A stretch of DNA of 47,535 bases from Halorubrum saccharovorum DSM 1137 (GTDB lineage Archaea; Halobacteriota; Halobacteria; Halobacteriales; Haloferacaceae): positions 1-47,535 of the forward strand of contig NZ_AOJE01000020.1 of assembly GCF_000337915.1 (NCBI RefSeq). Direction: 5' to 3'. The first letter of the stretch is position 1, and each line of letters opens with the position of its first letter. Under the pieces are notes generated by a model, which saw only the letters and a program-made list of their open reading frames with translations, made no database searches and had not been told where the DNA came from. Both the position numbers and the translations under genes were made by a program. Shown one piece after another: positions 1 through 47,535 of the stretch.

Positions 1-44
1 TCGATCCAGGCGATACGTTCGCTGAGGCGGTCGAATTCTGTCAT
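1..44 (-). CDS. Possible partial CDS running off the left edge
   Basis: An ATG on the minus strand (complement of 42-44) opens a frame reading MTEFDRLSERIAWI before the window ends. Only 14 residues are visible, so the family cannot be named. Just upstream, another minus-strand frame ends LEDEADDF-stop at 51-53. That acidic tail is haloarchaea-like and could be the end of a preceding gene in the same operon. Both could be chance frames. Confidence 0.3.
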   Translation of the reverse strand, partial: MTEFDRLSERIAWI

Positions 45-82
45 AGACACTCAGAAATCGTCCGCCTCATCCTCTAACTTAA

Positions 83-898
83 CGCGACCCTCAAAACACC
101 CCTTATCATGAAAAGGAACTAATCCAAGCGAAGAGATATCAAGAGGGCAATCGTGTCGGTGGACCTGAGGTTCAGCAGTACGCCTCATTACGGCATCAAG
201 AGGATAACGTGGACAAGGTCGTGATTGTAACGACGAGTGGTTTTACCGATAGTGCCCTCTCTATTGCAAAGAGGGCAAATCTGAAACTCATCGACGGGGC
301 AGGGCTTGCTCAACTGGTTAGTACACTTAATGCATCGGACTTAGTTGAAGATTATACATCCAAGGCTAGTGCCTCATCCGAAAGTAAAGTCCCGAAGACT
401 ACAGTTCAACAACCGGAGGAACAGCAGGGGGGTAATACAGTGGCGCTATCGGATACAAGCGAATCCTTATCTATGGAGATTGTTGGGATGGGTCCAATCG
501 AAACAACGACCCAAGGAGGGATACTTCAAGACACTACCCATATCGACGGTATAATATTTGCATTAAAACTTTTCAACCATATTGATGCAGACAGTCTTAT
601 TGAAGATCTTAGTGCCTTTGATTTGATTGACGAGAGAGGGAACACGTATTCTCCGGCGAATCTTGGTGCAGGCCAGTTTGATGGAGTCTGGGAGAAACAC
701 GGTGGTAAGGGTAAGAGCCTTGATTTCAAAGTAATTGAACCGGGGTCACGAATGAAATACGCCATCGCGTTCAGTATCCCTGACCGCGCGAAGCTAGCTG
801 AGTTGAGGTTTGACCGATACAATATCGAGATCCAATTCAATCACGAATCACGCAAGCGTATTCCTGAGCTACCTCCCGAATTAAAAGGGATGACTTGA
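83..898 (+). pseudogene. Mrr-type restriction endonuclease, N-terminally truncated, with C-terminal Ig-like (DUF4352-like) domain
   Basis: The frame is open from base 83 (in-frame TAA at 80-82) and has no ATG near the beginning; the first usable start is GTG 209. Upstream of that GTG the same frame encodes the Mrr catalytic signature LIQAKRY (about bases 119-139), then GGPEVQQYASLR and VVIVTTSGFT, which are typical of Mrr_cat restriction enzymes of the PD-(D/E)XK fold. The N-terminal part that supplies the earlier catalytic aspartate is missing, so a rearrangement near base 83-95 probably cut the gene. After a linker, the last 150 residues look like a secreted-type beta-sandwich (DUF4352-like: 'DERGNTYSP'), an uncommon partner for Mrr. 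If translated from GTG 209 the product would be 229 residues and catalytically dead. The family assignment is firm; that it is a broken gene is inferred. Confidence 0.7.
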
Positions 899-1224
899 GA
901 CGGTCGCAGTTTTGATTGCGCGGAAATGACCGTTTTTACGGTGTATTTCATATTAGATCGGGTCGGACCTTCATGCACAGTCAGCGCTATGCATCTTACA
1001 TGGATCTCAAAACATCACTTGGAACTGGTAGGATTCTCGTTAGTCAATAAGCAGCTCTCATCTATTGGTTGTTTTCAGGTGAGAATCTGTCCAGGGAATA
1101 GAATTTCGACGGAGCCCGGTTAGCTTTTCGTGTGGAACTGATCCTGTAATGGCTCAGAAAGGTGAGTTTCTGATACACACCCAATTAGTACTAAGTGTAT
1201 GGCTATGATTAGTACTAATTATCC
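899..1224 (+). other. Intergenic region with twin palindromes at its right end
   Basis: No convincing gene. A 65-codon frame at 926-1123 has no family resemblance and no promoter, and I treat it as chance. The right end carries the two palindromes listed separately. Confidence 0.6.
1185..1218 (+). promoter_or_regulatory. Two copies of a 10-bp palindrome (TTAGTACTAA) before the recombinase operon
   Basis: TTAGTACTAA, a perfect palindrome, occurs at 1185-1194 and again at 1209-1218, 24 bases apart start to start, which is slightly over two helical turns. The second copy ends six bases before the ATG at 1225. Spacing and position suggest an operator for a dimeric regulator, with the AbrB-like product just downstream as the obvious candidate for autoregulation. 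The repeat is seen directly; the role is inferred. Confidence 0.6.
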
Positions 1225-1407
1225 ATGCCCGAAACCACCGTCACGAAGACGACATCAAAGAGCAGTGACCGCGAGATCGTCCAGTATAGAATGACGGTTC
1301 CCAAAGGCCTCGCTGAGTCGTTCGACTTAGAGGGAAAGAAGCTCAACTGGGAAGTCGCGTCTGGCAACAAGTTCGAACTGACGATCGTGGACGATGATCA
1401 TGAGTGA
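1225..1407 (+). CDS. Small SpoVT/AbrB-like protein (60 aa)
   Basis: A 60-residue protein whose centre (YRMTVPKGLAESFDLEGKK) resembles the swapped-hairpin AbrB DNA-binding fold, in which a short strand pair is followed by a 'lean, self-dimerising' core. Such small proteins commonly bind palindromic operators as dimers. The ATG at 1225 is right behind the second TTAGTACTAA palindrome. The gene overlaps the serine recombinase by 8 bases (ATGAGTGA), so the two are co-translated and the small protein probably regulates or assists the recombinase. The AbrB assignment rests on short similarity and is tentative. Confidence 0.6.
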   Translation: MPETTVTKTTSKSSDREIVQYRMTVPKGLAESFDLEGKKLNWEVASGNKFELTIVDDDHE

Positions 1408-2065
1408 AACAGCCGTCGGCTACATCCGCCTCTCGCAAGACGGGAAGTCACTAGAGCGCCAACGCCGCGACGTCGAAGAGTATGCCGACGCAGAAGGATT
1501 CGATCTCGTAGAAGTGTACAACGAGGGCCGACACGCATCTGGCTTCGACGAGGACCGTCGGGAGTACCAAGCGCTGTTAGAGCAGGTCAGCAGCGGCGAC
1601 GTCGGCGCAGTCGTCGTGCCGAACATGTCTCGCCTTTCACGCGACCGGAAAGAGCGCTTGCGGCTGCTCTTGGATCTTGACACGGCCGACGTGGAACTAC
1701 ACTCACACGAGCTTGGGCGCGCAGTTGATCTCGATGATGACTGGGAACTTGTACAGCAGTCGATCCAAGCGACCGCCGACGATGTCGGGAAGCGAAAAGA
1801 GATCGAGCGATCGAAGCGGGCGACTGAAGAGCGAATAGAAAGCGGGTTCGATCACGGCCGGCCACCGTTCGGTCTTCGATTCGACGACGCCGGCGAGTAC
1901 TGGATACCCGGCGAGGATTTCGAGGACGCACTGGAAGTCATTTCGTGCCGAAAAGATGGCCTCTCGTGGCGAGAGATAGCCGGCGAGACCGGCGTGAATA
2001 AGGACACCGCACGGCGAGTTTGGGAAAGACGTGAGAGGTACCTAAAGGAAGTCGAAACTGCCTGA
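1400..2065 (+). CDS. Serine recombinase / resolvase family protein (221 aa)
   Basis: The N-terminal resolvase domain shows YIRLS (catalytic Ser12), ERQRRDVEEYA, and further on the VPNMSRLSRDRKE segment that contributes active-site arginines. A long helix follows, and then a C-terminal helix-turn-helix (SWREIAGETGVNKDTARRVWERR). The order catalytic-then-HTH is that of resolvases and invertases, not of IS607 transposases. The length (about 220) fits small resolvases rather than large serine integrases. ATG 1400 is preferred over ATG 1394 because it gives the ATGAGTGA overlap with the upstream gene. Likely role: site-specific inversion or resolution of DNA in this mobile region; the recombination sites were not located. 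Confidence 0.85.
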   Translation: MSETAVGYIRLSQDGKSLERQRRDVEEYADAEGFDLVEVYNEGRHASGFDEDRREYQALLEQVSSGDVGAVVVPNMSRLSRDRKERLRLLLDLDTADVELHSHELGRAVDLDDDWELVQQSIQATADDVGKRKEIERSKRATEERIESGFDHGRPPFGLRFDDAGEYWIPGEDFEDALEVISCRKDGLSWREIAGETGVNKDTARRVWERRERYLKEVETA

Positions 2066-2390
2066 ATCACAGCCCCCGTGAGGCGCTAAATAATCCTCGG
2101 AACACGCTCAAGCCGATGGTGGACGGGAAAGTGAAGCGCGGGTCATTGATGATCGTCGCACACGGCCACTCAGCGACATTGGTAACCAGTCACGGAACGA
2201 CGCAGGGTAGTTCCAAGCTCAGGGAGAACACAGAAACAATGAAATCTGCAAAATCGGGGTATTGCGCAAAGATAAGATCTCAGATACTCGGGTAAAATCC
2301 GGCATTTGGTGCAATTATCTCGCGTATTGATCCCAAAAACCTTGATTTACTAGCCTTTTTAATTATATGGTTGTTGGATGTAAATGTAGT
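2066..2390 (+). other. Intergenic region, TATA box at its right end
   Basis: No gene or repeat found. An AT-rich TATA-like stretch (TTTTAATTAT, 2357-2366) sits 25-34 bases before ATG 2391, the spacing expected for a leaderless haloarchaeal transcript. An upstream in-frame ATG at 2367 falls right behind the TATA box and is unlikely to be used. Confidence 0.55.
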
Positions 2391-2900
2391 ATGATCGGAA
2401 CGGAGACTCAAGCTAGGCTACAACGACGTGCCCGAGAAGAGGGCGAAAGCACCGAAGAAATCATAGTTCGGTTACTCGATGAAACTGCGCCAAAAGTTGA
2501 ACTCAAACAGGTTGTCGAAACTGCTATCGAGCAATACGGCCACGTGCCACAAGTCGCAGTTGAGCACCAGTCGTTAGAAGAACCGAGGGATCTCGTGATC
2601 CTGGTCTGGGGAGCAGATTGCGTCGAAGAAGGGCTCAATGCACTACCAGTAGATGCACAGGTCGTCATCAATACGAAGAACGGAACGATGCAGCTTCCAG
2701 TTGAGATGAGGGGGTTAGGGTATCTCCCTCCCAGCCGCGACAGTCGAATGAGGACAACCGTGTATCAGGAAGCTGATGACGAGGTACGCGTTGATATTGA
2801 GACGGGAGTTGAATACTTGGAGGAGAAGCTCCGGAATCCAGAAGTGTGGAAGGAAGAATGGTCCGGTAATTCGTTCGAACCATTCGAAGTCAAGCAGTAA
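2391..2900 (+). CDS. Hypothetical protein with ribbon-helix-helix-like N-terminus (169 aa)
   Basis: The first 35 residues (ETQARLQRRAREEGESTEEI) have the strand-helix-helix pattern of MetJ/Arc-type DNA-binding proteins, as in many small antitoxins and copy-number regulators. The remaining 130 residues match nothing I know; they contain LVILVWGAD and a stretch predicted as mixed alpha/beta. The start at 2391 is chosen for its spacing behind the TATA box. The next gene begins 58 bases downstream on the same strand. It could be a regulator of the recombinase region, but nothing in the sequence shows that. Confidence 0.6.
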   Translation: MIGTETQARLQRRAREEGESTEEIIVRLLDETAPKVELKQVVETAIEQYGHVPQVAVEHQSLEEPRDLVILVWGADCVEEGLNALPVDAQVVINTKNGTMQLPVEMRGLGYLPPSRDSRMRTTVYQEADDEVRVDIETGVEYLEEKLRNPEVWKEEWSGNSFEPFEVKQ

Positions 2901-2958
2901 ACAGCCCGTCCCGCTATTTTGGTCAATCTATTTGACTTCTGAGCCTCATTCACCGTTC

Positions 2959-3255
2959 ATGAGCGACGAAGACGATAGTGAGGCTGATGTTGACGGAGTA
3001 GTTGGTCAGTCATCTAGTGAATACTTAAAAATCGACGACAGCAAGCACGCCGAGGAGCGCCATCTCCAGTGCGATGTTGATGATTCTGGATCTAGTAATG
3101 ACACCGCCGTCGGGAAAACTGAATACCCGGACAATATTGACCAGACGACGCAAGGACACCCTGACCAGGATGACATGGATATTATCGATGAGCCGGACCC
3201 GAACGCTGGGAAAATACCGTATCCCGACGAAGTCACAGACAAAAACAGTCAGTAG
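2959..3255 (+). CDS. Small acidic hypothetical protein (98 aa)
   Basis: Starts MSDEDDSEADVDG and is rich in Asp, Glu and Ser along its whole length, with a repeated KxxYPDE/D pattern (GKTEYPDN and GKIPYPDE). It is probably largely disordered. The frame continues upstream to 2776, but that part overlaps the previous gene and reads as non-coding, so ATG 2959 is chosen. No family recognised. Confidence 0.5.
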   Translation: MSDEDDSEADVDGVVGQSSSEYLKIDDSKHAEERHLQCDVDDSGSSNDTAVGKTEYPDNIDQTTQGHPDQDDMDIIDEPDPNAGKIPYPDEVTDKNSQ

Positions 3256-3404
3256 AATAAGCTTCTCAGTGGGCGTACCGTACTGAGCGGCTCGTAAGTA
3301 TCTTTTATTAATCGTAGTCGGCCGGAATATGCCATCTGCTGAGATGCCTAACAGAGCCGCTACTTACCATCAATTTTGTTAGCACCCGATAACAAGTATT
3401 GTAC

Positions 3405-4001
3405 ATGTTGGATGTTGAAGAGTTCGAGAACAAAACCGAATATCATGAATATATCCCATCAGATCGGCTCGTAAGCGCCATCACATTACTGGTGATGGTT
3501 GTATTATTGTTCCCTGTTTTCCCGGGCTGGATAGAGTGGATCATGAGTTTCGACAGTGACTACGTAGGTCTTCTAACCACTCTTTCCGACGAAATCGTGT
3601 TTATCATCGCTGTAACACTCATTCACGAGTACATCCACTACGCCGTGGGGCGGGCACTCGACTATGAGCCAGATTTTGGAATCGCGCTGAAGAACACCTT
3701 TTGGCTGATCAAGGAACCGGCACCATACGTCGTGATAATTGAAGAGTTCGTGTCTCGTGACGAGAATATTCTGGTGCTGATAACCCCGTTTCTACTGATA
3801 AGTGGAACAGCACTCGCGGTCTTACTCGTGCCAACACCGGCCTGGGTAACGCACTACGCAGGCGCAGCGTTCGTGTTCAACACAGCCGGCTCGATGGGAG
3901 ACGTATACAACTGCGCACAGCTACTTTCCCCCCCCCAAGACACTGAATTCGTTAACGTGGAAGATAACGGGATTCGGACCTTCTACAGCACAGCCGAGTG
4001 A
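3405..4001 (+). CDS. DUF3267-like membrane protein with HExxH zinc motif (198 aa)
   Basis: Predicted membrane segments lie around residues 22-42, 60-80 and 125-150. HEYIH (residues 74-78), at the end of the second segment, is a zincin-type HExxH motif, and a later NTAGSMGDVYN segment can supply the third ligand, as in the DUF3267 group of putative membrane zinc peptidases. A run of nine C (3928-3936) lies in the coding sequence, and a one-base change there would replace the last 20 or so residues. ATG 3405 is preferred to TTG 3399. The gene has no functional link with the McrBC pair that follows 50 bases later, beyond proximity. A protease role in the island is speculative. Confidence 0.7.
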   Translation: MLDVEEFENKTEYHEYIPSDRLVSAITLLVMVVLLFPVFPGWIEWIMSFDSDYVGLLTTLSDEIVFIIAVTLIHEYIHYAVGRALDYEPDFGIALKNTFWLIKEPAPYVVIIEEFVSRDENILVLITPFLLISGTALAVLLVPTPAWVTHYAGAAFVFNTAGSMGDVYNCAQLLSPPQDTEFVNVEDNGIRTFYSTAE

Positions 4002-4020
4002 TTCACCGGGTTGAGATGGA

Positions 4021-4028
4021 TTTTATAA
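4021..4028 (+). promoter_or_regulatory. TATA box of the mcrBC operon
   Basis: TTTTATAA lies 25-32 bases before ATG 4053. That spacing puts transcription start at or next to the ATG, consistent with a leaderless transcript. No other promoter-like element separates the two genes behind it. Confidence 0.6.
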
Positions 4029-4052
4029 GTACTGGGCTATACCTATCTGAAA

Positions 4053-5285
4053 ATGGGTAATTCGTCGGACGATACGTACACGCTGGAAGATGCCGAGGGT
4101 GAGATCAACATCCTTCGGCGTGTTGAGGACGACGTCGTTGAAGCGATCGAGAACGCTGCCAGTGAGGAAGTCCTCCAGTACCTCATTGAGGAGCAAGAAC
4201 TCGATATAGCCCACGACGGTAAACGCGGCCTCGGAAAGGTCCGGCAGGCAGTTTTGGAGTCGCGCCTCGCTTCGGATCGACTGAAGCGTCTCGTGAGCCT
4301 CCGTGGAGACGAGACTCCCGAGGACATACTCGTCCCTGAAGACGTCATGCGGAACGCTAAGGTCGCGCTTGAAGCCGGGAAACCTGTTGTACTCTACGGG
4401 CCGACAGGAACCGGGAAGACGACATTTGCGAAACAGCTGGCCCGAGAGACGGGTATCGGATACTCTCTCCACACTGCGACGCCCTCTTGGACGCCCTCAG
4501 ACATTATCGGCGGGATTAGTCCCGACTACACCGGTGAATCGCTCAGCTATCGGACCAAACTTGGCTGTGTCTCGGAGGGCGTTCAGCGTGCTCGCCGGTT
4601 CGACGTCGAATACGGGGTTATCCTAGATGAAATCACTCGGGCCGACATCTCCAAAATCTTCGGGCCGCTCTACACCGCGATCGAAAACCCCCACCAGACA
4701 ATTTTTGAGACCGATGAAGGGGAGACCATCGAACTAGACGAGCGGGTGAACATCATCTGTACGATGAACATGTCGGACCGGACGGTGAATGAGCTTGACA
4801 ATGCGATCCCCCGCCGGTTCGCCATGATCGAGCTGGACGAGTACGAGGAGGACAAGCGACGACAGCTGTTCCAAGACTGGCTCGATACACACGTCTCCGG
4901 ACAGACGGATATCGACGACGGCGAGTTGCTCCGCCTCTTTGAGCGTGACTACGAAGGAATCAACCACGGCAACGAATCCACCGCTCAGGGCGCAATCATG
5001 CGGTTCGGTCCGATGCACTACCGCGACGTCGCCGTCTTCGTCGGTGTCGCCTGCCGCGACGGGGGGGAGTACGAGTACGACCAGACTGATTCCGTCGGAC
5101 AAGCCTTCCGGACGTACATCGTTCCCCGGCTGTTGAACTCCGCGGCGTTCCCGCAGGTGGAGCGTATCGCGGAACATTACCGGGCACTGAACGACGAGTT
5201 CGAGGAGTTTGACCTCTCTCCGGCGGCTGAGCTCGCCGAACGCGAGCTTGAACAGGAGCGACGCCAGATGGGTTCCTACGAGTAA
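4053..5285 (+). CDS. mcrB: McrB-like AAA+ ATPase/GTPase of a type IV restriction system (410 aa)
   Basis: Residues 1-95 form a helical, acidic N-terminal part that lacks the known 5-methylcytosine-binding fold, so target recognition may differ from the Escherichia coli enzyme. The AAA_5 motor follows: Walker A GPTGTGKTT (116-124), Walker B GVILDEITRAD (188-198), an McrB-type sensor MNMSD (238-242), and the arginine pair in AIPRRF (251-256). McrB-family motors form rings that drive translocation and activate the McrC nuclease. The stop codon overlaps the start of mcrC by one base (TAATG), so the two are co-translated. A run of seven G lies at 5061-5067. Family assignment is strong; the substrate (modified cytosine or other) is unknown. 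Confidence 0.9.
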   Translation: MGNSSDDTYTLEDAEGEINILRRVEDDVVEAIENAASEEVLQYLIEEQELDIAHDGKRGLGKVRQAVLESRLASDRLKRLVSLRGDETPEDILVPEDVMRNAKVALEAGKPVVLYGPTGTGKTTFAKQLARETGIGYSLHTATPSWTPSDIIGGISPDYTGESLSYRTKLGCVSEGVQRARRFDVEYGVILDEITRADISKIFGPLYTAIENPHQTIFETDEGETIELDERVNIICTMNMSDRTVNELDNAIPRRFAMIELDEYEEDKRRQLFQDWLDTHVSGQTDIDDGELLRLFERDYEGINHGNESTAQGAIMRFGPMHYRDVAVFVGVACRDGGEYEYDQTDSVGQAFRTYIVPRLLNSAAFPQVERIAEHYRALNDEFEEFDLSPAAELAERELEQERRQMGSYE

Positions 5286-7045
5286 TGAGTAGCATCGACG
5301 AAGTCTACCAGTACGGGCGGGATACGTTCGACGTCCCAGAGCGGGGCGAAATTCGGATCGAGGACTGTCCGTCGTCCATCACTGATCAGCTTCGTCGCGC
5401 GTCCTTCACACAAGAGAGTCCCGGAGTATTCACAAAACACCAGGAGTCTCTTGACTCCGATCAGCAGTACGACGTCATCACGGTCACTGTGGAAGGTGAC
5501 GACGGCGACGTCATCCATGTTTCTGCAACCGATATTGTTGGAGCGGTCAGTCTGACTCCGTCGTCGAAGGTGACGATCTCTCCGAAGATCGACTGGGGAC
5601 CAATCTTCGATATGCTCCTGGCGGTGTACGACCAAAATCGATCCATCGATTACCACGGGATCCCGCTCCAAGACTTCCTCTCCGACGACATCGAACTTGA
5701 CGACGTGCTCGTCGTAATGGCGATCAACTACCTAGAAGGACTGGAGACGATCCAGCGCAACGGATACATCCGAGACCTGATCCTCCGACGGACCAACAGC
5801 CTCGAAGGACGGGGTGAGATCGACGTCGAACAGACCCTCCTGAATCATGCCCGCGGAACCGTCGAACCGAACTGGATACGGAACGAGACGGAGTACGACA
5901 ACGCCGCGAACTCGTTGCTTCACTACGCCGGGAAGACGTTGTTGCGATTGTTCCGACAAAACGCCTCAGAGTACGAGCATCCCGGGTACGATCGCATCTT
6001 CTCGGAAGTCCACCGCGAAGTCGAACGATTGGAGGGGATGGGCGTTGACAGCGGGCTGGGTCGTATCGACGAATATCGACGCATCACCCTCGGCGACCTT
6101 CCGAAACAACGCCAGTACTACCGGAAGGCGTTCGACGTCGCAAAGGCAGTATTGTCGTCGTCGCTCGGCCAACAGCTCAAGGATGGCCCCCGAGAGCTGG
6201 TCGTGGACTACGTACTGAACATGGAGTCACTGTTCGAGCAGTACTCCCAGGTAGTGATCGAGCGCGAACTCTCGTACATCAAATCGTACGACCACTTCGA
6301 CTCGGTCGCCAACGTCACTCCCGCCAGATCGCCGTCGGTCAACCCGTTCGAGGGAGAGAACCAGATCTATCACGAGCCCGATCACGCCCTCCAAGAGGGT
6401 GAGGAGACGATCGCTGTCCTTGACTCCAAGTACTACGCGGAGGGACACGACCCGGTCAAGGAGTCACCGTCACGGTCCCGGCTGTTCAGCTACGCCTACC
6501 TCCTTCACGCCGACAGGCTCGCGTTCCTGTGTCCGTTGCTCGAACCGCGACGCCGACGTGTGACACAGACGGGCGCAGAATTGGAGATCGTCTCACCAAC
6601 AGGAGACTTCTCGCTGGAAAAGTACGACGAGGTCGTCCACGAGTATCTTCATAGTGTTCTCGAAGAGATCCACTCCGAGCTTGAGCCCTTCCGCGCCATC
6701 GCGGAGAACGAGCTCTGTCTGGATGGTGTGAACGAGAGCGATCTGAGTAAAGCCGCAGACGTGAACGGGCCGTTCGCATTTCAGAATCCCCAGGATTTCT
6801 CGCTCAAGGTTGTGAAAGCGGCTGCGGACGAGTACTCGTACAACGTGCGGAACCGATACCATCTGGAGCAGGACGGAGATTGGACGCGTGACCAGATCGA
6901 GACCCGGTGTGGAAGGCGCAACGAGTACACGTGGACCTGTCTGCCCGTATTCTACGAGGAGGGGGGACGAGACTGGATCGACCTATACTTCCTCAAACGG
7001 GATACTGGAGAAGTTGAGAAAGAAGGGCCGTTGAAGCTCTTATGA
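5285..7045 (+). CDS. mcrC: McrC-like nuclease subunit (586 aa)
   Basis: Residues 80-230 match the McrC N-terminal region that docks on the McrB ring (SKVTISPKIDWG, then SLEGRGEIDVEQTLLNHARG). A PD-(D/E)XK nuclease follows, with candidate catalytic residues Glu in MESLFEQY (about 314), Asp366 in EPDHAL, and Asp380-Ser-Lys382 in AVLDSKYY; SRLFSYAYLLHAD (398-410) is the usual following helix. The last 100 residues are an extra C-terminal part (QNPQDFSLKVVKAAADEY onward) that I do not recognise and that may be a DNA- or effector-binding extension. Together with the preceding gene this forms a complete two-gene type IV restriction system. The convergent gene on the other strand ends 8 bases beyond. 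Confidence 0.9.
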   Translation: MSSIDEVYQYGRDTFDVPERGEIRIEDCPSSITDQLRRASFTQESPGVFTKHQESLDSDQQYDVITVTVEGDDGDVIHVSATDIVGAVSLTPSSKVTISPKIDWGPIFDMLLAVYDQNRSIDYHGIPLQDFLSDDIELDDVLVVMAINYLEGLETIQRNGYIRDLILRRTNSLEGRGEIDVEQTLLNHARGTVEPNWIRNETEYDNAANSLLHYAGKTLLRLFRQNASEYEHPGYDRIFSEVHREVERLEGMGVDSGLGRIDEYRRITLGDLPKQRQYYRKAFDVAKAVLSSSLGQQLKDGPRELVVDYVLNMESLFEQYSQVVIERELSYIKSYDHFDSVANVTPARSPSVNPFEGENQIYHEPDHALQEGEETIAVLDSKYYAEGHDPVKESPSRSRLFSYAYLLHADRLAFLCPLLEPRRRRVTQTGAELEIVSPTGDFSLEKYDEVVHEYLHSVLEEIHSELEPFRAIAENELCLDGVNESDLSKAADVNGPFAFQNPQDFSLKVVKAAADEYSYNVRNRYHLEQDGDWTRDQIETRCGRRNEYTWTCLPVFYEEGGRDWIDLYFLKRDTGEVEKEGPLKLL

Positions 7046-7053
7046 GAGGAGTC

Positions 7054-7437
7054 TCAGAAGGGCGTAACGAGCCAGTCTCCACTCTCTTTCCGTTCGAGTT
7101 GTGGCCCGAACACGTCCTGTAAGGAGTGAAGTTCGTCATCGTAGCGGAGATCGTACGTTTTTCCCTGCCGATGGAACGATCCTTCGACGACAAACTGGAC
7201 CGTCGGGTTCTGGTACTCCAAGTCATTCGCGCGCCGATCCATCGCGTCAGCGAGTTCGGCACGAAGATCGTCGTCCGAGAGCGCCTCTTCGAGTCCGACT
7301 ATAGAGACTTCCGTGGGGACGTCGTCGTTTCGAAGGCGCTCAATAAACTCCTCGATCGGCATCCGGTGGTCGAAGGTATCGTACGCATCTTCGATGACGA
7401 GATTGTATCGTCCGGGGATCCGTCCAGGGCCAGCCAT
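7054..7437 (-). CDS. Hypothetical protein (127 aa)
   Basis: Starts MAGPGRIPGRYNLVIEDAYD and ends in a basic-acidic mix with VEGSFHRQGKTYDLRYDDE. No family recognised. ATG 7437 is chosen because a TATA-like TTTTTTAT (minus strand, 7461-7468) lies 24-31 bases upstream; the frame stays open to 7497, but that part spans the promoter. It is convergent with mcrC and so is not part of that operon. Confidence 0.6.
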   Translation of the reverse strand: MAGPGRIPGRYNLVIEDAYDTFDHRMPIEEFIERLRNDDVPTEVSIVGLEEALSDDDLRAELADAMDRRANDLEYQNPTVQFVVEGSFHRQGKTYDLRYDDELHSLQDVFGPQLERKESGDWLVTPF

Positions 7438-7513
7438 TAGTTGAATCACAGTTTCACAGGATAAAAAACGGGATGCTGTCTCCCGGTTATCCAGCAAGTT
7501 CGGTTGAGATGGA

Positions 7514-7915
7514 TCACACCACGATATAGATCAAGTCTGGCCGGAAGAACAGCAATCCTCCCACTCCCATCACCATCAGTGATTTCGGATCTGCGTACCG
7601 AAAATTGTCGATCGAGGCATTGAACGCGATCATGCCGGCGATCAGGATGAGACCAATTCGCTGACCGGCGATGAAGTTTTGAGTAATAGCTGAGACTTCA
7701 GCTCCGATTAGGCCCTCGCCATACTTGATGAACAACCCGAGAAAGAACGTGGTAAGGAAGAACGGGAGTGCTTCGATCTTCCCCGCAAACTGATCTCCGG
7801 ACCACGCTGTCTTTGTGTATCGGTCACCACTCTCAAAAATCAGGCCACTGATTGAAGCTCCTATGAGACCATAGATGAACGCTTCCATCAGATTAGCCGA
7901 TAATTGTTCGACCAT
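7514..7915 (-). CDS. Small polytopic membrane protein (133 aa)
   Basis: Hydrophobic stretches around residues 12-27, 48-65, 85-97 and 112-130 suggest three or four membrane helices. No family recognised. The ATG at 7915 has a TATA-like TTCTTATG about 30 bases upstream on the minus strand, so it has its own promoter. Small membrane proteins in defence islands are often effectors that break membrane integrity, but nothing here proves that role. Confidence 0.6.
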   Translation of the reverse strand: MVEQLSANLMEAFIYGLIGASISGLIFESGDRYTKTAWSGDQFAGKIEALPFFLTTFFLGLFIKYGEGLIGAEVSAITQNFIAGQRIGLILIAGMIAFNASIDNFRYADPKSLMVMGVGGLLFFRPDLIYIVV

Positions 7916-8081
7916 CTAATCCCGTAATTCACAGAGAATACATAAGAACCCCTACGGAAGAACAGGTTCTAATTTTCTCTCTACTTATGGGAATACTCCG
8001 TTCTGTTATCCAAAAATAGAGTTGAATCGGTACCCCATTATTCGCCCCACTATCTTGAACCCAAATACTGTCGCGTCTCGT

Positions 8082-8522
8082 TCAGAACTCGGAGAGCCCT
8101 CTTTGTGAATCGTCATCGGTGAAATCCTGTCCGATGAACTTCATGGACTCAACCTTTGAGATGGCTTTTACCGTGAGCTCGTCCGGACCAACTTCGTTAA
8201 GTCGCATATTCAACGCGTTCCGCTCCGCCTCAGAAAGCATCAGTTCCTCCCGATCCGCGAGATCGAGGATGCGAAGTTGGGCATCCAGAGACCGAGACTC
8301 AAGTTCGCTATGGCATGATCGACACAACGAAACCAGATTCACTGGGAGGTGCGCATCGTACTCGTCAGGTACACGGGAATCTGGAACAAGATGATGGACG
8401 CTTAGTCGCACGTCTCCTTCTGCTTCCTCACAACGGCGACACCGCCCTGCGTCCCTGTTTCGAACCGAGAGAGAAATCTCCTCGAATCGTTGCATTCGAT
8501 CTTGGTGGGAATCATCAGACAT
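8082..8522 (-). CDS. HNH endonuclease family protein (146 aa)
   Basis: Residues 28-75 have the HNH beta-beta-alpha metal site: CRRC (28-31), SVHHLVP (41-47, with the catalytic His pair), NLVSLCRSCHSELE (62-75, with CxxCH). The four cysteines form the structural zinc site common in HNH enzymes of restriction and mobile systems. The C-terminal 60 residues are unassigned. The gene is 123 bases downstream of the DUF1156 methylase on the same strand, so it may be the last gene of that arm and act as its nuclease. Confidence 0.8.
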   Translation of the reverse strand: MSDDSHQDRMQRFEEISLSVRNRDAGRCRRCEEAEGDVRLSVHHLVPDSRVPDEYDAHLPVNLVSLCRSCHSELESRSLDAQLRILDLADREELMLSEAERNALNMRLNEVGPDELTVKAISKVESMKFIGQDFTDDDSQRGLSEF

Positions 8523-8645
8523 ACATCCTGCTACCGTCGGGGACGTTTTGGATTTATCCCTGTACCGACATGGTCCGAGACCGGGACCGCATGAAAATGG
8601 AGATACCTCATGAGGGATTCGTGGATTCTCTTGGATCGAGGTGTT

Positions 8646-11315
8646 TCAGTAGCTCGTGATATCCCGATCGCCGAGTACGCGAGTGTAAGTGTCGTCGCCG
8701 GTCACGTCCGCTAGCCGGCCGGCAAGCTCGCGGAGGTCGTCATCAACGCCCCACTTCTCCACGTAGTTCTGGACGGACTGGCCCTTCTCGTAGCGGTAGC
8801 GGAGGAATTGAAGTTTATCAAGATTTGAGAGATGTTTGTCACCGTTACCGTTGGTCCGCTCTTGGATGTACGCCTGGCGCTTCTCGTTGTCCCACGTGCC
8901 GATCTCGAAGCCGTCGTCGGTGTTGTACAGGCACATCTCCTTGAGGTCCTCAGGCGCGGCGTTGGTGCCGCGACAGAGCTTGTTCACATCATCGAACGAG
9001 GGGTCTGGACTATCGAGCAGATCGATGAACACGTCTTCGACACCGATGTCGCTGGCCTCCTGGATGATGCCGTAAATCTCCTGAACGACCTCCTTCGCGG
9101 ACATAATCTCACCATCGCGCTGTACCTTCCCGTGGTGCTTGGAGTACTCGCGGAAACATGCACCCATCTCCATCACGCCGATATCGCCACGGGAGAGTTT
9201 GCGGTTCTCTTCAAGTTGCTTCCGGGTACGGCGGGCTGTGCGGTAGATGTCACGCCGAAGAGATTTCCAGGAAGCGGATTCAGTGTCATCGATTGGGCGG
9301 GCGACAACGACAATATCAAAGGATACAGCTTCGCCCTGAATGAACTTGTTCAGGTCTGATGAGATGGGATACGTAGCTGTTACCTCAAAGCCGGTCTCGC
9401 AGAGGGACTCTAGTAATTCACCCCAAGATTCCGAGTCAGAGTGGTGATACGTGAAAGCCAGTAACCCGTCAGACTTGAGATGGTAGTGAATATTCTCAAA
9501 CGCCTGTCCCAGCTCAGACTCAAAATCCTCTGCTGTTTTCCCGTGGAACGGATTTGTGACAATACTATCTGCGCGAGGTGTTTTTTTATCATCGAACCCC
9601 GGATAATCACCTTCTAGCAGAATTTTCTGCCAAACGTAGAAGTAGTCAGCAACTTCAGAATACATAACATTATCATAGTACGGAGGATCGGTAATTACTG
9701 CGTCAAATTCGCTTTCTCCGAAATCAATTGTTCTAGCATCACCCAAGTTTAGAGTGTGATTTCCACCAATCTCTTTGGAAAATGGCTCTGACTCCTTTGT
9801 CTCTCCATCGTCAATATAACGTTCAGTGGGATTTGAGGCGTACTCTACAGCACTGAAGACTTTGTCCATCGTGTTAGAGAAAGTCCCCCGTCCGAATTTG
9901 GTACCCCATAGATTGTTCTCAACGAAATCTGTCTGAGGAACGAACGAATTCATTCTAAATGTGCCTTCGATCTTGTTAGCGTTTAGATTGTAGATGGAAA
10001 AGGTACTATTGAACATCAAGCTGTCAGAGAAGCCCAGAAGCAACAGTTCCTTGAGATTGCTGTCCGACACATTCTGATCAATTGAGCGTAGAAGTGTACT
10101 CAGACCGAACAGCTGTCGATCGGTGAACATATCCTGCCAATTTGCATATCCATGGTCAAAGATGGGATTTCTTTCTGAAGGAATGTGCCCCTCAGGAATT
10201 TGCTCGGAAGGGGCATAGGAATGGAGATCTTCGTTGGTTTCCCACGCCTCTTTAGCTTCATTAAAAAGCTGGATATCAGCATCTTCTGCCTTTTTATATC
10301 CCTTGTACAGACTTCTATCTTCATCTGCATCTTCGCAGTGTTCACAGTAATACTCTAAAGCGTAGAGTCGCGTTTCATACCCTCCCTGTTCCTGAATCGC
10401 ATCAGTAATCGCGTACTTCTGGCCACAGTCGGGACAGTTGTAATTCCCCCCCCGCGAAACGTTCCCCTCCTTCGGAACGAACCCATGCCCGCAGTCGTTA
10501 CAGACGCTCTCTGACTGCCAATCGTCCACCAGCGTCACCGTGCCGCAACCGGGACAGAGAACATTGTACTTGTCGCCGTTCTCGTAGCGTCCCTTCGCTA
10601 CGCGATAGTCTTTGAACAGCGGGACTGTATGCCCACACGACACACAATCTAATTCCTTTACCCAGAAGTTGTACATCACGTCCGCGTCGTGCTCACCATC
10701 ACAGTTCGGACAGGGCGTCTTGTAGTATCGCGTGATCTCGTCGGCGACATCCTCCTTCACTTGCTTGAAGGCCTCTTCAAGCTCCCCGACATCTGTCTGT
10801 CCAGCTTCGAGTTGCTTTTTTGTGACGAACCACGCAACCGGGTTCAGATCATTGCCGATAACCTCTGCGCCGAACCGTGACGCCTCAACGAGAGATGTGC
10901 CGCCACCCATGAACGGGTCAAGAATCTTCTTGTCTTCAACACGGACGTCCTTCGGATAGAGCTCCCAGAGGCTCTCTGGGTCCGTCATATCTACACCGTT
11001 GAGGAGCGACGCGATATCGAGGTCAGACCCGCTATCGTCGTCTCCGTAGGCCGCGAGCGTACTACCCTTGTGACCTGGTTCGTAGACAGAGACCTTCTCT
11101 GGATCGTCAAGTAGTGTGTAGAGTGAGATTGCACGGAAGACGCAGCCGAGTCGGCGCGCCCACCACTTGTGCATCGTGTAGATCGGGCGATAGTGCATCT
11201 TTGCTCGGCCTTCTTTCGCGGCGATCTCGTTCACGCGCTCGATCGGGAACCCGCGTTCAATGGGGAGTTCCGTACGCTCGTGTTTCTCCTGCGGGGGCCC
11301 GGATTGCTCAGACAT
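8646..11315 (-). CDS. DUF1156 adenine-type DNA methyltransferase with zinc ribbons (889 aa), copy 1
   Basis: COG1743/DUF1156 family. The family's conserved opening FPIERVNEIAAKEGR...YTMHKWWARRLG lies at residues 23-57. SAM-binding motif I DPFMGGGTS is at 133-141, with NDLNPVAWF (155-163) after it, and the catalytic DPPYYDN at 543-549. DPPY is used by N6-adenine and N4-cytosine methylases; adenine is usual for this family. Between the two motifs is a 130-residue insert with several CxxC zinc ribbons (Cys202 to Cys327). Base composition is uneven: both ends are GC-rich and the middle (about 9600-10350) is AT-rich. A run of eight C (8 G in the coding strand) lies at 10446-10453. It is a paralogue of the gene at 19333, and it is the last large gene of the leftward arm. 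Confidence 0.9.
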   Translation of the reverse strand: MSEQSGPPQEKHERTELPIERGFPIERVNEIAAKEGRAKMHYRPIYTMHKWWARRLGCVFRAISLYTLLDDPEKVSVYEPGHKGSTLAAYGDDDSGSDLDIASLLNGVDMTDPESLWELYPKDVRVEDKKILDPFMGGGTSLVEASRFGAEVIGNDLNPVAWFVTKKQLEAGQTDVGELEEAFKQVKEDVADEITRYYKTPCPNCDGEHDADVMYNFWVKELDCVSCGHTVPLFKDYRVAKGRYENGDKYNVLCPGCGTVTLVDDWQSESVCNDCGHGFVPKEGNVSRGGNYNCPDCGQKYAITDAIQEQGGYETRLYALEYYCEHCEDADEDRSLYKGYKKAEDADIQLFNEAKEAWETNEDLHSYAPSEQIPEGHIPSERNPIFDHGYANWQDMFTDRQLFGLSTLLRSIDQNVSDSNLKELLLLGFSDSLMFNSTFSIYNLNANKIEGTFRMNSFVPQTDFVENNLWGTKFGRGTFSNTMDKVFSAVEYASNPTERYIDDGETKESEPFSKEIGGNHTLNLGDARTIDFGESEFDAVITDPPYYDNVMYSEVADYFYVWQKILLEGDYPGFDDKKTPRADSIVTNPFHGKTAEDFESELGQAFENIHYHLKSDGLLAFTYHHSDSESWGELLESLCETGFEVTATYPISSDLNKFIQGEAVSFDIVVVARPIDDTESASWKSLRRDIYRTARRTRKQLEENRKLSRGDIGVMEMGACFREYSKHHGKVQRDGEIMSAKEVVQEIYGIIQEASDIGVEDVFIDLLDSPDPSFDDVNKLCRGTNAAPEDLKEMCLYNTDDGFEIGTWDNEKRQAYIQERTNGNGDKHLSNLDKLQFLRYRYEKGQSVQNYVEKWGVDDDLRELAGRLADVTGDDTYTRVLGDRDITSY

Positions 11316-11500
11316 GATTCAGTGTATAGAAAGAATTACTCAGGGCCCTCATAAATGTGGGTTCTCAGCTACTGAATCAGCAGAGCCGACAACTCCTTAC
11401 TAGCACATGGGTCTAGGAAAGATTATTTTATCTGTCACTCAGAATACAATTGATTGATACTACGGCGATCTCAGAGAATTCACATAGAGTACAACATTAA

Positions 11501-13099
11501 TCAAATAATTCGCTCTGGTTTCTGCTCAAACCCAAGTATATTAATCCCGTCTGGTCCATTCCCCTCTATAACGCCTTTGTGCCCAACAAAATAACCCAAT
11601 TCTACTTCTTCCGATCCGATGATCGACGGATCATTAGCGAGGAATGGTTTATCAGATTTAGAAACTAATTCGGCATCTTCGCCGACCTTTACAAAGGCAC
11701 CATATTCCAAAAGCTGCTGAATGCCGCTACGAAGATATTCGATACTAGTTGAGTGCTTAACCTCGCCAACAAGGATTCGCTCGATTTGAGGAGTCTCACT
11801 GTTGGTTGCAAGCTTTATTAAAACAATATCTGGAGTTTTTTTATCCGGATTATATCCAAACACTGTCGTCTCAAGTCGATAGCGGTTACTCAGGACGTTC
11901 CGTATTCGTAGATTCAAATCCTCTCGTTCAGAACGGCTATTGTTACTTTGATCCCCTTCCTCATCATCTTCAGGCAAGAGATCTTCTACAGTTGGGATGT
12001 CGAATCGCAGATATTCCTTGTCATTATATTTACCATCCCAGTCATTGAATAGGAGATAGGTTGCGTCGTCTTCTTTCCATTTAGCAATGAGATTCTCATC
12101 CGAAGCCATAGTGAATAGACTACGCTTTGAGTCATTGTGGGTGTCTAATATTCTCAGTATCCAATACATTTCGTATAGTGTGGACACCGCTTCATCGTTA
12201 TCTGGTGGCTGAATAATCCTTGAATCTAAGAGCCTTTTAGCCAGATCTTCATCCAAATCTTCCCTGACTAATTGTCGGTACATTGCTAATAACTCTGCAG
12301 CCTCTCGATATAGTGGCGTCCGGTCACCTCGGACTTGGTGTATTTCAGCATCAGAGATGCTGATAGATACCCTATCCAAATTGGAAAGTTGAGTTCGACT
12401 GAGAGTCGTATCAATAATTGACCGGAGATTGATCGGCTCACGTTCTCTTTGCCCTGGATGCTCTAATTCACCGCCAACCGCAGACTGGGTTTCAATTTCC
12501 TCAATAGGAATACGATCCTCTTCTTTGAGCCATGGATAAAACCATTGAGGTGCCCTATTTCTGTCTATTCGCTTGTCAAACCGGGTGTATATGTTTTTAA
12601 TTGTGTATAGGAGTTCGACAAGAATCTTGTTTCGAGCAGATCTTATAGTGGGTTGCTGGATTTGGACAGCAAATGTTTGTCCCCGAAAATCTCCAGTCAG
12701 ACATCGGTTCTTAATGGTCTCATTCCAGTCAATGTGACCCGGAGCTTGCCCTTGATAAATCTCAGTTTTTTGTTTGGTTTCGGGATCAAGTGAACGCGAT
12801 CTCAATTTAAGTAGAGATACAAAGTCACGTACTCCAATTGAACTACCGTGAATATCCGTAATAGGTGTGTTTTTAATTTCATAATTTGACCTAGATGGTT
12901 TATTCAATGGAATCTCTACTCCAGTAAGTAAAAAGTAGTATTCCAACAGCTCTGTTATTCCGTCTATGTTGATGTTTGGGGTGAAATTATCTAGTGCCGG
13001 TTTAATCGAGATCCCCTCTCCTATGTAACCGACGAGATACTCAGCAATATCAGCAACAAGCTCATCTCGATCCGGTTTTTGAAACGAGTTATCAGACAT
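11501..13099 (-). CDS. Putative PD-(D/E)XK nuclease partner of the McrB-like ATPase (532 aa)
   Basis: The C-terminal 130 residues have a nuclease-like core: Asp424 in TPDIVLIKL, then Glu446-Val-Lys448 in LVGEVKHS, followed by a helix (YLRSGIQQLLEYGAF). This is the D...ExK arrangement of the PD-(D/E)XK superfamily. The long N-terminal part (1-400) is helical and charged with no family that I recognise; by position it may dock on the ATPase as McrC does on McrB. The start overlaps the stop of the ATPase gene by 8 bases (ATGTCTGA), so the two are translated as a pair. The coding sequence is notably AT-rich against the haloarchaeal core, suggesting recent transfer. Confidence 0.65.
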   Translation of the reverse strand: MSDNSFQKPDRDELVADIAEYLVGYIGEGISIKPALDNFTPNINIDGITELLEYYFLLTGVEIPLNKPSRSNYEIKNTPITDIHGSSIGVRDFVSLLKLRSRSLDPETKQKTEIYQGQAPGHIDWNETIKNRCLTGDFRGQTFAVQIQQPTIRSARNKILVELLYTIKNIYTRFDKRIDRNRAPQWFYPWLKEEDRIPIEEIETQSAVGGELEHPGQREREPINLRSIIDTTLSRTQLSNLDRVSISISDAEIHQVRGDRTPLYREAAELLAMYRQLVREDLDEDLAKRLLDSRIIQPPDNDEAVSTLYEMYWILRILDTHNDSKRSLFTMASDENLIAKWKEDDATYLLFNDWDGKYNDKEYLRFDIPTVEDLLPEDDEEGDQSNNSRSEREDLNLRIRNVLSNRYRLETTVFGYNPDKKTPDIVLIKLATNSETPQIERILVGEVKHSTSIEYLRSGIQQLLEYGAFVKVGEDAELVSKSDKPFLANDPSIIGSEEVELGYFVGHKGVIEGNGPDGINILGFEQKPERII

Positions 13100-15095
13100 T
13101 ACTCAACATTTGCTTAGCAGTACGATTTGGAACTTCCTTGGAGAACTGAGACATTCCAGAACTATTGGCTTCTATTCGTCCATGTAGTTGATTTATTATA
13201 TCAGTCGCGGTTCCAATTGGCACACCCTCAAGTTGAGGCAGAATATGTGCTGCAAATGCGTTACCGTAGTCCAACTCGCCTGACGCATTTAATTCGGAGA
13301 GGGTATGCTGGAGTGTATCCTTGATTAAGCCTGGTCCAATCGTGAGGTCTGCTTCGTATCCGTCATCGTTAAGCAGAACTTCCCACAAAATACTCAGATC
13401 CTTGTAAACTTGTTCAGCAGGTTCTGAGACGTCATCATCAATGCCAGCCTCAGGCCAAATCTCGGCTTCGGAATCGGGAATATCAACATCGTCCCAACAA
13501 TCAATATATCGCTCAACAATTTCAGATGAGATCTGGTCAGCATCAGGTACTGGAACAGAAATAAAGGCGAACCGTCGCATAAACGCATATCCCATTCTGT
13601 AGAGTGAGGATTTATCAACCGTGTTCATTGTCGCAAGTAGACGCCAGTCAGCAGGAATATAATAATTATACGAAGTGATCGGGGTTGACTCAAGTGAAGC
13701 AGGGTTACCATAGAGCATCACTTGGTATCCCCCAATATCAAACGAGAGTGATATATTTCTCTTAGTAAGTGCTGAAAAAAGAGAACCGAAAGCCTTCGCA
13801 ATATCAGCGCGATTTAACTCATCAAGAACTAACCATTCGTTTTTTGATTCGGGGACAGACGGATCAAGCAATCGTTGTAAAAATACACCTGGTTTGAATT
13901 CCAGTTGACCGTCTGATTTAGGTCGATATCCACCAATTGTATCGAAAGTTGACCAGTCAGCGGTTGCTGTGGCTATCGTATAATTATCAGACACGTAGTG
14001 TCTACAGATATATTCGGCAAGCGCTGTTTTTCCTGATCCGGGCGGTCCAGTTATGATAACATGTTTTCCTGATCGTATTGCATCGTCAATCTGGGCAGTT
14101 ACTGGTCGCTCATTTTCTTTCTGGGGGAAGTATAGTCCATCTGGTTGGGAAGGACTAGAGGTTGAATCGATCAGATTATCAACATTATCCCAAGTTCCGT
14201 TAGAATGTTGTGGGCCGACCGTATCTGTTTCAGGAGACTCAACAACGGTGGACTCCGATTTCGAACGTTCCAGATCTTTCCACGTTTCTTCGATCTGCTT
14301 TAGTCGATCATCAAATACATCCGTTAGTGTATTTCCAGCGCCTGAGTCTTTTTTGAGATCTTCATTACACTTGGATTGTACCGTTTCAAGTTTCACATTT
14401 TCGTCTTCTGCGACAGCTTCCTGAGCAAATTTACGCCGTTCACTGATTGAGTGTTTTTCACTATTATATTCTTCAAGAAATTGTACAACTGTTTCCTCGA
14501 TTTTATAGTGTTTGCTTGCTGAATTTTTCCACTTTTTGGGAAAATGATCATCTATTATTGATCTGATTTGTGTTCGTTTGTACCTCTCAATAAGGGCGTC
14601 ATCCAATGAGTCAGGCCTTGCGGCTAGCGCTACTTCTGTACGTGGCGTTTTTTTCAATCTACGTTTTTGTCTCCCAACACCGTCTCTAAGTGCTTTGTCC
14701 AGTGTAGATTCTTTAATCTGTATCGTCTGGGAGTACGAGAACTCTTGCTGCAGATATGCATCCCAAATAGCAAAAACGTCTTTTTGATCGTTATAACCTG
14801 CAAGCAAAACGAAAGACTCCACATTTGTATCCAACTTTCCGTCTCCTTCTGGTTCAATTGGTTGGACATTAAATTCGCCTTCTCGTGTGGAATGGGTAAG
14901 GCTGAGGAGGAAGGTTCGAATCTTCTCAGGCAACGGCTGTTTTAGCTCTACTTCGAATGGTACATCTGGACTACCAGTGTCTACAATATACGAATCTAGG
15001 GCCTGAACAAAAGCCGTATGACGCTCTTCAATTGGAACGCGCCCATCTGACATAATGAAACCATCGTAATGATACTGTAAAATACATTCGCTCAC
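13092..15095 (-). CDS. McrB-like AAA+ ATPase with extended N-terminus (667 aa)
   Basis: The AAA_5/McrB motor is in the C-terminal half: Walker A GPPGSGKTA (from residue 350), Walker B WLVLDELNRADIAKAFG, and McrB-type sensor TMNTVDKSSLYRMGYAFMRRF. The N-terminal 180 residues include FVLLAGYNDQKDVFAIWDAY, which resembles the DNA-binding or specificity modules found ahead of such motors in restriction proteins (MrcB_N/DUF3578-like; tentative). A helical linker rich in Glu, Lys and Ser follows (230-310). ATG 15095 is the first start; a second Met at residue 15 (MSDGRVPIEERHTAF) is equally plausible. The gene is coupled to its nuclease partner downstream. It is AT-rich. With its partner it makes a second McrBC-like unit, distinct from that at 4053-7045. 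Confidence 0.85.
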   Translation of the reverse strand: MSECILQYHYDGFIMSDGRVPIEERHTAFVQALDSYIVDTGSPDVPFEVELKQPLPEKIRTFLLSLTHSTREGEFNVQPIEPEGDGKLDTNVESFVLLAGYNDQKDVFAIWDAYLQQEFSYSQTIQIKESTLDKALRDGVGRQKRRLKKTPRTEVALAARPDSLDDALIERYKRTQIRSIIDDHFPKKWKNSASKHYKIEETVVQFLEEYNSEKHSISERRKFAQEAVAEDENVKLETVQSKCNEDLKKDSGAGNTLTDVFDDRLKQIEETWKDLERSKSESTVVESPETDTVGPQHSNGTWDNVDNLIDSTSSPSQPDGLYFPQKENERPVTAQIDDAIRSGKHVIITGPPGSGKTALAEYICRHYVSDNYTIATATADWSTFDTIGGYRPKSDGQLEFKPGVFLQRLLDPSVPESKNEWLVLDELNRADIAKAFGSLFSALTKRNISLSFDIGGYQVMLYGNPASLESTPITSYNYYIPADWRLLATMNTVDKSSLYRMGYAFMRRFAFISVPVPDADQISSEIVERYIDCWDDVDIPDSEAEIWPEAGIDDDVSEPAEQVYKDLSILWEVLLNDDGYEADLTIGPGLIKDTLQHTLSELNASGELDYGNAFAAHILPQLEGVPIGTATDIINQLHGRIEANSSGMSQFSKEVPNRTAKQMLSNV

Positions 15096-15259
15096 AGGTT
15101 CACGGTTTCTATGAATGATGTACTACTAGGTGTGTTATTATGAACTCACACGTATGTCCATGGTCGTTACATAGAGTAATTGTTGGAATCTTGACTCAGT
15201 AAAAGCATACATCATTCGATATAGTGACTAATCTTGGAATCAATCCTCAGAGATATGCC

Positions 15260-18200
15260 CTATTTTTGGAAACTGATCTCGATTTTTAGACTTGATGCTT
15301 CGTCAGGCATCCGCTCGAATAGATCCTGTACCTTAGTGTAATCTTGTTCAGATCGTAGCGTCAAGCTCACTTGCGAGCGTTCGATCTCGGCTGTTCCCTG
15401 GAGCGCGCTCGGGACGCCCTCACGGTCCGGCAACATGAACGTGACGTCGCCGTACTCTACGGTCCCGGTTTGGTGGTCCCGACGCCACTTTTTGCGCATG
15501 GCGGCGACGTCGTCGCCGTTGTACTCGAACCGCCACGTCTCCGAGCCGACGTCGGGAATCCGGAACGGGTACCCAGGAACCCAATCGGACGCCTTCTCGG
15601 AACCCGTCGGCCCGACAATGTACACCGGATCCTCTTCGCGGCCGAGGTTCTGCAGCAGGAACGTCTGTACCATGTCCTCTCTGACCGTGTTGTCGAAGCG
15701 ATCGGCGACCTTACTCACGGTGAACTGGTCCCCAGTATCTAGGTCGTCCAAATAGTCCAGAATCTCTCCGCCGATCCGGTTGGAGACCGTCGGAACGATT
15801 TTCACGGTCATCGGGTTCCGATCACCGAGCGAGTCAAGATACCGCCCGCCAGCTTCCAGTACGTACTCGTCGATGAGGAACTCGTTGACCGCCTCACGGG
15901 CTGCCGTCTCGGTCTCGTCCGGCGGGAGGAACACTGATTCGTCTGCGCGTATCTCGCCGATGATCGTTTCGACGTTCGCGTGTCCCTCCGCCTCGATGGC
16001 CTCCTCGATGCGCTCGGCAAGGTACGACCCGCCGACAGTCGTCGCGCTTCCGACATCGCGGAGTGTCGCGTCCGACTGCGGCTTGTCAAGGATCTCGTTA
16101 CCTCGGACAATCACGTACTGGTCCTCACGGTTCATACGCCCGATTGCTCGCATAACGACGTCGTGGCTGTCGCCGTCGATCCAAATTTCTCCGTCTTCGA
16201 CTAGTTCCAGTTCGAAGTCACCGATATCCAGTGCAGTCGTCCCGCTTCCGAACCGTTGGCGGAGTTCCTGTTCGACGTCGTCCACTCCCCACAGCTCTAC
16301 GTCATCCTGCCTGATTAGGACGGTGTCAAGCGAACTCCCAGAGAGGTCGTCACGGAAGCCGCCGGAGTCACGAGCCAGTACCGGTTTCCCATCGAGCGCC
16401 TTCACCGTCGCGTTCAGTACGTCGTTCGCGTTCCCCGGGACCGGGAGTTCCGGGTCACGGAGGAACTGCTCGTACACTTCCTCGATAGATATCTCGCCAC
16501 GGCGCTCCAGTAGGTCCGTTACGATGGGCCACACATGCGACTGTAGATCAAACGGATCGGCCGCCGCAGAATCCACGATGTTCGAGGCGTCAAGCTCCGG
16601 CCCATCGGACACGTAGACATCGAGATCCATCGGGGCCGCGAGATCGAATTCCTGGAGCAGGTTGTCGCCGTCCAGAACCTCCCCATAGAGCAACTGTAGC
16701 TCTTCGCGGAGCTCGCTCTCCTCTTGATCCTCCATCGACTGAATTGATTCGCGGATCTCGTCGTCAAGCGATTCGTCGGCGAGAACTTGACGAGCTCCCT
16801 CGATGTACCGTGCCTTGTCGATATACCGAGTCCCCGACTCGATCGCCTTGTCCCCGGAGGGCTGGACGAACACCAGTGTGTTCCGCCACTGGCGTCCGCG
16901 ACTGTCGTTCGTGATGACGCGTTCGACCTCCTCTTGGGTCCACTGGTCGTCCTTCACGACGACCTTGATGTCGCGGTCGTCCGGGACGTCCCGAATGTCA
17001 TCAGTCCGGAAACCGACCGGATAGGCGGTCGATCCGAAAATCTCGGTGATGAAGTCGGCAATCTCAGCCTTCGCAGACCGCTCCGACACATCGACGGCGG
17101 CGTTCCGAATGAGTGCGTTTGGATTCTGACGGTCCCGGATTGCGTACTTCCCGTTCAGCTTGTGGAGGTGCCACGCGACGCCGTGGAGCCGTTCGAGATT
17201 GAGCACGACGTCGGAGACGAGATCGCCCGTCTGGTACGCACCCATCACGATCTCAGAGACCTCAGCACCCTCCCCTTCGCTCGGCTTCAGCGAGTAGAGA
17301 AGAATGGTGTTGAGGATGCGACGGCCGTGGGGGACGTCGTCCTCATCCACTCGATTATTGATGTCGCCGGTCGCCGCGTTCAGTCGTTCGTAGTTGATCT
17401 TGGCGAGTTCGTCCTCGAATTTGATCCCGTCAATATCTCCATGCGTGATCAGGTCCGTCTCGTCCTGCATTTCGATGAGGACCTTCGAGAAGAGATAGAT
17501 CATCCCGCGCGTGTTCTGGTTCCCCTCGTCGGCGTAGTACCGCGTTTCAAGCGCGTCTAGGAGGACTGGATGGAACGGGTAGAGGTCGTGCATCTCCGAC
17601 AGGAGATCGTCGGGGATGGTGACGTGGTCGGACTGATCGTAGGCGTCGAAGTACCCGTTCACGATCTCACGGGCAGCCGATTCGTCCGTGTCCTCGATCA
17701 GGCGGTGGTGGAGGACCTGTCGCTTGTCCACCTGATTGTTCATGTTGACTTCGACCGCCTGTTCTCGATTCAGGATATCGTGGACCTCCGAGTCCTCGCG
17801 GAGAACCGAGACGATGGTGTAGAGCTCCAGATCAGACAGCGCCGTCGATTCGAGTAGGGACTGGAGGAAGGCCTTGTTCGCGCTTTTCCGATCTCCCTGA
17901 AGGGTATCGAACCAGTCCTCAAGCTCGTCTACGAGGAATGCGACGGTGTCGTCGCCCACGGCGTCCTGAATCGTCTGCATGTCCGGGTAGCCGCCGGACT
18001 CGTACGTTCCAGGATCGTAATCGAGCGCCTCGAAGAACGGCTCCCAGAGGTACTCGTACTGCTCGTTCTGCATGGCGACCGTGATCGGAACCGCCGCCTC
18101 TGGAAGCGACGATTCGAACCCTTCGATATCGTCGGCAGCCCACGAGCCCGCTGCGGCAGGATCGTCGAAGCAGTGATACAGTGCCACCATCTGGTGAGAC

Positions 18201-18466
18201 TTCCCACTGCCGTAGGGACCGTAGAGAATGTGCGTGCCACGTGGGTCATTACCCGTCAGGGAATCCCGGAGGATCGACAGGGCCTCTCGAAGTCCCTGGG
18301 TCATTAACGTGCGATCGAAGAAGAGCTCGGCGTCAGACTCGAACTCGTTCTCGTCATCCACGTTGTAGAGTTTTACTTGTCCGTCTATCTGTCCGTCCTC
18401 TCGAAGCTCACGGCTGAGCGTAACCGTGTCTTTGAGAGTCTTGGACAGGGAACCTACTTCGGACAT
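15260..18466 (-). CDS. DUF499-type P-loop ATPase (1068 aa)
   Basis: COG1483/DUF499 family. Walker A GPYGSGKSH is at residues 83-91 and Walker B AFLVDELEDWFD at 176-187. The rest is a long multidomain body typical of this family, which is a distant relative of the BrxC/PglY ATPases of BREX. DUF499 genes usually stand beside DUF1156 methylases in archaea, and here both a methylase arm on each side and a helicase are present. The start at 18466 (MSEVGSLSKTL) is preferred over the longer frame to 18532, whose extra residues do not look coding. GC-rich coding sequence contrasts with the AT-rich McrB-like pair downstream, which suggests that the pair was inserted between the ATPase and methylase genes. 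Probable role: motor or sensor of the methylation-based defence system. Confidence 0.88.
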   Translation of the reverse strand: MSEVGSLSKTLKDTVTLSRELREDGQIDGQVKLYNVDDENEFESDAELFFDRTLMTQGLREALSILRDSLTGNDPRGTHILYGPYGSGKSHQMVALYHCFDDPAAAGSWAADDIEGFESSLPEAAVPITVAMQNEQYEYLWEPFFEALDYDPGTYESGGYPDMQTIQDAVGDDTVAFLVDELEDWFDTLQGDRKSANKAFLQSLLESTALSDLELYTIVSVLREDSEVHDILNREQAVEVNMNNQVDKRQVLHHRLIEDTDESAAREIVNGYFDAYDQSDHVTIPDDLLSEMHDLYPFHPVLLDALETRYYADEGNQNTRGMIYLFSKVLIEMQDETDLITHGDIDGIKFEDELAKINYERLNAATGDINNRVDEDDVPHGRRILNTILLYSLKPSEGEGAEVSEIVMGAYQTGDLVSDVVLNLERLHGVAWHLHKLNGKYAIRDRQNPNALIRNAAVDVSERSAKAEIADFITEIFGSTAYPVGFRTDDIRDVPDDRDIKVVVKDDQWTQEEVERVITNDSRGRQWRNTLVFVQPSGDKAIESGTRYIDKARYIEGARQVLADESLDDEIRESIQSMEDQEESELREELQLLYGEVLDGDNLLQEFDLAAPMDLDVYVSDGPELDASNIVDSAAADPFDLQSHVWPIVTDLLERRGEISIEEVYEQFLRDPELPVPGNANDVLNATVKALDGKPVLARDSGGFRDDLSGSSLDTVLIRQDDVELWGVDDVEQELRQRFGSGTTALDIGDFELELVEDGEIWIDGDSHDVVMRAIGRMNREDQYVIVRGNEILDKPQSDATLRDVGSATTVGGSYLAERIEEAIEAEGHANVETIIGEIRADESVFLPPDETETAAREAVNEFLIDEYVLEAGGRYLDSLGDRNPMTVKIVPTVSNRIGGEILDYLDDLDTGDQFTVSKVADRFDNTVREDMVQTFLLQNLGREEDPVYIVGPTGSEKASDWVPGYPFRIPDVGSETWRFEYNGDDVAAMRKKWRRDHQTGTVEYGDVTFMLPDREGVPSALQGTAEIERSQVSLTLRSEQDYTKVQDLFERMPDEASSLKIEISFQK

Positions 18467-18665
18467 GCGTTGATGTATACATAGCTCACCACTAACCAGA
18501 TAAGCACTATGGTGAGGGGACACCGTTTCCATTAGATGAAAATTGCGTGGATTGGGATCTCAACTCTCTAATTCGAACCGAGACAGATCCAGGCTGTCGG
18601 GTGGCTCCTCAGTTCTGAGCTAGGCACGCATCCCCGGTGTCGCTCCAGTGTTTCGGTGGTAAGAA

Positions 18666-19290
18666 ATGCCCGAACGCGAGTTAGAATCCATCTCGCCGAG
18701 ACGTGCGAAGGAGATGTATCTTGAGGTATGGAAACACGAAGTGTCCGAGAGTACCCTCTCCGGGTATCACTATCGTCTCAAGCACTTCGGTTCGGTGGTG
18801 TGCTGAAGAAGCGAGCATAGACAATATGAACGACCTCACGGGGCGGAAGTTCCAAGATTTCAAAACGTGGTGTCGGGATGAGAACGGCCTGAAACCCATC
18901 ACACTCTGGGGACAACTAGCCACGCTCCGTATCTTCTTGAGGTGGTGTGAATCTATTGACGCCATTGAGAAAGGACTTCACGCCAAGATTGTGATGCCGG
19001 TGCTAAAGAAGGATGATGGGCAAAGTGAAGAGATACTGCGCTCAGAAAATGCCGAGAATGTGCTTGCGTACCTCCGGCGTTTTTAGTACGCTTCACGGTG
19101 GCACGTCATCTTGGAACTCTTGTGGCACACGGGAATTCGCCTCGGGGCGCTCTATTCACTTGATGTGGATGACTACGATAGCGAGAAAGAACGTCTGGGA
19201 TACGGAATCGCTCGGATAGAGGCACTCCACTAAAGAACGGAAATGAAGGTGAGCGAATAGTCGCACTAAGCGTTGACGTCTGTTGGTGTG
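18666..19290 (+). pseudogene. Tyrosine recombinase (XerC/D-like integrase), broken
   Basis: Frame pieces read as one haloarchaeal integrase: MPERELESISPRRAKEMYLE, then RWCAEEASIDNMNDLTGRKF, LRIFLRWCESIDAIEKGL, WHVILELLWHTGIRLGALYS and TPLKNGNEGERIVALSVDV. The segment HTGIRLGAL carries the first catalytic Arg. Lesions: one extra G at 18789/18790 (or equivalent) shifts the frame after LKHF; an in-frame TAG at 19084-19086 interrupts LRRF-YASRW; a further frameshift lies at about 19205-19222; and the sequence ends near 19290, before the rest of the catalytic domain (His-x-x-Arg and the nucleophile Tyr). It cannot make an active enzyme. It lies exactly between the two divergent arms of the methylase island. 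Confidence 0.85.
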
Positions 19291-19332
19291 CGGGATTTAT
19301 GAGACTCGGATGGATTGGATGGATATATCCCA

Positions 19333-21990
19333 ATGTCTCAAGAGACGGGTCACTCTGCTGAAGAAAGTGAACAGAAGGAATCTCCAATTCATCGAGCGTT
19401 CCCTATTGAACAAGTCAATAAAATTGCCGAAAAAGAGGCACGGGGTATTGCGAAACGTTACTACCGGCCTATCTACACGATGCATAAATGGTGGGCACGA
19501 AGGCTCGGATGTACATTTCGCGCGATCTCGCTTTATACATTGTTAGATGATGCAGATAATGTGAGTGTGTACGAACCGGGAGAGAACGGCACGTTAAACA
19601 ACTTTGATGGTGAGTATGATGGTTTATCAGAATTGATTGATGAGGTCAATATTGAAAATCCGGACTCACTTTGGGAACTTTATTCTAAAGATATACGGAT
19701 TGATGGGAAGAAGGTCTTAGACCCATTTATGGGGGGTGGAACAAGCGTTATTGAATCCTCCCGTTTCGGCGCAGAAGTTGTGGGCCACGATTTGAATCCT
19801 GTTGCTTGGTTTGTTTCGAAAAAAGAGGTTGATACCGGCCAAACCGACGTGGCGGATATCGAAGAAGCATATGAATCCCTGACGAGGGTCGAAGACGAAA
19901 TCAAGCAGTACTTCAAAACCTCTTGTCCCAACGGCGATCACGAAGCTGAAGTGATCTCTTACTTTTGGGTGAAGGAATTAGATTGTCCTTCCTGTGGTGA
20001 CTCTGTACCGTTGTTTAATGATTACCGAATTGCGAAAGGGCGTTACGATCACAAAGGGGAACAAATTGTACTCTGTCCTGAGTGTAACTCATTCGAGTAT
20101 GTAGATGATTGGCAATCGGAGTGTGACTGTAGCGAATGTGGAAATGAATTTAATCCGAGTAATGGCACTTCTGCGTCCGGTGGTTCAAAATATGCTTGCC
20201 AAAGTTGCGGTCAAATCTACCCGGTCACTGATGCTATTGGAGAACAGGATGGATTCCATCTCAATTTGTACGGGTTAGAATACTTCTGTGAAGAATGCGA
20301 CAAGCGGAGTGATCTAGACAAAGGCGATTACAAGGCATACAAACCCACCTCTAAGGCCGATCAGGAGCTATTTGAAGCAGCTAAGCAGGAGTGGTCGAAC
20401 AGCCCCGATTTGAGGGCATATATTCCGGATGAAGATCTTCGTCCGGGTCATATGATCAGCGACCGCAATCCGGTGTTTGATCACGGTTATACAAAGTGGG
20501 AAGATATGTTTAGCGAACGGCAACTCTTATCTCTGAGTAAACTTCTCAAAGCAATCGATCAGATAGAGGATCAAAACGTGAAGGAATTTATGCTTCTTTG
20601 CTTCAGTGATTCACTCCGCGGTAGTAATATGATGGTCACATATCAAACGGGAGCTAATGCAATTGATCATATCTTTAAATCGAATTCCTTTGACCCGCCA
20701 AAGCGTCCTGCTGAAAACAATCCGTGGGGTGCGAAAGAAGGCTCCCGAGATTTCAAAAGAGCATATGATCGCCTAAAAAAAGGTGTCGAATACGGATCTG
20801 CCCCTTTCGACCGATATCCTGATTCCGATGGAGAAATGGTGAAATCACCTCCATTTAATCAGCCTGTTGGCAAAAATGCGACAGTATTCCAAGGTGATTC
20901 AAAGAAATTAAACTATGAAGACGAATTTGATGCAGTTATTACAGATCCACCGTACTATGATAATATAATCTATTCTGAACTATCTGATTTCTTTTATGTA
21001 TGGCAAAAAATCGTACTCAGCAAGGAGTATGAAGAGTTCAAAGGTGAAGCCACGCCGAGAAGTGATAGTATCGTTGCAAACCCGTTTGAGGGAAAAAGAG
21101 AAGAAGAATTTGAAAAAGAGCTTGGAGAAGTATTCAGCAATATAATTTCTGCCCTCAAAGAAGATGGAACATTAGTATTCACGTATCATCATAGTGGATC
21201 GGAATCTTGGGGGCAAGTTCTAGAATCCCTGTGTGAGGTCGGTTTCGAAGTAACCGGCGCTTATCCGATAACAGCAGACTTGGATAAGCTAGAGAAGGGC
21301 GAATCGGTTTCATTCGATATAATAATAGTGGCCCGCCCGGTGAAAAGTCGGGAGCCAATAAGTTGGAACTCACTTCGTCGGAACATCTTCCGAACCGCAA
21401 AGCAGACCCACGATCAACTGAAAAACGAACGTGAATTATCGGCAGGCGATATTGGTGTTATTGAGATGGGTCGATGTTTCCAAGAGTATTCTAAACATCA
21501 CGGGAAGGTTCGACGTGGGGGTGAGCCAATGTCTGCCAAAGAAGTCGTAGACGAAATATATGGTGTGATCCAACAGGGCAGTGATATTGGGGAAATCGAT
21601 GTTTTCCTTGACCTGCTTGAGACACCTAATGCTAGCTACGATGACTTGAACAAGCTCACTCGGGGAACAAATGCTAGTCCTGAGCAAATGAGAGATATGA
21701 AGCTTTACCGTAGAGATAACGGGAACTTCGTCCTCGGGACGTGGGATGATGAAAAGCGGATGGCCTACATCCAAGAGCGAGTCAACGGCGACGACGAAGC
21801 CCTGAACGCTCTTGATAAGGCCCAATTCCTTCGGTATCGCTACGAACAGGGTAAATCCACACAGAATTACCTCTCAAAGTGGGACGTTGACGACGAACTC
21901 CGCGAACTCTGTGAAGGGCTAGCCGACGCGACCGGGGACGATACTTATCAGCGTATCCTTGGGGCAGACACGACACTCGGAGACTACTGA
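19333..21990 (+). CDS. DUF1156 adenine-type DNA methyltransferase with zinc ribbons (885 aa), copy 2
   Basis: Same architecture as the gene at 8646: FPIEQVNKIAEKE...YTMHKWWARRLG near the N-terminus, motif I DPFMGGGTS (130-138), zinc-ribbon CxxC pairs in the insert, and DPPYYDN (538-544). The whole length aligns with copy 1, with clear but incomplete identity, so it is an old paralogue or a second acquisition, not a recent duplication. Most of the gene is AT-rich, while the last 250 bases are GC-rich, like a recombination patch. ATG 19333 is chosen over 19315 because the encoded start MSQETGHSAEESE parallels MSEQSGPPQEKHE of copy 1. It heads the rightward arm, with the helicase 311 bases downstream. 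Confidence 0.9.
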   Translation: MSQETGHSAEESEQKESPIHRAFPIEQVNKIAEKEARGIAKRYYRPIYTMHKWWARRLGCTFRAISLYTLLDDADNVSVYEPGENGTLNNFDGEYDGLSELIDEVNIENPDSLWELYSKDIRIDGKKVLDPFMGGGTSVIESSRFGAEVVGHDLNPVAWFVSKKEVDTGQTDVADIEEAYESLTRVEDEIKQYFKTSCPNGDHEAEVISYFWVKELDCPSCGDSVPLFNDYRIAKGRYDHKGEQIVLCPECNSFEYVDDWQSECDCSECGNEFNPSNGTSASGGSKYACQSCGQIYPVTDAIGEQDGFHLNLYGLEYFCEECDKRSDLDKGDYKAYKPTSKADQELFEAAKQEWSNSPDLRAYIPDEDLRPGHMISDRNPVFDHGYTKWEDMFSERQLLSLSKLLKAIDQIEDQNVKEFMLLCFSDSLRGSNMMVTYQTGANAIDHIFKSNSFDPPKRPAENNPWGAKEGSRDFKRAYDRLKKGVEYGSAPFDRYPDSDGEMVKSPPFNQPVGKNATVFQGDSKKLNYEDEFDAVITDPPYYDNIIYSELSDFFYVWQKIVLSKEYEEFKGEATPRSDSIVANPFEGKREEEFEKELGEVFSNIISALKEDGTLVFTYHHSGSESWGQVLESLCEVGFEVTGAYPITADLDKLEKGESVSFDIIIVARPVKSREPISWNSLRRNIFRTAKQTHDQLKNERELSAGDIGVIEMGRCFQEYSKHHGKVRRGGEPMSAKEVVDEIYGVIQQGSDIGEIDVFLDLLETPNASYDDLNKLTRGTNASPEQMRDMKLYRRDNGNFVLGTWDDEKRMAYIQERVNGDDEALNALDKAQFLRYRYEQGKSTQNYLSKWDVDDELRELCEGLADATGDDTYQRILGADTTLGDY

Positions 21991-22301
21991 CACCACGGCA
22001 ATTCCCCAGTGCCCCGTCAGTTCCCCTGACGTGTTCCCCAGCTGGCCACACACTACTCTTTGTGGGTGTTCCCTATGTCTCAAGACGCTATCAGTAGTCA
22101 CAGAGCTCCACAGAAGTGTGTTTACAGACGTTGCTGAACATCAACAGCCGTTGTGGCGTATCGGGTTCTCCCTGATTCTAAAAGCGTGTTTCAATTCCAT
22201 AGGTTGGCAGTCTGAGTGTTCTGTAATAAATATTGAAAACTGTCGTGGACAGAACACATCGCTACACAACATATTTGACGGTCAACTAACTCTCCAACTA
22301 C
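21991..22301 (+). other. Intergenic region with short hairpin
   Basis: No gene. A short inverted repeat (CGTCAG at 22015-22020, CTGACG at 22026-22031) follows the methylase and could weaken read-through, although no T-run follows. A TATA-like AT-rich stretch at about 22268-22275 is 27-34 bases ahead of the helicase ATG, so the helicase may have its own promoter. Confidence 0.4.
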
Positions 22302-24053
22302 ATGAGCGATTTTGACCTCGTGGATATCGAGGTCACCCATGAGCCAGCGGACGATGTTCTACACTTAGACCCTAGCGAGGCAAGTGAAGGTCACCTTCAT
22401 ACTATTCAGGCGGTTCGTCTACAAGCGGGCCAACCGGACTCCGAACTCCGGTCGCTGAAACAGCTGGACGAGAATTCGGTCAAAATGCTCGAACATCAGG
22501 TCGATGCGGCGTATCGGGCCTTGTTCGAGATGGATGGAAAGGCGTTGCTCGCCGATGAGGTTGGACTGGGGAAGACGATCGAAGTTGGGATGATCCTCAA
22601 AGAGATGCACTTTCGGGATACGAATGACTCCGTCCTCATCTTGACGCCCGCTCAACTGGCCAAGCAGTGGCAGGCAGAACTCCGAGAGAAGTTCGGACTG
22701 GAGTTTGTCTGTAACTACGACGACGAGTTCAACGGGTTCGACAGTCACGACTACATCATCGCCAGCATCGATACGGCCAAAAGCGACAGATACCGACAGA
22801 CGGTTCTCGCCCGCAACTGGGACGTACTGGTTCTGGACGAAGCCCACTACGTGAAGAATGAGGAGACAGACCGGTACGAGCTGATCGACCAGCTCTCGTA
22901 CAACTACGCATTCTTCCTCACGGCGACACCGATACAGAACGAACTTACAGACCTCTACAACGTCGTCTCGCTACTCCGCCCGGGCCTGTTCGGAACACGT
23001 GACGTATTCCACCAGTACTTCGTCAATAGCGACCAGGAGACCCTCGTCAACCGTAACGAGCTTCAAGACCGGTTGAACAAGGTGATGATCCGGAATCGGC
23101 GTGAAGACACAGACGTCGATTTCACCGAACGACGGATCGATACGCGGAAGTTCGACCCGTCCCCGGCGGAACGCGAACTCTACCAGGCCGTATCCGACTA
23201 CGTCAAAGGAGCCTACAGCCAAGACCAAGGGCAGAAACTGGTGTTGATGCTCCTCCAGAAGGAGGTTGTCAGTAGTCCTGAGGCGCTTGAGACGACGATA
23301 CGAAGACGCCTTGACGACCAATCCGAACTCACACAGACAGAAGAGCTGGAGTCGATCTTGGACCTGATTGATGACGTAGACACCGTTACCAAACAAGAAC
23401 GGTTACTCGATATCGTCGAAGAAGCGCGTGATAACGTTGAGAAAGGTCGTGTGATCGTCTTCACGCAATTCCGCGCTACACAACGCCGCGTAGCCGAACG
23501 ACTGGCCTCAGAAGGGTACACAGTCCATTCGTTCCATGGCGGTCACTCAAGCCAGGAGAAAGAGGAAATCATCACGAATTTCGAAGAGCAGGGCGGAATC
23601 CTTGTTTCGACAGATGCGATGTCCGAGGGACGCAACGCACAGTTCTGCAATATTATGGTGAATTGGGACCTGCCATGGAACCCTATGCGCGTTGAGCAGC
23701 GTATAGGTCGGATTCATCGGATCGGTCAGAAACGGCAGGTCTACGTGTTCAATATGGCGTTGAAGGATACTATCGAAGAATACGTTCTTGAACGTCTGTA
23801 TCACAAGATCGACCTCTTCCAACAGAGCGTCGGCGAGCTGAGCGAGATCCTCACGAGGTTGGAGGAGTCCGGGAAGAGCTTCGAGGACGAGATCTTCGAA
23901 CGGTTGGTCAACGCCGATTCCGAGATCGATCTGGAGAACGATTTCGACGCGATGGCGGTCGATCTTCAGGAGCAACGTGACTTGGCTGAGAAGTTAGAGG
24001 AGTTCAACAGCGGTGTCTTCGAAGGATTCGATTTGGGGGCCAGCGATGACTGA
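22302..24053 (+). CDS. SNF2/RapA-type superfamily 2 helicase (583 aa)
   Basis: Two RecA-like lobes. Lobe 1: LLADEVGLGKTIEVGM (82-97, Walker A), LILTPAQLAKQW, VLVLDEAHYVK (DEAH box, 179-182), FLTATPIQNEL (motif III). Lobe 2: VIVFTQFRATQRRVAERL, ISTDAMSEGRN-type segment, and RVEQRIGRIHRIGQ (motif VI). The protein stops soon after lobe 2, at 583 residues, whereas single-chain archaeal relatives with this core are commonly near 950. The adjacent gene starts by an 8-base overlap (ATGACTGA) and may supply the missing C-terminal half. It probably acts as a DNA translocase with the flanking methylase and ATPase. Confidence 0.92.
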   Translation: MSDFDLVDIEVTHEPADDVLHLDPSEASEGHLHTIQAVRLQAGQPDSELRSLKQLDENSVKMLEHQVDAAYRALFEMDGKALLADEVGLGKTIEVGMILKEMHFRDTNDSVLILTPAQLAKQWQAELREKFGLEFVCNYDDEFNGFDSHDYIIASIDTAKSDRYRQTVLARNWDVLVLDEAHYVKNEETDRYELIDQLSYNYAFFLTATPIQNELTDLYNVVSLLRPGLFGTRDVFHQYFVNSDQETLVNRNELQDRLNKVMIRNRREDTDVDFTERRIDTRKFDPSPAERELYQAVSDYVKGAYSQDQGQKLVLMLLQKEVVSSPEALETTIRRRLDDQSELTQTEELESILDLIDDVDTVTKQERLLDIVEEARDNVEKGRVIVFTQFRATQRRVAERLASEGYTVHSFHGGHSSQEKEEIITNFEEQGGILVSTDAMSEGRNAQFCNIMVNWDLPWNPMRVEQRIGRIHRIGQKRQVYVFNMALKDTIEEYVLERLYHKIDLFQQSVGELSEILTRLEESGKSFEDEIFERLVNADSEIDLENDFDAMAVDLQEQRDLAEKLEEFNSGVFEGFDLGASDD

Positions 24054-25197
24054 TGCCGCTGTTCCAGTGACCCAATCTGCGGTTGAAGATTTCACAGCCC
24101 GGTATCTCCGCTCCATCGGTTCTCAAGTGGAAATTCAGGGAGACAAATGGGAGGTACAGATCCCGGAGGATGCCGAAACGGATCTACCGAAAGGTCATTT
24201 CACCCTCGTCTGTGGTACGATCGAAGAGATAGATGAGGGTCTCAAACAACTACACCCGGAAAGCCCGTTCTTCCAGGATGTCCTCGAAGATGCCGCTGAC
24301 AATGCGCCCCTTGGCGGTGTTTCGATCGACGCGTCCCACACGGAGATAATCATACCTGACTGGCTCCAAGAGGCCGACATCTCGGTTACCGACGCTGAGT
24401 TCCTTCCCTACTACGATCGACGGGCACTCGCAGTTCTCTTTCGGGTGAGCATCGAAACGGTGAGCGAATATCAACGCGAGTTCCTTCGCGCGATTGCCAT
24501 CGACACTCGGTCCGAAGAGACTCTTCCAAATCTTGATCAAACGTTTCTGGACCTAACTGAACCCGGGAGAGACACTATTACATCTCACGAAATGACGACT
24601 GAGATGAAACGGATTCAGGAGCTCGTGGATGCCTCACGGAAGCCTCTCGTTGAGGACATACAGCCCACGATCGACGAAACCCATCAAGAGGCTTCGCGGG
24701 CCGCTGATGCAGAACTCGAAGAATACCGTCAGCTGCAACAACAGCGAGAGGAAGAATTGGCCGAGAAGCTCGATCGTCTTCAGTCGCGGATTGAGGAATT
24801 GAACGCGATGATCGATGATAGCGAACAGGAAGATCGAGTTGAAGCTCTCAAAGAGCGCAGAGATCGTAAATCGGACCAAGAAGATATCGAGTCTGAGCTC
24901 ACGAAGTTACGCCAACAACGTGAACAGGGCTACCCCGAGCAGCAGAGAGAGATCCGTAATCGGCATGCTCTGGAAGTGGTCGTTACTCCAGTCACTGTCA
25001 CCGAGATCGAATACGAGCGAGGTGATGCCGAATTCAAACTCACAAACGGTGGCGCCAAACAGACAATAACGGTCGGATACGGTAGTGGTGTCGGTGTTAC
25101 CGAAGAGGTCAGTTGCGATGAGTGTGGACAGCCTCTTACAACAGATAGGCCACTTGGAGGATTCAAGGAAAAATTACGGTGTGTAGAGTGTAACTAG
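24046..25197 (+). CDS. Coiled-coil, zinc-ribbon protein; likely C-terminal half of the helicase (383 aa)
   Basis: The first 180 residues (from VTQSAVEDFTARYLR) are globular and contain LHPESPFFQDVLEDAADNAP, similar in layout to the segment after the motor core in single-chain RapA-like helicases. A long coiled coil follows at about 190-300 (EEYRQLQQQREEELAEKL and similar), and the C-terminus has two CxxC pairs (CDECG...CVEC), a single zinc ribbon. Start ATG 24046 gives an 8-base overlap with the helicase stop, so both are made together. Read as a split second subunit of the helicase; alternatively an independent adaptor. The cysteine pairs and coiled coil are seen directly, and the split is inferred. 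Confidence 0.6.
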   Translation: MTDAAVPVTQSAVEDFTARYLRSIGSQVEIQGDKWEVQIPEDAETDLPKGHFTLVCGTIEEIDEGLKQLHPESPFFQDVLEDAADNAPLGGVSIDASHTEIIIPDWLQEADISVTDAEFLPYYDRRALAVLFRVSIETVSEYQREFLRAIAIDTRSEETLPNLDQTFLDLTEPGRDTITSHEMTTEMKRIQELVDASRKPLVEDIQPTIDETHQEASRAADAELEEYRQLQQQREEELAEKLDRLQSRIEELNAMIDDSEQEDRVEALKERRDRKSDQEDIESELTKLRQQREQGYPEQQREIRNRHALEVVVTPVTVTEIEYERGDAEFKLTNGGAKQTITVGYGSGVGVTEEVSCDECGQPLTTDRPLGGFKEKLRCVECN

Positions 25198-25291
25198 CCG
25201 GTCTCCACTCTCCTAACTTTGAGCAGCAGCTAGATAATGTATGGTCTAATTATGTGACAAAATTAATATAGATGGGGAGGAATCCTGAAAC

Positions 25292-26623
25292 ATGTCTGTT
25301 GACAATATACTTTTGCTCCGGGTAGGTATTGATAGTGGAACTGGAAACGGTCACGGACCCCTATTCGAGGATAATTCGTTCGAATATATCCCGATTCCAG
25401 AAGGACCTGAAGGCCCCTCAACGACCGAAGGGAGAACGTACGATGAAATCGCCGGTCGGTACGGGGGATCGCTTGCTGATTACGTGCCACACCTCTCTAA
25501 CGGTACTCCCCACTTTGACCCTGAGTTTGAAACCTACACCTATGGCGATCCAAGTCCTAACAAGCGTAGTCAGTTGTCTAGGCTATCTTCGGACGATCTT
25601 CTGATTTTTTACAGCAGTCTGTCGCCCCAGGATGCCGACATCAAACCGCGTCTGTGCGCAATTGGGGTTTTCACTGTAGACGCCACGTACGACTTAGAAG
25701 CGATGTCGCCCGATGAACGAGCGGAGGCTCTCGATCAGGTTCAGAATAATGCACACGCTAAACGGACTGGTTTGACCCCGGATTCGCCAGTCCGGGATAA
25801 CTTCCCTGTAATTGTGAAAGGACGTCCTGAGGAGAGCGAACTTTTTGATATACCTCGTCCACTCGGGAATAGTGACCGTTCAGTACTTTCTTGGGTTGCG
25901 GATATAATCGGATTTAGCGGAGACTTGACCCGTGCAGGTGTCGCTCGTGTATTGGACGAATCAAATGCGGATGAAATCAAAGACTGGTTACAGCACGGGA
26001 GCGATCTGTTGATTCGAGATGATCGAGCGCTCCGGTCGTATGTGATGACCTCAGATACTGGATTTGCTCCAAATGTAACAGGAGATGTCTGTACACTCGC
26101 TACGTGTAAACCTAGGGTGCGGGAGCATGCACAGGTTGGCGACTGGATTCTAGGGACTCCCTCACGGTCTGCTGGTGAAGAACACCTAATCCATCTCAGT
26201 CGCGTTGAGGAAACTCTCTCCTATGACGAATACTACCGAGACGATAGATTCCAGGATAAAAAGCCAGAGCATGATCCGAATGGGGATAACATCTATTACC
26301 TGAAAGATGGAGTTCTAACTCAGGATGAAGGAACGAACCATCATAAGAGCCGAAACCACCGGGAGCGTGATTTGAAGACAGATCGCGTGCTGATTAGCGA
26401 GACCTTCTGGTATTTCGGAAATTCTGGTGTAGCTGTCCCAGAAAGACTACGACATGATGTGATCCATAAGTACAACCAAGATAGTCGTCGGTTATATTCG
26501 AAGTCGGAATCAACATCGCTCCATGATCTCGTAGAGTGGTGTAGTCTCAGATTTGATCTGGGAGACCATGGAACCAGAGATCTAACTCTTACTGGTCCGT
26601 CTACCTCCGGATCTGGATGCTGA
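25292..26623 (+). CDS. Nucleotide-modification-associated protein, Nmad3-Nmad2 type fusion (443 aa)
   Basis: N-terminal half (1-210): LLLRVGIDSGTGNGHGPLF, a YIPIPE stretch, and HFDPEFET followed by DDLLIFYSSLSP, the layout I recall for Nmad3. C-terminal part (about 248-440): SDTGFAPN, TLATCKPRVREHAQVGDWIL, DEYYRDDRFQDKKPE, DNIYYLKDG and DRVLISETFWYFG, the layout I recall for Nmad2. These domains were defined by their association with DNA or nucleotide modification genes; their biochemical roles remain poorly known. The gene follows the zinc-ribbon gene by 94 bases with a GGGGAGG Shine-Dalgarno-like run (25273-25279) and a TATA-like TTAATATA about 25 bases upstream. It may read or process the mark laid by the nearby methylases, but that is inferred. 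Confidence 0.7.
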   Translation: MSVDNILLLRVGIDSGTGNGHGPLFEDNSFEYIPIPEGPEGPSTTEGRTYDEIAGRYGGSLADYVPHLSNGTPHFDPEFETYTYGDPSPNKRSQLSRLSSDDLLIFYSSLSPQDADIKPRLCAIGVFTVDATYDLEAMSPDERAEALDQVQNNAHAKRTGLTPDSPVRDNFPVIVKGRPEESELFDIPRPLGNSDRSVLSWVADIIGFSGDLTRAGVARVLDESNADEIKDWLQHGSDLLIRDDRALRSYVMTSDTGFAPNVTGDVCTLATCKPRVREHAQVGDWILGTPSRSAGEEHLIHLSRVEETLSYDEYYRDDRFQDKKPEHDPNGDNIYYLKDGVLTQDEGTNHHKSRNHRERDLKTDRVLISETFWYFGNSGVAVPERLRHDVIHKYNQDSRRLYSKSESTSLHDLVEWCSLRFDLGDHGTRDLTLTGPSTSGSGC

Positions 26624-27012
26624 TGTGTCTCTGGCTCTGTTGAAATCCTCTCAAGGTTACACATCTCAACCCGCTGCGGTCAGCACAGGGGACTCACGTA
26701 TCGGTCAGTATAGTCGAACGCTCTAACACGCTGGCAGCCAACTTACTCTGGATCTCTCAGGACCGGTTTGATGAATATTCTGAGGGAACGATCTATCTCA
26801 ACGATCACCGATTTCTGACTTACTGTAAGTTAAAATCAAACCTGACGATTGAATCTTTCCACCGTCCGAAGTAGACTCCTATAATAGGGGATTTACGAGT
26901 ATTTCCCTGAAGGGCCTTGCTCACCCAGACAGCGCGGTACAGGGTATTCAACAGTTTCTAGACACACTGTGAAGAAGTTTTATTAGTTATAACTCTGATA
27001 AGATAAATCAAT
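26624..27012 (+). other. Intergenic region with possible gene remnant and promoter
   Basis: A plus-strand frame at about 26643-26874 is open, without any ATG, and reads protein-like (SNTLAANLLWISQDRFDEYS, then EGTIYLNDHRFLTYC). It may be the tail of a lost gene. Near the right end a TATA-like TTTATTA (26978-26984) lies 29-35 bases before ATG 27013 and is the likely promoter of the following pair. Confidence 0.4.
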
Positions 27013-28308
27013 ATGCCAATCACTACTCCCGAAGAGTTGGATTATGATGACGAGTTGTATGAAACGCTGAATCCTCGGAAGAAAGACCTTCTCTACCAAC
27101 TCTTCAATCTGTATAATGACCGGATAGACCATCGAGAGATAGTCAAAGATACGTACACAACCGATGAACTGCGGAAGATACTAGCGAGTAGACTATCCGA
27201 AGAGACGCGTACATTTCTGGAACAGCACCGGAAGCTTAGCGAAGAGGGGGTCCGAACTGGTCCTGCGATAGATTATCTTGCAGAACATTACGATATCGAT
27301 GAAAGCGATTTAGAGATCAATACACGATACGAGCTTCTACTTCTTCTCCATCAAGAGGGGCTAATTGACCGATTGAATGAATTAATGATTCGGTCTCGCA
27401 TTCGGTCATATTCTGCGAGACGGACCTACTTTCTAGAGGAAGAGCTTGACCTGAGCGGACTGGAGGACGGACTTGGTCAATTTCATCACGAATGGAACCG
27501 AGAACAGGAGGATCCGAGTGCCGTTTTAGTTGACGTGGAGTTTGAGACAGAGCAGTTGGTTGTTTTGAAAATCTATCAGGAAGTTGGGCCGAAATATCCG
27601 AAGACGTTCTCATTCCGGATTGACGATACCGAGGATGAAAGAGACGGTGTACCAACTGAGCCAGAGCTTTCACAGATCAATTACCACCAACTGAAGACTA
27701 TCCGCTTCCAATTAGAAATTCTGTCTGATGAAACTGAGATCGTCTTTACAGAATCATTCAACCGCTGGCGTAGGACCCTTAGCCACTTCTTTGATACGGC
27801 ATTCGGTGTCGATGATTTCTATGACAAGCTTCAGGAACGGACTTCGGACATCGCTGAAAAGATCGAGGATGAAATCGTTGAAAGCGTGGAGGAACGAGAC
27901 GAGTCTATTGAGGCGGCTCGTGAGACAATAGAGGCTCACCGTTCTGAAGCGATTGATAGAATTGCCCGTCTTGATATCCCAGATGAGCGGAAAGAGGACT
28001 TGAAAACGCGAATCCAGACGATTGAGATCAGTGGATCAGAAATCTTTGACGACCAATCAATTGAAACACAGGAATTCCGGTTGATTGCGACCCTAGATGG
28101 CCTTTTTGACTCTGTTGATGGAATAGAAGAGGGATTCCGAGAAATGATCAAAAACGCCGACACCGAGAGCCAGTCGTTCGTTCTCACAATTAGTGATCGA
28201 CCAGTCCAGTTCAGTAATGGTCTGTGGCAGAGTGTCGGAGCAGGAACGCTACCGGATCGAGACCAGCGTGCGCTTGAAATCTTCTTTGATGATGAGAACG
28301 ATGAATGA
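27013..28308 (+). CDS. Hypothetical protein, first gene of a FokI-like nuclease pair (431 aa)
   Basis: No family recognised. Visible features are a charged N-terminal helical region (from YDDELYETLNPRKKDLL), a central region with beta-strand patches (VLVDVEFETEQLVVLKIYQE), a helical, Glu-rich coiled coil near 275-330 (EKIEDEIVESVEERDESIEA), and a C-terminal domain ending in acidic FFDDENDE. The stop overlaps the start of the nuclease gene by 8 bases (ATGAATGA), indicating one functional unit. It might be a DNA-binding, sensor or neutralising partner of the nuclease; the sequence does not decide. It has its own TATA box and so can be expressed independently of the methylase arm. Confidence 0.65.
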   Translation: MPITTPEELDYDDELYETLNPRKKDLLYQLFNLYNDRIDHREIVKDTYTTDELRKILASRLSEETRTFLEQHRKLSEEGVRTGPAIDYLAEHYDIDESDLEINTRYELLLLLHQEGLIDRLNELMIRSRIRSYSARRTYFLEEELDLSGLEDGLGQFHHEWNREQEDPSAVLVDVEFETEQLVVLKIYQEVGPKYPKTFSFRIDDTEDERDGVPTEPELSQINYHQLKTIRFQLEILSDETEIVFTESFNRWRRTLSHFFDTAFGVDDFYDKLQERTSDIAEKIEDEIVESVEERDESIEAARETIEAHRSEAIDRIARLDIPDERKEDLKTRIQTIEISGSEIFDDQSIETQEFRLIATLDGLFDSVDGIEEGFREMIKNADTESQSFVLTISDRPVQFSNGLWQSVGAGTLPDRDQRALEIFFDDENDE

Positions 28309-29752
28309 AGAAGTAATTGGCGCGTTAGATGAACTCCTTACTCTTGAGGAAGGTAGCACTTCCTTTGAAGAGAACGAGATTCCAGAAATATTGGTAGGTA
28401 CTGAGTATATTGAATCTGAGATCAGGCATCCGACTCGCTGTCCTATCATACCTTCCTGCCGAGAGCCATGTGAATGTGACCAAGACGGTCCATCGATTGT
28501 TGTCCAGTGTGATGCCGGGCATGAAGGGAGCATATCCACGAGCGAATACACCTACTACGACATCAATTTTGAAGCGGTTATTCGCTCGATAGCGGACCAC
28601 ATAGAGCGAAGCTTGGTGAATGTCGATACGAGCACTCAACCCCGCTATGTGTCGGGGATTACCGGCGATAATTTAGATATCTATCTAATAATCTCACCGT
28701 CTGATTACCAGAAGGCTATCAATGAGATCTGCATAGCGACTCTTCGGGAGGAGACACCTGCTCTGTTGATTACTCCTGAGGAAAGTGTCACAGAATTGCT
28801 TGAGATTCAATCTCTGTTCGCGGGGGGGAATCTGATTTACACGATTCCATTCACTATGCTCACTGCGATTGGTGAGATCCAAAGTTCACTTGAAACGATT
28901 GATGAGATCAAATCCTTGGAACGGGAATTTATCGAAGAACAGGCTGATACTGAGCATCCGGTTGTTCTTCGTGTAAACTCGAATCCGAGATACATACTCA
29001 CAGAGCTCAACCAGATGCGGTTGCTTCGAATGGCAGGTGAAATCCCCCAATCCTCAGGAAAACGATTGGAGAAAATCGGAGAATCGGTCTTCTCGCACCT
29101 CTTCGTAACGTATCCTGACCGAGGGGGCGAAGATGACCGGGGGACCAATCTCCCTGATTCAATCTTCTATATTGCGGACAACGGATTGCCGGATGATTGT
29201 GAGTCCGTTCTCGGGATCGTCGATACCAAGTCAGGAGAAGATGCAAGCTTCCGGACTGAGTCTGTGGAAGGGAAACATGATGAATATCTACGGCGGGGCC
29301 GTCGTCAGTCAGTTGCTGCCGATGTACTTGCTCATACCTTTGTGATTCTGGAATTCGACGGACAGCAAGAACTTGATTTCTTTGATCAGATGGCAACACG
29401 GTATCACGATGGCGAATTTATGGTCATATTCACAGCAGAAGCGTTGGCAATGATTATGGCAGCTTATCTCGCCCATACTGTCACAAACGAACTGACACTA
29501 GTTGAAGGAAACTTCCAAGCGACCATCTACCCATTTTTCAATAAGGAGCACTTTCGAGAGGCGGGACTCGCTGGCATTACTCGGGATGTTGGGAGAAACC
29601 AAGAAGACTACAATGATGCATATATCCAGCGCGATAACCTGCTAATCGTTACAGAAAGCGTTGTGGAAGAACGATTAAAAGACTGTATTGATTCCCCGAA
29701 TGAAGTCGAACAGATTTTATCATCCTATTATCGAGAAATGACAACAATATGA
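28301..29752 (+). CDS. Cysteine-cluster protein with FokI-like PD-(D/E)XK nuclease domain (483 aa)
   Basis: N-terminal Cys47, Cys53, Cys57, Cys59, Cys70 and His74 (CPIIPSCREPCEC, then VQCDAGH) look like a zinc-binding knuckle. The middle (120-250) is unassigned. Residues 270-345 have the FokI cleavage-domain pattern: an upstream helix (KIGESVFSHLF), PDSIFYI with Asp286, then IVDTKSG with Asp308-Thr-Lys310, followed by a region of basic helices (DEYLRRGRRQ). R.FokI itself has PDGAIYTV...VIVDTKAY. ATG 28301 overlaps the previous stop by 8 bases. A G7 run lies at 28822-28828. Nuclease activity is predicted from this pattern; the recognition partner would be the 431-residue protein or the zinc part. 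The family assignment is by motif only. Confidence 0.65.
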   Translation: MNEEVIGALDELLTLEEGSTSFEENEIPEILVGTEYIESEIRHPTRCPIIPSCREPCECDQDGPSIVVQCDAGHEGSISTSEYTYYDINFEAVIRSIADHIERSLVNVDTSTQPRYVSGITGDNLDIYLIISPSDYQKAINEICIATLREETPALLITPEESVTELLEIQSLFAGGNLIYTIPFTMLTAIGEIQSSLETIDEIKSLEREFIEEQADTEHPVVLRVNSNPRYILTELNQMRLLRMAGEIPQSSGKRLEKIGESVFSHLFVTYPDRGGEDDRGTNLPDSIFYIADNGLPDDCESVLGIVDTKSGEDASFRTESVEGKHDEYLRRGRRQSVAADVLAHTFVILEFDGQQELDFFDQMATRYHDGEFMVIFTAEALAMIMAAYLAHTVTNELTLVEGNFQATIYPFFNKEHFREAGLAGITRDVGRNQEDYNDAYIQRDNLLIVTESVVEERLKDCIDSPNEVEQILSSYYREMTTI

Positions 29753-30049
29753 TATTCGTCTTGATTTCAGGCTATCTATTCCAGCATAGCGTGTCATAAA
29801 AGTCGAATACATCACCCCAGTCGTCTTAGACGATAGGTACGCACTCTTCAGCAACCGGCTGTTTCAGTCGATAATGTATCTGAAGAATAGAATTTCAATA
29901 GAGTCGAATATCTCTATTAAACGAGTACGAGAAGGTGCCGTAGTTTCGGTGGTAAACCTGCGGATGAGAGTGTTGGTGAGTAGTTCAACCTAGTCGTAAC
30001 GCCACCTGGGTCAAGTAAAAATTGGAACGCAAGCCAGTAGCCCCCAATA
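29753..30049 (+). other. Intergenic region between convergent genes
   Basis: AT-rich, no gene recognised. A short palindrome (TCGTCTTAGACGA, about 29820-29832) lies just after the nuclease gene and may act in transcription ending. Confidence 0.4.
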
Positions 30050-30553
30050 CTAGGTGGATCTAGCCGCCTTTGTTCGAGCGCGTTCATACAGGCGGCGTTC
30101 CTCAATAGCTGTGGCCCAGTCGCCAAGTTCTGTGTAGACGTTGTCAATCTGTGCTTCGTCGAATTCGAGGGTGTTGACTTCAATAGGCGAATCAGCGTCG
30201 TACTCGTCTCGGTATTCCTCAATACGGTCGGTCAGCTCTGACACTCGGGACTGCAACTCGCAAACAGTGCTCTCTTGGGCCAGTTCGTACACCCGCCGCC
30301 ACTCGAAGTAGTCATTATTACGCTGGTACCGAACTGGCCGACCCCCGTGGCGGATAACAATACCAAGTTCAGTATAGAAGGACAGGTGTGTCCGTGCTGA
30401 GTCCACCGAGCAATCCGCCCACTCGGCGATTTTGGAGACTGCTGTTGGCTTTCGGGCATGCAACACCGCTCCGTATACGCGGTGTTTTGTATCCCCACCC
30501 TCCATCGGCCTATCAAATGAGGGTGGACCGTCGCGGTGAACATCGTCAGTCAT
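30050..30553 (-). CDS. Haloarchaeal winged-helix transcription regulator, DUF7342-like (167 aa)
   Basis: N-terminal winged helix-turn-helix at residues 22-75: KHRVYGAVLHARKPTAV, then WADCSVDSARTHLSFYTELG as recognition region, and a GGRPVRYQRN wing. A long helical part follows (VCELQSRVSELTDRIEEYRD) that probably dimerises. This arrangement is common among small haloarchaeal regulators of the ArsR-like group. It is convergent with the FokI-like pair, and no target can be read from the sequence. It is the last accessory gene before the ribosomal operon. Confidence 0.75.
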   Translation of the reverse strand: MTDDVHRDGPPSFDRPMEGGDTKHRVYGAVLHARKPTAVSKIAEWADCSVDSARTHLSFYTELGIVIRHGGRPVRYQRNNDYFEWRRVYELAQESTVCELQSRVSELTDRIEEYRDEYDADSPIEVNTLEFDEAQIDNVYTELGDWATAIEERRLYERARTKAARST

Positions 30554-31005
30554 ACTTATCGATCCAGATTAGGATATCGCCCAGGCGTATTTTTGTAGTT
30601 ACCTGCATAAAAACTGTATCTGACGTAGACCCTGATCATCATATTCCAAACGGATAATCCAGTGAATTCCCCGTATCTCTAATGTCGTGACAAATCATTA
30701 TTTATCAGATCGTCTCATCTGTTCTGAGCGGCAACGTGTTGATCTAGTTAGGGACCTAATATGGGCCCAGTAAATCTATGATGCGCCAGTTGTTCGTCAG
30801 ATGAACCCAGCTCAGCTATTACGGACATATTGGTTTGAGTTTGAAGATATCACGGACTGAGCGTGGGTAACACTCATGCGTCAAAAAGGCGAGAGAGGCT
30901 CGATAGCCAGTGCTGAATATAAAGCTAGCCTCGAAGTCAGCTAATCGGTTTCAATAAAACAGCGTAAGAACGCCTAGAACGCCCGTTTACGTTCTAGAAT
31001 TGTTC
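30554..31005 (+). other. Intergenic junction between the island and the ribosomal operon
   Basis: About 450 bases without a supported gene. A 19-codon frame at 30801-30860 (MNPAQLLRTYWFEFEDITD) resembles a gene start but ends in TGA and then runs another 28 codons, so it is either a dead remnant or chance. The right end holds the inverted repeat listed separately. Composition changes from AT-rich here to GC-rich at secY. Confidence 0.5.
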
Positions 31006-31008
31006 TTA
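30965..31008 (-). terminator. Long inverted repeat overlapping the secY stop codon
   Basis: Left arm TAAGAAC (30965-30971) and CTAGAACG (30974-30981) pair with CGTTCTAG (30990-30997) and GTTCTTA (31002-31008), leaving an 8-base loop and a small asymmetric internal bulge. The right arm contains the complement of the secY stop codon (31006-31008). In the transcript direction (leftward) a T-rich stretch CTGTTTTATTG follows the stem. It is a likely end signal for the ribosomal operon, or a recombination-prone site at the island border. The repeat is seen directly; the role is inferred. Confidence 0.6.
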
Positions 31009-32484
31009 CTCATTCCCAAACATCTGGCGCATCATCGGGTGCATCTCCATCAGCTGCTCTTCCGCGATCTCCTCGTACAGCTTGTACGTGATAGAGACCG
31101 CGAGCAACAGTCCGGTTCCGGAGACCTGCCCGATGGTGCCGAGCAGGTTCGCCATAACGGCGAGCAGCCCGACGAGGGCGCCGCCGATGACCGTTACCTG
31201 CGGGATGTACCGTTCCATGACCTTCTCGACGACCTGCGGGTTCCGTCGGAACCCGGGGATCTGCATCCCGGAGTTCTGGATCTGTTTCGCCGTCGCCTCC
31301 GGGCCCATCCCGGTGGTCTCGACCCAGAAGATGGCGAAGATCGCGCCGCCGACGACCATGAAGGTGAGGTCGATAAGCAGTCGAACCGCGATCATCCACG
31401 GCTCAACCGACGCCGGTATCTCACCCAGGAACCACATCCAGTCGGTTCTGCGCTGGATCGGGTTCAGATAGTAGAACAGCCCGGAGATGGGCTGACCTTG
31501 GCCGCTGTAGACGCCGAGCCAGCTCGGCATCCCCGCCCACTGAGAGGAGAGGAGCTGCCCGAGGAACTGGATGTTCGCCTGCAGCGCGCGGACGAGGATC
31601 ATCGGCAGGACGGACGCGTAGATGAGCTTCACCGGGAAGCGCCCGCGAGCACCCTTCACTCGCGCGTGCGACAGCGGGATCTCGACGCGGACCGACTCCG
31701 CGTACACGACGATCCCGAAGATGAACAGCGTGGTGAAAAGCGCCAAGATGTTCCCCGGGTCGAACAGCAGGTTCTGGAGACCCTCCGCCGTGAACGGCGA
31801 GAGCGACACCGGCACGTCGCCGACGATGATGCCGTACCAGCTCGCGAAGAAGCCGGAGGCGCCGAGCGCGGAGAAACTGAAGAACCCGCCGACGATCTGC
31901 TGGCTCACCGCCGCGATGATGAACAGCCCGACGCCGGAGCCGACGCCCCACTTGCTCACGATCTCGTCCATGAACAGAAGGAGGACGCCGCCGACGAAGA
32001 TCTGTACGAAGATCAGCGCCTCGACGCCGAACGTTCCGATACCGAGCGACTGTCCGACGGCCGGATCCGCAGGCAGGAACTCGCCGGTGAACACCATGGG
32101 CGCGGCCGTCAGCGCCGTGACGATAATCACCAGCAGCTTCTGGAGGCCTTGGTACAGGACCTGATCGCGCGGGTCGTCGGTGTCGAGCCCCAGCAGGTTC
32201 GCACCGCCCAACAGCTGGAGGACGATGGACGCCGTGACGATCGGTCCGATACCGACCTGCAACAGCGAGCCGGACGAGCCGGCAAGCACCGACCGGAACT
32301 GCCCGAAGAAGTCAGACCCCTGGCCGACGGCCAACCCGAACGGGTTGATGTTGGTCAGGAAGAAGTAGACGACCAAGATGCCGGCCGTCCACATGAGCTT
32401 CCGCTTGAACGGAACGTGACCCGCGGGCCGCTCCACGACGGGCATCCGCGTGAGCACCGGTTCGGCGACCTCCTTCCAACTCAT
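31006..32484 (-). CDS. secY: Preprotein translocase subunit SecY (492 aa)
   Basis: Pore-forming subunit of the Sec translocon in the cytoplasmic membrane, partner of SecE and Sec61-beta. Ten hydrophobic segments are visible. The N-terminal LMWTAGILVVYFFLTNINPF and the plug-region segment GSDFFGQFRSVLAGS are typical. The C-terminal part has the family's GFRRNPQVVEKVMERYIP and ITYKLYEEIAEEQ. The length is normal for haloarchaea. It is the last gene of the operon, three bases after rpl15, as is usual for archaeal spc-type clusters. Confidence 0.97.
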   Translation of the reverse strand: MSWKEVAEPVLTRMPVVERPAGHVPFKRKLMWTAGILVVYFFLTNINPFGLAVGQGSDFFGQFRSVLAGSSGSLLQVGIGPIVTASIVLQLLGGANLLGLDTDDPRDQVLYQGLQKLLVIIVTALTAAPMVFTGEFLPADPAVGQSLGIGTFGVEALIFVQIFVGGVLLLFMDEIVSKWGVGSGVGLFIIAAVSQQIVGGFFSFSALGASGFFASWYGIIVGDVPVSLSPFTAEGLQNLLFDPGNILALFTTLFIFGIVVYAESVRVEIPLSHARVKGARGRFPVKLIYASVLPMILVRALQANIQFLGQLLSSQWAGMPSWLGVYSGQGQPISGLFYYLNPIQRRTDWMWFLGEIPASVEPWMIAVRLLIDLTFMVVGGAIFAIFWVETTGMGPEATAKQIQNSGMQIPGFRRNPQVVEKVMERYIPQVTVIGGALVGLLAVMANLLGTIGQVSGTGLLLAVSITYKLYEEIAEEQLMEMHPMMRQMFGNE

Positions 32485-32487
32485 TGG

Positions 32488-32985
32488 TTACGCCTCGTCG
32501 TCCTCGTCGTCAGAAGTGTTTTCCGATTCGTCAGCGGCCGCTTCGGCGCGCTCAGAGAGCGTCGCCTCGCCGCCGGCTTCCTCGATGAGTTCGACCGCAC
32601 CCGCCGTGAACGCGTCGGCGGTGACGCGGAGCTCGCGACGGACCTGTCCGCCGCCGAGCACTTTCACGACGTCGGCCTCGTGGCCGTCCTCGACGACGTC
32701 GCGCGCGTCGATGACGTACCCGTCTCCGTCCTCCTCGGCGAGGTCCTCAGCGGCGTACAGCGCCGCGTCCTCGTCGATCTTCTGGACCTTCACTTCGAGG
32801 ACATCGGTCTGCGTGCTTTCGGGACGCTTGAATCCGTACTTGCCGAGCGGACCGTAGTTGTGGAACTCGTGTTTCGCGCGACCGGCCGCGCCGCGGCCGC
32901 CGCGGTGACCGGCGCCGCGCCGGTTCTTGTGCGTTCCGCCGCCGTGCGTTCGGGAACCGCGCTGTCGGCGTTTCTTGCTCGTCAT
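32488..32985 (-). CDS. rpl15: Ribosomal protein uL15 (165 aa)
   Basis: Large-subunit protein that binds 23S rRNA in early assembly. The N-terminus has the basic glycine-rich rRNA-binding tail (RRQRGSRTHGGGTHKNRRG, GHRGGRGAAGRAKH), and the C-terminus has the conserved VLGGGQVRRELRVTADAF segment. The tail ends in an acidic haloarchaeal extension (ADESENTSDDEDDEA). Start ATG 32985 overlaps the uL30 stop by four bases; the longer open frame upstream lies inside uL30. Confidence 0.96.
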   Translation of the reverse strand: MTSKKRRQRGSRTHGGGTHKNRRGAGHRGGRGAAGRAKHEFHNYGPLGKYGFKRPESTQTDVLEVKVQKIDEDAALYAAEDLAEEDGDGYVIDARDVVEDGHEADVVKVLGGGQVRRELRVTADAFTAGAVELIEEAGGEATLSERAEAAADESENTSDDEDDEA

Positions 32986-33446
32986 CGCATCGCCTCCAGG
33001 AGACTGTCGATCTCCTCGGTGCTGTGTTTCCCGAGTTCGCCGCCCTCGATCACGGGGTGTTTGATGCCCTCGTGACCGCCGCGGGGAGCGTGGAGCCGGA
33101 GCGTCGGCGAGAGGCCCTGCTCGCGCAGAGTCGTCTCCTCGTCGACGAGCGCCTCGGCCAGCGCCTCGAGATCGGCGTAGTCGGTGTTGTCGTCGATCCA
33201 CTCGTCGTCGATGTCGGCCGAGCCCTCCAGGGGCTCTCCGCGTCGCGCGACGGTTCGCGCAACGGCCTCGACGCTCGGTTCCCCGAACGCGACGACATCG
33301 TTCACCTTGGTGATCATGCCGTGGTACGAGTCCGTCTCGGGGACGAACGTCGCGTGGTTGACGCGCCCGATGTTCAGCATGTCGAGGGTGTCCTCGACGC
33401 CGTACCCCAGGTTCACGTCACCGCGGAGCTGCACGATCGCCTGCAT
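32982..33446 (-). CDS. rpl30: Ribosomal protein uL30 (154 aa)
   Basis: Archaeal/eukaryal-type long uL30: an N-terminal ferredoxin-like core ([39 protein letters not shown]) and an archaeal C-terminal extension with LSPTLRLHAPRGGHEGIKH. ATG 33446 lies in a TGATG junction with the rps5 stop. The GTG three bases upstream is the other option. Confidence 0.96.
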   Translation of the reverse strand: MQAIVQLRGDVNLGYGVEDTLDMLNIGRVNHATFVPETDSYHGMITKVNDVVAFGEPSVEAVARTVARRGEPLEGSADIDDEWIDDNTDYADLEALAEALVDEETTLREQGLSPTLRLHAPRGGHEGIKHPVIEGGELGKHSTEEIDSLLEAMR

Positions 33447-34093
33447 CACTCGCTCACCTCGTCGTAGTGGACCTCACGCGCGTGCTGCGGAGTGCGGGAC
33501 TGCGCCGCGTTCTCCAAGGCGTTGAACGTCGCCTTCGCGAGGTTCACGGTCGTGCGGGTGTTGCCGTCGGAGTTCGTCCAGGCGTCCTCGACGCCCGCGA
33601 GCTCCAAGATGTTCCGAACCGTCTCCGCCGCGGCCAGCCCGAGCCCCTGCGGGGCGGGCTGGATCTCGACGGTGACGGAGCCGGCCTTCCCCTCCGCCTT
33701 GCGGGTGAGGGAGTTCGTGCCGCCGGGCTGGTCCTCCCAGGACCCGGAGCCGCGGTCGACCTCGATGATGTTCAGCTTCGCGACGTCGATCGCCTTCTGG
33801 ATGGCGCCGCCGACCTGGTCGTCTCGGGCCTGCGCGTAGCCGAGGTAGCCGTCGCGGTTGCCCACGGCGACCACGCAGCGGAACTTCACGCGGCGGCCGG
33901 AGTCGGTCATCCGCTGGACCATGTTGATGTCCAGCACCTCGTCTTCCAGCCCCGGGAGGAGCTGGTCGACGATTTCGGCCTCCTTCAGCGGGAGACCGGA
34001 GTCGAGCGCCTGTTCCATCGACGAGATATCGCCGTTCTGTACCTTGCGGCCGAGTCGCGTCCGCGGTTCCCAGCCGTCGTTGTGTCTACTCAT
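33446..34093 (-). CDS. rps5: Ribosomal protein uS5 (215 aa)
   Basis: Small-subunit protein at the mRNA entry side, important for decoding accuracy. The KH-like double-stranded RNA-binding part has [20 protein letters not shown] and [19 protein letters not shown]; the C-terminal domain has [20 protein letters not shown]. Start ATG 34093 ([11 protein letters not shown]) overlaps the uL18 stop by 8 bases; the frame stays open upstream to 34477, but that is shadow of uL18. Confidence 0.96.
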
Positions 34094-34643
34094 GGTCCTC
34101 CTGGATTGTCGCGAGCACGTCGTCGAAGTGCTCGGGTAGGTCGGCCGCGTCGAAATCACCGCTGTACAGCGGCTCGTCGAGCTGCTCGGCGTACGCGGCG
34201 ATGTGCTCGCCACGCGTGCGCGACCAGTCGGCCAGCACGTCGTCGTTGTGCGGGATCTCGAGGCCGGCGTCGATCGCTCCTTCCTGTACTGCGAACGTCT
34301 TGTTGCCGGGCGTCGCCGTGTTGAGCCCGATGTCGAGGACGGCCTCGTCGAGGCCGGCGTCGACGGCGCGGGCGCCCGCGAGGTACCCGGTGAGGTACGC
34401 GCTGGGGAGGTTGCCCGTGGGGGCGTCCCAGCCGTACTCGCCGAGCTCCTCGCTGGAGGCGGCCGCGTGGGTCTCATCGCCGTCGGATCCGGGAGTCACC
34501 AGCTGCGCCCTGACGTGAGCGTTGCTCACCCGGGCGACCAGGCGAGGCTTGCCCGATTTCAGCAGGCGCAACCTCTGATGGTAATCCGTCCGGACCTCTC
34601 GGCGGCGACGCATCGGCACCTTGTATCGTGGTCCTGTCGCCAT
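34086..34643 (-). CDS. rpl18: Ribosomal protein uL18 (185 aa)
   Basis: Central protuberance protein that binds 5S rRNA with uL5. Starts [20 protein letters not shown], the archaeal uL18 opening, followed by [20 protein letters not shown] and [20 protein letters not shown]. The length is normal for haloarchaea. Its ATG overlaps the eL19 stop by one base. Confidence 0.96.
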
Positions 34644-35104
34644 TAGTCCGTCACCTCGTAACCGTACTGCGTCTGGATGTACGCCTCCAGCCGCGCGACA
34701 TCCTCGAAGTCGCCACCGCTCGCCTTGTTGTAGAGCGTGCGGTACTCGCTGGCGTCGAGCACGTCCTCGTCGTCGCGGAGCTCCTTCAGGCGGGCGCGCT
34801 GCGCACGGATCCGCGCCTTCCAGTCGTCCTTCGTGTTCTGTCGCGCGCCGGCCTTCCCCTTCCGGGTACCGGCGCCCGACTGGTGACCGTACGAGCGCTT
34901 CTCAGCGCGCTCGCGGGCCTGACCGCGGGAGTTCGTCTTCGCGTCTTTCGCGCGGATGGTGCCCTGTTCGATGAGTTCGCGGACGTCCTCTCGCGTGATG
35001 GCGTCCTCGATCTCCTCCTGTGCCTCGGGATCGAGCCAGACGCGGCCCTTGCCGACGTCCAGCTCGTCCGCTGCGAGCCGTTTCTGCGCCTTCAGATCAC
35101 TCAT
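34643..35104 (-). CDS. rpl19e: Ribosomal protein eL19 (153 aa)
   Basis: Archaeal/eukaryal-specific large-subunit protein at the base, close to the membrane-facing side. It has the typical start [20 protein letters not shown], then [11 protein letters not shown] and the basic stretch [20 protein letters not shown] that binds rRNA. It overlaps the end of eL32 by eight bases. Confidence 0.96.
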
Positions 35105-35807
35105 CGTCGACCTCCACTTCGACGTAGGTCGGGTTCAGCACGCGGATCTCGCGCTCCTCCGCCTCGTCTTCGATCAGTTCGCGCTTGCGACCGCCGACCT
35201 TCGAGGCGATCCGAACCGCCTGCGTGTCGCCGTCGACGCCCTCGAGGTCGTCCGTGTTGTGCACGCGGACCTCCTCGAAGCCGCTCGGGTGCAGGTCGCG
35301 CGACGCCTTCGGCGATCGGAACCCCGCCTCGACGACGGGCCCCTTCGCCTTCATGCGGCGGCGCTGCTTGGAGAGCCCGCCGCGCGGCTTGCGCCACGAC
35401 GTCGGGATCCGCTTTTTCTTGTGGTAATCCTGCCGGTTGAACTGCGGTTTCCCCTCGCGGTGCTTCTGTGCGAGCGCGCGAGCGGTCTCGTCGTCCAGTT
35501 CCGGCGTCTTGTCGGCGTGACCGCGGGGGCGAAGCTCCGTCTCGACGTCCTCGTCGGCGTCGGCCTCGTCGGCCTCCTCCTCCTCGTCCGTCTCGTCTTC
35601 GATCTCCGCGTCCGCCTCCTCGTCGACCTCCAGCCCGCCGACGTCGGCCTTGATACGCGCTGCGAGCGCGTTGCCGACGCCGTCGACCTCGGAGAGCTCC
35701 GACTGGGAGGCGGCCTTCACGTCCTCGACCGTCTCGTAGCCGGCCGCGCGAAGGGCGTCCGCCTTCGAGGGACCGACACCGCTGATGTCTTCCAGTTCTT
35801 CGGCCAT
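35097..35807 (-). CDS. rpl32e: Ribosomal protein eL32 with helix-hairpin-helix N-terminus (236 aa)
   Basis: The conserved eL32 domain is in the C-terminal half: [40 protein letters not shown] and [20 protein letters not shown]. The first 60 residues carry a helix-hairpin-helix-like unit ([32 protein letters not shown]), followed by an acidic linker ([16 protein letters not shown]). This N-terminal extension is known in haloarchaeal eL32. It adjoins uL6 by three bases. Confidence 0.95.
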
Positions 35808-35810
35808 TGG

Positions 35811-36344
35811 TTAGGCACCTCCGGTGGGCTTCTCGACGATGTACACGCCGTCTTGGAAGACGCGCGTGTCCTTGTCGGTCACCTTCGTCAGCTGTTCGAT
35901 GTCGGCGGCGGTCTGCCCGACGGCCTCCTTGTCGGAGCCCGAGAGGGTGACCGTCTCGCCGTCGATCTGTACGTCCGTGTCCCCGCGGATCGGGGTGCGT
36001 CGCTGTGCCCGCTCGCCGAGGAAGTTCTCGATGACGACCTCGTCGCCCTCCACGGTCACCTGCATCGGGAAGTGGGCGTAGTACACTTCCATCGTGTACT
36101 CCCATCCGTCGGTGACGCCGTGGATCATGTTGGCGACGTGGCTCTCGAAGGTGCCGACCGTGGCGTTCGTCTTCGCGTCCTCGTTCTCGGAAGCGATCGC
36201 GACGACACCGTCCTCGACCGTGACCTCGACGTCGGGGTACCAGAGGCGTCGCGTAACGCTCCCGTTGGGACCCTCGACGGTGAGTTCGAGGTGGTCGGTC
36301 TCGGCGGAGACGTCGTCCGGAATCTCGATTTCGACTCTGTTCAT
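35811..36344 (-). CDS. rpl6: Ribosomal protein uL6 (177 aa)
   Basis: Two-domain rRNA-binding protein near the factor-binding site and the sarcin-ricin loop. Opens MNRVEIEIPDDVSAETDHLE, with the conserved core LTVEGPNGSVTRRLWYPDVE and second-domain VVIENFLGERAQRRTPIRGD. The length is normal. Three bases separate it from rps8. Confidence 0.96.
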   Translation of the reverse strand: MNRVEIEIPDDVSAETDHLELTVEGPNGSVTRRLWYPDVEVTVEDGVVAIASENEDAKTNATVGTFESHVANMIHGVTDGWEYTMEVYYAHFPMQVTVEGDEVVIENFLGERAQRRTPIRGDTDVQIDGETVTLSGSDKEAVGQTAADIEQLTKVTDKDTRVFQDGVYIVEKPTGGA

Positions 36345-36346
36345 TG

Positions 36347-36739
36347 TTAGTAGACGTATGCGATCACTTGGCCGCCGATGCCCTCTTCGCGGGCCTCGTA
36401 GTGGCTCATAACGCCGTGGCTCGTCGTGACGATGAGCGTCCCGTAGTCACGGGCGGGGAGGTATCGCTTCTCCCACTTCTCGAACTCGTCGGCACCCGCG
36501 GAGTAGCGGGGCTTGACGGCGCCACACTCGTTGATCGCTCCTTTCAGTTCGACCTCGAACTTCCCGGCCTTCCCGTCGTCGACGTACTCGAAGCCGTCGA
36601 CGTACCCGCGGTCGTAGAGGACCTCGAGGACGGAGCCGATGATGTTAGAGGCGGGCTCAACCGTGTACGACAGGTGGCCAACGCTCTCGGCGTTGTCCAT
36701 GCCGGCCAGCGCGTTGGTGAATGGATCGTTTCCCGTCAT
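36347..36739 (-). CDS. rps8: Ribosomal protein uS8 (130 aa)
   Basis: Binds the central domain of 16S rRNA. Opens MTGNDPFTNALAGMDNAES and ends with the conserved DYGTLIVTTSHGVMSHYEAR motif region and IGGQVIAYVY, typical of archaeal uS8. ATG 36739 is chosen by homology, as the open frame upstream is a shadow of rps14. It sits two bases after the rps14 stop. Confidence 0.96.
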   Translation of the reverse strand: MTGNDPFTNALAGMDNAESVGHLSYTVEPASNIIGSVLEVLYDRGYVDGFEYVDDGKAGKFEVELKGAINECGAVKPRYSAGADEFEKWEKRYLPARDYGTLIVTTSHGVMSHYEAREEGIGGQVIAYVY

Positions 36740-36741
36740 GA

Positions 36742-36915
36742 TCAGCTGTACTTCTCGAATCCCATGTCTCGGGCAACCTCGCGGAAACACTGCCGGCAGA
36801 GATTGATGTCGTACTTGCCGACAAGTCCCTGCTCGCGGTCGCACCGCCGGCACGTGTGCCGGGAGTCGGTGCGTTTCGACGCGTGCTCGCCCGTGTCGTT
36901 GTTCGCTTCGCTCAT
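36742..36915 (-). CDS. rps14: Ribosomal protein uS14, zinc form (57 aa)
   Basis: Small protein in the head of the 30S subunit. It begins [20 protein letters not shown] and carries CRRC and CRQC zinc pairs ([20 protein letters not shown]), ending FREVAREMGFEKYS. The start overlaps the uL5 stop by four bases (ATGA), and it lies in the usual place between uL5 and uS8. Too short to stand out by length, but the homology is clear. Confidence 0.95.
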
Positions 36916-37436
36916 TCCGTTACCTCAACGTCGAAGTTCGTTTCGAGGAACGCGGCCGCGTCCTCGGCTGTCATCCGGTGTTTGGACGGGATCGAGGCCG
37001 TCGCCTTGTCCCGCTTCGACACGCGGTAGCCGGGACGGACGATCGTCGTCGTCACGTCGAGGCCGTAGATGCCGATGCTCGGGTCGTACTCCTGGCTCGG
37101 GAAGTCGGTGTGGTCCTCGACCCCGAAGCTCAGGTTGCCCGTGTCGTCGAACTGGCTCCGCGAGACGTCGACGATGTCGAGCGCGGTCGCGAGGAACTCG
37201 TGTGCGTCCTCGGCCCGCAGCGTCACCTTGACGCCGATCGGGTCGCCCTTGCGGATCCCGAACTCGGCGATGGTGCGCTTCGAGGTGGTCCGGACCGACT
37301 GCTGGCCCGTGATCTCCTCGATGATCTCCTCGGCGTCCGCGAGCGGCTCACCGCCCTGCCCGACGCCCATGTGGACGACGACCTTCTCCAGGTACGGCTC
37401 GCGCATCTCGTGGGACGCGCTCTCGGATTCACTCAT
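36912..37436 (-). CDS. rpl5: Ribosomal protein uL5 (174 aa)
   Basis: Binds 5S rRNA and contacts the P-site tRNA. Conserved segments are [40 protein letters not shown] and [20 protein letters not shown]. Start ATG 37436 ([10 protein letters not shown]) overlaps the eS4 stop by eight bases; the frame is open slightly further upstream (37445). Confidence 0.96.
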
Positions 37437-38154
37437 CCGAATCACCCGCCTCGTCGGCGTCGTCGCCGGTGAAGTTCTCGTCGATGACGACGAGGTACTC
37501 TTCGACCGTCTCGTAGCCGTCCTCGTCGTCTCCGACGAAGACCGTGTTCGAGCCGGAGCCGAGCGTGACGTCGATGTCGGCCACTTCGCCGATACGACCG
37601 GCGTGTTGACCGGCGACGGCGGTGACCAGAGCGCCCTCTTCGTACTCGAAGTGGGCGACGATCTCCTTCGACTCGTTGTCGACGACGATCGAGTCCTTCG
37701 TGTCGTACTCGGCGTCGTCGTCCACGAGGACGTTCGTCCCGTCGTGGAGCGTCAGCTGGACGTCTCCGCCGGGGACGACGGACTTGTTCGTGATCTTCCC
37801 GAGCCGGCTGCCGGCGGCCTCCTCGTCGACGGGGGTCAGCGCGAGCCGACCGCCCTCGTCGGGGAAGACGCGGAAGAACTCCCCGCGCTCGGGGAACGCC
37901 AGGATGTCGAACATCCCGATCGGACGCTGTTCGTCCGAGACCGCGTCCCCGTTGACGAGGACCGAGTCGTTGTTCAGCGCGTAGCGCGCCTCCTTCGTCG
38001 AGTCGACGTAGCCGAGCACGTCCCGCAGCAGGACGACGAGCGGAACGCCCGCCTCACCGTGCGGGCCGGCGCCGGCCTTGACGGTGAACGTGTTCGTCTT
38101 GCGCTCGACCGGCCAGGAGTTCGGTACTGCCAGTCGCTTCTGATGTCGCGTCAT
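37429..38154 (-). CDS. rps4e: Ribosomal protein eS4 (241 aa)
   Basis: Archaeal/eukaryal S4e, unrelated to bacterial S4. Opens [20 protein letters not shown], with an S4-like RNA-binding middle ([20 protein letters not shown]) and a C-terminal KOW-type part ([20 protein letters not shown]). It has an acidic tail [16 protein letters not shown]. It overlaps rpl24 by four bases. Confidence 0.96.
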
Positions 38155-38507
38155 TCGTTATCCTCCTGGAGCCGCGCCTCCCGGCGCTCGTCTTCCAGGT
38201 CCAGATCGATCACCCGGACGTTGCTCGCCGGGATGGGGCGGGGAACCTCCTCCCCGTCCGCCTTCTCGACGGTGACGTCCTCGACGGTGATCCGTTCCGC
38301 GGACAGGTCGACCGAGATGACCTCGGCCTCCGTGCCGGCCGCGTCGCCGCGAAGCACCTCGACGGTGTCGCCGGCGTTGACGCGGACGTTCCGCTGTCCG
38401 TACTCCTCGCGGAGGTCGTCCGTGAGGGTGGCCCGGACCTGGTTCTGCCGCTCGTGGAGCGGCGCGGTCTCCGACCGTTTTCGCTGTTTGCGTGGCTGTT
38501 TCGTCAT
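38151..38507 (-). CDS. rpl24: Ribosomal protein uL24 (118 aa)
   Basis: Early-binding large-subunit protein near the exit tunnel. The basic N-terminus ([20 protein letters not shown]) is followed by a KOW domain ([20 protein letters not shown]) and by [20 protein letters not shown]. Archaeal length and order (between uL14 and eS4). Two bases after rpl14. Confidence 0.96.
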
Positions 38508-38509
38508 GA

Positions 38510-38908
38510 TTAGACGATCATCGTCGCGGTCGAGGCGATGCTCCCGAATCGTTCGGCGACCTCGCGGGCGACGGGGCCTTTGATCTCCGTGCCCCGCGGC
38601 TCCTCGAGGTCGTCGATGATGACGGCCGCGTTGTCCTCGAACTTCACGCGCGTGCCGTTCGGACGGCGGATCGGCTTGCGCTGGCGGACGACGACCGCCT
38701 CCAGCACCTGCCGCCGCATCTCCGGGGTCCCTTTGGTGACCGAGACGGTCACCTTGTCGCCGATACCTGCCTTCGGGTGGCGGTTCTTCGTGCCGGAGTA
38801 GCCCGACACGGAGATCACCTTCAGCTCACGGGCGCCGGTGTTGTCGGCGCACGTGATGAGCGAGCCCTTCGAGAGCCCCTGCGTGACGTCGGCCTTGAGC
38901 GCCTCCAT
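38510..38908 (-). CDS. rpl14: Ribosomal protein uL14 (132 aa)
   Basis: Highly conserved large-subunit protein at the subunit interface. It has [40 protein letters not shown] and [23 protein letters not shown] 38908 sits in a TGATG junction with the uS17 stop; a GTG three bases upstream is the alternative. Confidence 0.96.
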
Positions 38909-39252
38909 CACTGATCACCCGACAGGTTCTCGACGACGACGTGGGACTTCGTCTTCGAGAGCGGTCGCGTCTCCGCGATTTTCACTTCGTCACCGACTTC
39001 GAGCGAGTCGAGCACGCCCGGCACGTGGGCCGGGATGCGCGAGCGACGCTTCATGTACCGATCGTATTTCGGTACGAACACGTCGTACTCTCGCTCGACG
39101 ATGACGGTCTTTGCCATATCCGTCGACACGACCGTTCCCTCGCGGGTCTGGCCGCGGACGGAGAGCTGCCCGTAGAACGGGCACTTCTCGTAGTCGTAAT
39201 CCTCCGGGTTGTCTGGCTCCGGAGGCGTGGGTACGTCGATTCCTATCGCCAT
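38908..39252 (-). CDS. rps17: Ribosomal protein uS17 (114 aa)
   Basis: Primary 16S rRNA binder of OB fold. Opens [20 protein letters not shown], the archaeal form, then [20 protein letters not shown] and [20 protein letters not shown]. Start ATG 39252 overlaps the 3' end of the RNase P gene by ten bases; the longer frame upstream has no homology. Confidence 0.96.
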
Positions 39253-39701
39253 TGTGTGACACCTTGTTCGGTGCGTTCGGCGGGTCGATACCGTAGCCGC
39301 TCGCCATCCACCGTCGCGTAGACCACGTCTTTGCACTCGCCGCGTCGGCTCGCCGGACCCGCGTCGTCACCGGTGACGACGCTTGTGGACCCGGACGGGC
39401 CAGACTGACGGGGGCGGACCCCCGTAGTATCCGACCCGAGTTGGGACGTAGACCCCGACGACTCGTCGTCGTCGGCGGCTTCATCTGTGCGGGCGGTCGG
39501 TCGATCGACGACCGCGAACTCGAACGTCGCGCCCGACTTGGGCACGCGTTTGTCCCCCGATCCCGTTCGCACCACAAGGGTGCCGAACGTCTCGGACAGC
39601 ACGCGACCGGCGATGCCCGCGTGGGCGTCGCTCTCGGCGTCGGCCACCCGAACCGGGAGGCCGACGAGTTCGTGCCGAACGAGTGTGTCGGGGGATATCA
39701 T
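39243..39701 (-). CDS. rnp1: RNase P protein component 1 (Rpp29/Pop4-like), with insert (152 aa)
   Basis: Protein subunit of RNase P, which matures the 5' end of tRNAs, in the usual archaeal place between uL29 and uS17. The Sm-like barrel begins MISPDTLVRHELVGLPVRVA, with GRVLSETFGTLVVRTGSGDK, KSGATFEFAVV and the closing DGERLRYRPAERTEQG. Between FEFAVVDRP and DVVYATVDG lies a low-complexity, polar insert of about 60 residues, which explains the length over the typical 95-100. The insert is probably a disordered loop. Confidence 0.85.
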   Translation of the reverse strand: MISPDTLVRHELVGLPVRVADAESDAHAGIAGRVLSETFGTLVVRTGSGDKRVPKSGATFEFAVVDRPTARTDEAADDDESSGSTSQLGSDTTGVRPRQSGPSGSTSVVTGDDAGPASRRGECKDVVYATVDGERLRYRPAERTEQGVTQWR

Positions 39702-39703
39702 CG

Positions 39704-39916
39704 TTATTCGTCGTCGAAGTCGCCTTCTTCCGCCTGGATCGTCTTGATCCGCGCGATCGTCTTCTTCATCTCCTTGACGCGGCCGGGGCTCTCCGGCATG
39801 CCGCCGGCGGCCCGCTGCGCCTTCGAGTTGAGCAGCTCGGTCTCGAGCTCTTCCAGTTCGACCTGGCGCTCGGCCGCGGTCATGTCGCGGATCTCGTCGG
39901 TATAGAGGATCGCCAT
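39704..39916 (-). CDS. rpl29: Ribosomal protein uL29 (70 aa)
   Basis: Small helical-hairpin protein by the exit tunnel and the signal recognition particle site. Opens [20 protein letters not shown], with [20 protein letters not shown] and [19 protein letters not shown]. Directly adjoins rps3 with no gap. Confidence 0.95.
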
Positions 39917-40855
39917 TTATTCGTCCTCCTCGCCTTCGTCGGCGGCTTCCATCTCTGCGACGAGGTCGGCCGCCTCGGATTCGATCTCCTCGTCGAGCTC
40001 GTCGATGTCCTCCGCCTCGGCGTCGCCGACCGGCTCCTCTTCGGCGACGTCGGTCGCCTCCGTGGCCGTCTCCTGGGTCTCCTCGACCACTTCCTCGACG
40101 ATCTCCTCGTCGATGGCCTCTGCGGGGTCCTCGTCGGGGATCTCGACGTCCTCGTCGGCTCCCGCGTCGGGCACCTCCTCGGGCTCCTCTTCGAGCAGCG
40201 ACTCGACGCCCTCCTCGGCCTCGGCGCCGACCGCCGCCTGCTCGACCTCCGGGACCTCGGCGTCCTCGCGGATGTCGAAGTCGTCCGGGAGCTGTGCGCC
40301 TGGCGGGATGATCTTCACGTTGACGCCGATCGTCCCGAGCTTCATCACCGCGACGCCCTGGCCGTGGTCGACGACTTCCTCCGCGGGCTCACCGTTGTGC
40401 TTGATGTAGCCGCGGTTGAACTTCTCGACGCGCGATCGCGCGCCGGTGACCTTGCCGGACAGGACGATCTCGGCACCCAGCGCGCCGGCGTCCATGATCC
40501 GGTCGATCGTCGTGTGACCGGCCTTCCGGAAGTACCAGCCGCGCTCCAGTGCGTTCGCGAGACGGTCCGCGACGATCTGGGCGTTCAGGTCGGGCTCGTC
40601 GACCTCCTGAACGTCGATCTGCGGGTCGTCCATGTCGAATCGGTCCTCAAGCTCGGTGGTGATCTTGCGGATGTTCTTCCCGCCCTTCCCGATCACCATA
40701 CCGGGCTTTTCGGCCTTCAGGACGATCTGAGTGCCCATCGGCGTCTGGGCGACGTCCATGCCGCCGTAGCCGGCGCGGCCGAGCTCGTCCGCGAAGAACT
40801 CGTTGATCTGTGAACGGCGCAGGCCGTCCTCGATGAATTGGTGTTCGTCAGCCAT
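39917..40855 (-). CDS. rps3: Ribosomal protein uS3 with long acidic C-terminus (312 aa)
   Basis: The KH domain has [20 protein letters not shown], and the rest of the uS3 fold has [20 protein letters not shown] and [19 protein letters not shown]. The last 100 residues are a highly acidic low-complexity tail (for example [20 protein letters not shown]), a haloarchaeal feature. Overlaps rpl22 by one base (TAATG). Confidence 0.96.
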
Positions 40856-41319
40856 TATTCGTCAGCCTCCGGGTCCTCGATGATGAGTTCGACGTCGGCG
40901 AGGGTGGTGTTCCATCCGGTGGCGCCCGCGGCTCGCGGGTTCCGACCGGGTCGCTCGCCGACCTTGTGGGGGGCGACGTGTTTGATGACCATCTCGTCGC
41001 CGTCGAATCCCTGTTCGTCCGCGTTGTTCTTGACGTTCTCCAGGAGCTTCAGGAAGTCCTTGGCGGCCTTCTCGGGGTATCGTCCCGCGTCCCAGCCGTC
41101 GATGTCGGAGCGGTGCCCCGCGCCGGCGTTGTGCTGGCGCATCGGCACCGAGGTCTCCTCGTCGATGACCTCCTGGAGGAACTCCTCGGCGTCGGCGACC
41201 GTCTCGCCTTTGATCTCCCGGGAGATCTCTTTGCTGTCCTTCACGCTGATGGGCCGATCGCGGAGCATCCCCTTTGCGGTGGTCTCCGGGTCGGCCTCGA
41301 CGCTGTAGTTGATTCCCAT
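40855..41319 (-). CDS. rpl22: Ribosomal protein uL22 (154 aa)
   Basis: Lines the exit tunnel. Opens [20 protein letters not shown], then [15 protein letters not shown]-like and [20 protein letters not shown] segments and the conserved tail [20 protein letters not shown]. It lies three bases after rps19. Confidence 0.95.
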
Positions 41320-41322
41320 GGG

Positions 41323-41748
41323 TTACTTGAGGGGCACGAACTTCGAGGACCGGGTCGCGCCGATGCCGGCCTGGCCGTGTTCGACGGTGCTTCGAGTCAG
41401 GTGGAACTCGCCGAGGTAATGACCGATCATCTCGGGCTCGACCTGCACGCGCTCGAAGCTGTGTCCGTTGTACACGGAGAAGGTGACGCCGACGAACTCC
41501 GGCAGCACCGGCATGTCGCGCAGATGCGTCCGGATCGGGTCGTCCGCCGTCGTCTCCTTGTCGCGGCTCCGGACCGTCTCCAACAGCTTCTGCTGTTCGG
41601 TGCCGAGGCCGCGAACGATGCTTCGCCGCTGGCGTGCGGGGAGCAGTTCCGCGACTTCCTCTACGTCCATCTCCTGCAGCTCGTCGAGCGAGTGACCGCG
41701 GTAGGCGAACTCCTTGCCCTCGCGGCCGGTTCGGTAGTCTGAACTCAT
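41323..41748 (-). CDS. rps19: Ribosomal protein uS19 (141 aa)
   Basis: Head protein of the 30S subunit. The N-terminal archaeal extension ([20 protein letters not shown]) leads to [16 protein letters not shown] and the conserved [20 protein letters not shown] and [18 protein letters not shown]. Overlaps rpl2 by four bases. Confidence 0.96.
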
Positions 41749-42467
41749 TTGTTGCCACCTCGTCCGGTGCGCTTGGATGCGATGTCACCGACCTTCCGTC
41801 CCGGCGGGGCGTCCCGCGAGACCGATTTCGGCTGGCCGGGGTGTTGGCGACCACCGCCGCCGAAGGGGTGGTCGACGGCGTTCATCGCGACGCCGCGCAC
41901 GCGCGGGTATTTGGTCCCGCGCGCTTTCATCTTGTGGTGTTTGTTACCGGCCTTGACGAAGGGTTTCTCCGTCCGACCGCCGCCTGCGACCACGCCGATC
42001 GTGGCGCGGCACTGCGGGTCGAGCCGCTTCACTTCGCCGCTGGGGAGCTGGACGACCGCGACGTCGCGGTCGTGGGTGAGAAGCGTCGCCGACACGCCGG
42101 AGGCGCGCGCGAACTTCCCGCCGTCCCCGCGGTTGCTCTCGACGTTACAGACCGGGACGCCCTCGGGGATCTCCGCCAGCGGGAGCGTGTTCCCGGGCTT
42201 GATCTCCGCGGAGACGCCGACCTGAATCGTCTCGCCCACGCGCACGCCTTCCGGCGCGAGCACGAGCCGACGGTCGTCGTCCTCGAACTCGATCTCCGCG
42301 AGCGGAGCCGAGCGAGCGGGGTCGTGTTCGATCCCGACGATCTCGCCGGTGATCGTGTCGACGTCTTCGAGCTTCTTGTGCGACAGTTCCGCCTTGTAGC
42401 GGTGGGACGGGGCCCGGAACGTCGGGCCGCCGCGTCCACGCCGCTGTCCTTGGATTCGTCGTCCCAT
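41745..42467 (-). CDS. rpl2: Ribosomal protein uL2 (240 aa)
   Basis: Central large-subunit protein needed for subunit joining and peptidyl transfer. Opens [20 protein letters not shown], with [20 protein letters not shown] and the catalytic-centre loop [20 protein letters not shown]. Archaeal length. One base separates it from rpl23. Confidence 0.96.
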
Positions 42468-42468
42468 A

Positions 42469-42723
42469 TCAGAACACCCCGATGCGCGATGCGATCTCGG
42501 TCGCGTCGTCGTCGTCGGAGAGCGTGACAGTGGCCTTCTTCGCGCCCTGCGGGGTCACCTGCGTGTTCACGTCGACGACGGAGACGTCGTACCGGTCCTG
42601 CACTTCCTCGCGGACCTCGGGTTTGGTCGCGTCGATGTCGACGAGGAACAGCAGCTTGTTCTTGAAGTCCATCTCGTTCATCGCCTGCTCGGTGACGATC
42701 GGGTGCTCGATGATGGAGTTCAT
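42469..42723 (-). CDS. rpl23: Ribosomal protein uL23 (84 aa)
   Basis: Exit-tunnel protein and docking site for the signal recognition particle. MNSIIEHPIVTEQAMNEMDF and LLFLVDIDATKPEVREEVQD are the classical archaeal uL23 sequence. Overlaps rpl4 by four bases. Confidence 0.95.
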   Translation of the reverse strand: MNSIIEHPIVTEQAMNEMDFKNKLLFLVDIDATKPEVREEVQDRYDVSVVDVNTQVTPQGAKKATVTLSDDDDATEIASRIGVF

Positions 42724-43466
42724 CGGTCGGCCACCTCCTCAACGGCGCTCTCGGTCCACAGCGTGAGTCGGCCCGGGTGCGCGCCCGGCGCGAGGTCCTC
42801 GGCGTTGACCTCTCGCGCGGTCGCGACGTCGACGCCCGACAGGTTGCGGGCGGCGCGGGACGGCTCCTCGCTGGTGACGACGAGCACCGACTTCGGCTGG
42901 CTGTACTTGCGACCGCGGGTCTTCCCGCGGCCGGCTCGGACGGAGCGACCCTCCTCGGCGCGCTCGATGTCGGCGTCGACACCGACGGCCTCGAGCACGC
43001 CCAGGGCCTCCTGGGTCTTCTTGAGGTCCTCGAACTCGTCGCTCACGACGAGCGGGAGATCGAGGTCCTCGTCGAACGCGTGACCGCGTTCGGCGACGAG
43101 CTCGGCGTCGGCGGTGGCTGCGATGGCCGACCGAATCGCGAGCTGTCGTTCCTTGTCGTTGAGGCTCTTCGTCTGGTCCTTCTCGGCCTTCGGCGGGTGC
43201 GCGGCGCGGCCCGAAACGGCGTTCGGGACGCGTCGGGCGACGTTCTCGGAGCGCGGGATGTGTGCGAGCCCTCGCCCGGAGCCGAACGACTCCGCGGGGG
43301 TTCGCAGCCCGGCGAACTCGTCGGCACCGTAGGCCTGCTTCCGGTTAGCCTGTGCGGCGGAGACCGCCCGACCGATGAGGTCCGGTCGGAACGCGGTCTT
43401 GAAGATCGCCGGCAGCTCGACGCTGCCCGCGTCCCCGCCGTCCAGGTCGTGTACTGTTGCGTTCAT
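42720..43466 (-). CDS. rpl4: Ribosomal protein uL4 (248 aa)
   Basis: Tunnel-constriction protein. Opens MNATVHDLDGGDAGSVELPA, with DLIGRAVSAAQANRKQAYGA, an extended loop with GSGRGLAHIPRSENVARRVP, and the Rossmann-like domain with LVVSDEFEDLKKTQEALGVL. Three bases after rpl3. Confidence 0.96.
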   Translation of the reverse strand: MNATVHDLDGGDAGSVELPAIFKTAFRPDLIGRAVSAAQANRKQAYGADEFAGLRTPAESFGSGRGLAHIPRSENVARRVPNAVSGRAAHPPKAEKDQTKSLNDKERQLAIRSAIAATADAELVAERGHAFDEDLDLPLVVSDEFEDLKKTQEALGVLEAVGVDADIERAEEGRSVRAGRGKTRGRKYSQPKSVLVVTSEEPSRAARNLSGVDVATAREVNAEDLAPGAHPGRLTLWTESAVEEVADR

Positions 43467-43469
43467 GGA

Positions 43470-44486
43470 TTATCCCTGGTTGGATGCGGTGGATACGTAC
43501 CGGACCTCGGGGTCGAGGCGCGGCTGGTCGTTCGGCCGGATGGCCGGGCGGAACCGAAGCAGGCGCTTGTCCGGACCGGGCAGCGAGCCCTTGATGAGCG
43601 CGTAGTCGCCGTCGACCTCGCCGTAGTTGACGAAGCCGCCGTCGACGGAGGCGTCGTCGCCCTCGCCGAAGTCGATGAGGCGCTTGTTGAGCTCGGTGCG
43701 CTGGTGGTAGCCGGTCTGCCCCTGCTGGGGGACGGTGGAGCGCACGCGGGAGGGGTTCCACGGACCGAGGTTGCCGATCCGGCGCCGCCATCCCTGGCGG
43801 GCGTGTTTGCCCTTCCGCTTTTGAACGCCCCAGCGCTTGACGGGACCCTGGGTCCCCTTCCCCTTCGTGATGCCCGACACGTCGGTGTACTGCCCCGCGC
43901 GGAAGACGTCGCCGAACTCGTGGGCGCCGCCCTCCGCGACGAGGTCGAGCCCGAAGTCGACGCGCTCCTCGAGGGAGCCGCCGCCGACTCGGGTCTCCAT
44001 GATGTCGGGCTTCTTCTTGGGTACATTCGAGAGCTCCGAGGGGACGGTGTGCGTGATGACGCGGACGTCGTCGACGGCGTCCTCGTCGAGCAGCGCGCGC
44101 AGCTCGTCAGCGTCCTCCTCGAAGGTGTCTTCCGCCGGGAGGTCGAGCGCGCGGTCGAGCTCCTCGTGGAACTCGGTCGCCCAGACCTCTTCGACCGGCT
44201 TCTTTCCGTACGGCGTCTGTTCGTAGGCGCGCAGGGCCACCGCGTACATCGGCGGCGTCTCGACGACGGTGACGGGAACGGACTCTTCCATCCCTTCACG
44301 CGGCGAGTTGGCCTCGTCGTTGACCATAACGACGTGCGTCATTCCGGCCTTGTAGCCGGCGAACCCCTGCAGTGCGGGGGCTCCGTCGTCGTCTGGCCAC
44401 GATCGAATGCGCGGGACCTCTCGGTCTGCGCGGGTACGCGGGCCGTAGCCCAGCGAGCCTTTTCGTGGTCGGCTTGGTTGTGGCAT
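43470..44486 (-). CDS. rpl3: Ribosomal protein uL3 (338 aa)
   Basis: One of the first proteins to bind 23S rRNA, close to the peptidyl transferase centre. Archaeal form: MPQPSRPRKGSLGYGPRTRA, GFAGYKAGMTHVVMVNDEAN, then GTQGPVKRWGVQKRKGKHAR and QGWRRRIGNLGPWNPSRVRS. It lies four bases after the methyltransferase gene. Confidence 0.96.
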   Translation of the reverse strand: MPQPSRPRKGSLGYGPRTRADREVPRIRSWPDDDGAPALQGFAGYKAGMTHVVMVNDEANSPREGMEESVPVTVVETPPMYAVALRAYEQTPYGKKPVEEVWATEFHEELDRALDLPAEDTFEEDADELRALLDEDAVDDVRVITHTVPSELSNVPKKKPDIMETRVGGGSLEERVDFGLDLVAEGGAHEFGDVFRAGQYTDVSGITKGKGTQGPVKRWGVQKRKGKHARQGWRRRIGNLGPWNPSRVRSTVPQQGQTGYHQRTELNKRLIDFGEGDDASVDGGFVNYGEVDGDYALIKGSLPGPDKRLLRFRPAIRPNDQPRLDPEVRYVSTASNQG

Positions 44487-44490
44487 GTGT

Positions 44491-45357
44491 TTACTCCGTG
44501 AGTGTGAGCGAGCCGAGAGTCACGAACAGAGCCTCCTCCGTCCGGACGACCTCGCTCGCCTGTGCCGGGATCGTGTTCAGCCAGAGGTCGAACCCCGGAT
44601 CGGGTTCGACCGAGCGGCCGTCGGCGACAGCCGCCCGAATGCCGTCGGGCGAGAGCCCGAGCATCTCCGGAAGCCCTCGCTCGGGCGAGCCGAAGGCGAC
44701 GGTGTACCCGCCGGCCTCCCGCGCGTCCGAGACGATGGTGCCAAGCCGCGAGACGGAGAGTTCCTCCCCGTGTCGCGACGTCGCGACGGCCAAGCCGTCG
44801 CCGGCGAGCGCTTCCGACAGGTCCGCTTCCACGACCTGGAAACCGTCCTCCGGCTTCCCGGTGATGCGGGCGCGGACCGGTTCTCTCGAAGAGACCCTGA
44901 TGGTGACGCGCTCCCCCTGCTCGACCTCCATTCCGGAGGGAACGAGCAGGGAGATCGGGTGTTCCCGCAGCGGGGAATTGACCCGGACGCGGCCTTCAGG
45001 TCCGACCTCGGTCACGAGTCCCTGTGTTTTCGACTCTTCCCCGCTAGGGGTCGAGCCGGTCCGCCACGGCACGCGGAGCGGCGGGAGCACGCCGGCGTAC
45101 CGGAGTTCGTCGCGCTCCCCCCAGAGGTCCTTGCGGAGCCCCGGAGGGGTCGCGGCGTACCCCAGCACGGTCCGAACGTACTCGCCGCCCCGTCGCCGCT
45201 CGCCTTCCCCGTCGGGGAAGACGACCAGTCGATCCGCCCGGAACACCGCCGCCGCACGGGCGACGTAGCCGAGTTTGCGAGTCGCCTCGCGAGCGTCCTC
45301 GGCCTCCCGGACGACCGAAGACGGAATGCAGATCGTGAGTCCGTCTTCGGTACGCAT
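44491..45357 (-). CDS. SPOUT-type RNA methyltransferase ahead of the ribosomal operon (288 aa)
   Basis: The gene at this place in haloarchaea encodes a SPOUT-family (alpha/beta knot) RNA methyltransferase. Visible are the N-terminal MRTEDGLTICIPSSVVREAE, an OB-like insert with GPEGRVRVNSPLREHPISLL, and the C-terminal knot with VAFGSPERGLPEML and LWLNTIPAQASEVVRTEEA, which supplies the SAM site. Start ATG 45357 is chosen because a TATA-like TTTTAGG is 36-45 bases upstream; the frame is open further, but without homology. The probable target is rRNA; the exact base is unknown. Confidence 0.85.
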   Translation of the reverse strand: MRTEDGLTICIPSSVVREAEDAREATRKLGYVARAAAVFRADRLVVFPDGEGERRRGGEYVRTVLGYAATPPGLRKDLWGERDELRYAGVLPPLRVPWRTGSTPSGEESKTQGLVTEVGPEGRVRVNSPLREHPISLLVPSGMEVEQGERVTIRVSSREPVRARITGKPEDGFQVVEADLSEALAGDGLAVATSRHGEELSVSRLGTIVSDAREAGGYTVAFGSPERGLPEMLGLSPDGIRAAVADGRSVEPDPGFDLWLNTIPAQASEVVRTEEALFVTLGSLTLTE

Positions 45358-45392
45358 CGTGGCGAGACTGTACCCCTCGATTTCGGACGGCG

Positions 45393-45402
45393 GCCTAAAA
45401 GG
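45393..45402 (-). promoter_or_regulatory. Candidate TATA box of the ribosomal operon
   Basis: CCTTTTAGG-type element on the minus strand, with its centre about 40 bases ahead of ATG 45357. That gives a short leader of about 13 bases. No other promoter is visible inside the 14-kb operon, whose genes overlap or nearly touch. Confidence 0.5.
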
Positions 45403-45583
45403 GTAGCGGTACCGATTTCGCACTGTGGCGCGTTCACACGGGGTCTGGCGGGGGTTTTCGGCCGCGGATCGAGAGAGTCGATCGCACGGTCCGGTTCGGG
45501 CCGGAGGTCCCCCGTCGTGCTCGTGAGGGCACGCGATTCCGGTCAGCGACTGTACGCCTGCCGTCGCCGGCGCCCGGCGGCGG

Positions 45584-45862
45584 TCACGCTTCGAGACAGA
45601 CGTTCGTCCGGGGCACACAGACCCGGTTCACTTCCCGTTCGCGCGCCGCACGCCGGAGTCGGTCGGCGAGCGGTTTCGGGCCGTAGCGAACGACGATCGC
45701 CGCCGTGACGGCGACGGCGATCGCAGTCGGATACGTGACTGCGACGGCGAGGCCGAACGTCGCCGCGAGCAGCAGCGCCGCTCCCGACGCGATGTCGCTC
45801 GCGTCGGCGCCGGGGACGGGGTTCGGTGCACCGCGTGACGGCCGTTCCGTGTCAGGTCGCAT
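45584..45862 (-). CDS. Small membrane protein, unknown (92 aa)
   Basis: Two hydrophobic segments (AALLLAATFGLAVAV, then AIAVAVTAAIVVRYG) after a polar N-terminus, ending with a basic-rich tail (RLRRAAREREVNRVCV). No family recognised. ATG 45862 has a TATA-like TTATCATTAA some 30-38 bases upstream. Its stop is 226 bases ahead of the methyltransferase start, so it is probably a separate unit. Confidence 0.55.
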   Translation of the reverse strand: MRPDTERPSRGAPNPVPGADASDIASGAALLLAATFGLAVAVTYPTAIAVAVTAAIVVRYGPKPLADRLRRAAREREVNRVCVPRTNVCLEA

Positions 45863-45968
45863 ACGAGATACGTGGGGCGGACCGGCCTTAATGATAATCT
45901 GTATGACGTTTTTGTAACGTTCCTTACGGTAATTCGTTTGAGTAGATCGGTGCGAATCGCTCCCGCCC

Positions 45969-47259
45969 TCATTCGGGAACGATCCGCACGACCGGGGCGT
46001 CGGCGTCGTCGACCGCGACGTAGAGGTGGCCCGTGGTCTGGTCGACCGCGATCGCGCGCATGCGCCAGCCGCGGTCGACGAGGAGAGGTTCGCGCTCGGT
46101 CACCGCGGCGTCGGCGACGCCCGCGCCCTCGACCGTGAACCGACCGAGATACTGTCCGGCGAGCGTCCCCGCGAAGAGGTCGCCGCGCCACTCGGGGAAG
46201 GCGTCGCCGTCGTAGAAGACGGCGCCGCTCGGCGGGAACCCGCCGGAACCGCACGGCCAGTAGTGGACCGGGGCGACTGCGTCGTCCCGCTCGTCGTGGC
46301 CCGGCGCGACGGGGTCGTCGGTCCCGTAGCGACACGCCTCGCTGGCGACCGGCCAGCCGTAGTTGCCGCCGCGCTCGATCACGTTGACCTCGTCGCCGTC
46401 CTCCTCGCCGTGCTTGCACTGCCAGATCGCTCCCGTCTCGGAGCGCACCGCCATCGCCTGCGGGTTCCGATGGCCGTAGCTGTAGATCGCGTCCGACGCG
46501 CCCCGTTCGTCGACGAACGGGTTGTCGGAGTGGGCGTCGCCGTCCGGGGTCAGCCGGAGCGTCGACCCCAGTTCGTTCGACCGATCCTGCGAGACGTGGT
46601 CGGGGCCGAACTCGGTGTCGCGCCGGTCGCCGACCGTGACGAACAGCGCGCCGTCGGGACCGAACGTCGCCCGCGAGCCGAAGTGCAGGTCCGTTCCGCG
46701 GAACGGCTCGGCGACGAAGAGCGCCTCGAAGCCCGACAGCGCCGGGGCGTTCGGGTCGAGCCGTCCGGCGCCGACGTGCGTCGTCGCGCCGCTCCCGTCG
46801 GCGGGCGAGTCCTCGGTGGTCGCCGCGTACGAGGTACACGCGCGCGTCGGCCGGGTAGTCGGGGTGGACCGCGACGTCGAGCAGCCCGCCCTGCCCGGCC
46901 GCGTGGACCGCCGGGGCGCCCTCGACGGTCGAGCGAGATCCGTCCTCGGGGTCGACGAGCGAGAGCCGACCGGTGCGTTCCGTCACGAGGAGGCGGCCGT
47001 CGTCCGGGAGGAACGCGAGCCCCCACGGGTGTTCGAACCCCTCAGCGACGCGCTCGACGGCGTACTCGACGTCGCCACCGTCGGCGGGCGGGGCGTCCGC
47101 GCCGTCGGCGCCGTCGGCGCCACCGTCGCCGTCACCGCCGTCGGCCGGGCCGTCGTCGCCCCCTTCGCCGAGACAGCCGGCGGTCGACAGGGCGGCGAGG
47201 CCGCCGGTCGCTCGGAGCACGCTGCGTCGATCGGCGACGGGGGCGAGGTGGCTCGTCAT
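45969..47259 (-). pseudogene. PQQ-dependent sugar dehydrogenase, Tat lipoprotein, broken by a frameshift
   Basis: The first frame begins MTSHLAPVADRRSVLRATGG with a twin-arginine signal and a lipobox-like STAGC, then a Gly/Ala/Asp-rich linker and a beta-propeller start (GFEHPWGLAFLPDDGRLLVT). After ARVYL the frame is lost at about 46829-46833. The second frame, from YAATTEDSP to the stop at 45969, has the rest of the glucose/sorbosone dehydrogenase propeller (VIERGGNYGWPVASEACRYG, MRAIAVDQTTGHLYVAVDD). A two-base loss or a one-base gain restores one protein of about 430 residues. It would sit on the outside of the membrane and oxidise sugars. A sequencing error can produce the same picture. 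Confidence 0.8.
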
Positions 47260-47356
47260 GGAGGTCGTCCCGTGTGCGTCTCGGTCGCGAGGCCGATGAC
47301 GCTTCCGGCGGCGAGAGCGACGGGTGGCGGTGCCACGTCGACTGTCGTTCGGAACC

Positions 47357-47365
47357 CTTATATCT
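47357..47365 (+). promoter_or_regulatory. TATA box of the tRNA-Gly gene
   Basis: CTTATATCT lies 32-40 bases before the first base of the tRNA gene, the usual archaeal spacing, and is the only strong TATA element in the stretch between the sugar dehydrogenase and the tRNA. Confidence 0.65.
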
Positions 47366-47396
47366 CCGACTCGGGCTATGTGAAGATGCGAAGCAC

Positions 47397-47467
47397 GCAC
47401 CGGTAGTGTAGTGGTATCACGCAACCTTGCCATGGTTGCAACCCGAGTTCAAATCTCGGCCGGTGCA
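47397..47467 (+). tRNA. tRNA-Gly (anticodon GCC)
   Basis: The seven-base acceptor stem GCACCGG pairs with CCGGTGC. The anticodon stem CAACC/GGTTG encloses a loop TTGCCAT with anticodon GCC, reading GGC and GGT codons. The T-loop is GTTCAAATC. The discriminator base A ends the gene at 47467, with no encoded CCA. The D-arm (GTAGTGTAGTGGTATCAC) is typical. The downstream 68 bases hold no tRNA-like repeat. Confidence 0.96.
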
Positions 47468-47535
47468 TCTTCTCGAACGTAGTGAGAGAAATCACCGAGC
47501 GATTTGAACTCAGAAAGACGCAGCGGCGAGCGTAG

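Follow-up and report, generated by a model that had tools for sequence, protein, structure and literature searches.

A pair of overlapping genes at the end of a defence island in the haloarchaeon Halorubrum saccharovorum DSM 1137 was shown, by sequence comparison of homologous loci, to be an obligate, co-evolving unit, and we hold with moderate confidence that its two proteins, A and B, would form a horizontally moving DNA-cutting immune module of haloarchaea. The pairing is constant, and B appears to be a nuclease that combines a zinc knuckle with an active site like that of FokI, which makes the two genes good candidates for a new immune module, as the original prediction had proposed. The window, i.e., the whole stretch of DNA analysed (47,535 nucleotides), is part of a 3.42-Mb haloarchaeal genome. 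Gene A (27013–28308, forward strand, ATG start) encodes 431 amino acids; gene B (28301–29752, forward strand) starts at the ATG at 28301 and encodes 483 amino acids, its longest open reading frame beginning further upstream, at a GTG (28193). The stop of A and the start of B overlap by the predicted 8 nt (28301–28308, forward strand), through which the translation of both genes is likely coupled. The TATA box claimed for the pair was also found: a TATA-like TTTTATTA (26978–26985, forward strand) can be read from the sequence ~30 nt ahead of the ATG of gene A and is likely the promoter of a leaderless two-gene transcript; in many homologous loci, though not in all, a T/A-rich box stands about as far ahead of the start.

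Protein B was predicted to consist of a zinc ribbon, a middle alpha/beta domain and a C-terminal FokI-like PD-(D/E)XK nuclease domain. The putative active site (29069–29287, forward strand) comprises Glu257 in a helix, the PD motif with Asp286, D308-x-K310 and K325-x3-Y329; Asp286 lies in PDSIFYI and Asp308/Lys310 in IVDTKSG, at the positions originally named. E257, D286, D308, K310, K325 and Y329 were invariant in 23 aligned B sequences, with identity down to ~20%, and the block containing the nuclease (246–350) was the best conserved part of the protein. In a 20-row alignment, C47, C53, C70, E257, D286, D308, K310, S311, K325 and Y329 were conserved without exception, and the 23-row alignment gave the same list. 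The superfamily motif E...PD...(D/E)xK is thus carried by B and by all its aligned homologues. The N-terminal Cys/His cluster (28439–28522, forward strand; C47-x5-C53-x16-C70-x3-H74) was present as claimed, with cysteines 47, 53, 57, 59 and 70 plus His74 in the window protein, but not all of it proved to be conserved: C47, C53 and C70 were invariant and position 74 was a histidine in 20 of 23 sequences and a cysteine in one, in contrast to the unconserved C57 and C59. Since only C47, C53, C70 and H74 are conserved, the knuckle reads as a CCCH ribbon. B thus has a zinc ribbon of its own and ~220 residues of N-terminal domains that could serve as a recognition part.

An AlphaFold2 model of B built from six sequences (mean pLDDT 72, pTM 0.61; pLDDT mostly 55–85 across the PD-(D/E)XK core) placed E257 in a helix (252–267), followed by a strand after PD286 (288–291), a strand carrying D308 and K310 (303–310), a helix carrying K325 and Y329 (325–339) and a strand (342–349), with a further helix (355–365) and strand (372–378) behind them. 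This order fits the alpha-beta-beta-beta-alpha-beta topology of the PD-(D/E)XK core around the motif, and residues 270–345, on whose fold the original prediction depended, follow it in the predicted secondary structure. Alignment and model support the assignment of B as a PD-(D/E)XK nuclease with a FokI-like layout.

Profile comparison aligned B co-linearly with the FokI cleavage domain (query sequence matching 1fok over its full length) over ~120 columns (121), and matched each of E257, D286, D308, K310 and Y329 to its invariant FokI counterpart (E, D450, D467, K469 and Y, respectively). With hhalign, the first alignment scored 24.5, which none of 100 column shuffles reached (probability 5%), and larger alignments scored 23.7, which was reached by 1 of 200 (probability 4%), so that over both runs 1 of 300 shuffles reached the score, with a marginal hhalign probability of 2–5%; as controls, profiles of A, of the N-terminal half of B and of reversed B scored 12–14 against FokI. 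Since the hhalign probability is so low, we consider the FokI-likeness of B, as judged from profiles and model, likely, though short of proven. Neither B (E ≤ 10) nor any of 20 B homologues (E ≤ 1) was recognised by PF09254, the Pfam model of the FokI domain, and B is therefore not filed under this family; the profile search suggested at the outset succeeded in pairing the catalytic residues, at a marginal score, and failed for the Pfam model.

Comparison of the B model with all PDB chains (350,542) by Foldseek returned Nt.BspD6I, a FokI-type enzyme, in all of the top eight positions, with E values between 4e-3 and 2e-2 and a highest probability of 0.97, the ninth match being unrelated. The best E value (4e-3) misses the usual strict cut-off, and the likeness is one of local fold because the global TM is low (0.27). 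The R.FokI-like layout ascribed to B is supported by these fold matches and, marginally, by the profile pairing. B resembles R.FokI (PF09254) in the order and invariance of its active site, with the Glu of the first helix, the GG before PD (D450), D467-x-K469 and the Tyr of the next helix. It differs from it in its zinc ribbon, in N-terminal domains unrelated by the tests run, in the KxxxY of the second helix, in a longer C-terminus, in its obligate second gene and in lacking a methyltransferase next to it: those annotated FokI genes on plasmids that were examined adjoin Dam-family methylases. A search with FokI_cleav_dom in 197 genomes of the phylum gave only three sub-threshold matches, which were other PD-(D/E)XK proteins from outside the order of the pair, failed the B profile and were discarded. 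In archaea outside the order, L111, L112 and L113 carry a PD-(D/E)XK protein with a GG-x3-D...(E/D)AK core, below the FokI cleavage-domain cut-off and with no match to the B profile.

Protein A has a helical N-terminal part (13–137), an alpha/beta middle (138–264), a long helix (281–318, coiled coil) and a mixed C-terminal part; its predicted model, with the same helical N-terminus, central alpha/beta part and long helix, was weak (pTM 0.39). Its near-invariant residues (N162, E190, F199, R202, G341, D347 and A382) include no PD-(D/E)XK motif, with the caveat that the model is weak, and to our knowledge form no known nuclease or nucleotide-binding motif. No DNA-binding domain was identified in A, for which the model is a poor guide. 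Foldseek matches of A to CENP-N (E 3e-3, 17 Å rmsd) and to a METTL16 domain were set aside because the model is poor. We infer that A may be a recognition, sensing or inhibition partner.

The impression that A resembles nothing familiar held throughout, since Pfam, PADLOC and PDB profile searches gave no significant match and the fold matches were not useful; the single match to A in PADLOC-DB 2.0.0 (E 0.027) lay in the coiled-coil part. Pfam gave nothing significant for any A or B homologue, NCBIfam and PADLOC nothing significant for any B homologue, and the PDB profile search nothing significant for either protein. PADLOC-DB 2.0.0 had no match to B, and one of 20 B homologues weakly matched PDC-S64 (E 0.0095). 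A and B are outside the families in the libraries searched (Pfam, NCBIfam, PADLOC, PDB). Moreover, no relatives of B were found among viral contigs and phage records, no convincing match was found in a viral fold library, and no description of the pair was found in the literature searched.

B was present in 21 of 391 haloarchaeal genomes of the class (18 genera, 7 families; two chance matches removed), and profile and plasmid searches gave additional loci beyond this set. A search of genome contigs with an 8-row alignment gave five loci, and single-protein and 20-row pattern searches were unsuccessful. Matches in G174 and G277 (methyltransferase-like frames) and in G007 (coiled coil) were judged to be due to chance and kept out of the counts. 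When 393 genomes from across the phylum were searched with a profile, the pair was found only in the order Halobacteriales (name taken from plasmid records). Far from homologues of B never co-occurring with the first gene, A lay directly upstream in 25/25 loci with a full-length B and a sequenced upstream side, one of which (L060) has an A broken by a probable insertion. The G341 pair is divided by contig ends. Among 23 pairs measured, one had a 2-nt gap between the genes; in the other 22 the genes overlapped, by 4 to 20 nt and most often by 4 or 8. Pairwise distances of A and B were correlated (r = 0.948, against at most 0.325 in 5000 permutations), which fits partners that are inherited together, with A more diverged than B in ~80% of comparisons (before correction of one B start). 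Wherever dS was estimable, dN/dS of close pairs was 0.055–0.128, which shows purifying selection at the sequence level, and no gene was constant beside A and B as a third member across 27 loci.

B copies with 75–92% identity occurred in different families, the closest such pairs (L044/L045, L051/L052 and L054/L069) reaching 90–92%, and no other sampled genome of the genus to which the window belongs had the pair. Since the closest copies span families while genus mates lack the pair, we conclude that it moves horizontally. Some copies are damaged. In L060 (10573–13366, the G370 copy), A is split around an ORF (11551–12372) that recurs in other loci and is probably a transposase, and the downstream B is intact. 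L075 (11956–12804) and L122 carry B remnants with no recognised A. One of these two remnants, on the Haloterrigena plasmid pHTS138, adjoins Pycsar-type cyclase/effector genes.

In the window, the pair is the final unit of a defence island, as originally described. Upstream of it lie McrB/McrC-like genes (4053–7045), an HNH protein, a first DUF1156 methylase (8646–11315, reverse strand), an MTaX1-AAA ATPase, a DUF499 ATPase (15260–18532, reverse strand), a second DUF1156 methylase (19315–21990), an SNF2 helicase (22302–24053), a coiled-coil protein and an Nmad3-Nmad2 fusion (25292–26623). Within this island, the stretch 8646–24053 is a Hma/BREX-like cluster, with two opposed DUF1156 methylases around the DUF499 ATPase plus MTaX1-AAA and the SNF2 helicase, and the fusion joins the Nmad3 and Nmad2 nucleotide-modification-associated domains in a single protein. 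Downstream of the pair are an HTH gene (30050–30553) and, past the end of the island, secY (31006–32484, reverse strand), the latter named from the sequence itself and not by library search. Among 24 sampled genomes of the genus, the window's own included, the best match of a stretch across the junction of island and secY covered secY in 23, and three genomes had a separate match to the HTH gene elsewhere. Because junction matches outside the own genome begin only at or downstream of ~30886, the island and the pair look like insertions there. Directly downstream of gene B, a dispersed repeat of ~66 bp (TCTTCAGCGACCGGCTGTTTCAG...TCTGAAGAATAGGATTTCAACAGAGCC; 29838–29907) was observed, of which the same genome has at least nine more copies and other members of the genus have many; copies are ~78–90% identical, some lie at contig ends, and an Rfam search of the repeat gave no match.

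The surroundings of other copies were explored by setting 106 ORFs from the neighbourhood of the pair against 108 from control regions of the same contigs (E ≤ 1e-10). Neighbours matched 235 PADLOC families and controls 40 (~six times), a ratio to be read as a direction and not as a p-value because families, not genes, were counted and redundant models inflate it. The neighbour families included type I and type III restriction, BrxA/BrxB, AbiEi, HmaC and HamB, and 10 of the 25 control families listed were Cas12f/Cas12u-type models, which also match related IS transposon nucleases. The gene-neighbourhood survey called for in the original prediction found A always upstream and defence families enriched nearby, and the immune role was supported indirectly, by this enrichment and by patchy transfer. 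In type IIS restriction-modification a methyltransferase is encoded with the endonuclease; no recurrent methyltransferase gene was found near the pair in 27 loci, the methylase neighbours varying by locus.

These contexts bear on what else the pair might be. In a two-subunit type IIS enzyme of the R.BspD6I kind, B would recognise the target and nick one strand, A would be needed for the second strand, and the methyltransferase would be encoded elsewhere. R.BspD6I is likewise a two-protein endonuclease: Nt.BspD6I, which the fold of B matched best, forms the large subunit of this heterodimer, and the small subunit is inactive unless the large one is itself catalytically active (PMC6261011). The catalytic E418 and D456 of the enzyme (PMC6261011) correspond in kind to E257 and D286 of B. 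The obligate partnership of A and B fits this scheme too. In contrast, the small subunit of R.BspD6I is a nuclease cutting the bottom strand, whereas A has no recognisable nuclease motif, a PD-(D/E)XK motif being absent among its near-invariant residues, and its weak model does not resemble a nuclease; a sequence-level match between R.BspD6I and the pair was also absent, and the methylases found nearby differ from locus to locus. RE_AlwI, which we take to be the family of Nt.BspD6I, was found in 0 of 145 haloarchaeal genomes, although control genomes gave no match either. We regard such an enzyme as unlikely. An infection-triggered suicidal nuclease or toxin-antitoxin-like pair, in which A restrains B or senses infection and active B degrades all cell DNA, would agree with the absence of a cognate modification, with obligate pairing and translational coupling, and with the occurrence of B lacking an intact A only as remnants (L075, L122) or beside an insertion-broken A (L060). 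This last locus also speaks against it, since a full-length B that persists by a broken A would be disfavoured under a strict toxin role; moreover, A is large and structured, unlike typical antitoxins, and no NTPase or signal-binding domain was identified. We consider this reading rather unlikely.

That A and B serve the neighbouring Hma/BREX-like system (DUF1156-DUF499-SNF2 helicase) as accessory subunits, and do not form an independent module, is suggested by the window itself, where the pair lies on the same strand 390 bp downstream of this cluster, and by L044, L049/L071 and L072, where a similar DUF499-DUF1156 set adjoins the pair. Such neighbours occur in only 4 of 27 loci, however; elsewhere the pair adjoins type I, type III or BREX components, plasmid genes or integrases, and it has its own TATA-like box, so that we find an accessory role very improbable. 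Many copies lie on plasmids, annotated there as two hypothetical proteins, near integrases, transposases, TFB and replication genes, which would fit a plasmid or mobile-element function (DNA processing, exclusion of competing plasmids) in place of antiviral defence. The pair is also found on multi-megabase contigs (L043, L046, L047, L055 and L058), in the window it is near secY and beside defence genes, and conserved transfer or replication partners are absent around it; such a function appears distinctly unlikely.

Under the preferred reading, that of an immune module, A and B would form one complex, A, or A together with the N-terminal half of B, would recognise the target or the state of infection, and B would pair with a second B in the manner of FokI to make a metal-dependent double-strand cut. 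Because the unit contains no methyltransferase, self DNA would probably be spared with no cognate methylation, the module recognising something absent there (a modification, a DNA structure or a viral trigger). By analogy, the pair probably works in a type IV-like manner or as an infection-triggered nuclease. As in type IV restriction (McrBC, Mrr and others), the nuclease has no cognate methyltransferase; A and B differ from these systems in having no GTPase/AAA motor as in McrB and no recognised modified-base reader domain. Septu, Gabija and Lamassu are similarly compact two-gene nuclease modules in defence islands. They contain an ATPase or helicase partner, whereas neither A nor B matches a P-loop family. 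More specifically, a FokI-class nuclease with a zinc reader and no protecting methylase might depend for its arming on a second, separate protein that recognises or senses, diverges rapidly and has an undescribed fold; we offer this tentatively, as possible rather than probable.

A conserved mobile two-gene module, probably a nuclease, spans at least seven haloarchaeal families, labelled 'hypothetical' wherever its annotation was seen. Should A prove to be a distinct subunit that lends the FokI-like nuclease its specificity or its trigger, the pair would be a natural counterpart of the split design engineered in zinc-finger and TALE nucleases, and the arming of B by A, if true, would represent a natural split between recognition and cleavage in archaeal immunity.
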